Of a DNA stretch of 64,000 nt, positions 1 to 64,000 are shown piece after piece. Each line of letters opens with the position of its first letter. The stretch's first letter is position 1. The stretch comes from Bryopsis sp. KO-2023 (Eukaryota; Chlorophyta; Ulvophyceae; Bryopsidales; Bryopsidaceae). The stretch is taken from contig BSYQ01000006.1 in NCBI GenBank assembly GCA_030272585.1, positions 5,233,001-5,297,000 on the forward strand, read 5' to 3'. Made by a program: the position numbers and the translations under genes. The notes under the pieces were generated by a model. That model was not told the origin of the DNA. It did no database searches and was given only the letters and a program-made list of their open reading frames with translations.

Positions 1-766
1 TGATGGACAAACTGTCCGTCAGGTCCAGGTCTTTACAGAACTCTTTTTGCCTGTCAAATTCATTCTACCATCCCCAAAGTCCATTCAACACAACTTCTGT
101 GCTAATTTTCCTCATCTGTAAAGCCACCAAAGGTGCTCCACAAGAACTTGGATGCAACTTTTCCTCAGCTGAGGGCTGCAGCCCCCTGGTCAATCCACAC
201 GCCATGTCAAAACATGGCCGCAATTTCATAGCACTCGGACTCAACCACTGCACTACACTGGATCACTATTGGATGAATGAACTCGACACATATCAGAATA
301 CGCAAAAAAAAAGGGGGGTCGGATGCACAGTCAGATTATGAGTCACACATCAGCCCACTTCCCCCACTTCCCCCACATTCCCCCACTTCCCCCCCAAGAA
401 TTAAGATTTCACACCTGTATCAAGGCCAACAGAATGAGCTTCAAGGTTGCCTCAGGAAGTTTTAGCACCACACCATCCAGCTTGGAGGACATCGTGACAT
501 GCAAAAGACTGAAGTAAAGCTTTTTGAAGGTCGCCCTTTTCCCTTTTCGCTGATGTCCTCCACCAATGCCTCTTTCTGGACATCGCCCCTTGTTGGAAAG
601 CACAGGGCTCCGCTCCAATCCCAAGACTCACCCAGTTTGCTGTGAATCTCCGACACCAACACAGGGACGACTCTCACCACCACCTCTTGCACTGCATTTG
701 CGAATATGTTGGTCAATGGATTTAACACAGCTACCACCTGGATCATGGCAGCAACATCGCACCCTG

Positions 767-1045
767 CACTATGGGAAAACCCGCTCTGTGCGGGGTAGTA
801 AAATCACCGTCGATTTCCGCCGAAAACTGGAGTCGCGAAAACCGACGCGACAGAGAGAGGGAATGGTAGGAAACACCTGGGTTCGACTCCCAGGCATTCC
901 CGTCACGATCTGGGGCGGAAAAACGTAGTCGCTGGCGAAGTCGTCAGCGACGGATGAAACCGCGGAAATCAACCCCGCACAGTCAACCCCGCATAGGACA
1001 GTAACCCCGTACAGGACTCTGTGCGGGGTTACTATCCTGTGCGGG
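767..1045. repeat. Dispersed GTGCGGGG repeat fragments
   Basis: The segment near 767-800 (GCACTATGGGAAA followed by CGCTCTGTGCGGGG) matches, inverted, the right edge of the repeat field near 4955-4995. More CTGTGCGGGG/CCCCGCACAG units, in both orientations, lie at 970-1045. This is evidently a small fragment of the same repeat family as the 4.4-5.0 kb fold-back. No protein is supported. Confidence 0.5.
859..901 (+). ncRNA. Minimal tRNA-like hairpin (acceptor plus T-arm)
   Basis: GGGAATG (859-865) pairs with CATTCCC (895-901) as a 7-bp acceptor-like stem. It stacks directly on a 6-bp T-arm (876-881 with 889-894) whose 7-nt loop TTCGACT fits the T-loop/B-box pattern. Only 10 nt separate the two 5' strands, so there is no D or anticodon arm. 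A 6-bp hairpin GTCGCG/CGCGAC lies just upstream (832-851). No A-rich or U-rich tract precedes it. It could be a tRNA-derived remnant, an RNase P substrate-like element, or chance. Confidence 0.35.
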
Positions 1046-1510
1046 GTTGACGTCACCGAATCGCGAAGGGTCTGGTACCAAATCCACCCAAACGCGTGCA
1101 AAAAAGTCAGACTGGCCGACGTCAGCATCAAAGTCACCATTCCCTTGCATGCACGCACAGAAATCACCAAGTGCCCTTCCCTGACTCAAGTGGAAGCGAC
1201 GCGCGTGGGCGTGTTGCGTGGACGGCCTTGCACCTGGCGTACCTGAGATACCGCAAATGAGGACATTCAACGGCCGCAACCTTTTCGTGGTCGTCGCAAC
1301 AACGCTAGGTCTGGTGGAAAAAAGGAGGTTCAATTCCTCCTCCTGCCTGGAACGATTCTGCACTGTTCGATTTCTCGAGCAGGGTTATCAGAGGCGGAAG
1401 GATCTTTCGGGACAATTTTGGCGGATGGTGAGTTTTACGCTTGAGTTTCGTGATATGCAGGAGCAAAAAGACTAGTGCTGTACTTGTCCCAAAGAGTCCA
1501 GGTTTACAAT

Positions 1511-3217
1511 TTACAGGGCTTGATAATATGTGGCCACTGTTCTTATTTTTCTGACATTTTCCTTGTCTTCTAGAGGTCTAGGGTAGTCCTCTTTTCCCTG
1601 TTTTCTTTTTTTTTGGTTTCCTGGCCATTTCTTCCCATCTATTGTCGCAGGTTTACTCCCCTCCTTCGGTCTAGTCCCCTCCTTCGGTCTGAGTTTTTTC
1701 TGGAACTCTTGGGTCTTGTGTATCAAAGCTATTCTCATTTGTCTAAGGGTTTCATCTCTTTCTGATGCTGGAAGATCATCTAATCTGTCAAGTGCACTGT
1801 GCATCATTCCCAAAATTTGAGGATTTGGTGGATTTGTAGGAACCCCCAGGGCGACCCGTTCACGATCCTCAACACGAAGTTCTCCCTGTGAGTCTCCCGC
1901 TGAAGCGTCTTCGATGGTGATGGTTCCCGGCCTCATTGAATCAATGTTTAGTCCCCACCCCTCCAACCCTCCCAAAGAACGTGCAACAGCACGTAGGTGT
2001 TTGCAGAGAATGCCCGCGGAGTCCTTACATGTGCACGTGGAATGCCCCATATCGACTTGATATGTCTCAATCCCATCGCTGGATAGAACTGTTGCAAGCC
2101 CTTCATCAGGTGAAATAATATCAATCATTTTGTCTTGGTTTTCCCATATTGCCTTGGCCTGCGTCAAAGAACACAAAAAAATATAACGGATCTCTGAACA
2201 TAGTCTGATTTCAGTATGTACAAGCAGAAAATCATCATTATCACCTTCGTTTCTCTCTCAAATATTTGATTCTTCAGTCGTGGGTTGTTCTCCTGATCGT
2301 TGTTCCCTGATTTGCTGAGGTATAAGTCTTTCACATTTGTCAACAGTTTGGATATAAGAATATCAAGTCGTTTGTTGAACTTTCCCCCCAGAACTGTGTA
2401 CTTCAACGTTTTGAAGAAACTCTCGATAAGGTTGTTTGTTTCCAGGGGAAATCTACTGCCGAGGCGCTTGTTTTTTCGCAGTCCATTTATCCAAGCAGTG
2501 CGGATTGGTCCCAAGCCAGTGTCTGCATTATATACATTCCACATGGTCAGTTCTGGTGGTAAAACTGGGTGCAATTCTGGTGGAAAAACTAGGTACGTAC
2601 ATCAGACCTGTTCAAATTAAACTGTGGTCAGTTCTGGTGGTAAAACTAGGTACAGTTTTGGTGGAAAAACTAGGTACGTACATCAGACCTGTTGAAATTA
2701 AATTGTGGAAAATACAATAATACAAACCCAGTTGCCCAGTTCCATCTAGACAAACCCCTGGGCAGCCGCAAATATTCATGATCTGATGCAACCTCTTTTG
2801 TTGCCAACTCTGATGCATCACCAATACGAAGGGTTGACATCCATCGCCACCGTAGCACTGTTTTTTTCCTGTATCAAAATTTTCTTTATATTTATTTATA
2901 TTTATTTAATTTTTACACAAAGGGAACAGAAAATCATGTTGGGCTGCATCGATTGCAGCACTTGTTCATTGAACTGACTTGGCCATACTGTGGTGATATA
3001 TGTGTAACATTGTGTGCCTTTGAGAAGTAGGTGTACCTTTTCTTTCCGTGGTGCATGTGCACCTGAAATCCTGGAAAAACAATACATCTTCCTTGTGTAT
3101 TTCAAGCAGTTTTTTTGTGGCCACCTCATCATCCAAATGCAACTGAGCTTTTGATCGAACTCTTTTTTCGATTCCTTTGATGTCTTGTAATGTGACCTCG
3201 TAGTTGCTTTCATCCAC
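1511..3217 (-). pseudogene. Decayed MULE-type transposase with SWIM zinc finger
   Basis: Four minus-strand coding pieces look like one transposase. 3217-3062 has an N-terminal-type segment (VTLQDIKGIEKRVRSK). 2824-2700 has MHQSWQQKRLHQIM followed by CLDGTGQL, resembling the first catalytic Asp region of MULE transposases. 2574-2245 has ETNNLIESFFKTL, typical of the region after the catalytic core. 2176-1511 carries a SWIM finger (CTCK, then CKHLRAV) and a basic tail. The family fixes the order core, then SWIM. The middle of the catalytic domain is not found; an 81-bp tandem duplication occupies that place, so the gene is probably dead. I saw no terminal inverted repeats. Exon joins were not resolved. 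Confidence 0.5.
2545..2706. repeat. 81-bp tandem duplication
   Basis: Two head-to-tail copies (2545-2625 and 2626-2706) share GGTCAGTTCTGGTGGTAAAA and AGGTACGTACATCAGACC with a few substitutions. Within each copy the shorter motif TGGTGG(T/A)AAAACT(A/G)GGT is itself repeated. It sits inside the decayed MULE gene. Confidence 0.75.
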
Positions 3218-3299
3218 ACACCCAGGGGAGGCTCTTGGTCTTGCATGGGGTCGACATGGACAGTCCCCAGTGTGTTAAAAAACATGGACAGTGTGTTAT

Positions 3300-4360
3300 A
3301 AAACATAAAAAAATGCCCTGGTGTGTTACAGGGAATTATGCTGTGGGTGCGTCAGCAAGATGCATTTCATGTAGCAGGAACCTTCTTTTGCAGTAAGGGA
3401 AATAGGCAGAAAATAAAACATGTTGAGGTGGCTTTTACTTTTCTTGAAACAACTGATTTATTCCAACCCTTGGACGCAGGAAATGTACAAAATTCGCATG
3501 ATACGGCACACACCAGATCCTAGTTCTTGTTGATTGGGCAGGCCATTCCATTGGGTTGGGGGGGGGGGTTGACACCTGGTTTTGTCTGCCAGGCAGTGAG
3601 GGATTCGATGGCCGGGCTAATCAGCTCATGGGTCTATGGGAGGGGGGATGTATTCTTTTGTCCGTAAAGATGAGGTACAGTGAAGATCATTCGAGAATGC
3701 CAGCCCGCTCGGTCGGAGGATCAAAAAGACCAATCCCAGCAGAAAAAGGAAGATGGAGGTGTGTTAGAATGGGCAGCCTGCCCACCCCATGAAAAAAAGG
3801 TAACAACAATTGCAAAGGGAAGCTGGATAGGGTGATTTCCGCCCCCCCTTTTTTCGATCAAGGTGCAACATGCTTGTTTTGTTTCTGGTATCATACGTGC
3901 GCATTGTTTTCTTAAAAAACGTTTTTAGTATTTGGTTTTGATTCAGGAGACGGACTTTATCAAGACTTTTCCAACCTCAGTGAACCTGGATTCATATGCA
4001 TATGACCACATATGTTGCAGTTATTATGAACATTTGAACAATTGCACCTCATGTGCCTTATTCTGCTTTGCTGATAAAACAATTAAAAAATGGTTAGAAG
4101 TGGGTCAGATGGGTATTTATATGTTCAACGAGCTCTGTATTATTGAAAGACAAGCGCAGGGTCGGAATGGCAGGATCAGAGTTCATGGTTTTGGGCTATT
4201 TTTTTAGTTTCTATTTCTATTTTGGAATAAGTGGGAATGGGCAAGTCTTCGATCATAAAATGGGGTGTACATTTAAAAAGGGGTTTTGTCATTGTTGTTT
4301 TATTGTAACAACCATATTGTCATCATGAAGCTGCACAGATGTGTTTCTACAACCACCCAG
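3300..4360. other. No gene recognised
   Basis: This stretch holds homopolymer runs (for example poly-G near 3560 and T-rich near 3850 and 4200) and short unsupported open frames. I saw no splice-linked exons, RNA genes or terminal repeats. Confidence 0.5.
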
Positions 4361-4369
4361 CATACACAC

Positions 4370-4990
4370 AGTAGAACCCCGCACAGCGATCCCGCACAGA
4401 CTAGAACCCCGCACACGATTGTCATGATCACCCTGCACAGGAACGAAATACGCCGGCACACGCCTTTCACAATCACCCCGTACACACACAAAAGGAGCCC
4501 GCACAGTCACCCCGCACAGAGACCCCGCACAGTTGTGCGGGGGTCTGGCCCTCCTGTGCGGGGTGTTTCATTAATGGCACAGAACCCTGAACAGTCACGC
4601 ACAGAGTTAAAAACACCCCGCACGGCTCTGTTCCCCGGTTTGGCCCCGTATTGTGCGGGGTCCCGATTTAACCCCGCACAGACTGGAACCCCGCACACAG
4701 AACCCGACGTCTTTCATATCCACCCCGCACGGCACCCCCGTACAGAGAATAGGATACCCCGCACACTGTACGGGGCTATGTTTCATCTGTGCGGGGTCCC
4801 ACAACGGGAAAGACGTCAGGTTCTGTGTGCGGGGTTCCAGTCTGTGCGGGGTTAAATCGGGACCCCGCACAATACGGGGCCAAACCGGGGAACAGAGCCG
4901 TGCGGGGTGTTTTTAACTCTGTGCGTGACTGTTCAGGGTTCTGTGCGGGGTTTGAAAAACACCCCGCACAGAGCGCGATTTCCCATAGTG
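4370..4990. mobile_element. GTGCGGGG repeat field, probable non-autonomous fold-back element
   Basis: Well over a dozen units of CCCCGCACA or its complement TGTGCGGGG occur in both orientations. Long open frames on both strands arise only because the repeat has no stops. The core is a 138-bp inverted repeat (4578-4715 with 4808-4945). The right edge (GCGCGATTTCCCATAGTGC, about 4972-4990) recurs inverted near 767. No transposase is inside, so it is probably a non-autonomous element or MITE; target-site duplications were not identified. Confidence 0.6.
4578..4945. repeat. 138-bp inverted repeat (fold-back)
   Basis: The left arm 4578-4715 is the reverse complement of the right arm 4808-4945, with a single mismatch that I could find (near 4705). 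The spacer is 92 nt. The arms begin with CACAGAACCCTGAACAGTC and end in GTCTTTC. A transcript could form a hairpin of about 138 bp. Such near-identity implies recent origin or arm-to-arm conversion. Confidence 0.9.
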
Positions 4991-5349
4991 CTGGAGGGAA
5001 GAGCACCTGAAATAATTCACGCCAAACATGTTTAATGTGCTACATACATTAGTGAATCATGGAAATATTAGTTATGGCAGGGTTCCTCGAGAAAAATAAA
5101 AGAGAAAATTGAAAAAAAGTGGATAAAAATCACCTGGTGTTGGAAAAAAGTTCAACATTGTTTTTCATTCTGAGACTGGTGTATGGGATCTGCTCAGAAT
5201 AGATGGGTATCATCTCGACCAAAAACTGGTTCGGAGGCTAGACACTTTCCATAAACTCATCACAGCAGATGCTCAGGACGGCCTGAAACAGGCATTAGAT
5301 ATTAAAAACCACAAAGCCGGTCTCAGGGGTTTCTACATTAATATGTTGT

Positions 5350-6045
5350 ACCATTTCTTTTACTCAAAGTTTTTCCTAATTGAACTGAGGTGGGAGCCAG
5401 GAGGGCTATTGTAGGTGGATGTGCACCGCTGCCAGAAATCATGGCTGGAGATCGGTGGTTTTCAACTACCGGGGCTGTAATGGTGTGCCTCACACATCGC
5501 ACAAGGGATACTATGTGACAGAAACCCAAGATCTAGAAGCAGTGGTGAACCACATCAAAAGGGAAACATTTCCACAAGGATTTCTAGGTTATTTTTTTAT
5601 ATTTGCAATAGAAAAACAATTGAAAGTTTGTTTCAGCACACCGACGCATTGGCCTGGAGTTTTGGATGGTGGCTAGGGCGGATATGCTTTTGGAAGAAGA
5701 AAGCAACAGCAGAAAATGTCAAAACAATTTTGCTCTTGAAATGGATATGCCATTGATTGTGCACTCTTCTTTCAGGAGATTTTCTGCAGCCCCCCTTTTT
5801 GTGGCATCTTACTCACTGGGTAGTTTGATGCTGTGTAAATACTTGGGTCCGATGCACAGATAAAATCTTGAAAAGTCCAGTAGAAGCTGCAGACACATTT
5901 CTTCCCCCTTCTTGTGGCAGCATTCCTGTGAACGAATCACATAAACCTCAACTCAGAAGATGGATGTGTTTGTACCATAGACTGAAGCAATCAAAAATTT
6001 CGAAGTGCCATTCACACAGCCACAACCCTCCAAACGCAACCTCAG
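5350..6045 (+). pseudogene. Truncated ABHD1/3-type alpha/beta hydrolase copy (copy C)
   Basis: Homologous to the intact gene at 16.2-19.0 kb but in opposite orientation. Recognisable exon pieces read WMCTAARNHGWRSVVFNYRG (about 5414-5572) and SFRRFSAAPLFVASYSLGS with LMLCKYLG (about 5767-5850). The first half (lid and N-terminal exons) and the catalytic Asp and His exons are missing. It shares the downstream sequence SPVEAADTFLPP and CLYHRLKQSKISK with the truncated copy at 56.6-57.7 kb, so these two are sister copies. No intact product is expected. Confidence 0.75.
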
Positions 6046-6048
6046 GAA

Positions 6049-6180
6049 CTCTATGGGGGATTTGGATGATGGGAAAAGGAACGATCAGCACTATGCAGAG
6101 AAAGGTCAATTGGAGATGTTTGGCTGTGGTTGACTGAGTTGCTTACAAGCACTTGTCAAATGTCTGGCTTTCATGCATGG
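6049..6180. repeat. Inverted copy of 53,325-53,465
   Basis: AACTCTATGGGGGATTTGG and the next 130 bases are the reverse complement of 53,325-53,465 with scattered differences. The segment follows copy C of the hydrolase directly. In the 53-57 kb region the same two pieces are separated by about 3.1 kb that includes the MPVS-B gene. Confidence 0.8.
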
Positions 6181-6326
6181 CTGGGAGTTGCCCTTGCACA
6201 CTGTTAAACACCCAGACAATGAGAAGCGAGCAGTTGCATTTGGAAAAGCATTGTTGAAGGGTGCTGTGGTGAATTGAAAGCGTTCAGCAGAGGCTTGGTG
6301 GTTTCGGCTGCCGTGATAGGTAGACC

Positions 6327-6512
6327 AGAAACCAGATTTCATGCGAGGTTGGGTGGATTGATCGAAGTGCTTTTTTGGCCAGGAAAATTGACACCAGAGC
6401 GAAGTTGCTGGATGCGTGGGGAAAGGATGGAGGCTTCTTGAAGGAGGAATTGAAGCTGTGGATTAAGAAAGAGCACAAAGAGTTTGATAAAAAAATGGTT
6501 CAGTTTATCTGA
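6327..6512 (+). CDS. Possible orphan exon, unknown
   Basis: After an AG at about 6326 there is an open stretch of about 60 codons ending at a TGA near 6510. It includes WIDRSAFLARKIDTRAK and LLDAWGKDGGFLKEELKLW, with amphipathic, charged composition resembling a real exon. I do not recognise the family and could not link it to other exons. It may be part of the DEAH-helicase-like fragment duplicated from 53.3 kb, or a decayed gene. Confidence 0.25.
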   Translation, partial: RNQISCEVGWIDRSAFLARKIDTRAKLLDAWGKDGGFLKEELKLWIKKEHKEFDKKMVQFI

Positions 6513-6852
6513 AGGATAGATAGTGGCTGGTGGAAGAGGGATTCAAAAGAGTGCTTTTATTGGGTCCTATGACTGGCTTGCTTTAGAGAGTGCCGGGGTG
6601 TACTGAACATCTCCATGATCTTTGTGACCATCCAAAAATCAATCGCTCAAACACGAGCTAAGAAGTTGCGGAATGCTAATGCATGCAACTGAACAGAAGG
6701 GCACCCATCAACCCAAATATAAATCGAACGAAACATACCCAAAGATTTCTTTCACAAGTAAGACCCCCCAAAAAGATTTTAATATGCTTTTTTCTTCCTT
6801 TTTAATTTCAAACTCAAGATGGCAGAGTTAGATGTGTTTCACAGCAAGATCT

Positions 6853-6903
6853 GTCAGGTCAGTGCTCATCCTGGGAGCACCCACGGTTCGAGTCCGTGCT
6901 GGC
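6853..6903 (+). ncRNA. Three-stem tRNA-like element
   Basis: GTCAG (6853-6857) can pair with CTGGC (6899-6903, one U.G). GTGCTC (6862-6867) pairs with GAGCAC (6875-6880) around a 7-nt loop. CACGG (6882-6886) pairs with CCGTG (6894-6898) around TTCGAGT (6887-6893), a canonical T loop/B box. TTTT follows at once (6904-6907), as at a Pol III terminator. The acceptor is short (5 bp) and there is no D arm, so this is not a standard tRNA. A tRNA pseudogene, SINE head or mascRNA-like fold are alternatives. Confidence 0.4.
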
Positions 6904-6907
6904 TTTT

Positions 6908-8021
6908 GATTGAAACCTCCCATCAACAAGCCCATCAACACCACCGTCTATTTGAGTGAAAACGCATTCATAACAAGCAACCACTGAAGGACCTTCATTT
7001 TTTTCCTTTCTGATTCAAAAGTGGATTGTGGGGGAGAGAAGAGATTTATAATTGCACACATATGATTTTCCACGGGGCGACATTGAGCTGCAGAATTAGT
7101 TTTTTATTTTGATGTTTGTTTTTTTTCTCTACTCGATGGACGCAAGAGAGAGAATTTTGCATTTGTTAATTTTTGAATGAAGAAGAAATGAAAAGGAACT
7201 TCTGTCTCTGCTTTGTATTTTTTTATTCCATGTGTTCAGAAAACATGGAGGAGTGTGGATTTTATGGTAATATTGCCAACTTTTTTTTTACAGTGGCGGA
7301 GATGTGTGATGCGAGGCATTTCAGAAAATGGATAAATAGAACTGCATGATTCTCACTTTAAGTAATTTCTAAAGTTTGAAAGTTTGTTAGGGGTTGAACA
7401 ATGACCGGATATTGTGTTTGATTCTTATTTCAATTTTCCAAGTGCTTAATCCATCTTTTGCACCGATTTTGGTCACTGGGTTTGAGATGATGTTGATCAA
7501 AGCTTGGATTGTACCAGTCTGATTTTGGATGGGTGTGGAGAGGAGATGGGGGAAAAGTAATATTAATAATTAGTAATACTATGAATTTTCAATTCGTTCG
7601 GAAAAAGGAAACACGAGGGACAAATTTCTCGCTTGTCTTTTGCTTTCTGGATGAAATAGAGGTGAGCAATGAAAAAAAAAATTGCTTTGTGAGTAATGGG
7701 GATACGATGTCCTCAGGATCTCCAGTCATTTTGCTGCCTATCCAGGAAATCTTGCAGTAAATCAATAAATAAATCTTATTTCTCTTCAGATACCCGTGGC
7801 CTTCCCATGTCCATTCTGAGCCAGACCCAAAATCTCAGATGCTGTCGTACAAGATTCAACAGTGCATGTCGTACAATTGAAAAATGCTCAATCCATTCCC
7901 CCCACATTGATCGTACAGTACCCAACCCCAAAAGAAAACGCCACTGCCACCAACCGCATCCGTTTCCGTTGCCCGTTTTTCCGACTGTCCTTCGTAAGCA
8001 GCACTCCTATCGTTTTCCCAG
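6908..8021. other. Intergenic, desaturase upstream region
   Basis: No gene recognised. The stretch is A/T-rich with many T runs. A 3' splice-site-like TTTTCCCAG lies immediately before the desaturase ATG, suggesting a 5'-UTR intron. Confidence 0.4.
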
Positions 8022-11000
8022 ATGGTGTCCGCCACTGCAATTGGGGAGAAAGACCCCGACGGCCAACCGGCTTCGAAGTCCGTTTTCACTTTCGCTGAAG
8101 TATCGAAGCACAACCAGGCGGATGACTGCTGGATGGTGGTATCTGGGAAAGTGTACGATGTAACGAAGTTCGTGCCGAGACACCCGGGGGGTAATATGAT
8201 ATACGTGAACGCGGGAAAGGACGCCACGAACCTGTTCGATTCCTATCATCCCCCAGGTGCAAGGTAATCCAAACCCCCCCAAAAAAAAAATGACAAAAAA
8301 AATACAAAACTCGCGTCCCCGTCTTTTCAGTTTGGTACAGGGCTTTCCAGAAATCACCGACATCGAGATGTTCAGTTGTGAGTGTGCAGTTTGGTTGGAG
8401 GTAATTTAGTCTTGCAATTTTTTGCAAGAAAAAAGACCTCTTTTTTGAGGAATTCTCTTTTTATCTCCAAGTGGGATTGATAGGGATATTCTCAGCTTTG
8501 GCCAAAAAAAAATTTGCTTGCTGAAATAACACGTAGGAAAAAGCAAGCCTCCAAAAGAAAAGGAAAACAAAAAAAAACAAAAACACCATCACGAGTAAGG
8601 ATTGCTCTTTGATTTAAAAAAATCCTTTTAAATGTATCTTTTTTCTCTAAAAAAATGTTACTCTCAGTTGCATGTTGCACAGAGATGGGATTGATTTTCT
8701 GGTAGAAATGAAAAGAGTGACCACGCTGAATGAAAAGAGTGATCCTTAGGGAGGTGCTGAAGAAGTTTTACATCGGGGAGCTGCAGAAGGAAGATGAAAT
8801 TCAAGCATTCAGAGCAGATTTCGGGGAAAACGACCAAGACCGGATTTTTTACGACACCATCAAAAAACGTGTCAATGAAATGTTCAAGAAATCCAAGGTA
8901 AAAAAAGGGACTCGAATTCTTTCGGTTTTTTTTTTTAATTATTTTTTCAGGTGGTGATTAAAAAAAAAGCAGAAGCAACAGTAACAAGTAAAGAACAGGG
9001 CAGAGGGTGGAGTACTTGCTCCAGGGGGTATTATTGCACTCTGTCATAGTTTTACCTGGAAAAAAGGAAAGAGGCAAGTGTTTCTTCTTGTGTTTTTTTT
9101 TGTGAATGCATGTGTGTGTGTTTGTGTTTTTGCTTTGTCAGATTGATCCTCGATTCTCTTGGCAAATGTATATCAAAACTGCGATCATCTTGAGTGCCTG
9201 TGCACTCTCGGTGTACGGGTCTTTCTACGTTTCTTTCTCAAACCTGCTGGTAAGTTGTTTCTTCAGACGAAGTCCCTCCCCCCCCCAAATAATAATAATA
9301 ATAATAAGGATAATAACGATAGGAGAAATATATTATTATGTTGATAATATTGCAAGAAATGACATTTCTTTTTTCGGTTGTGGACACATCATGCCCTGGC
9401 AAAAGGAGAAATCGGAGCCGTGGTTTTTTGTTGTACTGATATACGAAAGATAGAGCAAACCAATGCCAACGAATACGAAAAAAGGGAAAGGAATTAAAAC
9501 AGCCAATACGGCATTGCATTGCACCATCATCCAAAAACTCCACGCAACAGAGAGACACGTTCGCTTACATTTATGAGGGGCTGTTTTTTTCTTCTTCTCC
9601 TTCAGGCATCCGCAGTGTGTGCGGTCTGTCTCGGGTTTTTCTCGGCCAGCGTGGGGGTGGCCGTCCAACACGATGCCAATCACGGAGCCTACAGCAACAG
9701 CCCCACTCTCAACAAATGTGTTGGGTGGCTGCTGGATGCTGTCGGAGCTTCTTCCTTCCTTTGGAAACAGCAGCATGTGGTTGGTCACCACGTCTACACG
9801 AATGTCGATGGGCTGGATCCAGACATCAGGGTGAAAGATCCTGATGTGAGGCGAGTTACGGATAGGCAGCCCTGGAGGTCCTACCAGGTCAGTTTTTTTT
9901 ATGAATCTTGGTGGGTTTCTTTTTGTCAATTCACATTTTGCAAAAAAGAAAAAAAAAGCACATCGGTCGACTAATGTTGAAAACTCGTGTCAAAATCTAT
10001 GTGCAGTTGATGTTTTTTTTAGTGTTTTTTTTTTTTTAAGCAAAGTTTAATGTGGGGTGGGGAGATGCAAAGGAGGGTGAGGGAAAAAATTTTGTTGTGG
10101 GAAATTTGACTTTGGAGTTCTGGTGATCGTTTTTTTTTTTTTCCTCTTCCCGCGCAGGTGTATCAGCATTTGTATTTGGGTGTTCTGTATGGAGTTCTAT
10201 CTATCAAGAGCATTTTGCTCGACGATTTCAGCGCCCTGTCCAGCAACAAGATCGGAGCCGTCCCTCTGACACGTTTGACACAAGAAGAGAAAATCGTGTT
10301 TTGGTCTGGAAAGGTTTTCTGGTTTGCTTACTACGTTCTTTTCCCTGTGACGTTTACCCCTCATTCGTTTGGAAAATTGCTTCTCATTTGGACAATCGCT
10401 CAGCTGGTGGCGGGGTGGACGCTGGCCTTCATGTTCCAGGTAAATATATATAATGAAGTGTGACCTTTTGTGTGAAGTGTGACGTGTCATTGTTGTTTTT
10501 CTGAGTGATGGGACCTATATTGTGTGAAGTGTGATGTTTTAATGTGAAGTGCGACGTTTTAATGTGAAGTGTGACATTTACTATATTCTGTGTGATGAGA
10601 CCTGCATTGTGTGACGTGTGACTTTTTTTAAATGTGAAGTGTGACATTTTACTCTTTTTCTGAGTGATGGGACCTACATTGTGTGAAAAATGAGTGATAT
10701 GGGTCCCTTCTTGTCTTTTCTTTCTCCAGTAGTTGTATTATGAAATGCTGGGTGTGTTTGAAACCAGGTGAACCATGTGACGGATGACGTCGTCTTTTTC
10801 AAAGGAGATGACACCGGAACAATTTCCAGGGGATGGGCTATGTCCCAGGTCGAGGGAACTTCGGATTTCGCCCACGATTCTTGGCTCTGGATGCATGTTT
10901 CGGGTGGTCTCAATTTCCAGGTTGGTTGCTCAGTCGCATTGGCCTATTTGGAAATGCTTGTTTAAACGATGGGGGAGTGCCAGATTGAACTGCCAAAACT

Positions 11001-11501
11001 CTTAAAGCATTGGAAATCGACCCAAATTGTCTGTCCAGCATCTTTCTTTTTCCCCCGACTTCCCCTGAGAACATCATCCTGCGAGAGATGCAAATCCTGG
11101 ATGCATGCATGCATACATGCATGCATCTTGATGATGTAGATGATTGTGGATCAATGTCTGGCATTGCAAATTGACGTCTGTCTGGGGGGAGGGGGAGAAA
11201 CAGAAAAGCAAAAAAGGAATTGGAAAGGGAAAATGATCGATGGGTTCCTTTTTCTGTTGCTTTGTGTCAGTCACATAAACATTTTGGATGGCTGGATTGA
11301 CAGAGGTGTGAATGCTTGCAGGTGGTCCATCATTTATTCCCTTGGGTTTGCCACGTCCACTATCCCAGAATCGCTCCGATCATTAAGGATGTCTGCAAAG
11401 AATTCGACGTTCGCTATGTCATTTACCCAACCTTCCTCTCCGCTGTCCAGGCCCACTTCAAACATCTGAAAAGAGTGGGGATGGGTAGCAAAATGCATTG
11501 A
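8022..11501 (+). CDS. Front-end fatty acid desaturase, cytochrome b5 fusion
   Basis: Eight exons: 8022-8263, 8331-8377, about 8735-8897, 9142-9249, 9606-9887, 10158-10439, 10768-10920 and 11322-11501 (TGA), about 485 residues. Exon 1 is a cytochrome b5 domain with the haem motif RHPGG and a second His in SYHP. Membrane segments follow. The three His boxes are HDANHG, QQHVVGHH and the variant QVVHHLFP (QxxHH), in the family's order and spacing. The QxxHH box with fused b5 marks the delta-5/6/4 front-end class, which inserts a double bond on the carboxyl side of an existing one in polyunsaturated acyl chains in the ER, using electrons via b5. VYVNAGKD-like and SYHP spacing resembles delta-5 or delta-6 enzymes, but regiospecificity cannot be read from sequence. 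The exon 2/3 junction is the least certain splice. Confidence 0.93.
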
Positions 11502-12470
11502 AAAATGGCTGTTTGAGCTGTTTTTTATTTTCCCGGATGAAAATTGGATGGGCTGCCTGGCTGCATTCTGATCCCACTGAGATAAATCGGTGTCAATTGG
11601 CTGGATGGGTGGAAAAAAAAAACCCACCAGAGATGAAGAAGAAACAAAATTAAACAAGGGGATGTACATGGATTGAGCTTTAATTTTATTTTTTTTGTTG
11701 AGGAAAAAGAGAGAAGGCAGATGAAAAAGAAAGAGGAAAATTAATGAACTGCGAAGGTGGCTGATTCTGATAAGTGTCAAGAAAGGGGAAAAAAAAAGCA
11801 TCTGGGTGGGGTCTTGACTTGAAAAAAAAAAAAATCCAGGTGTTTTCTGAACAAGAAGAAAGGGGATAAAAGAAAAAGCCATGAAAGAGCTTTCCCCACC
11901 TTGGATATTATAAAAAGAAATCCCAAGTGAATGTCTTCTTCCTTGGTTTTGATTCTCTGGGCTAAAGTGCTGTCGTTGGGCCTAGAAATCAGGATTGGGA
12001 AGAATTTATGTACCGCTTTTGGGTTTTGATTATTGAACGAACGAAGAATGCAACAGGAGGGGAAAAAATCAGAAAGGGAATATTGAACAAAGAGTGGCAA
12101 ATGAATGATTCGGGTCATCCTGTGATGGAGGAGAGGGGGGTTGGGATTTTGTTCTTTTTTGTGAAAAAAAAAATTGTGTCTTTTCGATGGCTGTTGGTTG
12201 TTTTCTGGCTGTTTGTATTATTGGGCATCCAACTTTTTCCATCTATCTAAATGGTGGTTGACCTCATTTGCGTCTGGAAATCCATCAGTAAAAAATGCTA
12301 CAGAAACATGTCTGCACACGGGACCATCTGTTGCAATAAAGATATGTTGAGGGCATAGGAAATTGAACAAGCTTCATGATGCCTTCCACCAAGCACCATC
12401 CCTCAACTTGAGTTGCTCAGTAGGGATTGGGAAAACCTATCTAATATCACAAATATGATTCTATTCTCTA
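11502..12470. other. Intergenic, no gene recognised
   Basis: A-rich tracts and short open frames only. It separates the desaturase 3' end from the segmental duplication beginning near 12,480. Confidence 0.4.
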
Positions 12471-13069
12471 CAAACAGTGGAAGGGGGTCTCCCTGCACAC
12501 AACCCATCATTTCGCTCAGCCTGCAATGCATGAATTTCTCATCCTCTTCAACACAAACACATGCATGGCGACCAAGATAAAACAGGGGCTGATACCCAGT
12601 GTCTATCTGGAATTCACATCTGTTGTCACAGGTCAGCCTTTTCGACCAGGCAAAAAACCTACACTTGAGTGGTGGCCTACTGAGTCTTGCCCTTGACTGA
12701 CATTTGCCATGGAAGTGGAGCTAACATAGGTTGCACATGCAATCACATCAAAAAATCAAGCTGCGCTCTTTGTCTTTTGTTGATTTTTTTTACCAACTTG
12801 GAAGTTTTGCTGTCACTGAAGCAAAGTACTTAAAGCATCATTACCACTTGCAGAAAAAAATATGGGGGAGATGTGAGAGTCCAACAACTCACTTTCTCAG
12901 CTCCTCAGGTCTCCCCCCCAACCTGTACATATGATCCACACACAAAGGATGGTCATGAAAAAAAGCAAGACACCCAACGACTTCAACACACACAAAATCT
13001 CTCAACTTCTCATGGTTGCTTACCTCATCACCATCGGACATCCGCTGCAAGGAAACTCAGTCATCATGT

Positions 13070-13117
13070 AAGGCATGGGGGTATCGAACCCCCTTGGTGT
13101 CCAAACACACATGCCTT
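13070..13117 (-). ncRNA. mascRNA-like tRNA-like structure at MPVS-A 3' end
   Basis: On the minus strand AAGGCAU (13,117-13,111) pairs with AUGCCUU (13,076-13,070) as a 7-bp acceptor. T stem GGGGG (13,093-13,089) pairs with CCCCC (13,081-13,077), and the 7-nt T loop is UUCGAUA (13,088-13,082). The 17 nt between hold at most one small hairpin (GUGU, loop UUGG, ACAC). The acceptor stacks directly on the T stem, as in tRNA. It lies in the MPVS-A 3' flank right after an A-rich tract, the arrangement of mascRNA at the end of MALAT1, where RNase P cuts at the tRNA-like 5' end. CCA is not encoded. No AATAAA was noticed nearby. Confidence 0.7.
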
Positions 13118-13163
13118 TTTCTTTTTTTACCAGAAAGAAACCCATGAAGGGAAAAAAAACTGG
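13116..13163 (-). promoter_or_regulatory. Candidate triple-helix ENE in MPVS-A 3' UTR
   Basis: In minus-strand order: lower stem CCAG (13,163-13,160), U8 (13,159-13,152), upper hairpin CCC/GGG with loop UUCAU (13,151-13,141), second U-rich strand UUUCUUU (13,140-13,134), lower stem CUGG (13,133-13,130), one U, then an A-rich tract of seven A, G, five A (13,128-13,116) running into the tRNA-like element. UUUCUUU is exactly complementary to the AAAGAAA inside the A tract, and U8 can supply the Hoogsteen strand. This matches the U-rich/U-rich/A-rich plan of the MALAT1 and MENbeta ENEs. The middle triple would be U.G-C where MALAT1 has C+.G-C. Confidence 0.65.
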
Positions 13164-13176
13164 CCCCTCCTCCCCC

Positions 13177-14994
13177 CTAGGAAGCCATGAGCTGCTTCAT
13201 GGCTCGGCGGAGGCGGATCTTCTCCGGCGAAAATGACATGCCACTGTCGTCGGAGTCATCCTGGGGTGGGGGGGGAGGAGGGGATTTCCTCCGGGTCTTG
13301 GTGCGGGTCTTGGACTTGGCGGAGAGTTTTGTGAGGGCCTGGGTGCGTTGTTGACCTGAAACAAAAACAAAGAAATCAGATCCCTGAATTTTTTGCACTC
13401 TTTCAGATGCGCATCGATCCACCATTTGATAATCACAGGCAACTCCATATGATGTTCAACTCAAAATTCAGCCTGCCATGCAGAATAAGTAATGATGTAA
13501 ACACACTGATTTTCACTGGGATTCATGAGCATCCTTACGTTTCGACCCAAAATTCAGTCTGCCATGCAGAATAAGCAACGATGTAAACACACTGATTTTC
13601 ACTGGGATTCATGAGCATCCTTACGTTTCGACCGCGAAGGACTCGGCGTGGAGGGGGCTGGGGGAGGTGAGCTGGGGGCAGCTGGGGGTGGGCACGGTTT
13701 GGCATCAGAAGCTGCAGATAGAAACATAAATTTCATAGATGAACACCATTAAGAAATTTTTGAACACACAGCAAAGCATTTTATGATTGTCTACCATCCA
13801 CATATATACGATTGGGTGCATCAGGTGTGGATAAGAACTGTACCCTGGGGAAGTGGGGGGGGCGGAGGCTGGGTGGTTGTGCGGACTGGTGGTGGTGAGG
13901 GAGCAGGGCCAGGTGTGGGTGCCGGGGGATTTGCCTTTGGGGGAGGGATCTGTGCATGTTGCACTTCTGCAGTCACCACAGTAATACAAACTGAGAATAT
14001 TTCTTTTGAAAGTGCTCCAAGGGTTCAATTTTTCATATTTTTGCATTGGAAGGCCTGCTCTGAAGAATGTAATGCATCGACATTTCGTGAAAATTATGCT
14101 TAGTAATCCAAAAAGTTTCGAACTGTTCCAAACTGTTAAGGAATTACCCAAGGAAATCACTCAAAGAATCCACTGTGCGCTACATTAAAAATACAAATGA
14201 GCATTGTACGAATTTCTATTACTCCATTGAAATCAACCCACCATTCTGGGATGAGTCTTGGGGAGCGATTCCTGGTGCAGTGGAAGGTGCAGGTGTCAAT
14301 GTAGCAGCAGGTGGGGGTGTAGGTGGGGGTGCAGGTGCAGGTAGGGGTGCAGGTGCAGGTGCAGGTGCAGGTGCAGGTGCAGGTGCAGGTGCAGGTGCAG
14401 GTAGGGGGGTGGGTGTCCATGTGGGTGGCGGTGTGGGCGGCAGTGTGGATGCAAGCATGGAAGGGGCATATCGGGCTTGGCCAGAAAAGAACACGAAGTC
14501 AGGTCCATAGCATCTGTCGCACGATCGACGAAGAGTGACAGCAGCACCCACTCGATTCAGGAAGCGTAGGAGGAAGAAGAATAAAATTGATGGTTGACTC
14601 ACGCTTTTTCTTGATCTTCTTGCGCTGGGGCTCCACGTCGGGCATCAGATCAATATCCCGCGTGATGGCGACGTTGCGGTACTGGGATTTCAGGCGGTTG
14701 GAGTAGACCTTCGTGGGTTTGGCGTGCGGTCCAAGTAAACGCCTTGGTGTCCTTCTTGCTCTCGCCTTAAAGAACCGGCGATCTGCGCGGGTATACGCTG
14801 AAAAAAGGAAACCAAAAAACTGCAATCAAATTGGATTTTCATGCATACGATGCATCCAAATACAACACACGAAAAACAACACAAAAAACACACAACTGGA
14901 AGTAACAAGGACAAAGGTCACACTCACATGGCCACCCGTCTCCCACTATCAGCGAGAAAGAAAGCGCGGATAACCTTTTGGGAGAGACTGGCAT
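13177..14994 (-). CDS. Small basic Pro/Ala-rich protein, copy A (MPVS-A)
   Basis: Minus-strand multi-exon gene. It starts at ATG 14,994 (MPVSPKRLSALSF, then GDGWP). Exon 2 (about 14,798-14,605) reads SYTRADRRFFKARARRTPRR and KSQYRNVAITRDIDLMPDVE, ending in KKIKKK. Several Pro-rich exons follow (about 14,500-14,245, 13,970-13,840 and 13,716-13,625). The last exon (13,358-13,177) ends with Lys/Arg-Pro, an acidic SDDS patch, FSPEKIRLRRAMKQLMAS and a TAG stop. A CAGGTG hexamer run (about 14,330-14,403) encodes an (AP)n tract. Composition suggests a nuclear, nucleic-acid-associated protein, but I recognise no domain. The paralogue at 54.2-55.8 kb keeps the exon structure. Its 3' flank carries the triplex/tRNA-like element. 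Confidence 0.7.
13462..13633. repeat. 86-bp tandem duplication containing a splice donor
   Basis: Copies 13,462-13,547 and 13,548-13,633 differ at only a few positions. Each contains, on the minus strand, GGTCGAAAC followed by GTAAGGAT, the exon end plus 5' splice site of MPVS-A. The downstream duplicate donor lies in the intron as a decoy. Copy B (54.5 kb) has one copy. Confidence 0.85.
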
Positions 14995-15833
14995 GGTGGT
15001 GATTGCTGGTTCGACAGTGCTTGCCTGGTTCGAAAGATGCTTGCCCAGTTAGACTCTTGAGCGCGAGGGTTGTGATAGAGCACGGTGGGTTTTTATGCTG
15101 TGGAGCAAAAGGATGGCTGTTGGCTGTTGGATGATGCGTTGTGGCAGGACAGGTCGTGGCACTCGGAACACCACAGTTTTTTGAGTGGCGATGTATTTCG
15201 ACGTATTGCCCCAAAGTCGTGTTTGCTTGCAAAACATATTTGGAGCGCTTCTAGGTGAGGTTGGTTTCGTTCTCTCCCTTTGGCACCTTGTATGATGAAA
15301 GTGCTTTTTTCGTCCGGCTCTTTGTTGCTTGATGAGCTGTTTTCACGAAGGAGGACGCACTGAGAAGAGTAAAAGAGCGAAACGAGGTAACAGTGTGCAA
15401 CACATCTCTGGTTGCATAGAGACGGTTCGGGTGGAAGGAGCACGAGCACGGAAGAAAACGAACGAGTTGTGTGTAAAGTGCTTCTAGAAGATCTTCTTTC
15501 GCAGGTTTCTTCTCTTGGGAGGGCTCTACGTGGAGGGGCCTTTCCGAACCGCCGTAAGGAGCGCAAGGGGAAAGCGCTGATGTGTTCAGGAGTGTGCTCT
15601 GTGCGTGAGTTGTTTCGGGACGGAAGGATAAACAGTTGCGTTCGCGTGCGTTGCTGCCTCTTACGGTTGACAGGTCCGGTTGACAGGTTCAAGCCATTTT
15701 CACAAAAGTAAGAAACTCCGGCGAGTGAAAGGAGACAGCAGAATGGTGCTTGAGATGGAAAGGTAAGAACTGGAACTGGTTGTGGAAGATGTGTTGTTGA
15801 CCGACAGTTGCTGGGCTTGCGTTTGGAGGGTTA
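14995..15833. promoter_or_regulatory. MPVS-A upstream region
   Basis: About 0.8 kb upstream of the MPVS-A ATG is alignable to 55,814-56,570 upstream of MPVS-B. Shared blocks include TTGTGATAGAGCACGGTGGG, CAGGAGTGTGCTCTGTGCGTG and GTGTTGTTGACCGACAGTT. Conservation between divergent paralogues suggests promoter/5'-UTR content; no TATA box was assigned. Confidence 0.4.
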
Positions 15834-16229
15834 ACCCTAATTAACCATAATTAACCATAATTATGGCTATGATATTGATACTTCTGAATTTCCAGGCATT
15901 CCCCCAGCCCAAACACTTAGGCATTCCAATTTAAAACTTACATTCCAGTCCCCAACCTCTCCACCCTGCTGTACCTCGATCCAAAAAGAATAACCAAACA
16001 AAACAAAAGAGGACAAACGACACCCTACAAATGTGAAAGAATGGCATAAACAAACACAAAAAAGAAATAAGAAATAAAGGAACCAAATTAAAACAAAAAA
16101 TCCTAGGCTTCCACATGTACAAAAAATAAAGCAATAATGCACAAGGCCTTCTTTTTGCTTTGGCTAGGTTGGATGGAAGGGGATCAAAACAGAATTGATC
16201 AAAGAAAAAAAATCGACGAATGAATGACA

Positions 16230-16971
16230 CTACAGTGCTGATAAAATCTTGGCGGGTTTCGGGAACAGCAAGTGCTGCTCTGCTGTTTTCTTCTTGGCAA
16301 GCCACTCTTTGTGTGCTGATTCGAAAAATTGCATGAGAGTGTCTTCCATCCAGGCTTGCCCAAAGGGCCACAGTCCTTGCAGGAAAGCAACATGGCCGCC
16401 TCTGGATGTTTTGGCCAGTGCAGTCATCGGATTCAGCAGGGCCTCCGCGTATGGCAAATCCCTAAGGCAACCCCCACCCCCATGTCAGACAGGAAAACAA
16501 GCCGAAATGCTGACTGCATGGGCGCTGGTTCCAGCAGAATAGGAACAAACAGAAATTCCAGTTGTGAAGCAAACGATTAAAAAAATACGACCCTCTTGAT
16601 CGGCGGATGGATCGGGGGAAAGAAGTGAGGTCAAGGTGCGTGAGTTTCGCTACCTCTTTCCTATTTCCATTGCTTGTCCCTGGAGCATTTTCTTTTTTTT
16701 GTTTTGTTTGAAAAAGACGCCACCTACCCAATGAAGGGGTCATCTTCCGACACCAAAATCAGCGAGTTTGTTTGTATGCTAGGAATGTGGTTTCGACTGG
16801 AGCCCATATCTCGATACTCTGCAATGGAAGGCAAGTCGTAAACTTGCACAATCGTGGCTTCCTCGAAATCTCTCAGAGTTCGAACCTGACTGACGGTATC
16901 TTCGTCAACTCTGGGATGCGGTCCATACTGCTCCTTGTTTTCTTTTGCATATTGCTTCAGTCTATGACACA

Positions 16972-17004
<33 letters not shown>

Positions 17005-18995
17005 CTTCTGAGTTGGGGTTTGTGTATTTTGCAGGAATGCTGCCTCAAGAGAGGGTGAAAAAATGTGCCCACTGGTTGGCCCACCTATATGCCAGGATAA
17101 GATTGAAGAGGTAAGGTATCGACCAAGGCTTTTCGATGTTTTCCTGATTCGAGTGCATGCAGCAGGGGCAGCTGACTAATCCTGCAGCTTCCACTTGGCT
17201 TCCTGGGCCCCCAGATTTTATCCGTGCATCGGAGTCCCCCAAGTATTTACACAGCATCAAACTGCCCAGTGAGTAAGATGCTACGAAAAGGGGGGCTGCA
17301 GAAAATCTCCTGAAATAAGAGTGCACAATCATATATCAATATCAAAGGCGCACATCACTCATTTGCATAGTGGACGGGCTGCATGGGGCGATTGCCTTGA
17401 TGTAACAAGTTTGGAATCAACATCAAAATGTCAATGGATGTATATATATCCATTTAAAAAGCAAAAGGTCCTTCACTTTTTGTCTTCTTTTTCTAAAAGC
17501 ACGTTACACATATTAAAAAAAATTCAAAACAAGGGCAACTTTTCGGGGGAAATGCTTGCCTTTTGATGTGGTTCACCACTGCTTCCAGATCTTCAGTTTC
17601 TGTCACGCAGTATCCCTTGTGCGATGTGTGAGGCACACCGTTGCAGCCCCGGTAATTGAAAACCACCGACCTCCAGCCATGATTTCTGGCAGCGGTGCAC
17701 ATCCACCTACAATAGCCCTCCTGGCTCCCACCTTAGTTCAATTAGGACATAATTTTGAGTAAAAGAAATCTCACCACAGACCCACTGATATGAAAAAACA
17801 TAGGGAAAAAGTTGGTTTGAGATTAGATTCCATATTCCCGAAGCTGCCAAGTGAGGATCCTGATATTTATTCAGGGAAGCATTATAAAATTAATACGTTA
17901 TACCACCCTTTTGCATCGAGTCCTTCTTCGGTATACAATAGAATACAAAATAAATGACCGTTTGTGATTTCAAAAATGAAGAATTTCATCCTTTTGCAAT
18001 TCCCCACCTGTGAGTCCATGCAAGACCAACACAATTGGGGTTTCTGGTCCCCATTTACTTGAGTTTGCACTATCCTTGAACCAATCCAGACCCACAGTGC
18101 CCCCATCAGCAAATCTCAGCAACTCACGTTCATACACATTCCCTCCAATACGGCGAATAACTACGGAAAAAAAAACACCACAAAATTAATAATTGAAATG
18201 ACTCGATCGCAGGTGCAGTTGTTTCTCCCCCACGTCGATTATAAAAGATTCTGTTCAAAAAGATTCAACAGTGATTCAACAGGCGTCGGCGCCTGCATTC
18301 TTTTATTGTTACTTTTGCCTCATGTTCAGCATTCTTGACCACCGAGTCAAACAAGGGGCCATTCATTTTGGCATTTTTTTTCTTGTTGGGTTTGAATGGG
18401 TAGAAGTCCAATTGGTGTTTGTTTGCTCAAAAAACACAAAAACTCCACAGAGGATTGGTGGAATACATATATGTATATATATATATATATATATATTGGG
18501 GATTATCCACAGTGGTCAGACCTCCTTTTTCAATCTTCACACAAATTCAACCTGAGCAAATTCCCTCAAAAAAAATCGAATTGAAAAAATTGAAATCGCA
18601 TCAAGAATTTCCTTTGAGCGCATCTGATTCAAGCGTCGCAACACCTCACCCCCCGCGACAGTTTGAAGGTGCGAAAAGACGAGCCATGGCGTCGGCCTGT
18701 AAGGTTTCCACAAATTCGGCACCCCAGTCTTGAGCAGCTCTTTCAATCGACCTTCGCTGACGAACACGCGCGGAGGGCAACAAGCTTTCGTGAAATACCA
18801 CCTTCAAAACAAATACAAAAAAGAGAGAAAAATAAAACAAATAAACGTCAGTAACGACTCTTTCGACGAGACTTGCCACGTGAATCGCTTTTTCGACCAG
18901 CTGTGGATAGAGGTCAGGAATTCTCACCAAGCGTAGAGCGACGATAAGCTGGCGACGGCCGCTCCGTAATATAACGTTCTATCTTTACGTAGCAT
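16230..18995 (-). CDS. ABHD1/3 (YheT-type) alpha/beta hydrolase, intact copy
   Basis: Minus-strand gene with about eight exons. ATG 18,995 opens a short exon (MLRKDRTLYYGAAVASLSSLYAW, split here: hydrophobic anchor residues 9-23), then a PYRPTPWLVFSHLQT exon (about 18,780-18,625), VVIRRIGGNVYERELLRFAD with LVLHGL (about 18,160-18,010), and WRSVVFNYRGCNG (about 17,710-17,563). The nucleophile exon SYSLGSLMLCKYLG (about 17,310-17,230) has Ser in SxSLG, the first Gly of GxSxG being Ser. The Asp exon has VSEDDPF (about 16,965-16,735) and the His exon SRGGHVAF (about 16,457-16,232), ending with TAG at 16,232-16,230. Family members are membrane-anchored lipid hydrolases; ABHD3 cleaves medium-chain phosphatidylcholines. 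The full triad order S-D-H is present. Truncated relatives lie at 5.35-6.05 and 56.6-57.7 kb. Confidence 0.85.
16970..17002. repeat. (AC)n microsatellite
   Basis: About 16 AC units lie immediately upstream (on the minus strand, as a GT tract) of the hydrolase Asp exon. The tract may overlap its intron acceptor region. Confidence 0.9.
18467..18497. repeat. (TA)n microsatellite
   Basis: An AT/TA dinucleotide tract in an intron of the intact hydrolase gene. Similar tracts occur at about 39,178-39,200 and 45,117-45,136. Confidence 0.9.
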
Positions 18996-19232
18996 CGACT
19001 CCGCTTTCGATCATGAGCGGCACCCCGACCATGCGCTGTGGGACGAAAACAGAAAGACTAAAATCGAAATGAGGGAAGTTTCATGGTGGTGTTATTTGTC
19101 GACGAGTCATCTTCAAGAAAACCCAACGGGATCGCCTCAGTCACCTCTAGTGCTTGAAAGTGTAAAATCCACAGCTCACCAAAAAAATTCACACCTTTTT
19201 TTTCCTTCCTTGATTGTTGGCGACTTGTCGGC

Positions 19233-21553
19233 ATGGGAAACGAGCATGCGGGGTCGTATTGGGTGGAGGGGGTCAGCGCCGCCTCCACGATTCTTTTCGA
19301 AAACGAAACAGACCGGCCGGTGGAACTGATATGGGTCGACCCCCAGGGACAGCCGATACCGTATGGATCGATCCGCCCACAGCGCAGGCACTTACAAGGT
19401 GCTGTTTGGTGTCATCCCTTACGGAAAAATATGATTTTCAGAAGCTAATGTCTGGACATCGAATCCCGGCAGCGATTTATTTTAACGGGATCACATTATC
19501 GATTGGCAATTGTAATTGTTGAGCTGTCAAGATTCAGCAGAGATTGAACCTCTCTGAAACACACAGGGGTATGGTGAGTGTCATGACTAAAATGCCACTC
19601 TAATTTCACGATGGTGAAATAAGAATAATATATATTATATTATATTTCATTGTATATCGTATTTTCAGAAAGAAATCGGTCTCTTCACCGGCCCACGTAT
19701 TTCGTTTTTTTTGTTTTCCAACATTGTATGTTGAAATCTGTCTGAAAAATCCTTGATCGAGAAACAAAACACACCTCTCCGGACCCACACAAACACCCAC
19801 CTCAAAATGCAGATACTTTCACAACCCACAAATGGCGAGTGGTGGGCGAGGAGGGGACCATTTTGGCGGAGCATGTTGGGGAAACCGCCAAGGTTTTCAT
19901 TCGAGACGAGGGGGCGTCGGAATCTCAGCCCTGGGACATGCAGGCAGAAATCGATGCTTTGAAAACGCACCCTACCTGGGGGCAGTACACCACCAGAATG
20001 CAAATGAGGGGGATCGATATTCTCGTGAGTGTGGTAATGCTGTGCACTGTATGAGAAACTGAGCTGGGTGGAGGCCGGGATGAGGGGAAAGGGAAAATAA
20101 AAAAGGTTGGGTGTGGTAAAACATACAGGTAAAAAAAGAAAACACTGGTGGCACTGTGGGGTGAATTTCTGCAACAGGGTGTTTGGAGGTCCTACAACAA
20201 TTTCGCCAAATGAATAAAATCTCGAGTTTGCTGGGAAGCAGACTTTTGTTGTGGTTTTTTTGGGGGTTTTTTGGAGGGGTGGGGGTTAAAAACACCACCC
20301 AGTAGGGTGTCATATTTTTCGCCCCTCCAATGATCACTGTTTTCTTTTCAAAAGAAAACCTTTCTTTTTTTCAATGTCGAAATCGCAGGCGTTCTCTATT
20401 GTGAGTGAAGAGGCAGTCATGCGAACACACTACGTGCTTTCACGAATGCTGGGGGATTCCCCTGTTGAGGTGGTCGAACGGATGGTTTACAATGGAAGCA
20501 AAGTTGCCATCATCGGCAAAAAACAAAAAACCTCCGATATACCAGAACATCATTTCGTCACTCTTGCTGGAGACAGGTGAATTCGTTTTCCTTTTGATTA
20601 CGTAATCCATTCTTCTGCAAGAAAAAACAGGAGGTGTATTTTTTTTGTCTGTATGGGTTGGAATGACCTCTCCTCGATATACTGCTCCAGGTGTTGTCTG
20701 TAGGTTGAAAAGTTTTTCCATCTAATTTACCATCGGTCCTTCTGTTTTCCCTCCAACTCACAAGCAGCGTAATGAAAAACTTGCTGGAATCTGACAGGTC
20801 TATCGATCATTCGACGAGGGGGTTGGGTGGAACCACAATCAATCCACTCTGCTCAGTGGGCGAGGAAAACATGCTGATGGAGGACGATCAATCCTACCCC
20901 AGCGAAAACCTATTGATTCACGAAATGGGCCACAGCGTGAAGACCCTGGGTCTGTCATACGAGCAGAAGCAACGACTCACGGAATCCTACTATCGTGCCT
21001 ATCATGGGGGGACCTACGATAACTCTTCCTATATAATGTTTGACGAGGAGGAGTATTGGGCGGAAGGTACGCAAGCTTGGTTCGAAGCCACCATCAGAGA
21101 AGGTATGCTCCAGGGAAATGAATGGAGGCAACCCAAATTTGGAGAAAATAGGTGTCAAGGAGAAAAGGAGAGGGGGGGGGGGGGTATCAACTGGAATTGG
21201 AGGGATTATGTATGGTGCGGAATCTGCTGGAGGGGGGGTGTTGATTATTTGTGTGGGGTGTATTTGTTGGTTCGATCGCAGATGTGACTAGTGGCATTAA
21301 CACCAGGGAGAAGCTGAAAGCCCACGACCCCCTCCTGGCCAGTTTGATGGTCGAAGCTTACGGAGATGGAAGTTGGAGATATCAAGACGATTCTCCAGCG
21401 AAGTTTGTGTTGAAAGGTGATTGTCTGGAGAGAAAAACCTCCGAGGAAAAAAAAAGCAGAAGCTGTGTGCTTATGTTACAACAACAGGCAAACCGACAGA
21501 TTCACCGACTTTTGCACCAAAATGTGTCACAATGTATAGGGAAGACACCATAA
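19233..21553 (+). CDS. VHL beta-domain protein fused to HEMGH metallopeptidase
   Basis: Five exons: 19,233-19,398, 19,813-20,024, 20,389-20,576, about 20,768-21,102, and 21,282 to about 21,553. Phases agree at the junctions checked (1/2 and 4/5). Exons 1-2 give a VHL beta-domain: STILFENETDRPVELIWVD, then PYGSIRPQ across the intron to DTFTTHKWRVVGEEG. Exon 4 has LIHEMGHSVKTLGL, a zinc HExxH site, then EEYWAEGTQAWF supplying a likely downstream acidic ligand. Exon 5 has INTREKLKAHDP and AYGDGSWRY. The peptidase half resembles the ATLF-like metallopeptidase family (gluzincin-type) found widely in eukaryotic proteins. No alpha-domain (Elongin-binding) of true VHL is seen, so a ubiquitin-ligase role is not implied. 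No signal peptide is evident. The 3' end after FVLKG may instead be spliced. Confidence 0.75.
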
Positions 21554-22179
21554 AGAAACCAAGAAAGACTAGCATCATTCATAGTCAATGATTGTAGTTG
21601 ATATTACCGGGAGGTCCCCATAATTCATCCGTTTTTGACTGAGAAGCCCTTGCAGACGTCTCCATTTCCACACAGTCGGGTGTGCTGAGGAATTGCTGTG
21701 CGTCTTCATGTGAAACAGGGCAGCCACAAATTCTTAATGGCACTCCCTTGCCAGCACTGTACAAAAGCAGCCTGGAACTCAAGGCGCCCGTTTAGAAATC
21801 TTCTTTTTGCTTGCTTGTCGTGTTTTCGGCTTCGCAGTTTTTTTGACATGAAAAGTGGAACATGGTTTTGAACCTATGCTGTGGCTTCGCCTGTTTAGAA
21901 ATTGGGCTCCATTTTTAATGAGGATTCTGGAAAAAATGGAACAAAAAGTTTACATTGAACACCACATTAGGGTCTAGGTTTTTGTTTGTTGGCTTCCCTC
22001 GACCCCCCCCCCCCCCTTTTCCCCTTCATACAAATTCCAAAGACTTCCAATCCAAACAAGGGCCCAATTCCCCTAAAAAAAACTTCAAAAAAATACTGAA
22101 TTTGCCTGGCCTGGCTCCCTCTTCCTAAATTTAGAAAACCCCATTCTGAGGTCGTCCACATCCTCAGCCCTTTCTCTGT
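21554..22179. other. Intergenic, no gene recognised
   Basis: Contains a poly-C run near 22,003-22,017. It lies between convergent genes and probably holds both 3' UTRs. Confidence 0.4.
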
Positions 22180-22809
22180 TTACAAGACCATTTCTGGCAT
22201 TTCCTGCAGAATCATGTTTGTGACCCACTTCGTTTCCTCCTCCCTTATGTCAGACAGCAGCTCATGGACGGCTCCATCGTCCATTACCACCGCCATCACG
22301 GCGACCTTGCGAACGCTGCTTTTCCCAGTAGCACTCAACCTCGCCATCCTATCCACGTACCTGACTTCCTGAATATCGCTCCTGGGCAAACTCACGTTTT
22401 GGCGGTTGCAAAGGCCTTGGACATGGTAACTCAAATCGATGGGCGTAAGTTTCAGCTGGTGGGACGTGAAAGAAGATGCCAATAGGCAGCTCAGCAGCAA
22501 GCCTCCCACGACGACGTATGCGGGGATGAACATGTACAAGGGCACGTCGCTGAAGGACTTGTCTACCCCCGTCAGCGTCCCGAAACATATGAACGCGATG
22601 CCAAAAACTATGTACAAGGCGATCACGACGACCTTCCAGCAAGAGCACATAGGTGGCTTCGGAAAGGTCACCGTGACGATGTCCGGCCCCCACTTTTCAA
22701 CCTTCATCCCGAGAACATCCTTGCTTCGAGCAGCGCTGCTGAACGGTTGCGAATCACCTGGCATCAGATCCTCGGACTGTCTGAGAGGTTCGTAGGCGGA
22801 CCGCTCCAT
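22180..22809 (-). CDS. Two-TM membrane protein with PH-like C-terminal half
   Basis: Open from ATG 22,809 (MERSAYEPLRQSEDLMPG) to the stop at 22,180, about 209 residues, apparently uninterrupted. Two adjacent hydrophobic segments read VVVIALYIVFGIAFICFG (about residues 59-76) and MFIPAYVVVGGLLLSCLLA (about 92-110). A soluble region with alternating beta-like patterns follows (LPRSDIQEVRYVDRMARL, KVAVMAVVMDDGAVHEL). This layout resembles small membrane proteins with a PH-like domain, but I cannot name a family. An upstream in-frame ATG (22,923) would cross a probable intron acceptor near 22,831, so the later start was chosen. Confidence 0.7.
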   Translation of the reverse strand: MERSAYEPLRQSEDLMPGDSQPFSSAARSKDVLGMKVEKWGPDIVTVTFPKPPMCSCWKVVVIALYIVFGIAFICFGTLTGVDKSFSDVPLYMFIPAYVVVGGLLLSCLLASSFTSHQLKLTPIDLSYHVQGLCNRQNVSLPRSDIQEVRYVDRMARLSATGKSSVRKVAVMAVVMDDGAVHELLSDIREEETKWVTNMILQEMPEMVL

Positions 22810-22929
22810 CGAATGCACCTGAAAGGAGACCTGAAAAAGCGCAACGCAGAAGTAACGTCTTGATGAAGGCGAAAAGCAGTGTGCTAACCACGGACGAAGA
22901 AAATTAGATGACGACTTTCGCACGGCAAA

Positions 22930-24845
22930 GTACCACGAGGTGGAACCGTGGAGGGATCAAGCGCTGCTGGCCACCGGGCAAAACAAACGAAAACTGGAGC
23001 TTTTCCTCCTTGCCTCGCAAGCGTTATATCACGTCTCCGTTGCAACTACGGGCTAAAGTACGTGGGGCGGATTGAATATTTTTTGTGACAAAATTTCCAT
23101 GGAGAACGCCATTACACCCCATTCGTGCAATTCAGACAATTTGGCCTTTCGGGGGCGAAAGCTGTCAAATTTCACAGCCCCCCTCGAATAAAGGAGCAAC
23201 ACTTGAAAAGCGGTCTTCTCCCAAATGGTTACACCATCGATTGCACTCAAAAAAGTGCAATGCAGAAAAAAAATTGTTTCCTTTTACAGTTAACTTTTCC
23301 TCTTTCCCAGACCATTAAAAAAAAAAAAGGTGTGAAGTTTGATGTTTTCGCCTTAGCTTCAGCAAGTGGTACCTGCCATCATCTGACCTCGAAATTTTCC
23401 CCCCAGAACAAGGAGATGAAAAAAGAAAAGCACACACCAGACATTACACAATATGTAAAGAATAAAAAATAAAAAAAAATAAGACTGACCACCAGGGATG
23501 AAATTAACATTGATCTCAGCGACCGTCTTCTCAATGCAACTACAATCACAAATCAGGAAAAAAAAGATCCCACCAAATTTTTGCTTCCGTCAATTTTTTG
23601 CTGCACCAGCACAATGCACTTTCCATCGTCTACTGCAACAACTCCAACCCCCATATGACTAATCCTGCAACGGGCATTTTCCTGTCAAATTAAACCTATC
23701 GACATTGCATCACAGATTTCCTCCTCTTTGCTTTTTCGTGTGCATATTGAATTGGAGAAACCTTGGTCACAGAGGGATTTTCTTCCAAGTGCAGTTGTTA
23801 TCTGCAGGTCAATCAAATAAATATCCAAGGAATGGATGAACCGTACTTAAACAAGGTAGTAAGAAAATCAGAGGGGAAGATCTGACTTTTGGACTGTAAA
23901 AAGGAATTAGGAGATGGTTGGGTTATTTTCCTGTAAAGGAAGTGCTTGTGTCGCTGTTCTGGTTCACCTTCTGTAACCAATTTCCATATTTATTTCCAAA
24001 CAAAACAATTTGGATTGATAATAGTTAAAAACAAAAATGCAGCCGGAATACTAGATCGGACGCATTTTAGCGCAAAGTGCACATTTGCCAAAATGTTTTT
24101 TCAAATATATGTATATTTTAGTGCACTTTGCTAAGAAAAAACACCTGCTCCTTCCTGGCCGGAATAGGTGCAAGACAGAAAAAAAAATTAGTGGGGCATA
24201 GTTGCACTTGATGCATGGACAGCTCATGAACAGGTCATTGATTGAGACATGTGAACAGCCATAGCGACCTACCCAAGTGTAGAGCAGATTCCAAGATTCT
24301 GCTCGCCACACACAAACTAACACGATCACCATTGCATTGTCGAATCCAGACGCAGTGTTTTCTGGCGACTTCACAAAAGCCAATCAATCAATCAATCAAT
24401 CAATTACAGCAAAAAGAGGCCATCAACCCCCATAATGGCAGAGTAATACAAGGTAAGAAGAACAAAAAAACCCACCCAATAGAAAACTCCCTGGACTTCA
24501 CAAAAGTACCGAGTGCCCGCGATTGGACCATCAGGTCCATCACAAGAAAAAAGGATGGGTATTCGTCCCGCTTGCGGTCATATACCCACGTTGTGGGGTT
24601 CACGGGTTCCCGTGATTCGGTTCCTATATATCCGCCCGCCACATATCGTGCCCGGTCTGATTCCGCCAGGTCGTTTCCTTCCGATTGCGCTGAAAAAACG
24701 TTGAGGTATGACTGATGTAACGTAAAGTATGAGTGGTGAGGGACGCAACGAATTGGGACTAAATCGCAATCTCGTTGGTCAGGTGTATTCCTGGTGTGTT
24801 CCCACCTCGATGTGTATCTTGGGTTGGTGAATTGGGAGTTAACAA
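22930..24845. other. Intergenic, no gene recognised
   Basis: A/T-rich, with a (CAAT)n tract at about 24,380-24,403. A short inverted pair (GCGCAAAGTGCAC and GTGCACTTTGC) lies near 24,070-24,132. No supported coding exon. Confidence 0.4.
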
Positions 24846-25566
24846 GTGCCGCTAAAAAAGGGGGTACATCGCCCCCACAAGGGAGCCTAAAATCGGGGGT
24901 ACATCGCCGTCACCTCACCTCACACCCGAGACACCACGCCACGTCACGGATCGCAAAGGAAACGAATCCAAATCCAGCCACCTGCCGTCGTCGTCGTTGT
25001 CGTCATCGTCGCCGCTCGTCTTTTCTATCGGTGCGCACTGCCCACGCGTCATTAGCGGAGGTCAGGACGTGTACGCCCGGACCAAAAAAGGAGCGGAGTC
25101 TTGTTGCGTCGACGTCTGCGCTGTGCGCTCGAACGACGCATACTGAAAAAGCGTTTCGTGGGTCTAGCACGAGCGAAATTTCGCTTGGAACAGGAAGCGA
25201 AGCTTGGAGTGGAAAGCAAACACACGCCAGGAGCGTATTCCCGCCTTACACGGTCTGTCAACAAGTCATGGATCATGAAAAGCGTTTTGTTTGGTCGGAA
25301 AAGAATTGATAGTGCGTAACTGTGCAGCAGATCATTCTAGAGGCTGCAACATCTTCAACATCGGGAAGTCGGCTTTCCATTTTCTTTAGCAGTGTACACT
25401 GCAGTCTCCTGTATTCTCCTATGTTATTTTTCTTTTTATTTCCATGCACAAAGGCTGATTAACAGCTTACCCAGTGAATAAATTTGTGACAATATCCCTA
25501 CTAGCAGTCTAGTTTTTTTACTCTTTGTTAGTGCAGCCTATGACTCTCCTTCAATTCGATTCAGTT
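24846..25566 (+). repeat. Left terminal inverted repeat of KDZ-like element
   Basis: Matches 42,334-41,614 base for base as far as I compared, with no length change. It carries a direct repeat of GGGGGTACATCGCC at 24,860-24,873 and 24,895-24,908, 35 bp apart, good candidates for transposase-binding sites. Homology ends at TTCGATTCAGTT. Confidence 0.93.
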
Positions 25567-25620
25567 CTTGCAGAAATATGAATTTGACCCAAATGTGTGA
25601 TATAGGCCAGATCAGGCAAT

Positions 25621-28600
25621 ATGGGGAAGAGAAAAGTAAGGAGAGCTTCCACTTATATTTTCAATGAAGCTACCGGCGAGACAGAGGAAGCACTTGAGCA
25701 ATATACGCCGCATATTATGGATCCACCTGATATTCCAACATCAGTAGAACATACCGATGCGATCGATCCTTTAGAGGATGGATATTCTCGCCAACTGATG
25801 GACAAGGAGAGCTGTCCTATTGTCCAGAAATGTGCAGAGGATAAAACAATAACATTCTGTTCCCCACAATGGGAAGAGGGTGTGCTGTCAACCAAACGCT
25901 TTCATTTTACAACTCTTCGATGGAGGGATTCCGGTGGCGAACTTTATTCTTATTGTGATTGTGGAGATGGGGAAGGAATTGTTGGAGAACGGGCTTATGG
26001 ACCGAAGTGCCTCCACAAAGATGATGGGCCTTTTGCCCACTGCCCATGCGCCCAAGCGATTATAGAGGCATTATCCCTGACCAGAAAAACATTTCTGGAG
26101 TACCTAAGAAATGGAGCCCAGACTGCCCTTGTTGAGCATTCTTCTGGGGTTCTTTTCAACGAGCTGCGGATCCACGGAAAAAAGCATTTGGCTGTGAAAC
26201 CTGGAAAAGGACAGTGGGGGCTTGTGGTGCACTATGATGCGACATCAGCCAAGGCTCCATTGTGCCTGACATGCAGGAGACACAAGCATTCTTGCGAACA
26301 CGTGGGGTGTTTGGAAGTGGAGCCGGAGATTGGGCAATTATCGGATACAGAGTTTGATAACCTACTGAAAAAGTATGTAGACCCGGGGACGAAAACACGG
26401 AGACTACAATGCAAGACCACTCAACAGATTCCAGAAAATATTTGGGAAAATGAGGTATTGGCTTCACGGCTGAGAAATGAAGTACCTTTACCAGGACAGG
26501 TGGTTGCAAGAATGGAAGAGTGTGGCTGTGAGATGTGCAACTGGGAGGCAAGTTTCGTTTCATGCACTATCTTTGGAGCGACGTCTTTTGTAACGAGCGA
26601 ACTTCAATCCCTGAAATGCAAAAATTGTGGTGAAGTTCGGAACGCTGATGGGGGTGATGTTGGGGTTCTGAACTTCAACAATCGAATTGCTTTCTGTTGG
26701 AGCTTGCTGCAAAAATATTCTGTGGAGATGATGCAAGGTCAAACCTTCCACTCTTTTGTGAAGAATATGCTGGAATGCTACAAAATGGCATCGTGTTGCA
26801 TCGATGACCTACCTTGGACGTTTGAATATCTTCGAGCATCTTTCCAAGATTCCTGGTTTGACTACGTGTCACTGCAGAAAATAAATTACAAAGCTGCCTT
26901 AAACTGCTGTGCCGCCCCCACTCTGGTTGCGGATGGACTGATGTTAGCCTATAAAGCTCATCGGTGTAATGTGAAGAGCTTTGCAGGCCCAAGCGATGAT
27001 GAAGAACCCCGCATGGGATCACAATTCGCGGACAGGGTTATGATAAGAAAAAAGAGCATTCGAGATGCTTTGTTTTCGTTCACTGGTGGCACACCAAGTG
27101 GTCGGTACGGAAACGGAACGGGTCTCTCCAGCGTGGACCATGTTGGATTGATGGAAGCACTGCAAAATGAAAACCTTGGGTTTCTGAATGTGCTTTGTCG
27201 GGAAGCGGTGATGTGCGGTGGCGTCATGTACGCTGTGGATCACTTCAGGCTGATGCTCTTCAATTTATCGACTACCGCGCCTTGTTGTCGAATTCTGCCC
27301 AATGATGTTATCAACGTTATCGAGGGCATCTTAGAGGCGAGATCATTGGTGATCTCCTGCGAGCACGAGAGACAACTGGCTAGTTGCTCTCCAGATATGC
27401 TTGAATTTTTGCAGACCATAAATGCAAGGGGAGAAGTTCCTTCTGAAATATGGGAAATGTTATCCCATATGGTGTCGAGGACCAAAAGGGCTTTTATCCC
27501 ATGCACAAGTCGTGCTTGTGACATGGAGGAAGGTCTCTTGGATACTTCCACCGGCTTCCCGGAAGAGGATGATGTTTTCTTTTTGAAAACAGGACAACTC
27601 TTCGGGGATAACCACTGCTTAAAGCGCAGGCTGCATCGCTATAAAGCAGACAATAACAAGGGGGGTGGGTCACAAGATGATTGCGCGAAGTCCAAATACG
27701 TCCCACGACAACTCACCCCAGGTTCGAAAATAATTAATTCAAGAAAATTGTTTGCATTACATACAATCATGTTTTGAAAAAACCAATGAGCAACGAAACA
27801 AAGTCTCACAAAAAAACACCATCTTCCTTTCGCTTTTACTTGGTTGTCTCGCTAACCCTTACTATATGATCCTGGCAAGACTCAGACACCTAACTAACCT
27901 TTTGTCTCACTTTTCTGATCTCGTTAACGTGTTATTTAGGAACCTTTATCTTATTCTGCGCAACCCACGAGATCGCTGTTGGGTTTGCTGTGATGAGTCA
28001 TTCGGAGAGTCCTCAAACCCCGTTTGAGATTCTGTTTTCACGGTGGAATGGTTTGCAAGGTAAACCATGAATAATATGAATTTGACGACATTCACAGTTA
28101 AGAGTTTCCAAATCGGAATTTCTTTTTTTTTTGGAAAAAGACAAAATCCACTCCCGTCGCAATCCCCGACTCGTCATACTCAGCATGAATTGAGTTGACT
28201 AAGCCTCACAATATACCTCGTGCATGACCCACTAATCACGGCGTATTTACTGTTGCATCTCTCTTACCACGGTCTCAACGCAAATTCAACCTTGTCCCCT
28301 TACTCTCTCCTCAACCACGTTTCCTTTCTCTTGTCCTTAGATTATAACACTCACTCTTTCTCTTTCACTTATCCTCATAAAAGGGTGATTCAGTTTAAAT
28401 TACTTCCTAGCATCTTTCACACAATACTCATGCAAACAATATTTCACCCTTTGTTTTGGGAATCATATAGTCTTTTAATTTTTTTTTGTGATTTACTAAC
28501 ACTTTCACATCTTTCTTTCAACAGCGTTTTGTTATGACAACGCTTGTAATTTGGAGAAATACGCGCTCAACCGCGAGCCAGAACACTTCCAAGGTGTCCG

Positions 28601-28826
28601 ATTCCTCATCGATGCGATGCACTACAAAGGACACAATAGATGTTGTACATCTTATTGTAGTGCCAAATACCCCGAAATGAAAAATTCTGCGATGGCGGAA
28701 CAGGCTAACGCAAGACTGGATAACATCAAGGTTCAGGGAACATTTATGTCCCAATTTAACTTTTTAATTTACGTTCGACATTTTATTTATCAAATGAATA
28801 AAATGAAAAAAGAAAATAAGAGATGA
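25621..28826 (+). CDS. KDZ-like transposase with Cys-rich (CxC) domain
   Basis: Three exons, 25,621-27,721, 27,940-28,059 and 28,525-28,826, join in consistent phase (CCA G/GA ACC and CAA G/CG TTT), giving about 840 residues. The N-terminal half is rich in paired Cys/His: YCDCGDG, KCLHKDDG, CPCAQAI, CLTCRRHKHSCEHVGC, CGCEMC and CKNCGEV, like the CxC clusters that accompany KDZ transposases. Exon 2 has ATHEIAVGFAVMSHSES. Exon 3 has FCYDNACNLEKYAL, FLIDAMHYKGHNRC, and NSAMAEQANARL, the Asp..Asp/His..Glu pattern of Kyakuja-Dileera-Zisupton enzymes. It would catalyse cut-and-paste transposition through the 721-bp TIRs. No internal stops, so it may be active. The family call rests on motifs, not on a search. 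Confidence 0.75.
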
Positions 28827-29846
28827 GTGAGGGTGTTATGGGTTGTTGATTATCTTCGAAAATGTAACGAAATAAATAGATAATTATGTCTTGTCATGTC
28901 ATGAAGGAATGATGCACCCTGTAACTGGTGAGTTTTTAATTTTTTAGTAAGTTCCAGTCAAAACTTCCAGAGAGTCTACCCCTTTTTTTCGGTTATTTCT
29001 ACCCCTTTCTCTCACATTCTGCCCAAAACAGGTTTGAATGATCTTGGATGGATCTGAAACTTCGCAGATGTTTGTAAAAATACATTATACAAATTCTGTC
29101 AAAATTTCAGTGCCATCCACGCACTCAATAAAAAGTAATTAAGAATTTAGAGAGGGAAATCCTCTAAAACAATTCATTATGCTCGCTAAATGTGCTCAGA
29201 CGGATTTGAAATTCTGCACGTGTTTCGAAAAACAGACTATGCAGTTCATGTTGAAATTTCAGATCAATCTATGCATTCAAACAAAAGTTATTAAGGGTGT
29301 AATATTCCAAGGACTTAGACTATTTTTCACAAAAGGGGCTACCCCACAAAAAAGGCCATAACTCATCCCATACTCCATATTTTTGACCCTTATTTTTTTT
29401 TGTGGACAAATACCAACAATATGTATCTTTCAACAAAATATCACAGAAACAAATTGAGTCATGGACGAGCTATATTTAGAAAACCACCACAGAAATTGGT
29501 TTTTCTTAGCTCATGATGACTAAATGATTATGGATTTCGATGATAATTCGCAGAACACATAACACACATCTCATACACATGCTCACAAAATTTCAGATCA
29601 ATCCGATCTCTTTTTGATCCGATCAAGAGGACGTTTCGTCCGGAGAAGGTTTTAGGGGTCTTAAAAGGGATGTTAGGCTTTACGTCAATAAACCGTTTCA
29701 CTTTTGCGCATTACGTGATCCGATGAAGCTGAAATTTTGTAGGCATGTTGTTTGTGGTCATCAAACATGTCATGCAAAATTTCAGCTTCATCTGAGGTTA
29801 TTTAGATGGGTTCGTACGGGATTTCTGCATGTTAATTGAGGTATAT
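28827..29846. other. KDZ element interior, no gene recognised
   Basis: A/T-rich, lacking supported exons. Several related phrases (CAAAATTTCAG, AAATTTCAGATCAATC) recur near 29,105, 29,250, 29,588 and 29,778, suggesting an old degenerate repeat. Confidence 0.35.
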
Positions 29847-30360
29847 TGTTATCGCTCGGGAGGACTGACGTCCGCGAGCGACGTCTCCTATCTCGGGAAA
29901 GAGTGAGGCGGCGGCGGAACGGTCACACAAAATCGCACGGGTCACAGACTCGGGGTCACACAAACAGATCACTGAAAAGCAAGGTTACATCAAGCGTCCC
30001 ATCATTTCAACTCCCAGTTCGACTTTCCCGAGGGTGACTAACCACCCGTAACACTCCCACTACCCTGACTCACAGCCGCCAGTTCTACTCCTGACTCACT
30101 CACACACTCACACACAGGCCCAAACCGAAGCACGTTCCCACTCAGACTCGAACCCAGGACCTCAGTCTCGCAAGTCCCAATCTGATTGATCGAACCATTG
30201 TCTTGACTCTGTGCTCTTGCGGTGGTTTCCTCGCTGTAGTTCAGTAGTACCTCCTTGGGAGGATGCTGTCATTCACCGGGGATGCATCTGACGCTTCACA
30301 GACGTCAGATGCATGACGCCTTTGACGTCTGACGTCCCTAGACGTCAGCAGCTGGTATCA
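29847..30360 (-). repeat. 3' LTR (514 bp)
   Basis: Same length as, and no difference noticed from, 37,118-37,631. Contains a palindromic cluster of GACGTC-type motifs near 30,300-30,350 (GACGTCAGATGCATGACG, GACGTCTGACGTC) and a T-arm-like GGTTCGAGT on the minus strand near 30,145. Confidence 0.95.
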
Positions 30361-30616
30361 ATTGCCTCCCCCCTGGGGGCAGTTGGTGCCCTCACCAAGT
30401 ATCCATCAAATGCATCCTTCTGATTCTGTAAAAGTAACTCTGAACTAGGGTGATGCAAATCCCAAGCTCCCTGCACTTCTGAAAGGATAATTAGATCCCC
30501 ATAAAATCCTTAACCCACAGAAGTTCAGAAAACACTTCACTGCCCTTATGCAACCCATCCCCTAGTCTCTGGGATTCCTGATCCTTCAGCCACAGAATCA
30601 AAAGTGCATCTAACTT

Positions 30617-33600
30617 CTACCTGATCCCAGCTCTCCTCTTATAATCAGCCAGGATCTCTGATGCATTCAATAAATTGTCTTGGGGTTCCCAAGTTGCTTC
30701 ACTAAGTGGATACCCCTTCCAGACTACTAAAAATCTCCTTTTTCTTCCTGAAAACTTATGTCTTACTACAGCCTCAACTTCAAATTCTTCTTCTCCCTCA
30801 GAATCTAATTCTGCTGGAGGTGCCATTACCTCCCTAGGAAACTTAGAACTCTCTTGAAGTTTTCTCAACTTTGATACATGAAATACAGGATGTAATTTCC
30901 ATCCATCTGGTAACACCAATCTATATGCCACAGATCCCACTGCAGCAGCAATAACAAAAGGTCCAATATATCTTCTTCTGATTTTCACTGGAATATGTTT
31001 CAAGACTGCTAAATTCAATGTCTTTGTGGAGAGCAACACCTTTTCTCCCACTTGAAACTGTACATCCCTCCTTTTCTTATTAGCTTGCTGCCTCATCTTC
31101 TCTTGAGCTGTCTTATATCTGTTTTTGGCATCATTGATGACTTCCTGCATGTGTGATATCATTTCCTGAACTGACTCTGCTTCTGCTTGAGCTTTTCCAG
31201 CCAGTAGATCTCCTGGCAGCTGAGGATGCACCCCATACATCAAGTAGAAGGGGCTGTATCCTGTAGATGTGTGTACAGCATTGTTGGCTGCAAATTCAGC
31301 CATCCCTAATCCCTGCATCCATGTCTCTGGATGCTCTTCCACATAGGGTCTTAGAAAGTTTTCTAATGTTCTGATGCTGACTTCACTTTGTCCATCTGTT
31401 TGAGGATGGAAGGCTGTGGACATTCTCACTTTAGTGCCCACACATCTCATTAGCTCCTGCCAAAATTTACTAGCAAATCTAGTATCCCTATCACTGATTA
31501 TCACACTGGGAATCCCATGATTCCTGAAGATGTGATCAAAGAATATCCTTGCATACCCAGGTGCATCTATTGTTTTACTGCAGGGTATGAACTTTACCAT
31601 CTTAGTCAATCTATCAACAAATACTGCAATTGAATCAAATCCTTCAACAGAGGGTAAATCAGTCACTAGATCAGTAGTGATCTGATCCCATTTCTTATCA
31701 GCCACTGGAATAGGTTGCAGCAATCCCTTCTGAGCTCTTAACTCAGGTTTCATTTGCTGGCAAACCTCACATGTCCTGACATATTCCTGGACATCCTTTT
31801 TCATATTATTCCAGTAGTATTTCCTGGACATCAGCTCCAGAGTTCTCTCTATTCCCAGATGTCCAGAGATTTGATTATCATGTCCTTCTGTAAGGACTTT
31901 CATCCTCAGTTCCTGAGGTACCCATAACTTCATGAGTCCATCCTGAGTTTGATAAATCAATAACCCTGATTCATTGATTCCATATCCTGGAATTCTCTCT
32001 CCATCCAGTATTTGATTATAGATGTCTTTGATTTCAACATCTGCCAGTGTTGCTTGTTCCCAGAGTGTAATCTCTTCTGTGCTAGGCTGTAATGAACTCA
32101 CTACTTTGAGTTCCTGCTCTGCTGGAAGACTTCTTGATAGTGCATCAGCAACCAGATTCAGTTTCCCTTGGATGTACTGAATTTTTGGTTTGATGCTGAG
32201 GAAATGTCCTGCTCTCAGCCATCTGGCTTGAGGCCTTGACATCATCTTTTGATCCATGAAGTTTGTTAAAGGCTGGTGGTCTGTAAAGACTGTGACTTCT
32301 CCTGGGCAGCCCTCTAAATAGTGCCTCCACTGCATCAAGCAGTAGGCTATTCCCAGGAGTTCCCTTTCATATACTGAGTAATTCTGTTCTGACTTTGATA
32401 ATCTCCTACTGCAGAAGGCTATGGGCTGTAATCCAGAGCCATGATCCTGACAGAGAACTCCTCCAGTTGCTTCCCCAGATGCATCACTAATCACAGTGTA
32501 ATCCTTTACTGGATTAGGATGGATCAGCACTGGTTTCCCCATCAATGCAGTTTTAAGTGATTGAAAAGCTTGTTCCTGAGCAGATCCCCACTCCCACATG
32601 ACATCCTTCTTAGTTAAGTCATGCAGAGGGCCTGCTATCTTTGCAAAGTCTGGGATGAATCTTCTATAGAAGGAAACCATCCCCAGAAAACTCCTGACAT
32701 CTGTAACTGTCTTTAAGGGCTTCCAATCCCTGATTGCCTTAACTTTCACATCCATTGCTGAGATCCCCTTTTCACTTAACCAAAATCCACAGAAATCTGT
32801 TTCCTTCACACAGATTTCACTTTTGGTGGCCTTTGCAAATAGACTATACTTCTGTAGCCTGGCTAAGACTGCTGCCAGATGTTCTACATGCTCAGAGATG
32901 CTTCTGGAATAGATCAGAAGGTCATCAATGAAGATCAGCACAAATAAATCCAACATATCCTTGAATATGTCATTCACCATGTTCATATATTGTGCTGGAG
33001 CATTAGTAAGTCCAAATGAAAGCACTTTGAACTGATAGTGTCCAAATCTGCTTCTAAAGGCAGTCTTAGGCCTGTCCTCTTCCCTTAGAGGCATCTGCCA
33101 GTAGCCTGATCTCAGGTCAATCTTAGTGAAATATTTAGCCCCATGCACCCTGTCAATCATCTCCTCTGGTAAGGGCAGAGGGTACCTATTTTTGATGGTT
33201 TTCTTATTGAGCCATCTGTAATCCAGGCACATCCTGAGCCCTCCATCTTTCTTAGGGACAAACAGGATGGGTGCCCCAAATGGTGACTGTGATGGTTCTA
33301 TGAAATCCATCTCCAACAGGTAATCTAACTGTCTTTTAACCTCATCTAACTCAAGAGGAGACAGTTTGTATAGGGGTCTATACATGGGTTCTGTACCCTC
33401 CTCCAGATCAATCCTGAATTCATGACCCAGTCTGACAGGAGGTACACCCTTAGGCAAATCCTTTGCAAACACTTTTCTGTACTGAGTCAGTACTTCTTTA
33501 ATCCTGGGATCCATATCCTCCTGCAGGATTTTCTGTAGATCATCCCCTTCCCTTTGTTCTGGGATTGTTTCTACTCCAGTCTTTGATTCATCCTCTGGCC

Positions 33601-34408
33601 TAATCACCACCATGATGATGTGTTTGATTTCCCCTTTTTCTATCTGTCTTTTGATTCTGTCACTAGAACAAAAGGAAAGTTCTGTAGCTCCAGTGGGTTT
33701 GAGCTGATATTCAGGCATCACTGAGAGTGGTAATTTTACACTCTTTTTGCCCTTGTTGACTGTGATTATTCCTGACTTAAAATCCACTTTGGGATTGTAG
33801 TGTATGAGCCAGGGCAATCCCAGCAGGATTGGGTGATTACTGTCTGGAAAGACATCAGCATCAAATGAGAGCTGGATCTTTCCACAGACAAATGGGATGC
33901 CATAACATCTCCCCACTGATTTCCTTTCTGTACCATCTAGAAACTTAACAAGAGTTTCTTGTGGTTTGTATTGCAGTCCCAGTTCCTTGACTGCATCCAT
34001 GCTAATATAATTAGCAGTGGATCCTGTATCAATGTATGCTGTAGCTTTCTTTGCACCAATAAACCCTGCCAGTTCATATCCTCTATATGCTGCTGTAGCC
34101 TGAGCTACTGCAGTCTGAACTGGTTCCTTTCCCTCAACATTTCCTTCCACTCTAGTGGGTAAACTCACAGTGGCCTCTGTTTGTTTATCCACTCTCTTTT
34201 GAGACTGCTTTTTCTTTTGAATTAACACTCCTGGAGTGACCCCATCCAGTGTGTATGCTTCCTGTTCTGTTGCAATAGGGGCTGCAACCACAGGTGTCTC
34301 TTGAACACCATCATTTAGTGAGGCTGGTGTTTTTGTAGTGGGTTCTTTCATTTCAATATCATCTGGAGGCTTAGCTGACCCAACACTAGCCTCCTCTTTT
34401 AGTTTCCC
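30617..34408 (-). CDS. pol: Chromovirus Pol: protease, RT, RNase H, integrase, chromodomain
   Basis: Open from before 34,486 to the stop at 30,617, and probably expressed by -1 frameshift at 34,408-34,402. Domains in order: aspartic protease (YIDTGSTANYIS); reverse transcriptase with KIDLRSGYWQMPL and the active site LIFIDDLLIYS; RNase H (DASGEATGGVL, YERELLGI); integrase HHCC finger (GHLGIERTL to CEVCQQMK) and DDE core (TDLVTDLP, SDRDTRFAS, HPQTDGQSE); and a C-terminal chromodomain (RRFLVVWKGYPLSEATWEP). The chromodomain defines the chromovirus lineage and is thought to steer integration to marked chromatin. About 1,260 residues after the frameshift, normal for the family, with no interruption seen. 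Confidence 0.95.
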   Translation of the reverse strand, partial: GKLKEEASVGSAKPPDDIEMKEPTTKTPASLNDGVQETPVVAAPIATEQEAYTLDGVTPGVLIQKKKQSQKRVDKQTEATVSLPTRVEGNVEGKEPVQTAVAQATAAYRGYELAGFIGAKKATAYIDTGSTANYISMDAVKELGLQYKPQETLVKFLDGTERKSVGRCYGIPFVCGKIQLSFDADVFPDSNHPILLGLPWLIHYNPKVDFKSGIITVNKGKKSVKLPLSVMPEYQLKPTGATELSFCSSDRIKRQIEKGEIKHIIMVVIRPEDESKTGVETIPEQREGDDLQKILQEDMDPRIKEVLTQYRKVFAKDLPKGVPPVRLGHEFRIDLEEGTEPMYRPLYKLSPLELDEVKRQLDYLLEMDFIEPSQSPFGAPILFVPKKDGGLRMCLDYRWLNKKTIKNRYPLPLPEEMIDRVHGAKYFTKIDLRSGYWQMPLREEDRPKTAFRSRFGHYQFKVLSFGLTNAPAQYMNMVNDIFKDMLDLFVLIFIDDLLIYSRSISEHVEHLAAVLARLQKYSLFAKATKSEICVKETDFCGFWLSEKGISAMDVKVKAIRDWKPLKTVTDVRSFLGMVSFYRRFIPDFAKIAGPLHDLTKKDVMWEWGSAQEQAFQSLKTALMGKPVLIHPNPVKDYTVISDASGEATGGVLCQDHGSGLQPIAFCSRRLSKSEQNYSVYERELLGIAYCLMQWRHYLEGCPGEVTVFTDHQPLTNFMDQKMMSRPQARWLRAGHFLSIKPKIQYIQGKLNLVADALSRSLPAEQELKVVSSLQPSTEEITLWEQATLADVEIKDIYNQILDGERIPGYGINESGLLIYQTQDGLMKLWVPQELRMKVLTEGHDNQISGHLGIERTLELMSRKYYWNNMKKDVQEYVRTCEVCQQMKPELRAQKGLLQPIPVADKKWDQITTDLVTDLPSVEGFDSIAVFVDRLTKMVKFIPCSKTIDAPGYARIFFDHIFRNHGIPSVIISDRDTRFASKFWQELMRCVGTKVRMSTAFHPQTDGQSEVSIRTLENFLRPYVEEHPETWMQGLGMAEFAANNAVHTSTGYSPFYLMYGVHPQLPGDLLAGKAQAEAESVQEMISHMQEVINDAKNRYKTAQEKMRQQANKKRRDVQFQVGEKVLLSTKTLNLAVLKHIPVKIRRRYIGPFVIAAAVGSVAYRLVLPDGWKLHPVFHVSKLRKLQESSKFPREVMAPPAELDSEGEEEFEVEAVVRHKFSGRKRRFLVVWKGYPLSEATWEPQDNLLNASEILADYKRRAGIR
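34365..34408 (-). promoter_or_regulatory. -1 ribosomal frameshift signal between gag and pol
   Basis: Slippery heptamer G GGA AAC (34,408-34,402, in gag frame) lies directly before the gag TAA. After a 7-nt spacer comes a stem GGAGGCT (34,394-34,388) with AGCCTCC (34,371-34,365), 7 perfect pairs, extendable by AG/CU. The -1 frame continues as GKLKEEASVGSAK in pol. Confidence 0.85.
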
Positions 34409-36681
34409 TTCTTCAGGGCTTTCTGAGCTTGGGACAGTTTGGGACACTGTCTCACCCCATGCTCTGTGCTTCCACATAGAAAACACTTGAAGGATCCTCC
34501 CCTGGAGGGCCTAGATCCCATCTGACCTCTCTGCTGCACAGCCTTAACTGAATTTGCTGCAGGGGGCAGTTGTGATGTTGCAGCAGCTATCACTGCTGAC
34601 ATCTGTGTATTCCTTTGTCCAAATCTTCCCCTCCCTCTACCTCTGCCTCTAAAGCTGCTAGTAGTGCCACCTCTACTGCCTATAGTTGCAGAGAGTCTTT
34701 GAACTGTGAGGATGGCCTTATCCAGATCCCCATCACACAGGGTCATAACCTGTGCTTGCATATTCCTATCTGCTAGCCCATCCACAAAGGCAGCATACCT
34801 TTCTTCTTGAGGTAGGTTAGGGAGTCTAAACATCAGCTTTCTGAAGAGTCTGATGTAGCCTAAGGCAGTTCCAGTCTGCCTTAGAGTTCTTAATTGTTTT
34901 CTGGCAGTCTCTATTAGGGAGACTGGCTCAAAAACATTCCTTAGTTCTTGAGTGAACTCTTGCCAGCTAGCATACTCTGCTTTTTCCTGATTCATGATCT
35001 GTATATCCATCAGATTTAACCAGCTAAGTGCATCTCCCTGGAGATGTGACTGAAAACAGGATAACCAGTCTCTCTCTAAGATGTGTTGATTCTGCAACCA
35101 TCTCTTCATTCCTAGTATCCATTCTGTTGCAGACATCCTTTCATCTCCTGTGAATTTCTCTGGGGGAGTGAGCTTAATCTGTTTGCTGTAAGGTCTATCA
35201 GGACCTTGTCCTGAACCTCCTGATGTGCCACTAGGATCTCTATCAGGTGGTCCTCCTCCTGGGGGACCTCCTCCATTACCTCCACCACCATCACCACCAT
35301 TCCCTGGCCCTGGATGTCCAGAACCAGATGCTCTAGGCATGCCTGGTCTGTCTGGGCCATTTGGTCCATTTGATCCATTTGGATCCCCTGGATTTCCTCC
35401 AGGTGCACCACCACTGGATGCTCTTTGACTTGTTAACTGTTCAAAGGGATTTGGTGGTCGAATTCCCATTCCTGATGGTGCTGGGGTAGTGCCTACAGTA
35501 AAGGTAACTGGAGGTGCTATAGTTACTGCTGGTGGTTGCAGTATAGGGGGTGGTAAACCCATGGACAGTTGTTGTCCTGAAGTGAGGTCTATTAGACCTA
35601 AAGAAGAGGGTCCTGGAGGTACTGCTCCAGTACTTGTGGCAGGTATAACTTGCTGTACTGGTGGCTGACCAGATGTTGGGATATCCTGAGTTTGTCCCTC
35701 AGTTTCTCCTTCCTCTGTATTCTGTACTGTTTGTGTTGCTTGCATCATATGCACTTGCATCACTTGTGGAGGAATAGGTGCTCTCAGAATTCCATCCTTC
35801 ATCCAGCCATCAACTGCTTTCTGATAGTCTGGATCAGTTAAAGCCCATCTAGTCTCTTCTAGATCTGCTTTCTGTCCTTCAGCATTGTTATACTTGTCCT
35901 CAATAGCTGTGGTGGTTTCATCCACTGCTGTAGCTACCATTTTCTGAATGACTGCAGGATAGGAGTCCAATTCTCCTTGTAGTATGCTAGTCATTGTGTT
36001 TGTCATACTCTCCCTCTCTTCCATCAGCTGTTTTTGCATTCTTTGCATGTGCTGAGACACTTCATATAATTGGGCATTAATATCTTCCTGTTGTTTCTTT
36101 TGAACCAACATCAGTTGCTCCTGAAGAGCTAACTGCTTCTTCTGGAATAGTTCCAGCTCTGTTTGGTTCTTATTTTTCCACTGAGCCATGCCTACAGCAT
36201 GTTCTTTTCCTGTGCTTCTCAACTGTTCACCAAGGTCCTTCAGTTGAGTGTTTGTATTTGCAGTGAGGCTTTGATAAAAGTCCTTTGCATGTAGCTCCTG
36301 AGTCTGCTGTAGTTTTCGACTCTGTTCTTCCAAACTGTGCACTAAGGCTGACTGCAACTCTTCCTTTAGAGTTGACTGATGTAGCTCTGTTTGCTCTCTG
36401 TGTGTATACAGTTCAACCTGGACTTGTTGAACCTGATTCTGCATGGAGGTCAATGATTGCTGGAGGTGGTTGGTTACTGTTCCACCCCAGACCTCAATCT
36501 GTCTTTGCATTTCAGTGTGATCAGAACCATTGATCTGTATATTCTGAATTTGCTGGTGCACCATTGGTTGCACTTCTGACCCTTCCATAACTTCGTCGCT
36601 TATCGCGACCATGTCGCTTTCCGTAACAACCGGAACCAGAGCCATTCTGGTCGCTTGACTTTCAGTTGACTTTCCAGGCAA
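34399..36681 (-). CDS. gag: Chromovirus Gag
   Basis: 760 residues. Residues about 60-260 are Gln/Glu-rich coiled coil (repeated Q..Q, LQEQLMLVQKKQQ). A Pro/Gly-rich linker (GNGGDGGGGNGGGPPGGG) follows, then a capsid-like segment (about 520-650; FTGDERMSATEWI, WQEFTQELRNVFEP). An Arg-rich stretch (RGRGRGRGRFGQ) precedes one CCHC knuckle (CFLCGSTEHGVRQC) near the end. It forms the particle and binds RNA. The stop TAA at 34,401-34,399 immediately follows the frameshift heptamer. Length is large for a Ty3-type Gag because of the long coiled coil. Confidence 0.93.
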   Translation of the reverse strand: MPGKSTESQATRMALVPVVTESDMVAISDEVMEGSEVQPMVHQQIQNIQINGSDHTEMQRQIEVWGGTVTNHLQQSLTSMQNQVQQVQVELYTHREQTELHQSTLKEELQSALVHSLEEQSRKLQQTQELHAKDFYQSLTANTNTQLKDLGEQLRSTGKEHAVGMAQWKNKNQTELELFQKKQLALQEQLMLVQKKQQEDINAQLYEVSQHMQRMQKQLMEERESMTNTMTSILQGELDSYPAVIQKMVATAVDETTTAIEDKYNNAEGQKADLEETRWALTDPDYQKAVDGWMKDGILRAPIPPQVMQVHMMQATQTVQNTEEGETEGQTQDIPTSGQPPVQQVIPATSTGAVPPGPSSLGLIDLTSGQQLSMGLPPPILQPPAVTIAPPVTFTVGTTPAPSGMGIRPPNPFEQLTSQRASSGGAPGGNPGDPNGSNGPNGPDRPGMPRASGSGHPGPGNGGDGGGGNGGGPPGGGPPDRDPSGTSGGSGQGPDRPYSKQIKLTPPEKFTGDERMSATEWILGMKRWLQNQHILERDWLSCFQSHLQGDALSWLNLMDIQIMNQEKAEYASWQEFTQELRNVFEPVSLIETARKQLRTLRQTGTALGYIRLFRKLMFRLPNLPQEERYAAFVDGLADRNMQAQVMTLCDGDLDKAILTVQRLSATIGSRGGTTSSFRGRGRGRGRFGQRNTQMSAVIAAATSQLPPAANSVKAVQQRGQMGSRPSRGGSFKCFLCGSTEHGVRQCPKLSQAQKALKKGN

Positions 36682-37117
36682 CGGTTACTGTCAACTGTAG
36701 ACCGTTGACTTTCGCGCCACGACCTGTCCTTGCCGAACTGTGAACGGATAACCCACGTGCCCTTGCCGTGAGAGTTACTATACGTAATACTACTATACCC
36801 CTTCACGTCCGACTCTAACCCTTCGAACCTGAGTACTACAGTTCGCTGACAGCGACGCAGGTTACAGGGTAACCTTTTTCCCAAACGTCCTGTCACACGA
36901 CTGAACGTTGGCACCCTCTTTTCTCTCTTTTTATGGGTGTGATTCTTTTCCAACGTTGCTACCACACGTTTTCCTTTTTTCCCGTTCACTGCGTTTGCCT
37001 TTTTTTCCGTTTTCCCACGACCTTACGACTGGCGTTAAGCGCCTCGAACAAACCTGCTGGTCAAACCAGCGGAGAGCTCCAGTCCAGTCGGTTCCTTCGG
37101 GCTCCGAAACCAAAAAT
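36682..37117 (-). other. Chromovirus 5' leader
   Basis: Untranslated leader between the 5' LTR and the gag ATG. It begins ATTTTTGGTTTCGGAGCCCG on the minus strand; TGGTTTCGGAGCC may be the tRNA primer site. The primer tRNA could not be identified. Confidence 0.6.
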
Positions 37118-37631
37118 TGTTATCGCTCGGGAGGACTGACGTCCGCGAGCGACGTCTCCTATCTCGGGAAAGAGTGAGGCGGCGGCGGAACGGTCACACA
37201 AAATCGCACGGGTCACAGACTCGGGGTCACACAAACAGATCACTGAAAAGCAAGGTTACATCAAGCGTCCCATCATTTCAACTCCCAGTTCGACTTTCCC
37301 GAGGGTGACTAACCACCCGTAACACTCCCACTACCCTGACTCACAGCCGCCAGTTCTACTCCTGACTCACTCACACACTCACACACAGGCCCAAACCGAA
37401 GCACGTTCCCACTCAGACTCGAACCCAGGACCTCAGTCTCGCAAGTCCCAATCTGATTGATCGAACCATTGTCTTGACTCTGTGCTCTTGCGGTGGTTTC
37501 CTCGCTGTAGTTCAGTAGTACCTCCTTGGGAGGATGCTGTCATTCACCGGGGATGCATCTGACGCTTCACAGACGTCAGATGCATGACGCCTTTGACGTC
37601 TGACGTCCCTAGACGTCAGCAGCTGGTATCA
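37118..37631 (-). repeat. 5' LTR (514 bp)
   Basis: Matches 29,847-30,360. The + strand side is followed by TATAA, the presumed target duplication. The LTR would contain promoter and polyadenylation signals; no TATA box was assigned. Confidence 0.95.
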
Positions 37632-38780
37632 TATAACCGGGGGCTGAAACTCTAGATCCCTCATATCTCTTGGCACACACGCGGGATTGCTTCGAAATTT
37701 TGATGGTGATTGGAACACACATATATAAAGCTCCTAGAAAAATTTCATGATGATTGGATCATTGAGCTTAGAGTTATGAGCTCTTTTGTTTCGAGAAATC
37801 AGCGTTTTCGAGGGCTTATAACTTATTACCTAATGGATATTTTTCTCCTAAATTTGGTCACCATTTGGATGTTAGTATAGGATTTAATCTACCATCGTTT
37901 CAAAAACATTGATTCATTGGGTGATAAGATATAGGGAGCTAAAGTGGACAGATTTCTGTTTTTCCCCCCTAAAGGACTTGAAATACTTCAACACTGAAAC
38001 AAGTATGATTAGCTCGGAGTGTGACACGAGCGTGCATAACCTCCCTAGTCTGCCGGGTTAGTGAGAAGTGGGTGACGGAGTTTCTGCACTGGGGAGTTAG
38101 GTAGTTCGGATCACCACGTGTTTAGAGAGAGTTGATATAAAGAGAGACAATTGGGAACCACTCCCCAATTACCACCACTTGTTGTTCGTTTAAACATTGG
38201 GACTCTTGTCAGGAAGCTGTGCTTTGTTTCCCCCCACTCTGTGTTTGTTTTCCACTCGTCGTCCTCGTGATTCTGACTGTTGGGTTGTTGTAACACAACG
38301 CGTTTCACTGTGTCTATTTATTTAATCTGGTAAACGAAGCGTTGCAAATCCATTGTATGGAGGGGGGAGAAAGAATCCAACATTAAAACGTGTTTACGAA
38401 TCGTGAAGCACGATCGAACTGGATTGATTTCTCCCCAATAGATTGATTTCTCACCACGGGCCTGACCTCAAGTAATGTTTTGGTTCACCGGAACGATCAC
38501 ATTTCTATGGTGCTATATGCTTTGTGATGATTTCAATATCTTCCCGAACACACGGGCATTCTGCACACCTGAAGGCTTACAATCAATAAAATCTAGTTCC
38601 TCAAATTCAGCCCACAGTCCTCAACTTTCTTGACAAGAGCGACCCACAAGACACACATCCGTCACCCGCCTGCAACTGAACAGGCATATTACGTGCTCTG
38701 ATGCCAAGGGTTTTGGGTGTCGCGCAGTCTGGTTTTAAGTTAGGTTACGAGAGAGATTCTTTCTGATATTTTGACCTGGA
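37632..38780. other. KDZ element interior, no gene recognised
   Basis: No supported exon. Sequence resumes the pre-insertion KDZ element interior. CCCAAT- and TTGGGAACC-like pieces near 38,145-38,165 form a short inverted repeat. Confidence 0.35.
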
Positions 38781-38789
38781 TAGAGAAGG

Positions 38790-40917
38790 TCAGGTCTCAG
38801 GAGGATCTTGTTGTCTAGGCACACGAGCGGGCAGCCAAATCGTTGAAGGTACCCCCCATCCTTGGTTGGCTTGACTCCATCGATCTACAGCACTCTGATC
38901 GACATTGTTATGTTGAATCCCTGGTCCTTGAAAATGAATATTCTCCTGATGAATCCCTGGTCCTTGAAAATGAATATTCTCCTGATGAATCCCTGGTCCT
39001 TGAAAATGAACATTCTCCTGATGAATCCCTGGTCCTTGAAAATGAATATTCTCCTGACTCATCCTACTGTCTTGCTGCCCCTCTTGTTGTTCTTCCACTT
39101 CAAACGGTCCCACTAAGAACAACAACAGGGATGGACATGAGTTCCGACATCGAACAGGTTTGATTAGTTGAACCTAATATATGTATATATATATATACAG
39201 CACCAACAATGGATTTCCAAGTCTTGTATGTAATTGCTACAACAGAATTGTTTTGTGTAATTTCTGCAACACAATCTTCATTTCATTCACAGAAGCATGC
39301 AAATGGAATTAAAAAAAAAAAAGTAAAAAACCACAGCCCGAAAACGACCTACATTTCTTATTCACATTCAAAAAGAGACACAAGCAACCAACCTACATTC
39401 TGTTGACCTCATACTTGCAGAAGCTCCATCGACAGCAGGTTCAACTTCCCCTACCCATATATTTTTTAGGCGATAGCCACGGTTTTTGCAGGATTTTTTA
39501 ATACCAAATTGATCCGCCACCTGACCCCAGCGCTTTTTCGTGGTTACCTAGTTCAGCAAACAATGGGTAATTGTAAGGCGAAGCGGAAAAAGAGGGGGAG
39601 GGGGGTGGGAGGTTATGACAAGCTGGGGATCTCCAGCAAGATAGACATGGCACAACAAAGCAACTTTTCACTTTATCTCACCTCGTCTCCACCACCCAAA
39701 TCTTCCACCACATTTTTCAATTTTCCAAGATGAATCTCCACTCCATCCACAACACTTGTCATCACTTCCACACTATTCGAAGCCCAATACTTCAGGATTG
39801 CATCCCTAACAGACTCATCGTGCTGAGTATTTTCAGAGGCAGTGGTGAGCTTTGGTTCTTTCAAGGGCGGAGCGCATTGAGGAGCCAACACCTCCACAAT
39901 TTGGCAACAAGCAACGATCTCCTCATGTGTCACCCATAGCGGCAACCTGAAATATGTGAACCGCACATGCATTTCAATAATAATAATAATCATGAAGGAT
40001 ATTATTTCACAAGATTTAGAAAACCCCCGATCCCGGCGTAGAGTAATATTGGGTAGAAGCAAGGGGAAGCAAAAAATGAACAGGGTCACAAGGAGTCTTG
40101 ACTATTCTTGTTGAAGTGGTGTCAGCCTGTAAAAAATAATAATATGTATGTATGTATGTAAAAGTCACATTCCAGGTTTGCCTATCAAAGCAGATTTGTC
40201 TCTGTTAGTCGACATTGTACCCTGGAACATCGAACGAAAAAAAAAACAAGAAGAAGAAAGCTATTACCGGCCCGTCTCCAAGATGGTCTTTAATTCGTCT
40301 TTTGGCACATGTTGAACAATCGTTTGAAGAAGGACATCGATCCAGGCACCCTCTGCTGTGGCATCAGTTGATTTCATCTTTGACGGGGATTGATAAGGCA
40401 CCCCTTCTGGCGACCAATCCACTGTTTGCGGCCACTTCCCTCCCATGTCTTTGTAGTCAGGTAATTTTTCTTTATATTTTATGAATTGCATCCAGACAGC
40501 GCACACAACCTGTTTGACCTTGAATCTCAATGATGATGTCTTAAAATCATTTGAAGACCTGACCTTCCTTTCTTTCAAGAGTGCCTCGTCAACACATGCA
40601 CTGAGCTTCCTCATTTGGTCCTCACCGAAAGCATCACGTAGTCTGGAGTGGCAGAAAAGAAAGGGCGATTTTCGATCCTTTGGGAAAAGGATCACACATC
40701 CCACAGCCCCACTTTGTTTAAAAGCTAGTGTCATTCTCTCCTTTATGATCCTAATGTTGTCATCCAGGGCTGCAGACCTTGCGCATTCTGTTCCTAGGAG
40801 TGTCGACTCTCTCATCAATTCCTGGATCGTTCGACGCCGTCTGGATGGCACTGCTCCTCCCAATGGGTTTGACATAGAGCTTCCTTTCTCCAAATGCTGG
40901 ATGTACCTGAAGAACAT
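38790..40917 (-). CDS. Second gene of the KDZ-like element, unknown function
   Basis: Minus strand. Exon 1 (40,917 to about 40,268) encodes about 217 residues including SNPLGGAVPSRRRRTIQELM, AVGCVILFPKDRKSPFLFCH and a C-terminal VPKDELKTILETG. A GT donor there joins in phase to exon 2 (acceptor near 39,946: RLPLWVTHEEIVACCQIVEV, ending GGGDE at a GAG/GTGAGA donor near 39,677). A downstream open piece at 39,125-38,790 contains four 12-residue repeats GIHQENIHFQGP and could be a further exon, but I could not find an in-phase join. No known domain recognised. KDZ elements often carry accessory genes, so a role in transposition or regulation is a guess. Confidence 0.5.
38916..39059. repeat. 36-bp tandem repeat, four units
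   Basis: Units start at 38,916, 38,952, 38,988 and 39,024, nearly identical (AATCCCTGGTCCTTG, then AAAATGAATATTCTCC). The period is a multiple of 3 and open on both strands: DESLVLENEYSP on plus and GIHQENIHFQGP on minus. Confidence 0.93.
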
Positions 40918-41225
40918 AGTGAATTAAAAAGAGAAAAAAGCCATTCTAGATCTCACTGTTACTAAAAAATAATATAACATATTTTTTTATTTTTAATGGC
41001 AATATTTGTCTATACACATAAATAAAATGCTATCCAAAAAACCGTACAGTTTGCCTGTCTCCCAGGAAAATACATGCTGTAGAAAATCCCACAATGATGA
41101 TAAGTTTGCTTCTCCACCGATTCTGTTTCGTTTTTGATAAAATCAAAATGTAAAAAGCAAATGCAAAAGATTTTGAGAAGGGCAGGTGATTCAAAGAAAA
41201 AGAAAGCTTCAACACAAATAGCAAA

Positions 41226-41504
41226 ATGGCTGTCTATGAAAATCAGAGGTCCAATATTGTTGTATCTCTGGCCTGCAAAAAAATACCCATCATTCCGGAG
41301 AAGATGAAGCCTGTGGAAATCACTCACAAATTATTACTGCTGCAGCATGGGTCCACATGTGTTTTTCAGGCCAGCAGAGGTACTCCAAATTCACACCAGG
41401 ACAAGGAATCCATGGATATGGAACAAAATTTGGTCAAACTTGACGGGGAAATCTATTGTGAAATTTGCAACAATTGTAGTGAAGCATTGAGATGCAATTT
41501 CTGA
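41226..41504 (+). CDS. Possible small ORF inside KDZ element
   Basis: 92 codons ending GEIYCEICNNCSEALRCNF, with a Cys cluster faintly like the CxC pairs of the transposase. No splice partners or family were found; it could be chance or a fragment of a Cys-rich exon. Confidence 0.2.
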   Translation: MAVYENQRSNIVVSLACKKIPIIPEKMKPVEITHKLLLLQHGSTCVFQASRGTPNSHQDKESMDMEQNLVKLDGEIYCEICNNCSEALRCNF

Positions 41505-41613
41505 ACTCCATTGTGGTGAAAATCAATGGTCGAGCCAAATTGAGGAAAACACAATACACGGCAGACCTCTCCCTCCGACTGTTATTTTATGATGGATGTG
41601 AATTACTATTCAA

Positions 41614-42334
41614 AACTGAATCGAATTGAAGGAGAGTCATAGGCTGCACTAACAAAGAGTAAAAAAACTAGACTGCTAGTAGGGATATTGTCACAAATTT
41701 ATTCACTGGGTAAGCTGTTAATCAGCCTTTGTGCATGGAAATAAAAAGAAAAATAACATAGGAGAATACAGGAGACTGCAGTGTACACTGCTAAAGAAAA
41801 TGGAAAGCCGACTTCCCGATGTTGAAGATGTTGCAGCCTCTAGAATGATCTGCTGCACAGTTACGCACTATCAATTCTTTTCCGACCAAACAAAACGCTT
41901 TTCATGATCCATGACTTGTTGACAGACCGTGTAAGGCGGGAATACGCTCCTGGCGTGTGTTTGCTTTCCACTCCAAGCTTCGCTTCCTGTTCCAAGCGAA
42001 ATTTCGCTCGTGCTAGACCCACGAAACGCTTTTTCAGTATGCGTCGTTCGAGCGCACAGCGCAGACGTCGACGCAACAAGACTCCGCTCCTTTTTTGGTC
42101 CGGGCGTACACGTCCTGACCTCCGCTAATGACGCGTGGGCAGTGCGCACCGATAGAAAAGACGAGCGGCGACGATGACGACAACGACGACGACGGCAGGT
42201 GGCTGGATTTGGATTCGTTTCCTTTGCGATCCGTGACGTGGCGTGGTGTCTCGGGTGTGAGGTGAGGTGACGGCGATGTACCCCCGATTTTAGGCTCCCT
42301 TGTGGGGGCGATGTACCCCCTTTTTTAGCGGCAC
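41614..42334 (-). repeat. Right terminal inverted repeat of KDZ-like element
   Basis: Reverse complement of 24,846-25,566. The outer end (TAGCGGCAC) lies about 110 bp upstream of the likely start codon of the GNAT gene, so the TIR is now part of that gene's promoter or 5' UTR. Confidence 0.93.
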
Positions 42335-42443
42335 AAAAGAGACAATCGGAGACAATCGTAAGGAGATATTCGTTTGTTTGGAGGTCCAATTCGCAGGGCC
42401 TTGAGTGCTTCGTCGCACTTCATTCTGTCGGCGGAGCCAGAAC

Positions 42444-43409
42444 ATGGTGGTACATAATACAAGGATAGAGTTATTGCAACTAAACGACGATGCGTCGTTT
42501 GCAGGGGCGATAGGTAGGCTTATCGCGGACCCTTTTCTGACAGCCACGGGGAAGAAACTGTTGGGGAGTCTTTGCAACCGGAAGCGTCACGAAACGGTGC
42601 AGTTCTACGCCACTGCCAACTTCGATACCATAGCCCAGGTCGAGATCAGCCCGAAATGGATAGCTCTGAACTTGTGTACGTACCCCAACACGGGCATGAG
42701 ATACAGACAGGCTGTCGACGCACTCGTCGAACATCTGGGTGGACCAGCGAGTTTGTTTCGTCAAGAGGAGCGGACTGTGGTACTGCCTGGGTTGTTGCTT
42801 GGAGATGGCCTCGAGTCAACCTGGAAAGAACTTGCAGCAAGATATGATTTCGACTGTCAGCAGATGGACTGTGTTGCTTACGATTTCGAAGAAGGACCCG
42901 AGGTAGAAATGGAAGAAGAAAGACAGCAGCACGCCATGATTCTGAATATGAACGGGCTGTACTTGGACAGCTTGAAGGAGAGCGACGCTCCCCTCGTTGA
43001 CAAGTGCTGGCCGTTTGGCAAAAACGGAAAGGGCGCGTTCGTCCGGAATTTAGTTGAAAACTTTCCTAGCACGTGCGCTCGAAGGAGGGATACCCACGAG
43101 CCGGTCGCGTGGTGTTTGCAATATTGGTACGGGTCCTTGGGAAACTTGTATGTTACCACACCCTGGCGCCGCAAGGGCTTGGGGTCCGTGCTGGCGAAAG
43201 CACAAGCCGAGAATATAGTAAGGTCGACAGGGAATGACAAACTGGCGCGGCACTGGGTTCATGCATGGGTTGTGGCTAAGAACGTTGGCGGTCAGCAGAT
43301 GTTTGATGGCTTGGCGTCGTTCAAACAAAGACATGACAGAATTTGTTATTTTAGAATGGAAAGCAAACGCAGGAAAAGTCAAGACACGGTTATTGGGGCT
43401 GGCTTGTGA
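42444..43409 (+). CDS. GNAT acyltransferase, GLYAT-like, single exon
   Basis: Intronless, about 321 residues from ATG 42,444 (MVVHNTRIELLQLNDD). An in-frame upstream ATG at 42,405 would add 13 residues. The N-terminal half resembles the GLYAT N-domain. The C-terminal half is a GNAT fold: EPVAWCLQYWYGSLGNLYV, then the acyl-CoA-binding motif PWRRKGLGSVLAKAQ (R/QxxGxG/A), then AWVVAKNVGGQQMFDGL. GLYAT-type enzymes transfer acyl groups from acyl-CoA to amino groups such as glycine; the substrate here is unknown. The single exon is notable among intron-rich neighbours. It sits immediately beside the KDZ element's right TIR. Confidence 0.8.
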   Translation: MVVHNTRIELLQLNDDASFAGAIGRLIADPFLTATGKKLLGSLCNRKRHETVQFYATANFDTIAQVEISPKWIALNLCTYPNTGMRYRQAVDALVEHLGGPASLFRQEERTVVLPGLLLGDGLESTWKELAARYDFDCQQMDCVAYDFEEGPEVEMEEERQQHAMILNMNGLYLDSLKESDAPLVDKCWPFGKNGKGAFVRNLVENFPSTCARRRDTHEPVAWCLQYWYGSLGNLYVTTPWRRKGLGSVLAKAQAENIVRSTGNDKLARHWVHAWVVAKNVGGQQMFDGLASFKQRHDRICYFRMESKRRKSQDTVIGAGL

Positions 43410-44493
43410 AGGACTCCGCTCAAGCGGGGTTAATCTTCCTGGGAAATTTCATTGAAATTTGATTGATTGTTTGCACCATAGACAGACGTGCCACCAACAT
43501 GAGTATCCAATTCTCGGTGGCTCAGATTGATTGTGTTTTTTTCTCATGAAAACAGATCAGGGAGTGGGACTCCATTTTGGAACTGGAGTGGCACTTTAAA
43601 TCTGTAGGTAATGGTTGGCAGTGCATTTTCTGCTGTGTGCAGGAGCTTCTGGTGGCCTTTTTTTTGTCACTTATGTATGATTGGGATGGTATCTCTTAAA
43701 TGAATGGACCTTGTAAAAGGAGGGTAATATATTTGGGTGGGAGATGTGGCAGGAAGGAAAAAGTGCTTTGACCGAAGTTGGCTGGGGTTTCCAGTTCCAG
43801 AAATGGTTGACTTTTGTATTTATGACGAGAAAGAAAAACCAGGACCTTTGACAACTGAAAGCTATTTATTGTTTGTTTTCTGTGCTGTTGTAGATCGATT
43901 GGTTGTTTATTCGAAGTCCAAAAAAAAATGAAACTCATGCAGTTTCCAGTTTCCAGACGAAATTCCAAAATTTTGTTTGGAAACTGCAGGAGTTTTCAAA
44001 GATAGAAACTATTGTGGCAGAGGAATCACAATAGGAATCTCACACGACGCAGCCAAACCGTCAAAACGAATACTGTGAACTGTGAACTATTGTGTGTGCC
44101 AGAACGAACGTGTAAAACAACACACGCACAAACTAGCCAGGACGTCCGTTCGTTTGAGGGAACAAAAACGAACAAATTCTATGCGAGATGTTTCTTGTAG
44201 GGCGCGTATCGCACAAACAGAGCAATGTTTAGTTGCAATATTGTGAAGTCCTGAGGGGGGGGGGCAAAGAACCTGTAGTGAGGGGCGTCTGAACTTTGTT
44301 TTTTTCCAGCGGATAACGTTTTTCCAAAAGATTTTGATCTGATGCGAATGAATTATGAATGAATCCCAACATAAGGGGGGAGGTCGAGGTGGTAGTGAAG
44401 AGAAACTCGTCTTTTTTAAAGAAAGTTTGGTTTGCAACGAAAAAGACCCATTCGTTTATTTGCTTGATACGGGGGTGGTAATGCATCCTTGGA
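43410..44493. other. Intergenic, no gene recognised
   Basis: A G-run occurs near 44,257-44,265. No supported exon. Confidence 0.4.
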
Positions 44494-44840
44494 CTATTCT
44501 TGATAGATGATTGATTGACAGGAAACATCCCCATCGAATGCAATTGATCTCGGTTTTACTTTCAGTTCGTATGCCTTCATCGCAACATGTGCAATAATGG
44601 AGCTGTGTTCAGTAAAGAAAGCCATCTGCCTATCCCCTGTATAAACCTCATCCAGGTCAACTTTCGTTACACCCAAGCACCACAAAAATTTGCCACCGGG
44701 CTGAGCCTCCGCCCTGACTGACTCATCCACATGGGAAAAGTGCACCCAAAAATTAATGGATAAATTCAAATGAATGATGGATGGCATAAAGTGTGGACCG
44801 ATGCTGATTCTGAATTGGCTTGGGCTCAGCCACACTTGAA
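44494..44840 (-). CDS. Hypothetical exon, unknown
   Basis: A minus-strand open stretch of about 113 codons opens after a TTTTTCAAG-type acceptor (about 44,841): VWLSPSQFRISIGPHFMPS, then FWVHFSHVDESVRAEAQPGG and GVTKVDLDEVYTGDRQMAFF. The stop is at 44,494. Composition looks coding, but I recognise no family. Upstream sequence is only the MYST 3' end, so it may be a very short gene or an alternative 3' exon. Confidence 0.3.
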
Positions 44841-45026
44841 AAAGGAAAAAAAAAACATAGTCTTTTACATCATCACAATTGACAAAAAAAATCATCCCAC
44901 TGTACAATTAAAGATTGTGTGAGAGTCTGCCACCAAGACGACAACTTTTCTGTTTCTTCCCTCCACATCCCAGAATAAACTATAAACCCCCTCTATTCCT
45001 CGAACCCCCTTTTCGATATCCCCTAT

Positions 45027-48947
<3,921 letters not shown>

Positions 48948-49302
48948 TTTTCCCCTGGGTGGTTCTTGGACAATAACGCGCCCTAGCCAATCGATAGTTG
49001 CTGGGCGCCTCCTGTGTCTGCTGGCTGCTTGTGCTTTCTTGCGGCTGCTGGAGAATTGGCGTGTCTCACCTCGGCCAGCGCAACGACGGTTTGAGTGTTG
49101 AGGGAATCCGTCCCACGAGAGTTACAGGGACGAGCGTTACAGATGCGTTGTCACCTCGTCAGACATAGAGCACCAACAGCAACGCACGATGTCTTGCGCT
49201 TTCAAAACAGGTAGTGCAGAGAAGCGGGGACTTGACGACGGCATTCCTTTCGTTTTGACGTCTTTTTGATCCTTGTTCCTTTTTTCGCTGTATCGCTTTA
49301 GG

Positions 49303-52300
49303 ATGGGCAAACTGAAAGATATTCTCGACCATCCCGACGAGTTCATGCCTATGGTTCGAATGTATTTCGAGCACAGGAAGGCCACTCGTTTGCCTTCCGA
49401 CCGAGGCCTCGCTTTTTGCTACGAAATCCTGAACTCGGTTTCCAGGAGCTTTTCCGTCGTCATCCAGCAGCTGCCCAGTTCCCTTCGAGATGCCGTGTGC
49501 GTGTTTTATCTGGTGCTGAGGGGGTTGGACACCGTGGAAGACGATATGGGAATTCCTTTGGAGGAGAAACTTCCGCTGCTCAAGAGTTTTCACGAAAAGA
49601 TCTACGACAGAGGTTTCACGCTGGACTACGGGACCGACCACTACAAAAGATTGTTGAATCAGTTCGGGACGGTTTCGGACGTGTTTCTGGGGCTGGAAGA
49701 TACTTTCAAGGTGTGACTGGTTGGAAATTAAAACCTGCTGGGTTTTTTTTCCCTTTCAATTTGTAAACGATGGATGGAGAATTGCATCCATGGAATAATA
49801 CCTCCATATGCATGCATATCATATTTGAAAAAGGAAAAAAAACAAAACAGAAACGAGGGGAAATGTAGCCAGAATCGATCGAGCCCCACTACCCCATGCA
49901 TCCCAGATTTTTTTTTTTAAGTGGTCCGATCCGTTTCGTTGTTGGTTCTCCTCGAAATGCGTTGAGGCGCAGCATTTATATTTAATAACTAAGGGGTGAA
50001 GCACTGTTCCGGTACGGGCCATGAAAATGGTACCAAATCGTTGCAAACTAAGAATACTTAAGTTTTGAAGTAAATAGTGAGACTATGGGAAAATATAAAA
50101 TTTATTGAATTCGGGCTTCTCCCTGTTGGATGTGTATTATTTTCCTGGAGATTATCTGAAAAAGCGAAAACTTGAATGAAGATTTTGATGAAAGTGAAAT
50201 TGGGCCAATTCTCTATACAGTTTAAGTTCCAGCCAATGAGGAGTTTTCTTTTAGTGCTATATTAATTCAAGCCCGGTTGTTCTGGGAATATATTTCATGA
50301 AAATATTATGGAAAAATCCTGCGATTTCCCACAGGAATTTAAAATAAAAACCTGTCAGAACTCGAACATTAGAGTAGTCAAACCGAAAAAACAAGAGATA
50401 AAAAAAAATAAAAACCTCATTAAACCCCCCAATGGAAACGCTCCTTGCAGAGAAGAAGAACAGTGGAAAGCGATGATTCTCTTTACCAAATTATATCTAC
50501 ATATGTATTTTTTTTTCCGGTAAACTTTCTCATTTCTCACCTCATCATCAATTGAAAAAACAAGCAAATCGAAGGTCATTTTCTGATTGGAAAGGTCGTA
50601 TATTTTCTTATTGCAGGACACCATCGCAGACATTTGTAAGCGTATGGGCTACGGAATGGCAGAATTCATCGAAAAAGAGGTGGTTACCGTCGAAGATTTC
50701 GACCTTTACTGTCATTACGTCGCAGGGCTGGTGGGGGTGGGGCTATCCAAGCTGTTCGCCGGCTCCGGCCTGGAAAACCAGGAATTCCAATCTCTGGAAT
50801 CCTTGTCAAACGAAATGGGGTTATTTCTCCAGAAAACCAACATCATTCGAGACTACTTGGAAGACATAGAGGAGGAGCCGGCGCCCCGAATGTTTTGGCC
50901 GAGGGATGTGTGGGGGCTGTACGGAAAAGAGCTGGAGGATTTCAAAGCGCCGGAAAACCGGGAGGGGGCGATCAAGTGTTTGAACCATTTGATCACGGAT
51001 GCATTGAGACATGTCCCTTCATGTTTCGAATACATGGGCAAACTGAAGGACCCGATGATTTATAGGTTTTGCGCCATACCTCAGGTGGGTCTGTCTGTCT
51101 GTCGTCTTGATAAATGGTTTTGGGAAAAGCCGTTGCGAGGATGTGTGTGAAATGTTTGGGAAGATTTGGCAATCAGCAATGGGGTGGAGTCATAGTTTTA
51201 TAGCAGGGATGAGATCGGGTGGCTGTTATCGTGTTTTTTTTCGTCCAGGGACCTGGCTCCAGTATTTTATTAACAGAATCACAAAAATACAGAAATGGCA
51301 CGCCATTCCCTTTCTCGTGCAAGGTGACCCTCCGTGGGATGCCATCAAGGACACGGACCTCCTGGAGTGATGGGTGTATTCTTGGCACAGTTGACTAATT
51401 TTCTGCTTGGGTGCAGGTGATGGCGGTGGGGACGCTGGCTCTTTGCTACAACAACGGCAAAGTCTTCGAAGGGGTGGTCAAAATGCGACGAGGAGAAACT
51501 TGCGTTGTTTTTGATCGGTGAGAACCCCAGAAATGCTGCTATACCTAGAATTTATAAGTATTTTTGGGGTGGGGGAGGTTACCAGATGTCTGCCCCGGTG
51601 TGATGCTGGTGAACATTGAAGCGTTCGAGAGGTCCCCAACGGAACCCAGCCATCATTTTTTTTTTGACTAGGGTCGAATGCTAACTTTTCCCTTACAAAG
51701 CTCCAGTTACATATCTGGCTCCCAGTTTATTTCATTACTTTTAATTACTATTACTTTTTTTTTATTATTTTTTTTATTTTTTTTGGGGGGGGGTGTATAA
51801 AAAAAAAAGCCAAAGAAAACAAGAAAGTCGGCAATGAAAGCCAGCTTGGAGGCACACCTTGACCGAAATCATCCAATCCTTTTCCGAAAAAAAAGATCCG
51901 TTGTGCTCCGACCCTGACCATCGATTGCACAATCCTCACAGGTTGCAATCGTTCGAAGAGCTGTACAAACTCTTCCATCATCATGTCGGGATCATCGGGG
52001 CGAAATGCCAAGGCATCCCCACAGGGAAGGACCCCAACATCAAAAACACCCTTCAAATCGTGGAACAGATAGAAGACCTCTGCGTCGACAATCTGAAACG
52101 CCTGGACGTGAAAACCGACACCCTTGGCAAAACCCCCGTGGAGAACAAGCCGATCGAATGGTGGGTGAGGGCTCTGGTGCTGTTTTTCACTTTGGGGTAT
52201 GTTGCATACGCTTTCGGAGTTGGCGATGTTCGAGAAAGCTTGGGTGTGAAACCAAATGCAGGCAATTGGATGGTGGATTCGATACAGCGGGTTTTCGCGT

Positions 52301-52356
52301 TGCTGTTGCTGTTGGTGGGAGGGGTGTGGGTGGGGTTGCTGGGGAAAAGGGTTTGA
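49303..52356 (+). CDS. SQS: Squalene synthase (farnesyl-diphosphate farnesyltransferase)
   Basis: Four exons: 49,303-49,710, 50,617-51,084, 51,417-51,517, and 51,852-52,356, phase-consistent, about 494 residues. It condenses two farnesyl diphosphates to squalene with NADPH, the first committed sterol step, on the ER membrane. Signatures: [14 protein letters not shown] and [13 protein letters not shown] (first Asp-rich Mg site DTVED), [17 protein letters not shown], and [17 protein letters not shown] (second site, DYLED). RMFWPRDVW matches the conserved FWP region. The C-terminus has two hydrophobic spans ([19 protein letters not shown] and [16 protein letters not shown]); one anchor is usual. 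GCTTTAG just before the ATG suggests a 5'-UTR intron. It is divergent to the MYST gene, with about 350 bp between start codons. Confidence 0.95.
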
Positions 52357-53195
52357 CAAGAGTGTGGGTGTGGGTGTGGGTGTGGGTGTGCCCTTCCATC
52401 CTTATTGATTTTTGCATTGCGTGAAGAACTGGAGCAGTTTGTGGGAAAGGATATTATTATTATTAGTCATTGGTGATTTGACGACTGATTTATTAATGAG
52501 GATGATTCAAATTTTTGGTGGCTCATTTAGAGGGGAGGGGAAAGGAGATGACCATATTATTATGAGGTAAACTCAAAAGGGGATGAAAAATATAACTGGT
52601 AGGCTTTTTTATGTTGCTTTGTTTTCGAGTGGTGGCTGGCTGGCGTTTGGCATTTCACCTCAAAAATGATGGAGCATCTTGTTCTTCTTCATGGAGGGCA
52701 TTTTTCTTTTTTTTTTTTTGGGGGGGGGAGGATTCTGACGCGGTTTTTTCTAGTCTGCATTGCCTGAGGTGGGACGAAAAGCACATTACACTACCAAAAA
52801 AAGAGTGAGAAAAATGGGAGAAAGGGTTAGCAGCAGTTCGAAAGGAAAGAATTTTTTCTTCTTTTGGTTTTACTTCAACAAAATTCCTGAGAAGATTTGA
52901 TTAGTTACCATCCATGGGATGGTTAGATTTGGTTTTTTAATTGATAATTATTTTTAATGTTCAGTGGAGGCTGTGAGGTCGTCTTGTTTATCTTTCTTCT
53001 GAAATATTCCTTTCACCGGTTTGGAAGTGCGATGCTGAGTTGCTTCAAAGTTTCGATTTTCCATGTCATTTTTGGGTTTGCATATTTTTTTCAGTCACCA
53101 TGCTTGTTGGATTCTTTGTAATCATTCTCAGTTCTCGAACCCTTGCCAGTTCGATTTAATTTGTATTTTTTTTTTGTCCAAATACATTATTACCA
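52357..53195. other. Intergenic with (GTGTGG)n tract
   Basis: A GTGTGG hexamer run directly follows the squalene synthase stop (about 52,360-52,391). The rest is T-rich; no gene recognised. Confidence 0.5.
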
Positions 53196-53204
53196 CATCG
53201 AGGA

Positions 53205-53400
53205 TGCCTCAAGTATGGCAGGGGGTCCTCGAGCAGCTCCGAAAACTCACACATCAGCCAGGATGGGTCAATCACAGTCAATCCCGACATGTAAGGCCTC
53301 TTCTCGGTTCGCAAAACTTCGGTGTAAACGACATGCATGAAAGCCAGACATTTGAAAGTGCTTGTAAGCAACTCAGTCAACCACAGCCAAACATCTCCAA
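53205..53400 (-). pseudogene. Fragment of DEAH-box RNA helicase C-terminus
   Basis: The minus strand encodes VYTEVLRTEKRPYMSGLTVI and DPSWLMCEFSELLEDPLPYL, resembling the C-terminal OB-fold end of DEAH helicases (x-TEVxxTxxxYMxxxTxIxPxWL). The rest of a helicase is absent in the neighbourhood. The flanking part 53,325-53,465 recurs inverted at 6,049-6,180, so this is a duplicated shard. Confidence 0.4.
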
Positions 53401-54048
53401 TTGACCTTTCTCTGCATAGCGCTGGTCGTTCCTTTTCCCATCATCCAAATCCCCCATAGAGTAACGAAGGGACATCCCTATGTCTTACTTTCATTTTGTG
53501 CACCACCAGACTTGCAGTGTTGGCAGTGCTATATCAATATTGGAGTCTTGCAGCAGTTTTGGCAATAATATTTATTATGATTGCAACCAGCCAGTTTACC
53601 TCAAGTGGATTTTTCAAGAAAAGAAGCTGTTGCTTCCAAGTGGAGGGTAAAGATGTAGAAGTCTCCCTGCACACAACCCATCATTTCAGTCTGCCTGCAA
53701 GGCATGAATTTCTCATCCTCTTCAACACAAACACATGCATGGTAGATAAAACAGGGGCTGATATTTGGTGTCTACTGGGACTTCACCTCTGCTGGCACAG
53801 GGCAGCCTACTCCATCAGCAAAAAAAAAAGTGGTGCCCTTGACTGACATTTGCCATGGATATGGTGCTAAAATAGGTTGGGCATGTGATCCCATTAAATC
53901 GAGCCACAGCGCTTGCCCCCTGTTGATTATTTTACCAAGTTGGAAGACTTGATGTCACTGAAAAGCAAAGAAATATGGGAGAGGTTGCAACAACTTACTT
54001 TATCAGGCTCCTCGCTACCCTTCATTTATCTTCCCCCACTACCAACAT

Positions 54049-54098
54049 GTAAGGCATGGGGGTATCGAACCCCCTTGGTGTCCAAACACACATGCCTT
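54049..54098 (-). ncRNA. mascRNA-like tRNA-like structure at MPVS-B 3' end
   Basis: Identical to the copy-A element: acceptor AAGGCAU/AUGCCUU, T stem GGGGG/CCCCC, T loop UUCGAUA. The 81-nt interval 54,046-54,126 equals 13,065-13,145 with no change, whereas sequence beyond CATGT diverges. Confidence 0.7.
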
Positions 54099-54145
54099 TT
54101 TCTTTTTTTACCAGAAAGAAACCCATAAAGGGAAAAAAAAACTGA
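54097..54145 (-). promoter_or_regulatory. Candidate triple-helix ENE in MPVS-B 3' UTR
   Basis: Same plan as copy A with tolerated changes: lower stem UCAG with CUGG (C-G replaced by U.G), U9 instead of U8, and hairpin loop UUUAU instead of UUCAU. The second U strand (UUUCUUU) and the A-rich tract are unchanged. The differences fall where the model predicts freedom. Confidence 0.65.
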
Positions 54146-54159
54146 CCCCTCCTCCCCCC

Positions 54160-55813
54160 CTAGGAGGCCATGAGCAGCTTCATGGCGCGGCGGAGGCGGA
54201 TCTTGTCCGGCGAAAAGGACATCCCACTATCATCACTGTCATCTTGTGGAGGGGGGGGAGGAGGGGACTTCCTCCGGGTCTTGGTAGAGGTCTTGGACTT
54301 CGCGGAGAGTTTCATGAGGGCCTGGGTTCGTTGTTGGCCTGATAAAAAAAAAAAAAAAAAAAGGTCAGAATCCCAGTGAGAATTATTGTGTTGACATTGT
54401 TGCTGATTCTAAATTCTGAAATGAATATCGTAACCTATATGCATGTCCCTATGATTTCCAAATGGTGGGGCCAGCAGTCCAACTGAATCAAGTGAAACAT
54501 CCAGGGATACACGATCAGCCTTACGTCGAGACCGCGAAGGACTTGGCGTGGAGGGGGCTGGAGGTGAGCTTGGAGCAGCTGGGAGTGGTGTGGTTGGGGA
54601 TGGTTTGGCATCAGCTGCAGATAGAAACATAGATTTCATTGATGAACAACATTAAGCAAATTTGAACACACAACAAAGCATTTCCTGATTTTCTGCCATC
54701 CATGTTGGATGCATCAGGTGTGGATAAGAACTGTACCATGGACAGGGTGTGGAGCTTGGGGCGCTGTGCGGATGGGGGGTGGTGAGGCAGCAGGGCCAGC
54801 AGTGGATGGTGGGGGATTTGCCTTGGGGGGAGGGATTTCTGGTGTAGGGGAAGGCGGCGAGATCACGGGAGATATCGGTGGAGCTGGAAAATAAATCAAT
54901 CAGACTCAGTTCAATTATAATTCTGAAAATAAATCTGCATGCATGCACACCTCACATGAGACGAGAGTGCGACTGTTTTTCAAGCATCTTCTCAAAGTTA
55001 CTGCACATTAGATTTAATGAACCCACCAGTTGGAGATGGGCTGTCGGAGGTCGTTGCAGGTGCTGGTGCAGGTGCTGGTGCTGGTCCCAACATGGGGACA
55101 TGTGGGGGTGATGGTGCTGGTGCAGGTGTGGGTGTCCATGTGGCTGCAGGGGCAGGTGGGGGTGCCATGGTCGGTGGGGGTCCCCATGTGGGCGGCAGTG
55201 TGGGCGGCGGTGTGGGCGGCAGTGTGGGTGCAAGCATCGAGGGGGCAGATCGGGCTTTGCCAGAAAGAAAAACGAAGTCAGTTCCATTGCATCTATCGCT
55301 CGATCGAGGACGAGTGGCAGGAACACTCACTCGCTTGATCCAGGAAGTGTAGAACGAAGACAAGGACGGGAGGAACCTAATGACTGACTCACCCTTTTTT
55401 TTCTTGCAGGGGGGGCATTGCATCTCGACGTCGGGCATGAGGCCCAGGTAGCGCGTGACGGCGACGTTCAAGTACTGGGACTTGAGGCGACTGGAGTAGA
55501 TTTTCATGGGCTTGGAGAGGGGAGCGAGGATTTTTCTGGGAGTTCTTCGGCACCTTGTCTGGAAGTATGATTTATCCTGTCTGGTATAACCTGGAATTTA
55601 ACAGCCAGAAAATAAATTGATGCCATTTCCACAAATAGGATGAATTATACTTTGCTCACGACGAGAAAGCGACACAACTGAGCAAGCAACACAACGTGAC
55701 ACAAAAAGCACAACTTGGAAAAAGCAAGAATATAATTCACACTCACTGGGCCATCCGTCCCCAGTAATACAAGAGAAAGATAAGGCGGCTAATCTCTTCT
55801 TGGAGACTGGCAT
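54160..55813 (-). CDS. Small basic Pro/Ala-rich protein, copy B (MPVS-B)
   Basis: Paralogue of MPVS-A with the same exon plan. ATG 55,813 opens MPVSKKRLAALSFSCITGDG. Exon 2 (about 55,593-55,395) reads SYTRQDKSYFQTRCRRTPRK and KSQYLNVAVTRYLGLMPDVE. Pro-rich exons follow (about 55,345-55,025, 54,880-54,730, 54,615-54,525). The final exon (54,340-54,160) ends FSPDKIRLRRAMKLLMAS with a TAG stop. By eye the exon-2 basic domain is roughly two-thirds identical to copy A. No known domain. The 3' flank carries the conserved triplex/tRNA-like element. Confidence 0.65.
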
Positions 55814-56589
55814 GATTGCTGACTCGTGCAGGTTGCAAGGTGCAGGCTGTTGTAAGATCGAAAGTGCTTGCCCAGTTAGACTCTTGAGCGCGAGGGTTGT
55901 GATAGAGCACGGTGGGTTTTTATGCTGTGGAGCGATAGGTAGTGGATGACGCGGAGTGGCAGGACACAACCACATTTTTAACTGGGGATGTATTTCGACG
56001 TATTGCCTGTAAGTCGTGTTTGCTTGTAACACATTCGCAGCGCTTCTAGACGAGGCTCTTTGCTGCTCCCGCGAGGAGTTGTTTTCACGAAGGAGGGCGA
56101 ATCGACAAGTTCTCGAGAACACTGATCAACTACGAGTGACACACAGACACGGTTCCAGTGTAAGGAGCACGGCACGGAAGAAAACGAACGAGTTGTGTGT
56201 GTAAAGTGCTCTTTTTTTCCGCAGGTTTCACTTCTTGGGAGGGCTGTACGTGGACTGGCCTTTCCGAACCGCCGTAAGGAGCGGAAGGGGATGGTGTTGA
56301 TGTGTTCAGGAGTGTGCTCTGTGCGTGAGTTGTTTCGGGACGGAAGGATGAACAGTTGCGTTCGTGTGCGTTGCTGCCTCTTACGGTTTCAAAAAGGAAC
56401 AGGAGAGCGTTCCGACCCAGTTTTTTCTTTGAGCCATTTTCACAAAAAAGAAGAAACTCCAGCGAGTAAAGGGACAGAGCAGAATGGGGTGCTTGTGATG
56501 GAAAGGTAAGAACTGCTTGTAAAAGGTGTGTTGTTGACCGACAGTTCCTGGGCTTGCGTTTGGAGGGTTGTGGCTGTGTGAATGGCACT

Positions 56590-57720
56590 TCGAAATTTTT
56601 GATTGCTTCAGTCTATGGTACAAACACATCCATCTTCTGAGTTGAGGTTTATGTGATTCGTTCACAGGAATGCTGCCACAAGAAGGGGGAAGAAATGTGT
56701 CTGCAGCTTCTACTGGACTTTCCAAGATTTTATCTGTGCATTGGAGTCCCACAAGTGCTTACAAAACATCAAACTACCCAGTGAGTAGGATGCCACAAAA
56801 GGGGGGGCTGCAGAAAATCCTGAATTAAGAGTACACAATCAATGGCATATCAATTTCAGGAGCAAAAAGGTTTTGACATTTTTCTGCTGTTGCTTTTTTC
56901 TTCCAAAAGCATATCCTCCCTAGCCACCATCCAAAAATCCAGGCCAATGCTTCGTTGTGCTGAAACAAACTTTCAATTGTTTTTCTATTGCAAATATAAA
57001 AAAATAACCTAGAAATCCTTGTGGAAATGTTTCCCTTTTGATGTGGTTCACCACTGTTTCTAGATCTTGGGTTTCTGTCACACAGTATCCCTTGTGCGAT
57101 GTGTGAGGCACACCATTACAGCCCCGGTAGTTGAAAACCACCGATCTCCAGCCGTGATTTCTGGCAGCAGTGCACATCCACCTGCAATAGCCCTCCTGGC
57201 TCCCACCTTAGTTCAATTAGGAAAACATTTTGAGTGAAAGAAATATCACCACAGGCCCACTGATATGAAAAAAAGAAAGGGAGAAAGTTGGTTTGAGATT
57301 AGATTCCATATTCCAGAAGCTGCCAAGGGAGGATTCTGATATAAAATTATGAAATTAATATGTTACCACCCTCTCGCATAAAGTGCTTTTTTGGGTTAAA
57401 AAAATGAAACAAAGAATATACAATCGTTTTTGATTTTTAGAATTTCATCCTTTTTTGCAAATGTTACCTGCGAGTCCATGCAAGACCAACACGATTGGCG
57501 TTTCTGGTCCCCATTTACTTGAGTTTGCACTATCTTTGAACCAATCCAGACCCACAGTGCCACCCTCAGCAAATCTCAGCAATTCACGTTCATACAAATT
57601 CCCTCCAATACGGCGAATAACTACAGGGAAAAAAACCCACAAAATTAAAACTGGGATGACTCGATCACAGCTGCTGATTCTTTTTGTTTCTTCCAACGTC
57701 AATTATAAGCGATTCTGTTC
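56590..57720 (-). pseudogene. Truncated ABHD1/3-type hydrolase (copy B)
   Basis: Minus-strand exons VVIRRIGGNLYERELLRFAE with VLVLHGLA (about 57,622-57,470) and WMCTAARNHGWRSVVFNYRG (about 57,182-57,030) are preserved. The nucleophile exon is reduced to a fragment near 56,780, and the Asp and His exons are absent; the exon beginning HRLKQ breaks off into unrelated sequence (about 56,615). The N-terminal exons with PTPW are also missing. A non-functional relic of the gene intact at 16.2-19.0 kb. Confidence 0.75.
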
Positions 57721-59881
57721 AAAAAGATTCAACAGTGATTTTCTGCTAATTTTGAATCATCAGCACCATCATATTTTTGTTTTTTTTGTCTCATGTTCAG
57801 TGGTCTTGACCACTGAGTGACAGCTTCAGTTCTGTTTTCTAGCTGGGTTTGAAAGGAGGGTTTGCAAAAAAAAAGGTATCAATATGTATGTGTCAAATGC
57901 AGCCATGACCCTTCTTCAGAATGAATGTGTGAAACTGTGATTCCATTGTCCACCGAAGCTGTACCTCAGCATTTTATTGCCATATTTGCTGTTGACAGCT
58001 AAAGGGGACATTCCTCTCCTGTAAGCTAAAACGCATTCAGACTTCAATGCCAAAACATTGTCAGTCATCTTGACAGGCCCCTCCTGAACATCAGTCTAAA
58101 AAAAAAAGTGTTTCATATGTTGTCAAAAAAAACTTGAATCACATTGGATCTTCATTTTTAGACAGGAGTTGTCCCCATCATCTGTCCAGAAAATAGTCTA
58201 TTTCGTTTATGAGCAAGAAAAAGAAAAATACGGAGCAGCTTCTTAAAACACCCAACAGCCAGATCCTAACTCTGTTGAACAAGGGAGCTTGCTGTCGGGT
58301 GTTTCGAGCACACCCTCCATCCTATTTTTGTGTGGGGGTCTTTCGACAGTGTTACCCCAGTAATGGTGCGGGCCACACGAATTCATGGAAAACCAAAACG
58401 TTACCAAGAGGTGTAGATTTCGGAAACCGTGTGGCCCACACTATTTTCTGTTTTCTGAAAAGTTCTGCTGTTTACGGAAATAGGGTAGGCAAAAATGACA
58501 CGAAAAGGGAGAAACGAGTTTCAGCAATTTCGGATCCCATCTCAAAAAATAACATTAAAAAAGAGAAAGAAAAAAAACCCACTACACCTAGGGAGAACCA
58601 ACCAAGGAAGCTTTCCCCCTACAACAAAGAAGAAAAAGACGGCCATAACGAACATGTCACATGTCCCCCCCCCCCACCTTTCTCAGTTCTCATGATCACT
58701 TCCACAAATGAGTACTCCAATTTCCGGGACTAGTTAATCAACCTGAGGTTTTAAAAAAAGACCACCACGAAAAACAAACTAAACAGAAGATGGCAAAACT
58801 TGCATCATTTTCCTTGTTTTTTCCCCATATTCTTTCGCGAGTAAAAACCACACAGCCGGCAAAAGATAATATCCCTCCATTAATTTATCTTGACTAATGT
58901 ACATTGCCATGATTCACTCGGCAAGGCGAAATGGCCCCCCTAATCCCCATTTTAGATTGATCACATCCCGCACAATACATCTTCAAGTAGAGTTAATTTA
59001 AAAAAAAGAAAAAAGAAACACGAGCTCTATCCACCCCTTGAATTTGAGACGCTAGTTTTCAACTTGGCTATTGTCCTTTTTTCTTGCCTTCTTTTCCAAC
59101 TGAGCGAATGGTGTTCCAGCCTTAAATTATAATTTGAAAAAAAAGAAAAAAAGGGAATAAAGTAAGCATAAATTCCTGGACCTCATCAAACGAAAAAAAA
59201 AAAAAGTGCTACAAAAAATATTAAAAAAAGAAAAAAAACAATTAGAAAAAAAAAGAAAAAAAAGTATAACAAAAAAAAAAAGTAAAATGAACCGCTCCCC
59301 TCGTCAAAACTTCTGCATCAAAAAGCCCCAGTGATGTCCAGGAAAGGTAGTCACACAAATGAGATTTTTGAAAAGTGTGACCTTCCCCTTTATCCTGTTT
59401 TCAGCCACAAAACATAACCCTCCCCCATCTCTACAACCATTTTTTTTTGTGTGTTCACTTTGGGGTATAAAATTAACAGAAACCAATTTATTTACCTGGT
59501 CAATGCCAATTTCTGTCTACCATGCAGTCATCGATGTGAAAAAAAAAAGAACAAAAAAAAAGAAAGAACCACCGGAGATGTCCCTTCAGAAATGCTTCTT
59601 GAGGAAACCAGACACCATATCCACCAAACAAACCCTAGAGCACTGCCAATTCTTATTTTTGTTTTCAACTTTCCATCAAGAAACGCATTCCCCCCCCCCC
59701 CAAACCAACCAAAAATTCAGGAGAATCACCCCGTCGACCCCCCTCCCACCCAAAACTCCCTCCCACCCAATGTCTTGCCGTTGCTTTTGAAATATTTTTG
59801 AACCCCGTTTTTTTTTCCCTTCCTGCAGTTTCCACCCCCCTTCCCCCCCCTAAAATAAAGACAAAAAAAAAATACAGCCAA
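57721..59881. other. Intergenic, A/T-rich
   Basis: Dense A and T runs (59,130-59,290 especially) and C runs (58,664-58,676, 59,690-59,701). No supported exon. Confidence 0.45.
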
Positions 59882-61542
59882 TCACTGAAGCGAGCAGCAC
59901 CTCTTCGCCTCCTCATCCATATCCTCCTCATTATCGAACATCCCTGAATCATACATGGCTTGCAATCGCTCCACAACTTGCCGCATCGCAGGTCTGTCAT
60001 TGGCTTCCTGAGCCCAGCACTCCTCCACCAACTTTTTCAACTCCGAGGGCCAAAACGCAGACACCGGATTGCGGTAGCCCCCCGCCACCTTTTCGGCATA
60101 CTTCTCCACGTCTCGAGAATCGGTGGTCGAGCCCATCACTTTCCCCAGCAGCCAAGCTCCGCACAACACTTCGTACATACAGATGGCGAAGGAGAAAACA
60201 TCCACCTTCTCGTTGTATTGCTTGCAGAGAATCACTTCGGGTGCCATGTACAGCAGAGATCCCGTTCGGCCCGATAAGTTATGTAAGGGTGTGTCAATGT
60301 CCTGTGAAGCACCCCATCACCACCACAAAACTAGATGAAACATTGGAATATACTGCATTTTCTTTGCGAATCAAAACGTCCTTTTTCATTTATCAGATTT
60401 GATTAGTAATGGATGAGTAATGTAACAGTGGTTTCCAATCCAGACAATTCTTCGCATGCCTTTTTTTCTGGCCCATAGGATTTCTCGACAGATCGTGTCG
60501 ATACTTGTTACCTGTACTGACTTCCCCAACCCCACTCACGAAGGCTTCATCAATTCCAGCATTAATTCGATATTCGTTGAGTCAGTCATATAGGTTTTCT
60601 TACCTTGGATGGCCTGAGGGAGAGCGTCTTGTACAGATTTCCTGTCGATCTGTTGGGATCGCCCTTCGCCTCCAGAATTTCCCCAACCGTGCTGAACTGC
60701 TTCATGAGGTTGCTCCCTAACCGCTTCAAATTGCCGCTCACCCTCCGCCCGAGCCCCTTTGAGTTGATGGACTCTTTGTTCAAACCGGGCCCCCGCACCT
60801 TGGGTTTCCTCACCATCGCACTCAGGCCAAAATCAGTGATTTTAGCCACAATGGGGCCAGACTCCTCCCTCTGATGCAAAAGAATGTTTTCCAGCTTGAG
60901 GTCTCTGTGAATCACGGTTATGTTCAATCCATGCAGGTAGGCCAGCCCCCTTGCCACCTCCAACAACCACTGCAAACCCTGGCGTTTGCTGTACACTCCG
61001 CTCGAGGGGCTCATGTATTTTTTCAGCACCAGATCTTTCAGGCTGCCGTGGTTGAGACACTCCTGCACGAGCGAGATTGACGCTTCTCCCTGGCCGCCCC
61101 CAGCCACGCCAGCGCACACTCCTTCGAATGCGACGATGTTGGGGTGGCATAGCTTCCCCAGAAGCTGAGTTTCCGCCACGAAAACCGCGACCTCTCTGTG
61201 GGATGTCAAGAAATCTCGCTTCAATCTTTTCACCGCCACCTGCTCGACGCTCCCGTCGTCCTTTTTCAACCGACACAGCGTCACCACCGCGAAACCCCCG
61301 ACTCCGAGCTCCTTCACCGGCTCCAGGCGGTCGGCGTCGATGCAACAGTCAGCGAATTTTTCTTTGAACTCGAGGTATAGACTCTTGGGTGCTTCCTCAG
61401 GGATCGTCAGCGGCGAGACGACCGTGTAAACGTCGGCCTCGCCTGGGCCGTGTACTTCTTCGAATGGCGAGCTCCATTGCGAACCTGAGGAAAGGGATGT
61501 GTTTCCTGTTTGTCCTTGCTCTCGTTTCTCGCCGGATGCCAT
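59882..61542 (-). CDS. TKL-like Ser/Thr protein kinase with CaaX-like C-terminus
   Basis: Two exons: 61,542 to about 60,604 and about 60,304-59,882, about 450 residues. The N-terminus is low-complexity (MASGEKREQGQTGNTSLSSG). Kinase motifs: glycine loop ELGVGGFAVV, VAIK-type lysine in VAVKRL, catalytic HRDLKLEN, DFGLSA, MAPEV, DVFSFAICMYEV and the Arg of NDRPAM. DFG and APE are about 90 residues apart, carrying a basic Ser-rich insert (GRRVSGNLKRLGSNLMKQFS) split by the intron. The protein ends AKRCCSLQ; the final CSLQ fits a CaaX prenylation box with a preceding Cys, suggesting farnesylation and membrane attachment. Substrates are unknown. Confidence 0.85.
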
Positions 61543-62403
61543 GCGAGAAATCGAAAGAGGAAATATTTGGGGTTGCTTTGGAAATAAAAAAAAAAAACAC
61601 GAAAAAAAAAATTCAGACGTCGACGTCGCAGTACGAGAGTAATATGACGACTTTTCCCGGCCGCTGGGCGCAACGCCTGTCACACCGCTAATTTCCCAGT
61701 AGCGACCCCAGCCGTGGTTTTGAGCCAGGCTCCTTTGAACTCAGGTCCACCGTTTCGACGACGAGGATACGAAGCAATGAAAAAACCAATCACCGACACG
61801 CGCGCACACGAACCGCAGACGTAAAACTAACGAACCCCCCATCAACCCCCACAGGCTGTGTAGCACACAGCGCGAAATTCTCGTTTGCATGACTACAAAT
61901 CAAGGAAAAGGAACGCGCATTCTGTGAGATGGGTGGTGTGGTTTGCTGGCATTGGGGTTGGCGTCAGCGGACTGCCTCCCTGTGGCTTTGGTTCCGCATC
62001 ACGCAATGAACGAATCGTGGAAGTTAAGAAGTGGGCTCCACAAGTTGTTTGAAGCGTTTTGGCTCCGACAAGAAACAGTCGCACTGTTGAGTGGAGGTTT
62101 CTCGGTACTCGCGTCATATTGATAGGCCCCTATCACTCCAGGTAAAGGGCGCTGGAGGAGTCTGGTGTTTTGAATCAACACTCGGTGAAACGACAAGCTC
62201 TATAAGAAAACCGTCAGTGTTAGCGAGACGCTTCACACAACAACAAAACCAATTGCATGAAGCAGAGTGGCAACGCTTAAATCCAGCCAGTTCCGGCAGC
62301 ACACGATATGTGGTCACCTTGATTGATTGGTTGGTTTGCCAATCTCAGGGGCAGTCTGAAAGCGTTCGTTATGACCAGGAAAAACGCCCTGTGTTGACAG
62401 AGA
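61543..62403. other. Divergent promoter region
   Basis: About 0.86 kb between the kinase start (minus) and the type II membrane protein start (plus), probably a shared bidirectional promoter. No TATA box assigned. Confidence 0.4.
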
Positions 62404-64000
62404 ATGACACAAGCTATGAGAAGCACGTGTGGGTGGCACTGCACCCTTGTGTCCGTCGCTCTGGCATCAGCGATCTGTGGGTTCTACACGGGGCTCTATG
62501 CAGGAAGCATCGACAGCGAAGGAAGGCAAGTACGCCTGGATGTGGGTTTCTTTTCCTCCCCTAAGGAGGCGGTTCTACAGGAGGACACAGCACAAGCTCG
62601 ACTCTCGAAAAAGCAAAACGAACTTGGTTCCCCAGAGAACAGCGCAGCTCAGAGAAACAAGACTGGAGAGGTGAGCGGGAGCGTTCGCTGATCAGCTCGA
62701 AGTCGTCGATGATCGTATCTCTCAGCACTTGAAACGGAGCCTGATATCGCTCCTATGCTTATTGCCATATGTTCAAGTTGATGGTGTGCTCAGGTAAGAA
62801 CTGAGGAGATGCCCCACGTGGAAGAATGTGGTTTGTGCTTTTTGTGCCACAAGGAGAAGCAGCCACTTTCCGAAAATCTGGTAAGAAAAACAGAAACAAA
62901 GAACGCAAGGAAAGAGCACACACGAAAAGAAAAAAGAAAAAATCACAAAACTTTGTAATCAGCACGCTAACTGCCTGTTTTTTTTTGCCAGAACATGACT
63001 GTCAACGGTACGGAGATTATGAGGAGGATGCAAAAACCATCCAAGTGGAGGATGAAACCTGAAGATGAAGCATTCTTCAAGGCAGGCCTGATGGACGACA
63101 GAAGCCACAAGCCAAACTGCACGGAGTGCTATGGCTGTGACCATAATCTTCGTGCCAGCAGCGAGAGCACGCTTACAATGCTGGAAAAATCGTACCCCAT
63201 GGAATCCGGGGCATCGTCTGTTTGGGTGCTAACAGCAGAGGAACTTGGAGTGGACGAGCCCAAATCGGAGATTGTGAAGGTAAGGAAACGTTCTAGGCAA
63301 AATTCATTGTTGTTCCAAAGTCAAGGAATGCCATATTCTGTTTATGGGAAGAGAACGCAATGTTTACTCTCTTCACCCTGGGTTACCACGATAAGTAGAG
63401 CGAATTTCATCTGTTTATCGTTCTTTTTCGCACGAAAAAAACATCAAATGACTTCGTGGAGGAGTTGCCAACCTTCTGTTTGCATTTTAAGATGGTTCAA
63501 CGTATGGCAGCGATTCCCTTTTCCTTGAATGTACAAACACCCTTCTCTTTCTTTCTTTTTTTGGGCGGGGGTCGGGGAATACAGGTGTGGTGTGTGCCTG
63601 TTTTGAAAGCTAATCAGCGTGGGTTCGCACCGTGCCAAGAACATTCGATGGAAACAATTCGAAACACGGCTGCAGTGCAGAAGATCGTGGAGGATTGTGG
63701 TTTCGAGGACATCGTTCCCAATTCATGGATAGCCCCTGTGAACGGCGTGATCGAGGGAGTTGGCTACCACATAAACTGGGACGGGATGTGGTTCGATCTC
63801 GCAAAAGGAGTGTCTGTGGAGCTCTTCTTGAGAAAGAATCCTGCGGCTGTCGGTATTGAATTGTTGCGCAAAGCGAACTCCACACAGGTAAGCCAAATTG
63901 TGGAGATGCGTCCAGTTTTCTTGTGTTTCCATCGATGTATTCGGGAATTGAGCGTGGCGGCGCAAGTGATCTCCTGGAAATCGCTGATGGCTATTTTTTT
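62404..64000 (+). CDS. Type II membrane/secretory protein, partial (runs off edge)
   Basis: Exon 1 (62,404 to about 62,670) starts MTQAMRSTCGWHCTLVSVAL and continues ASAICGFYTGLYAG, one hydrophobic anchor after a short N-terminus, then a polar stem. Exon 2 (about 62,994-63,279) has an NMTVNG sequon and paired Cys (NCTECYGCDH). Exon 3 (about 63,586-63,888) reads VWCVPVLKANQRGFAPCQEH, NSWIAPVNGVIEGVGYHINW and VELFLRKNPAAVGIELLRKA, followed by GTAAGCC. The pattern suggests a Golgi or secretory luminal enzyme, but I cannot name the family; the rest lies beyond the window. Confidence 0.65.

What the first reader, a model, noticed from the sequence alone, without database searches (positions are those of the whole stretch)
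13070..13163. MALAT1-like 3' end on a protein-coding gene: triple-helix ENE plus tRNA-like element
Seen: on the minus strand, within about 15 nt of the MPVS-A stop codon, a stem with U8 and UUUCUUU internal-loop strands is followed by an A-rich tract containing AAAGAAA (exact complement of UUUCUUU). A fold with 7-bp acceptor, 5-bp T stem and 7-nt T loop UUCGAUA then begins. Known: vertebrate MALAT1 and MENbeta end this way; RNase P cuts at the tRNA-like element and the U.A-U triple helix protects the non-polyadenylated end. Triple-helix ENEs are also described in plant and fungal transposons. Inferred: an mRNA whose 3' end may be made by RNase P and protected by a triplex, in a non-animal lineage. 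I know of no such natural coding gene.
Basis: partly seen in the sequence, partly recalled or inferred. Interest (0 to 1): 0.93.

Follow-up and report, generated by a model that had tools for sequence, protein, structure and literature searches.

The report
MALAT1-like 3' ends in green alga
Just after the stop codon of a duplicated protein-coding gene, and at dozens of other places, a green alga's genome carries the kind of 3' end that vertebrates use on the noncoding RNA MALAT1 (a triple-helix hairpin followed by a small tRNA-like piece), which suggests that natural messenger RNAs without a poly(A) tail may exist outside animals.

Summary
On the minus strand, 13 nt after the MPVS-A stop codon, lie a U-rich ENE-type hairpin, an A-rich tract and a 48-nt tRNA-like fold. 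The same module follows MPVS-B (54145-54051) and two MPVS paralogues outside the window. It is not chance: this 91-Mb genome holds at least 34 triplex-type loci in six groups. In 11 of 11 hand-annotated representatives, the U's before the C in U-strand 2 equal the A's between the tract's G and the cut site set by the 12-bp acceptor+T rule; where U-strand 1 has a C, its U's match too (7 of 7). Acceptor and T stems covary. The host is a green photosynthetic eukaryote, probably the coenocytic alga Bryopsis (inferred), and encodes a protein-only RNase P, PRORP, the likely cutting enzyme. MPVS is a real coding gene (six exons, dN/dS 0.11-0.14). Most other groups look noncoding. Best reading: MPVS mRNA ends by PRORP cleavage and a triplex protects its A-rich end. 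Cleavage, triplex and absence of poly(A) are inferred, not measured. I found no report of this module outside vertebrates or on a natural mRNA, though key surveys were not held. New variant of a known kind.

The parts
13177..14994 (-). MPVS-A coding gene; exons 14994-14928, 14797-14603, 14475-14242, exon 4 not mapped, about 13708-13625, 13355-13177 (stop TAG 13179-13177)
   Evidence: Mapped from MPVS-B by alignment; exon 4 could not be mapped and the start of exon 5 lands 3 nt off an AG. dN/dS against B 0.11 (first 82 codons) and 0.14 (exon 6).
13130..13163 (-). ENE-type hairpin of MPVS-A: stem I, U8, stem II, UUUCUUU, stem I
   Evidence: Sequence; RNAfold; annotation and pairing
13118..13128 (-). 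Genome-encoded A-rich tract AAAAAAAGAAA; predicted mature mRNA 3' end at 13118
   Evidence: Sequence; complementary to UUUCUUU in 7 of 7 positions
13070..13117 (-). tRNA-like element of MPVS-A; predicted RNase P cut between 13118 and 13117, RNase Z cut after about 13070
   Evidence: 7-bp acceptor and 5-bp T stem; RNAfold z -2.80; covariation across groups
54160..55813 (-). MPVS-B coding gene; exons 55813-55747, 55590-55393, 55254-55027, 54883-54737, 54614-54525, 54338-54160; 302 aa
   Evidence: All GT-AG, in frame, one stop
54051..54145 (-). Same module after MPVS-B: ENE 54145-54111, A-tract 54109-54099, tRNA-like 54098-54051
   Evidence: DNA match 96%; covariance-model hit 54145-54048 (B was one of the five training copies); fold

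Best explanation
The element is a MALAT1-type 3'-end module on a protein-coding gene of a green alga. MPVS is transcribed through the tRNA-like element. RNase P, here most likely PRORP, cuts before AAGGCAU, where acceptor and T stems stack to 12 bp, and RNase Z cuts after it. The freed end ...AAAGAAA-OH folds back into the ENE hairpin, pairs Watson-Crick with UUUCUUU and takes the U8 strand as Hoogsteen partner, which shields it from exonucleases. The mRNA would have a 3'UTR of about 59 nt and no poly(A) tail. Shown by sequence: anatomy, gene model, selection on the protein, register matching and stem covariation, a multi-copy family, a PRORP gene. Inferred: cleavage, the enzyme, the triplex, lack of poly(A), translation of the tail-less mRNA.
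For: Full module at 13163-13070 after a real coding gene. Same module 13-14 nt after the stop in 4 of 4 intact MPVS copies. Homology of A and B breaks off at the end of the tRNA-like element: ENE plus A-tract 46 of 49, tRNA-like 48 of 48, next 100 nt 61 of 100. At least 34 triplex-type loci in the genome, and 23 of 42 matches to a pattern without the acceptor are real against 11 control matches. Three-strand register: U-strand 2 against A-tract 11 of 11 representatives, p 0.00036; U-strand 1 against A-tract 7 of 7, p 0.007. In group IV the acceptor is GGCGAUU and both counts rise to five, so the count follows the predicted cut site. Acceptor and T stems 98.4% paired with 16 double-change cells against 4.3 in shuffles. 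PRORP gene, 135.9 bits; PRORP1 of Arabidopsis cuts acceptor-T-stem hairpins (PMC4975455 abstract). None of the four MPVS copies has TGTAA in the next 300 nt and one has AATAAA.
Against: No RNA data. The ENE hairpin alone folds no better than shuffles (z -0.72). MPVS U-strand 1 lacks the C that would complete a C+.G-C triple. The register table is hand-annotated; a first automatic parser gave 8 of 11, p 0.03, and U-strand 1 matched in 9 of 10 elements. L062 has no stem I pairs (0 of 2) and L017 only two. Conservation between A and B may be partly gene conversion, since synonymous divergence is 0.45 in exon 6 but 2.6 in exons 1-2; A to D the module is 39 of 46 and 41 of 47. Poly(A) sites further downstream cannot be excluded.
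Confidence: 0.75

Rival explanations
1. The module is a tRNA-derived mobile repeat that has spread into 3' flanks and has no role in MPVS mRNA.
For: Group II loci share only the module, about -36 to +50, with unrelated flanks. Many copies, several in inverted pairs. Group III copies are mostly followed by T-runs as after Pol III genes.
Against: In MPVS it sits at the same spot, 13-14 nt after the stop, in 4 of 4 intact copies including the distant D. The covarying register of three strands and cut site is not expected of a dead repeat. MPVS copies have no T-run directly after the element.
Confidence: 0.1
2. The module is cut only in part of the transcripts: MPVS also makes ordinary polyadenylated mRNA from a downstream site, and the tRNA-like cut serves as a regulatory or alternative end.
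For: MPVS-C has AATAAA 247 nt downstream. Alternative polyadenylation beside a tRNA-like end is described for NEAT1 (PMC12941219 passage).
Against: TGTAA is absent in 300 nt after all four copies; AATAAA is absent after three of four. This is weak evidence, since signals of this alga are unknown to me.
Confidence: 0.1
3. The tRNA-like element is a signal for RNA transport, translation or aminoacylation and is not cut; the U- and A-rich parts are an ordinary hairpin.
For: Plant tRNA-like structures are known with such roles (recalled). The host is probably a giant coenocytic cell (inferred).
Against: Does not explain why the A count tracks the predicted cut site and the U counts, nor the conserved order hairpin, A-tract, acceptor.
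Confidence: 0.04
4. Chance resemblance.
For: U-rich and A-rich runs are common in this window; the ENE alone has z -0.72.
Against: Two matches in the window against 0.00, conserved paralogues, genome-wide excess over control, covariation.
Confidence: 0.01

Closest known systems
MALAT1 and MENbeta (long NEAT1) 3' module with mascRNA/menRNA, vertebrates
   Same: Same order: stem I, U-strand, stem II hairpin, U-strand, stem I, A-rich tract, tRNA-like element with D- and T-type arms; RNase P cut predicted at the same joint; dozens of copies in one genome as reported for anole lizards (PMC10869381 passage).
   Different: Green alga, not a vertebrate; on a translated gene; tRNA-like element of 48 nt without anticodon arm; shorter triplex (about 7 against 9 triplets in the cited text); probable cutter is PRORP; Rfam finds no match.
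ENEs of plant and fungal transposons, such as Evade of Arabidopsis
   Same: U-rich internal loops on a hairpin that can form a triplex with A's; plant-side lineage (PMC12501189 passages).
   Different: There the A's are the added poly(A) tail and no tRNA-like element follows in what I read; here the A-tract is encoded and a tRNA-like element follows.
t-elements of plant mitochondria cut by PRORP
   Same: A tRNA-like structure sets an mRNA end through PRORP (PMC10941002 passage).
   Different: Organellar and without a triplex (the latter recalled).
Replication-dependent histone mRNAs
   Same: Natural coding mRNAs without poly(A) (recalled).
   Different: Stem-loop with SLBP and a different endonuclease (recalled); no tRNA-like element or triplex.

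Membership tests
MALAT1-type 3' module | Hairpin with two U-rich strands between stem I and stem II | tested here: met
   16 of 16 hand-annotated elements match the genome sequence; stem I pairs fully in 15, L062 0 of 2
MALAT1-type 3' module | Downstream encoded A-rich tract complementary to U-strand 2 | tested here: met
   Full Watson-Crick match over the annotated length in 16 of 16, 4 to 9 pairs
MALAT1-type 3' module | C+.G-C triple interrupting U.A-U triples | tested here: inconclusive
   Register fits in 7 of 7 representatives that have a C in U-strand 1; MPVS copies have no such C
MALAT1-type 3' module | tRNA-like element directly after the A-tract | tested here: met
   Fold and covariation
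MALAT1-type 3' module | Cleavage by RNase P, no poly(A) tail, triplex formation | not testable with these tools
   Needs RNA experiments
MALAT1 orthologue (gene) | Vertebrate lncRNA locus with conserved neighbours | tested here: not met
   Green-type LHC genes and PRORP in the genome; host gene is coding
Transposon ENE that clamps a poly(A) tail | A-strand supplied by an added poly(A) tail, in a transposon transcript | tested here: not met
   A-tract is encoded; MPVS-B has no Pfam match
Ordinary tRNA gene | Four-arm tRNA recognised by a tRNA finder | tested here: not met
   ARAGORN: 0 in the window

The most novel reading that the evidence does not exclude
A green alga has independently built a second, genome-wide route of 3'-end formation for nuclear transcripts: PRORP cuts before small tRNA-like elements and U.A-U / C+.G-C triplexes replace the poly(A) tail at dozens of loci, including natural protein-coding mRNAs.
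Probability: 0.6. Interest if true: 0.95.

Novelty: new variant of a known kind. Interest (0 to 1): 0.88.

Why it matters
MALAT1 and NEAT1 are described as the only lncRNAs that use tRNA-processing machinery (PMC12941219 abstract). A plant-side occurrence on a translated gene would show that the pairing of a tRNA-like cut with a triplex cap arises repeatedly and can serve mRNAs. It would bring protein-only RNase P into nuclear 3'-end formation, and it offers natural triplexes whose length past the C+.G-C step is three, four or five, which makes triplex rules directly testable. One 3' RACE experiment can decide it.

Tried and rejected
Chance: rejected. Known tRNA or Rfam family at the element: none. 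MPVS homologues in the protein collection: none at E 0.001 for residues 1-90 (7 candidates). Viral contigs: two scans with loose patterns returned 120 and 108 stretches; I did not examine them, and loose patterns of this kind are expected to match by chance. Other groups as coding genes: open frames end near some elements, but of the 13 non-MPVS pairs compared upstream, the gaps are mostly of 1-2 nt, so I treat these hosts as probably noncoding; the two MPVS pairs also have such gaps there, because introns were included, so that test alone does not prove it. An integrase-like look of the frame before L062 found no Pfam match. Nuclear RNase P RNA: no match, but the 14 control genomes were silent too, so this says nothing. 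Group III (15 loci): hairpin and tRNA-like arms, but U-strand 2 is only UU, so not counted as triplex-forming; L043 of that group gave no model hit. A fifth MPVS-like exon on C7 has an in-frame stop and no module seen in the about 1.5 kb read after it. In one search the automatic parser counted two U's against four A's in U-strand 1 of L008; I assign that C to stem II and did not include L008 in the hand set.

Full report
Anatomy. The minus strand has, after the MPVS-A stop (13179-13177) and a 13-nt spacer: CCAG-U8-CCC-UUCAU-GGG-UUUCUUU-CUGG (13163-13130), U-A7-G-A3 (13129-13118), and AAGGCAU, a GUGU/ACAC hairpin, CAA, GGGGG-UUCGAUA-CCCCC, AUGCCUU (13117-13070). ARAGORN finds no tRNA in the window and Rfam at gathering score nothing here; with E-values up to 10 Rfam gives only weak matches. 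RNAfold returns both ENE stems and the three-arm fold, with one extra pair in the T loop; z is -2.80 for the tRNA-like part and -0.72 for the ENE hairpin.

The gene. MPVS-B (55813-54160, minus) has six exons, GT-AG throughout, in frame, 302 aa. MPVS-A follows it by alignment, except that exon 4 was not mapped and exon 5 starts 3 nt off an AG. dN/dS between A and B is 0.11 over the first 82 codons (dS 2.6, near saturation) and 0.14 over 56 codons of exon 6. The last exon occurs in five places: A, B, C, D and one on C7 with an in-frame stop and no module seen downstream. In A, B, C and D the module begins 13-14 nt after the stop. No homologue and no Pfam match were found for MPVS.

Conservation. 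Between A and B: ENE plus A-tract (54145-54097) 46 of 49, tRNA-like (54096-54049) 48 of 48, next 100 nt 61 of 100; BLAST homology ends at 13065/54046. Between A and D: 39 of 46 and 41 of 47. Gene conversion may add to the A-B figure, because exon 6 is also less diverged than exons 1-2.

The family. AAAAAGGCN{14,30}GGTTCGA has 68 matches in the genome against 34 for the reversed control. Sorted by sequence: 4 MPVS (group I), 11 group II, 15 III, 11 IV, 5 V, 2 VI, 14 units of tandem arrays of about 244 bp (VII; ten of the 14 read with flanks), and 6 without the fold. A later pattern added two loci on C17 and C18 (group VIII). tabulates 50 loci; 35 belong to groups I, II, IV, V, VI and VIII, and 34 of these keep the hairpin (L024 has lost it). 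A pattern that does not ask for the acceptor gave 42 matches against 11 for its control, 23 of them real by my reading, one new (C1:7626732, L315, with no clear stem). A covariance model from copies A-E matched all 29 loci of groups II, IV, V and VI given over its full length, E from 5.7e-13 (L005, a training copy) to 1.7e-4 (L024); E-values of this model are rough, low-scoring antisense and background matches also appear, and group VIII, C and D were not in that search.

Register test. I annotated 16 elements by hand; each string ends exactly at the cut predicted by a 7-bp acceptor plus 5-bp T stem. In the 7 of 11 that have a C in U-strand 1, the U's after it equal it too (p 0.007). L012 against L014, within group V, shows the linked change from 3/3 to 4/4; group IV keeps 5/5 with a shifted acceptor. 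An automatic parser tried first gave 8 of 11 (p 0.03) and 9 of 10 for U-strand 1. The other triplex-type loci, mostly close copies, were not annotated by hand; group VI has no G or C in register and was not counted. Group II modules are related, so these are not all independent origins, and the first pattern itself required at least five A's before GGC.

Stem covariation. On 17 typed representative tRNA-like elements, 11 pairs of acceptor and T stem are 98.4% paired; 4 pairs and 16 cells show double changes (shuffle means 1.9 and 4.3); partners slid by 1-3 columns pair in 39-66%. D-type hairpins change on both sides too (GUGU/ACAC, UUGUC/GACAA, UCGUC/GACGA), though none was found in L018 and in the tandem units, and several have only 3 bp.

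Other hosts. Group II loci on different contigs share only about -36 to +50. Upstream alignments in the other groups mostly carry 1-2-nt gaps, which points to noncoding transcripts or repeats. MPVS is the clear coding case.

Organism and enzyme. 107 exon matches to chlorophyll a/b-binding proteins, of green type by my reading of one. Contigs of 356,152 and 91,672 bp look organellar. Inflated mitochondrial genomes are reported in Bryopsidales (PMC6944098, title and start of abstract in a listing). I infer Bryopsis sp. KO-2023; unconfirmed. One PRORP gene, 135.9 bits, in a 672-aa open frame. A review states that one PRORP serves all compartments in Chlamydomonas, where the RNA form is absent (PMC10941002 passages); Arabidopsis PRORP1 cuts acceptor-T-stem hairpins and needs the T loop (PMC4975455 abstract).

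Mechanism (inferred). Transcription through the module, PRORP cut before AAGGCAU, RNase Z cut behind it, and fold-back of AAAGAAA into the hairpin, with six U.A-U triples and one U.G-C in MPVS. That reporters with a MALAT1 3' end are translated is recalled, not read here.

Known and new. Plant and fungal ENEs act with an added poly(A) tail (PMC12501189 passages). [quoted passage not shown] MALAT1 and NEAT1 are called the only lncRNAs using tRNA processing (PMC12941219 passages). The listings (several shown only in part) named no module of this kind outside vertebrates or on a natural coding gene that I could see; two earlier surveys that I looked for were not held, so absence from print is not proven.

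Noticed in passing
window 6840-6910 (+): Another compact tRNA-like fold: acceptor AGGTCAG/CTGGCTT, hairpin TGCTC-ATCCTGG-GAGCA, T arm CACGG-TTCGAGT-CCGTG; no clear ENE or A-tract before it (model hit 22 bits, E 0.083; sequence).
   Followed up: partly
window 835-905 (+): GGGAATG ... CTGGGTTCGACTCCCAG ... CATTCCC: acceptor- and T-arm-like pairing without a D hairpin.
   Followed up: no
L020 and L032 (contigs C5, C7; also C10): Tandem arrays of about 244 bp, each unit holding a compact tRNA-like element AAGGCA..TTGGG-TTCGAAT-CCCAA..TGCCTT.
   Followed up: partly
L030, L036-L038, L041-L051 (contigs C6, C8, C12): Fifteen group III loci: tRNA-like element after a CGAGAG/CTCTCG hairpin whose second U strand is only UU; L041 has the hairpin twice in tandem; T-runs follow most copies.
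   Followed up: partly
window 12501-18276 and 53675-57740 (-): MPVS-A and MPVS-B lie in a larger duplicated segment with conserved blocks upstream and downstream; a third copy lies outside the window in the opposite orientation.
   Followed up: partly
window 30617-36681 (-): Ty3-type retrotransposon frames: gag, reverse transcriptase, RNase H, integrase, chromodomain.
   Followed up: no
window 49958-50077 (+): Fragment matching bacterial-type large-subunit rRNA, 53.8 bits; perhaps an organelle insert.
   Followed up: no
window 25621-27777 (+): Frame with a CxC4 cysteine cluster associated with KDZ transposases.
   Followed up: no
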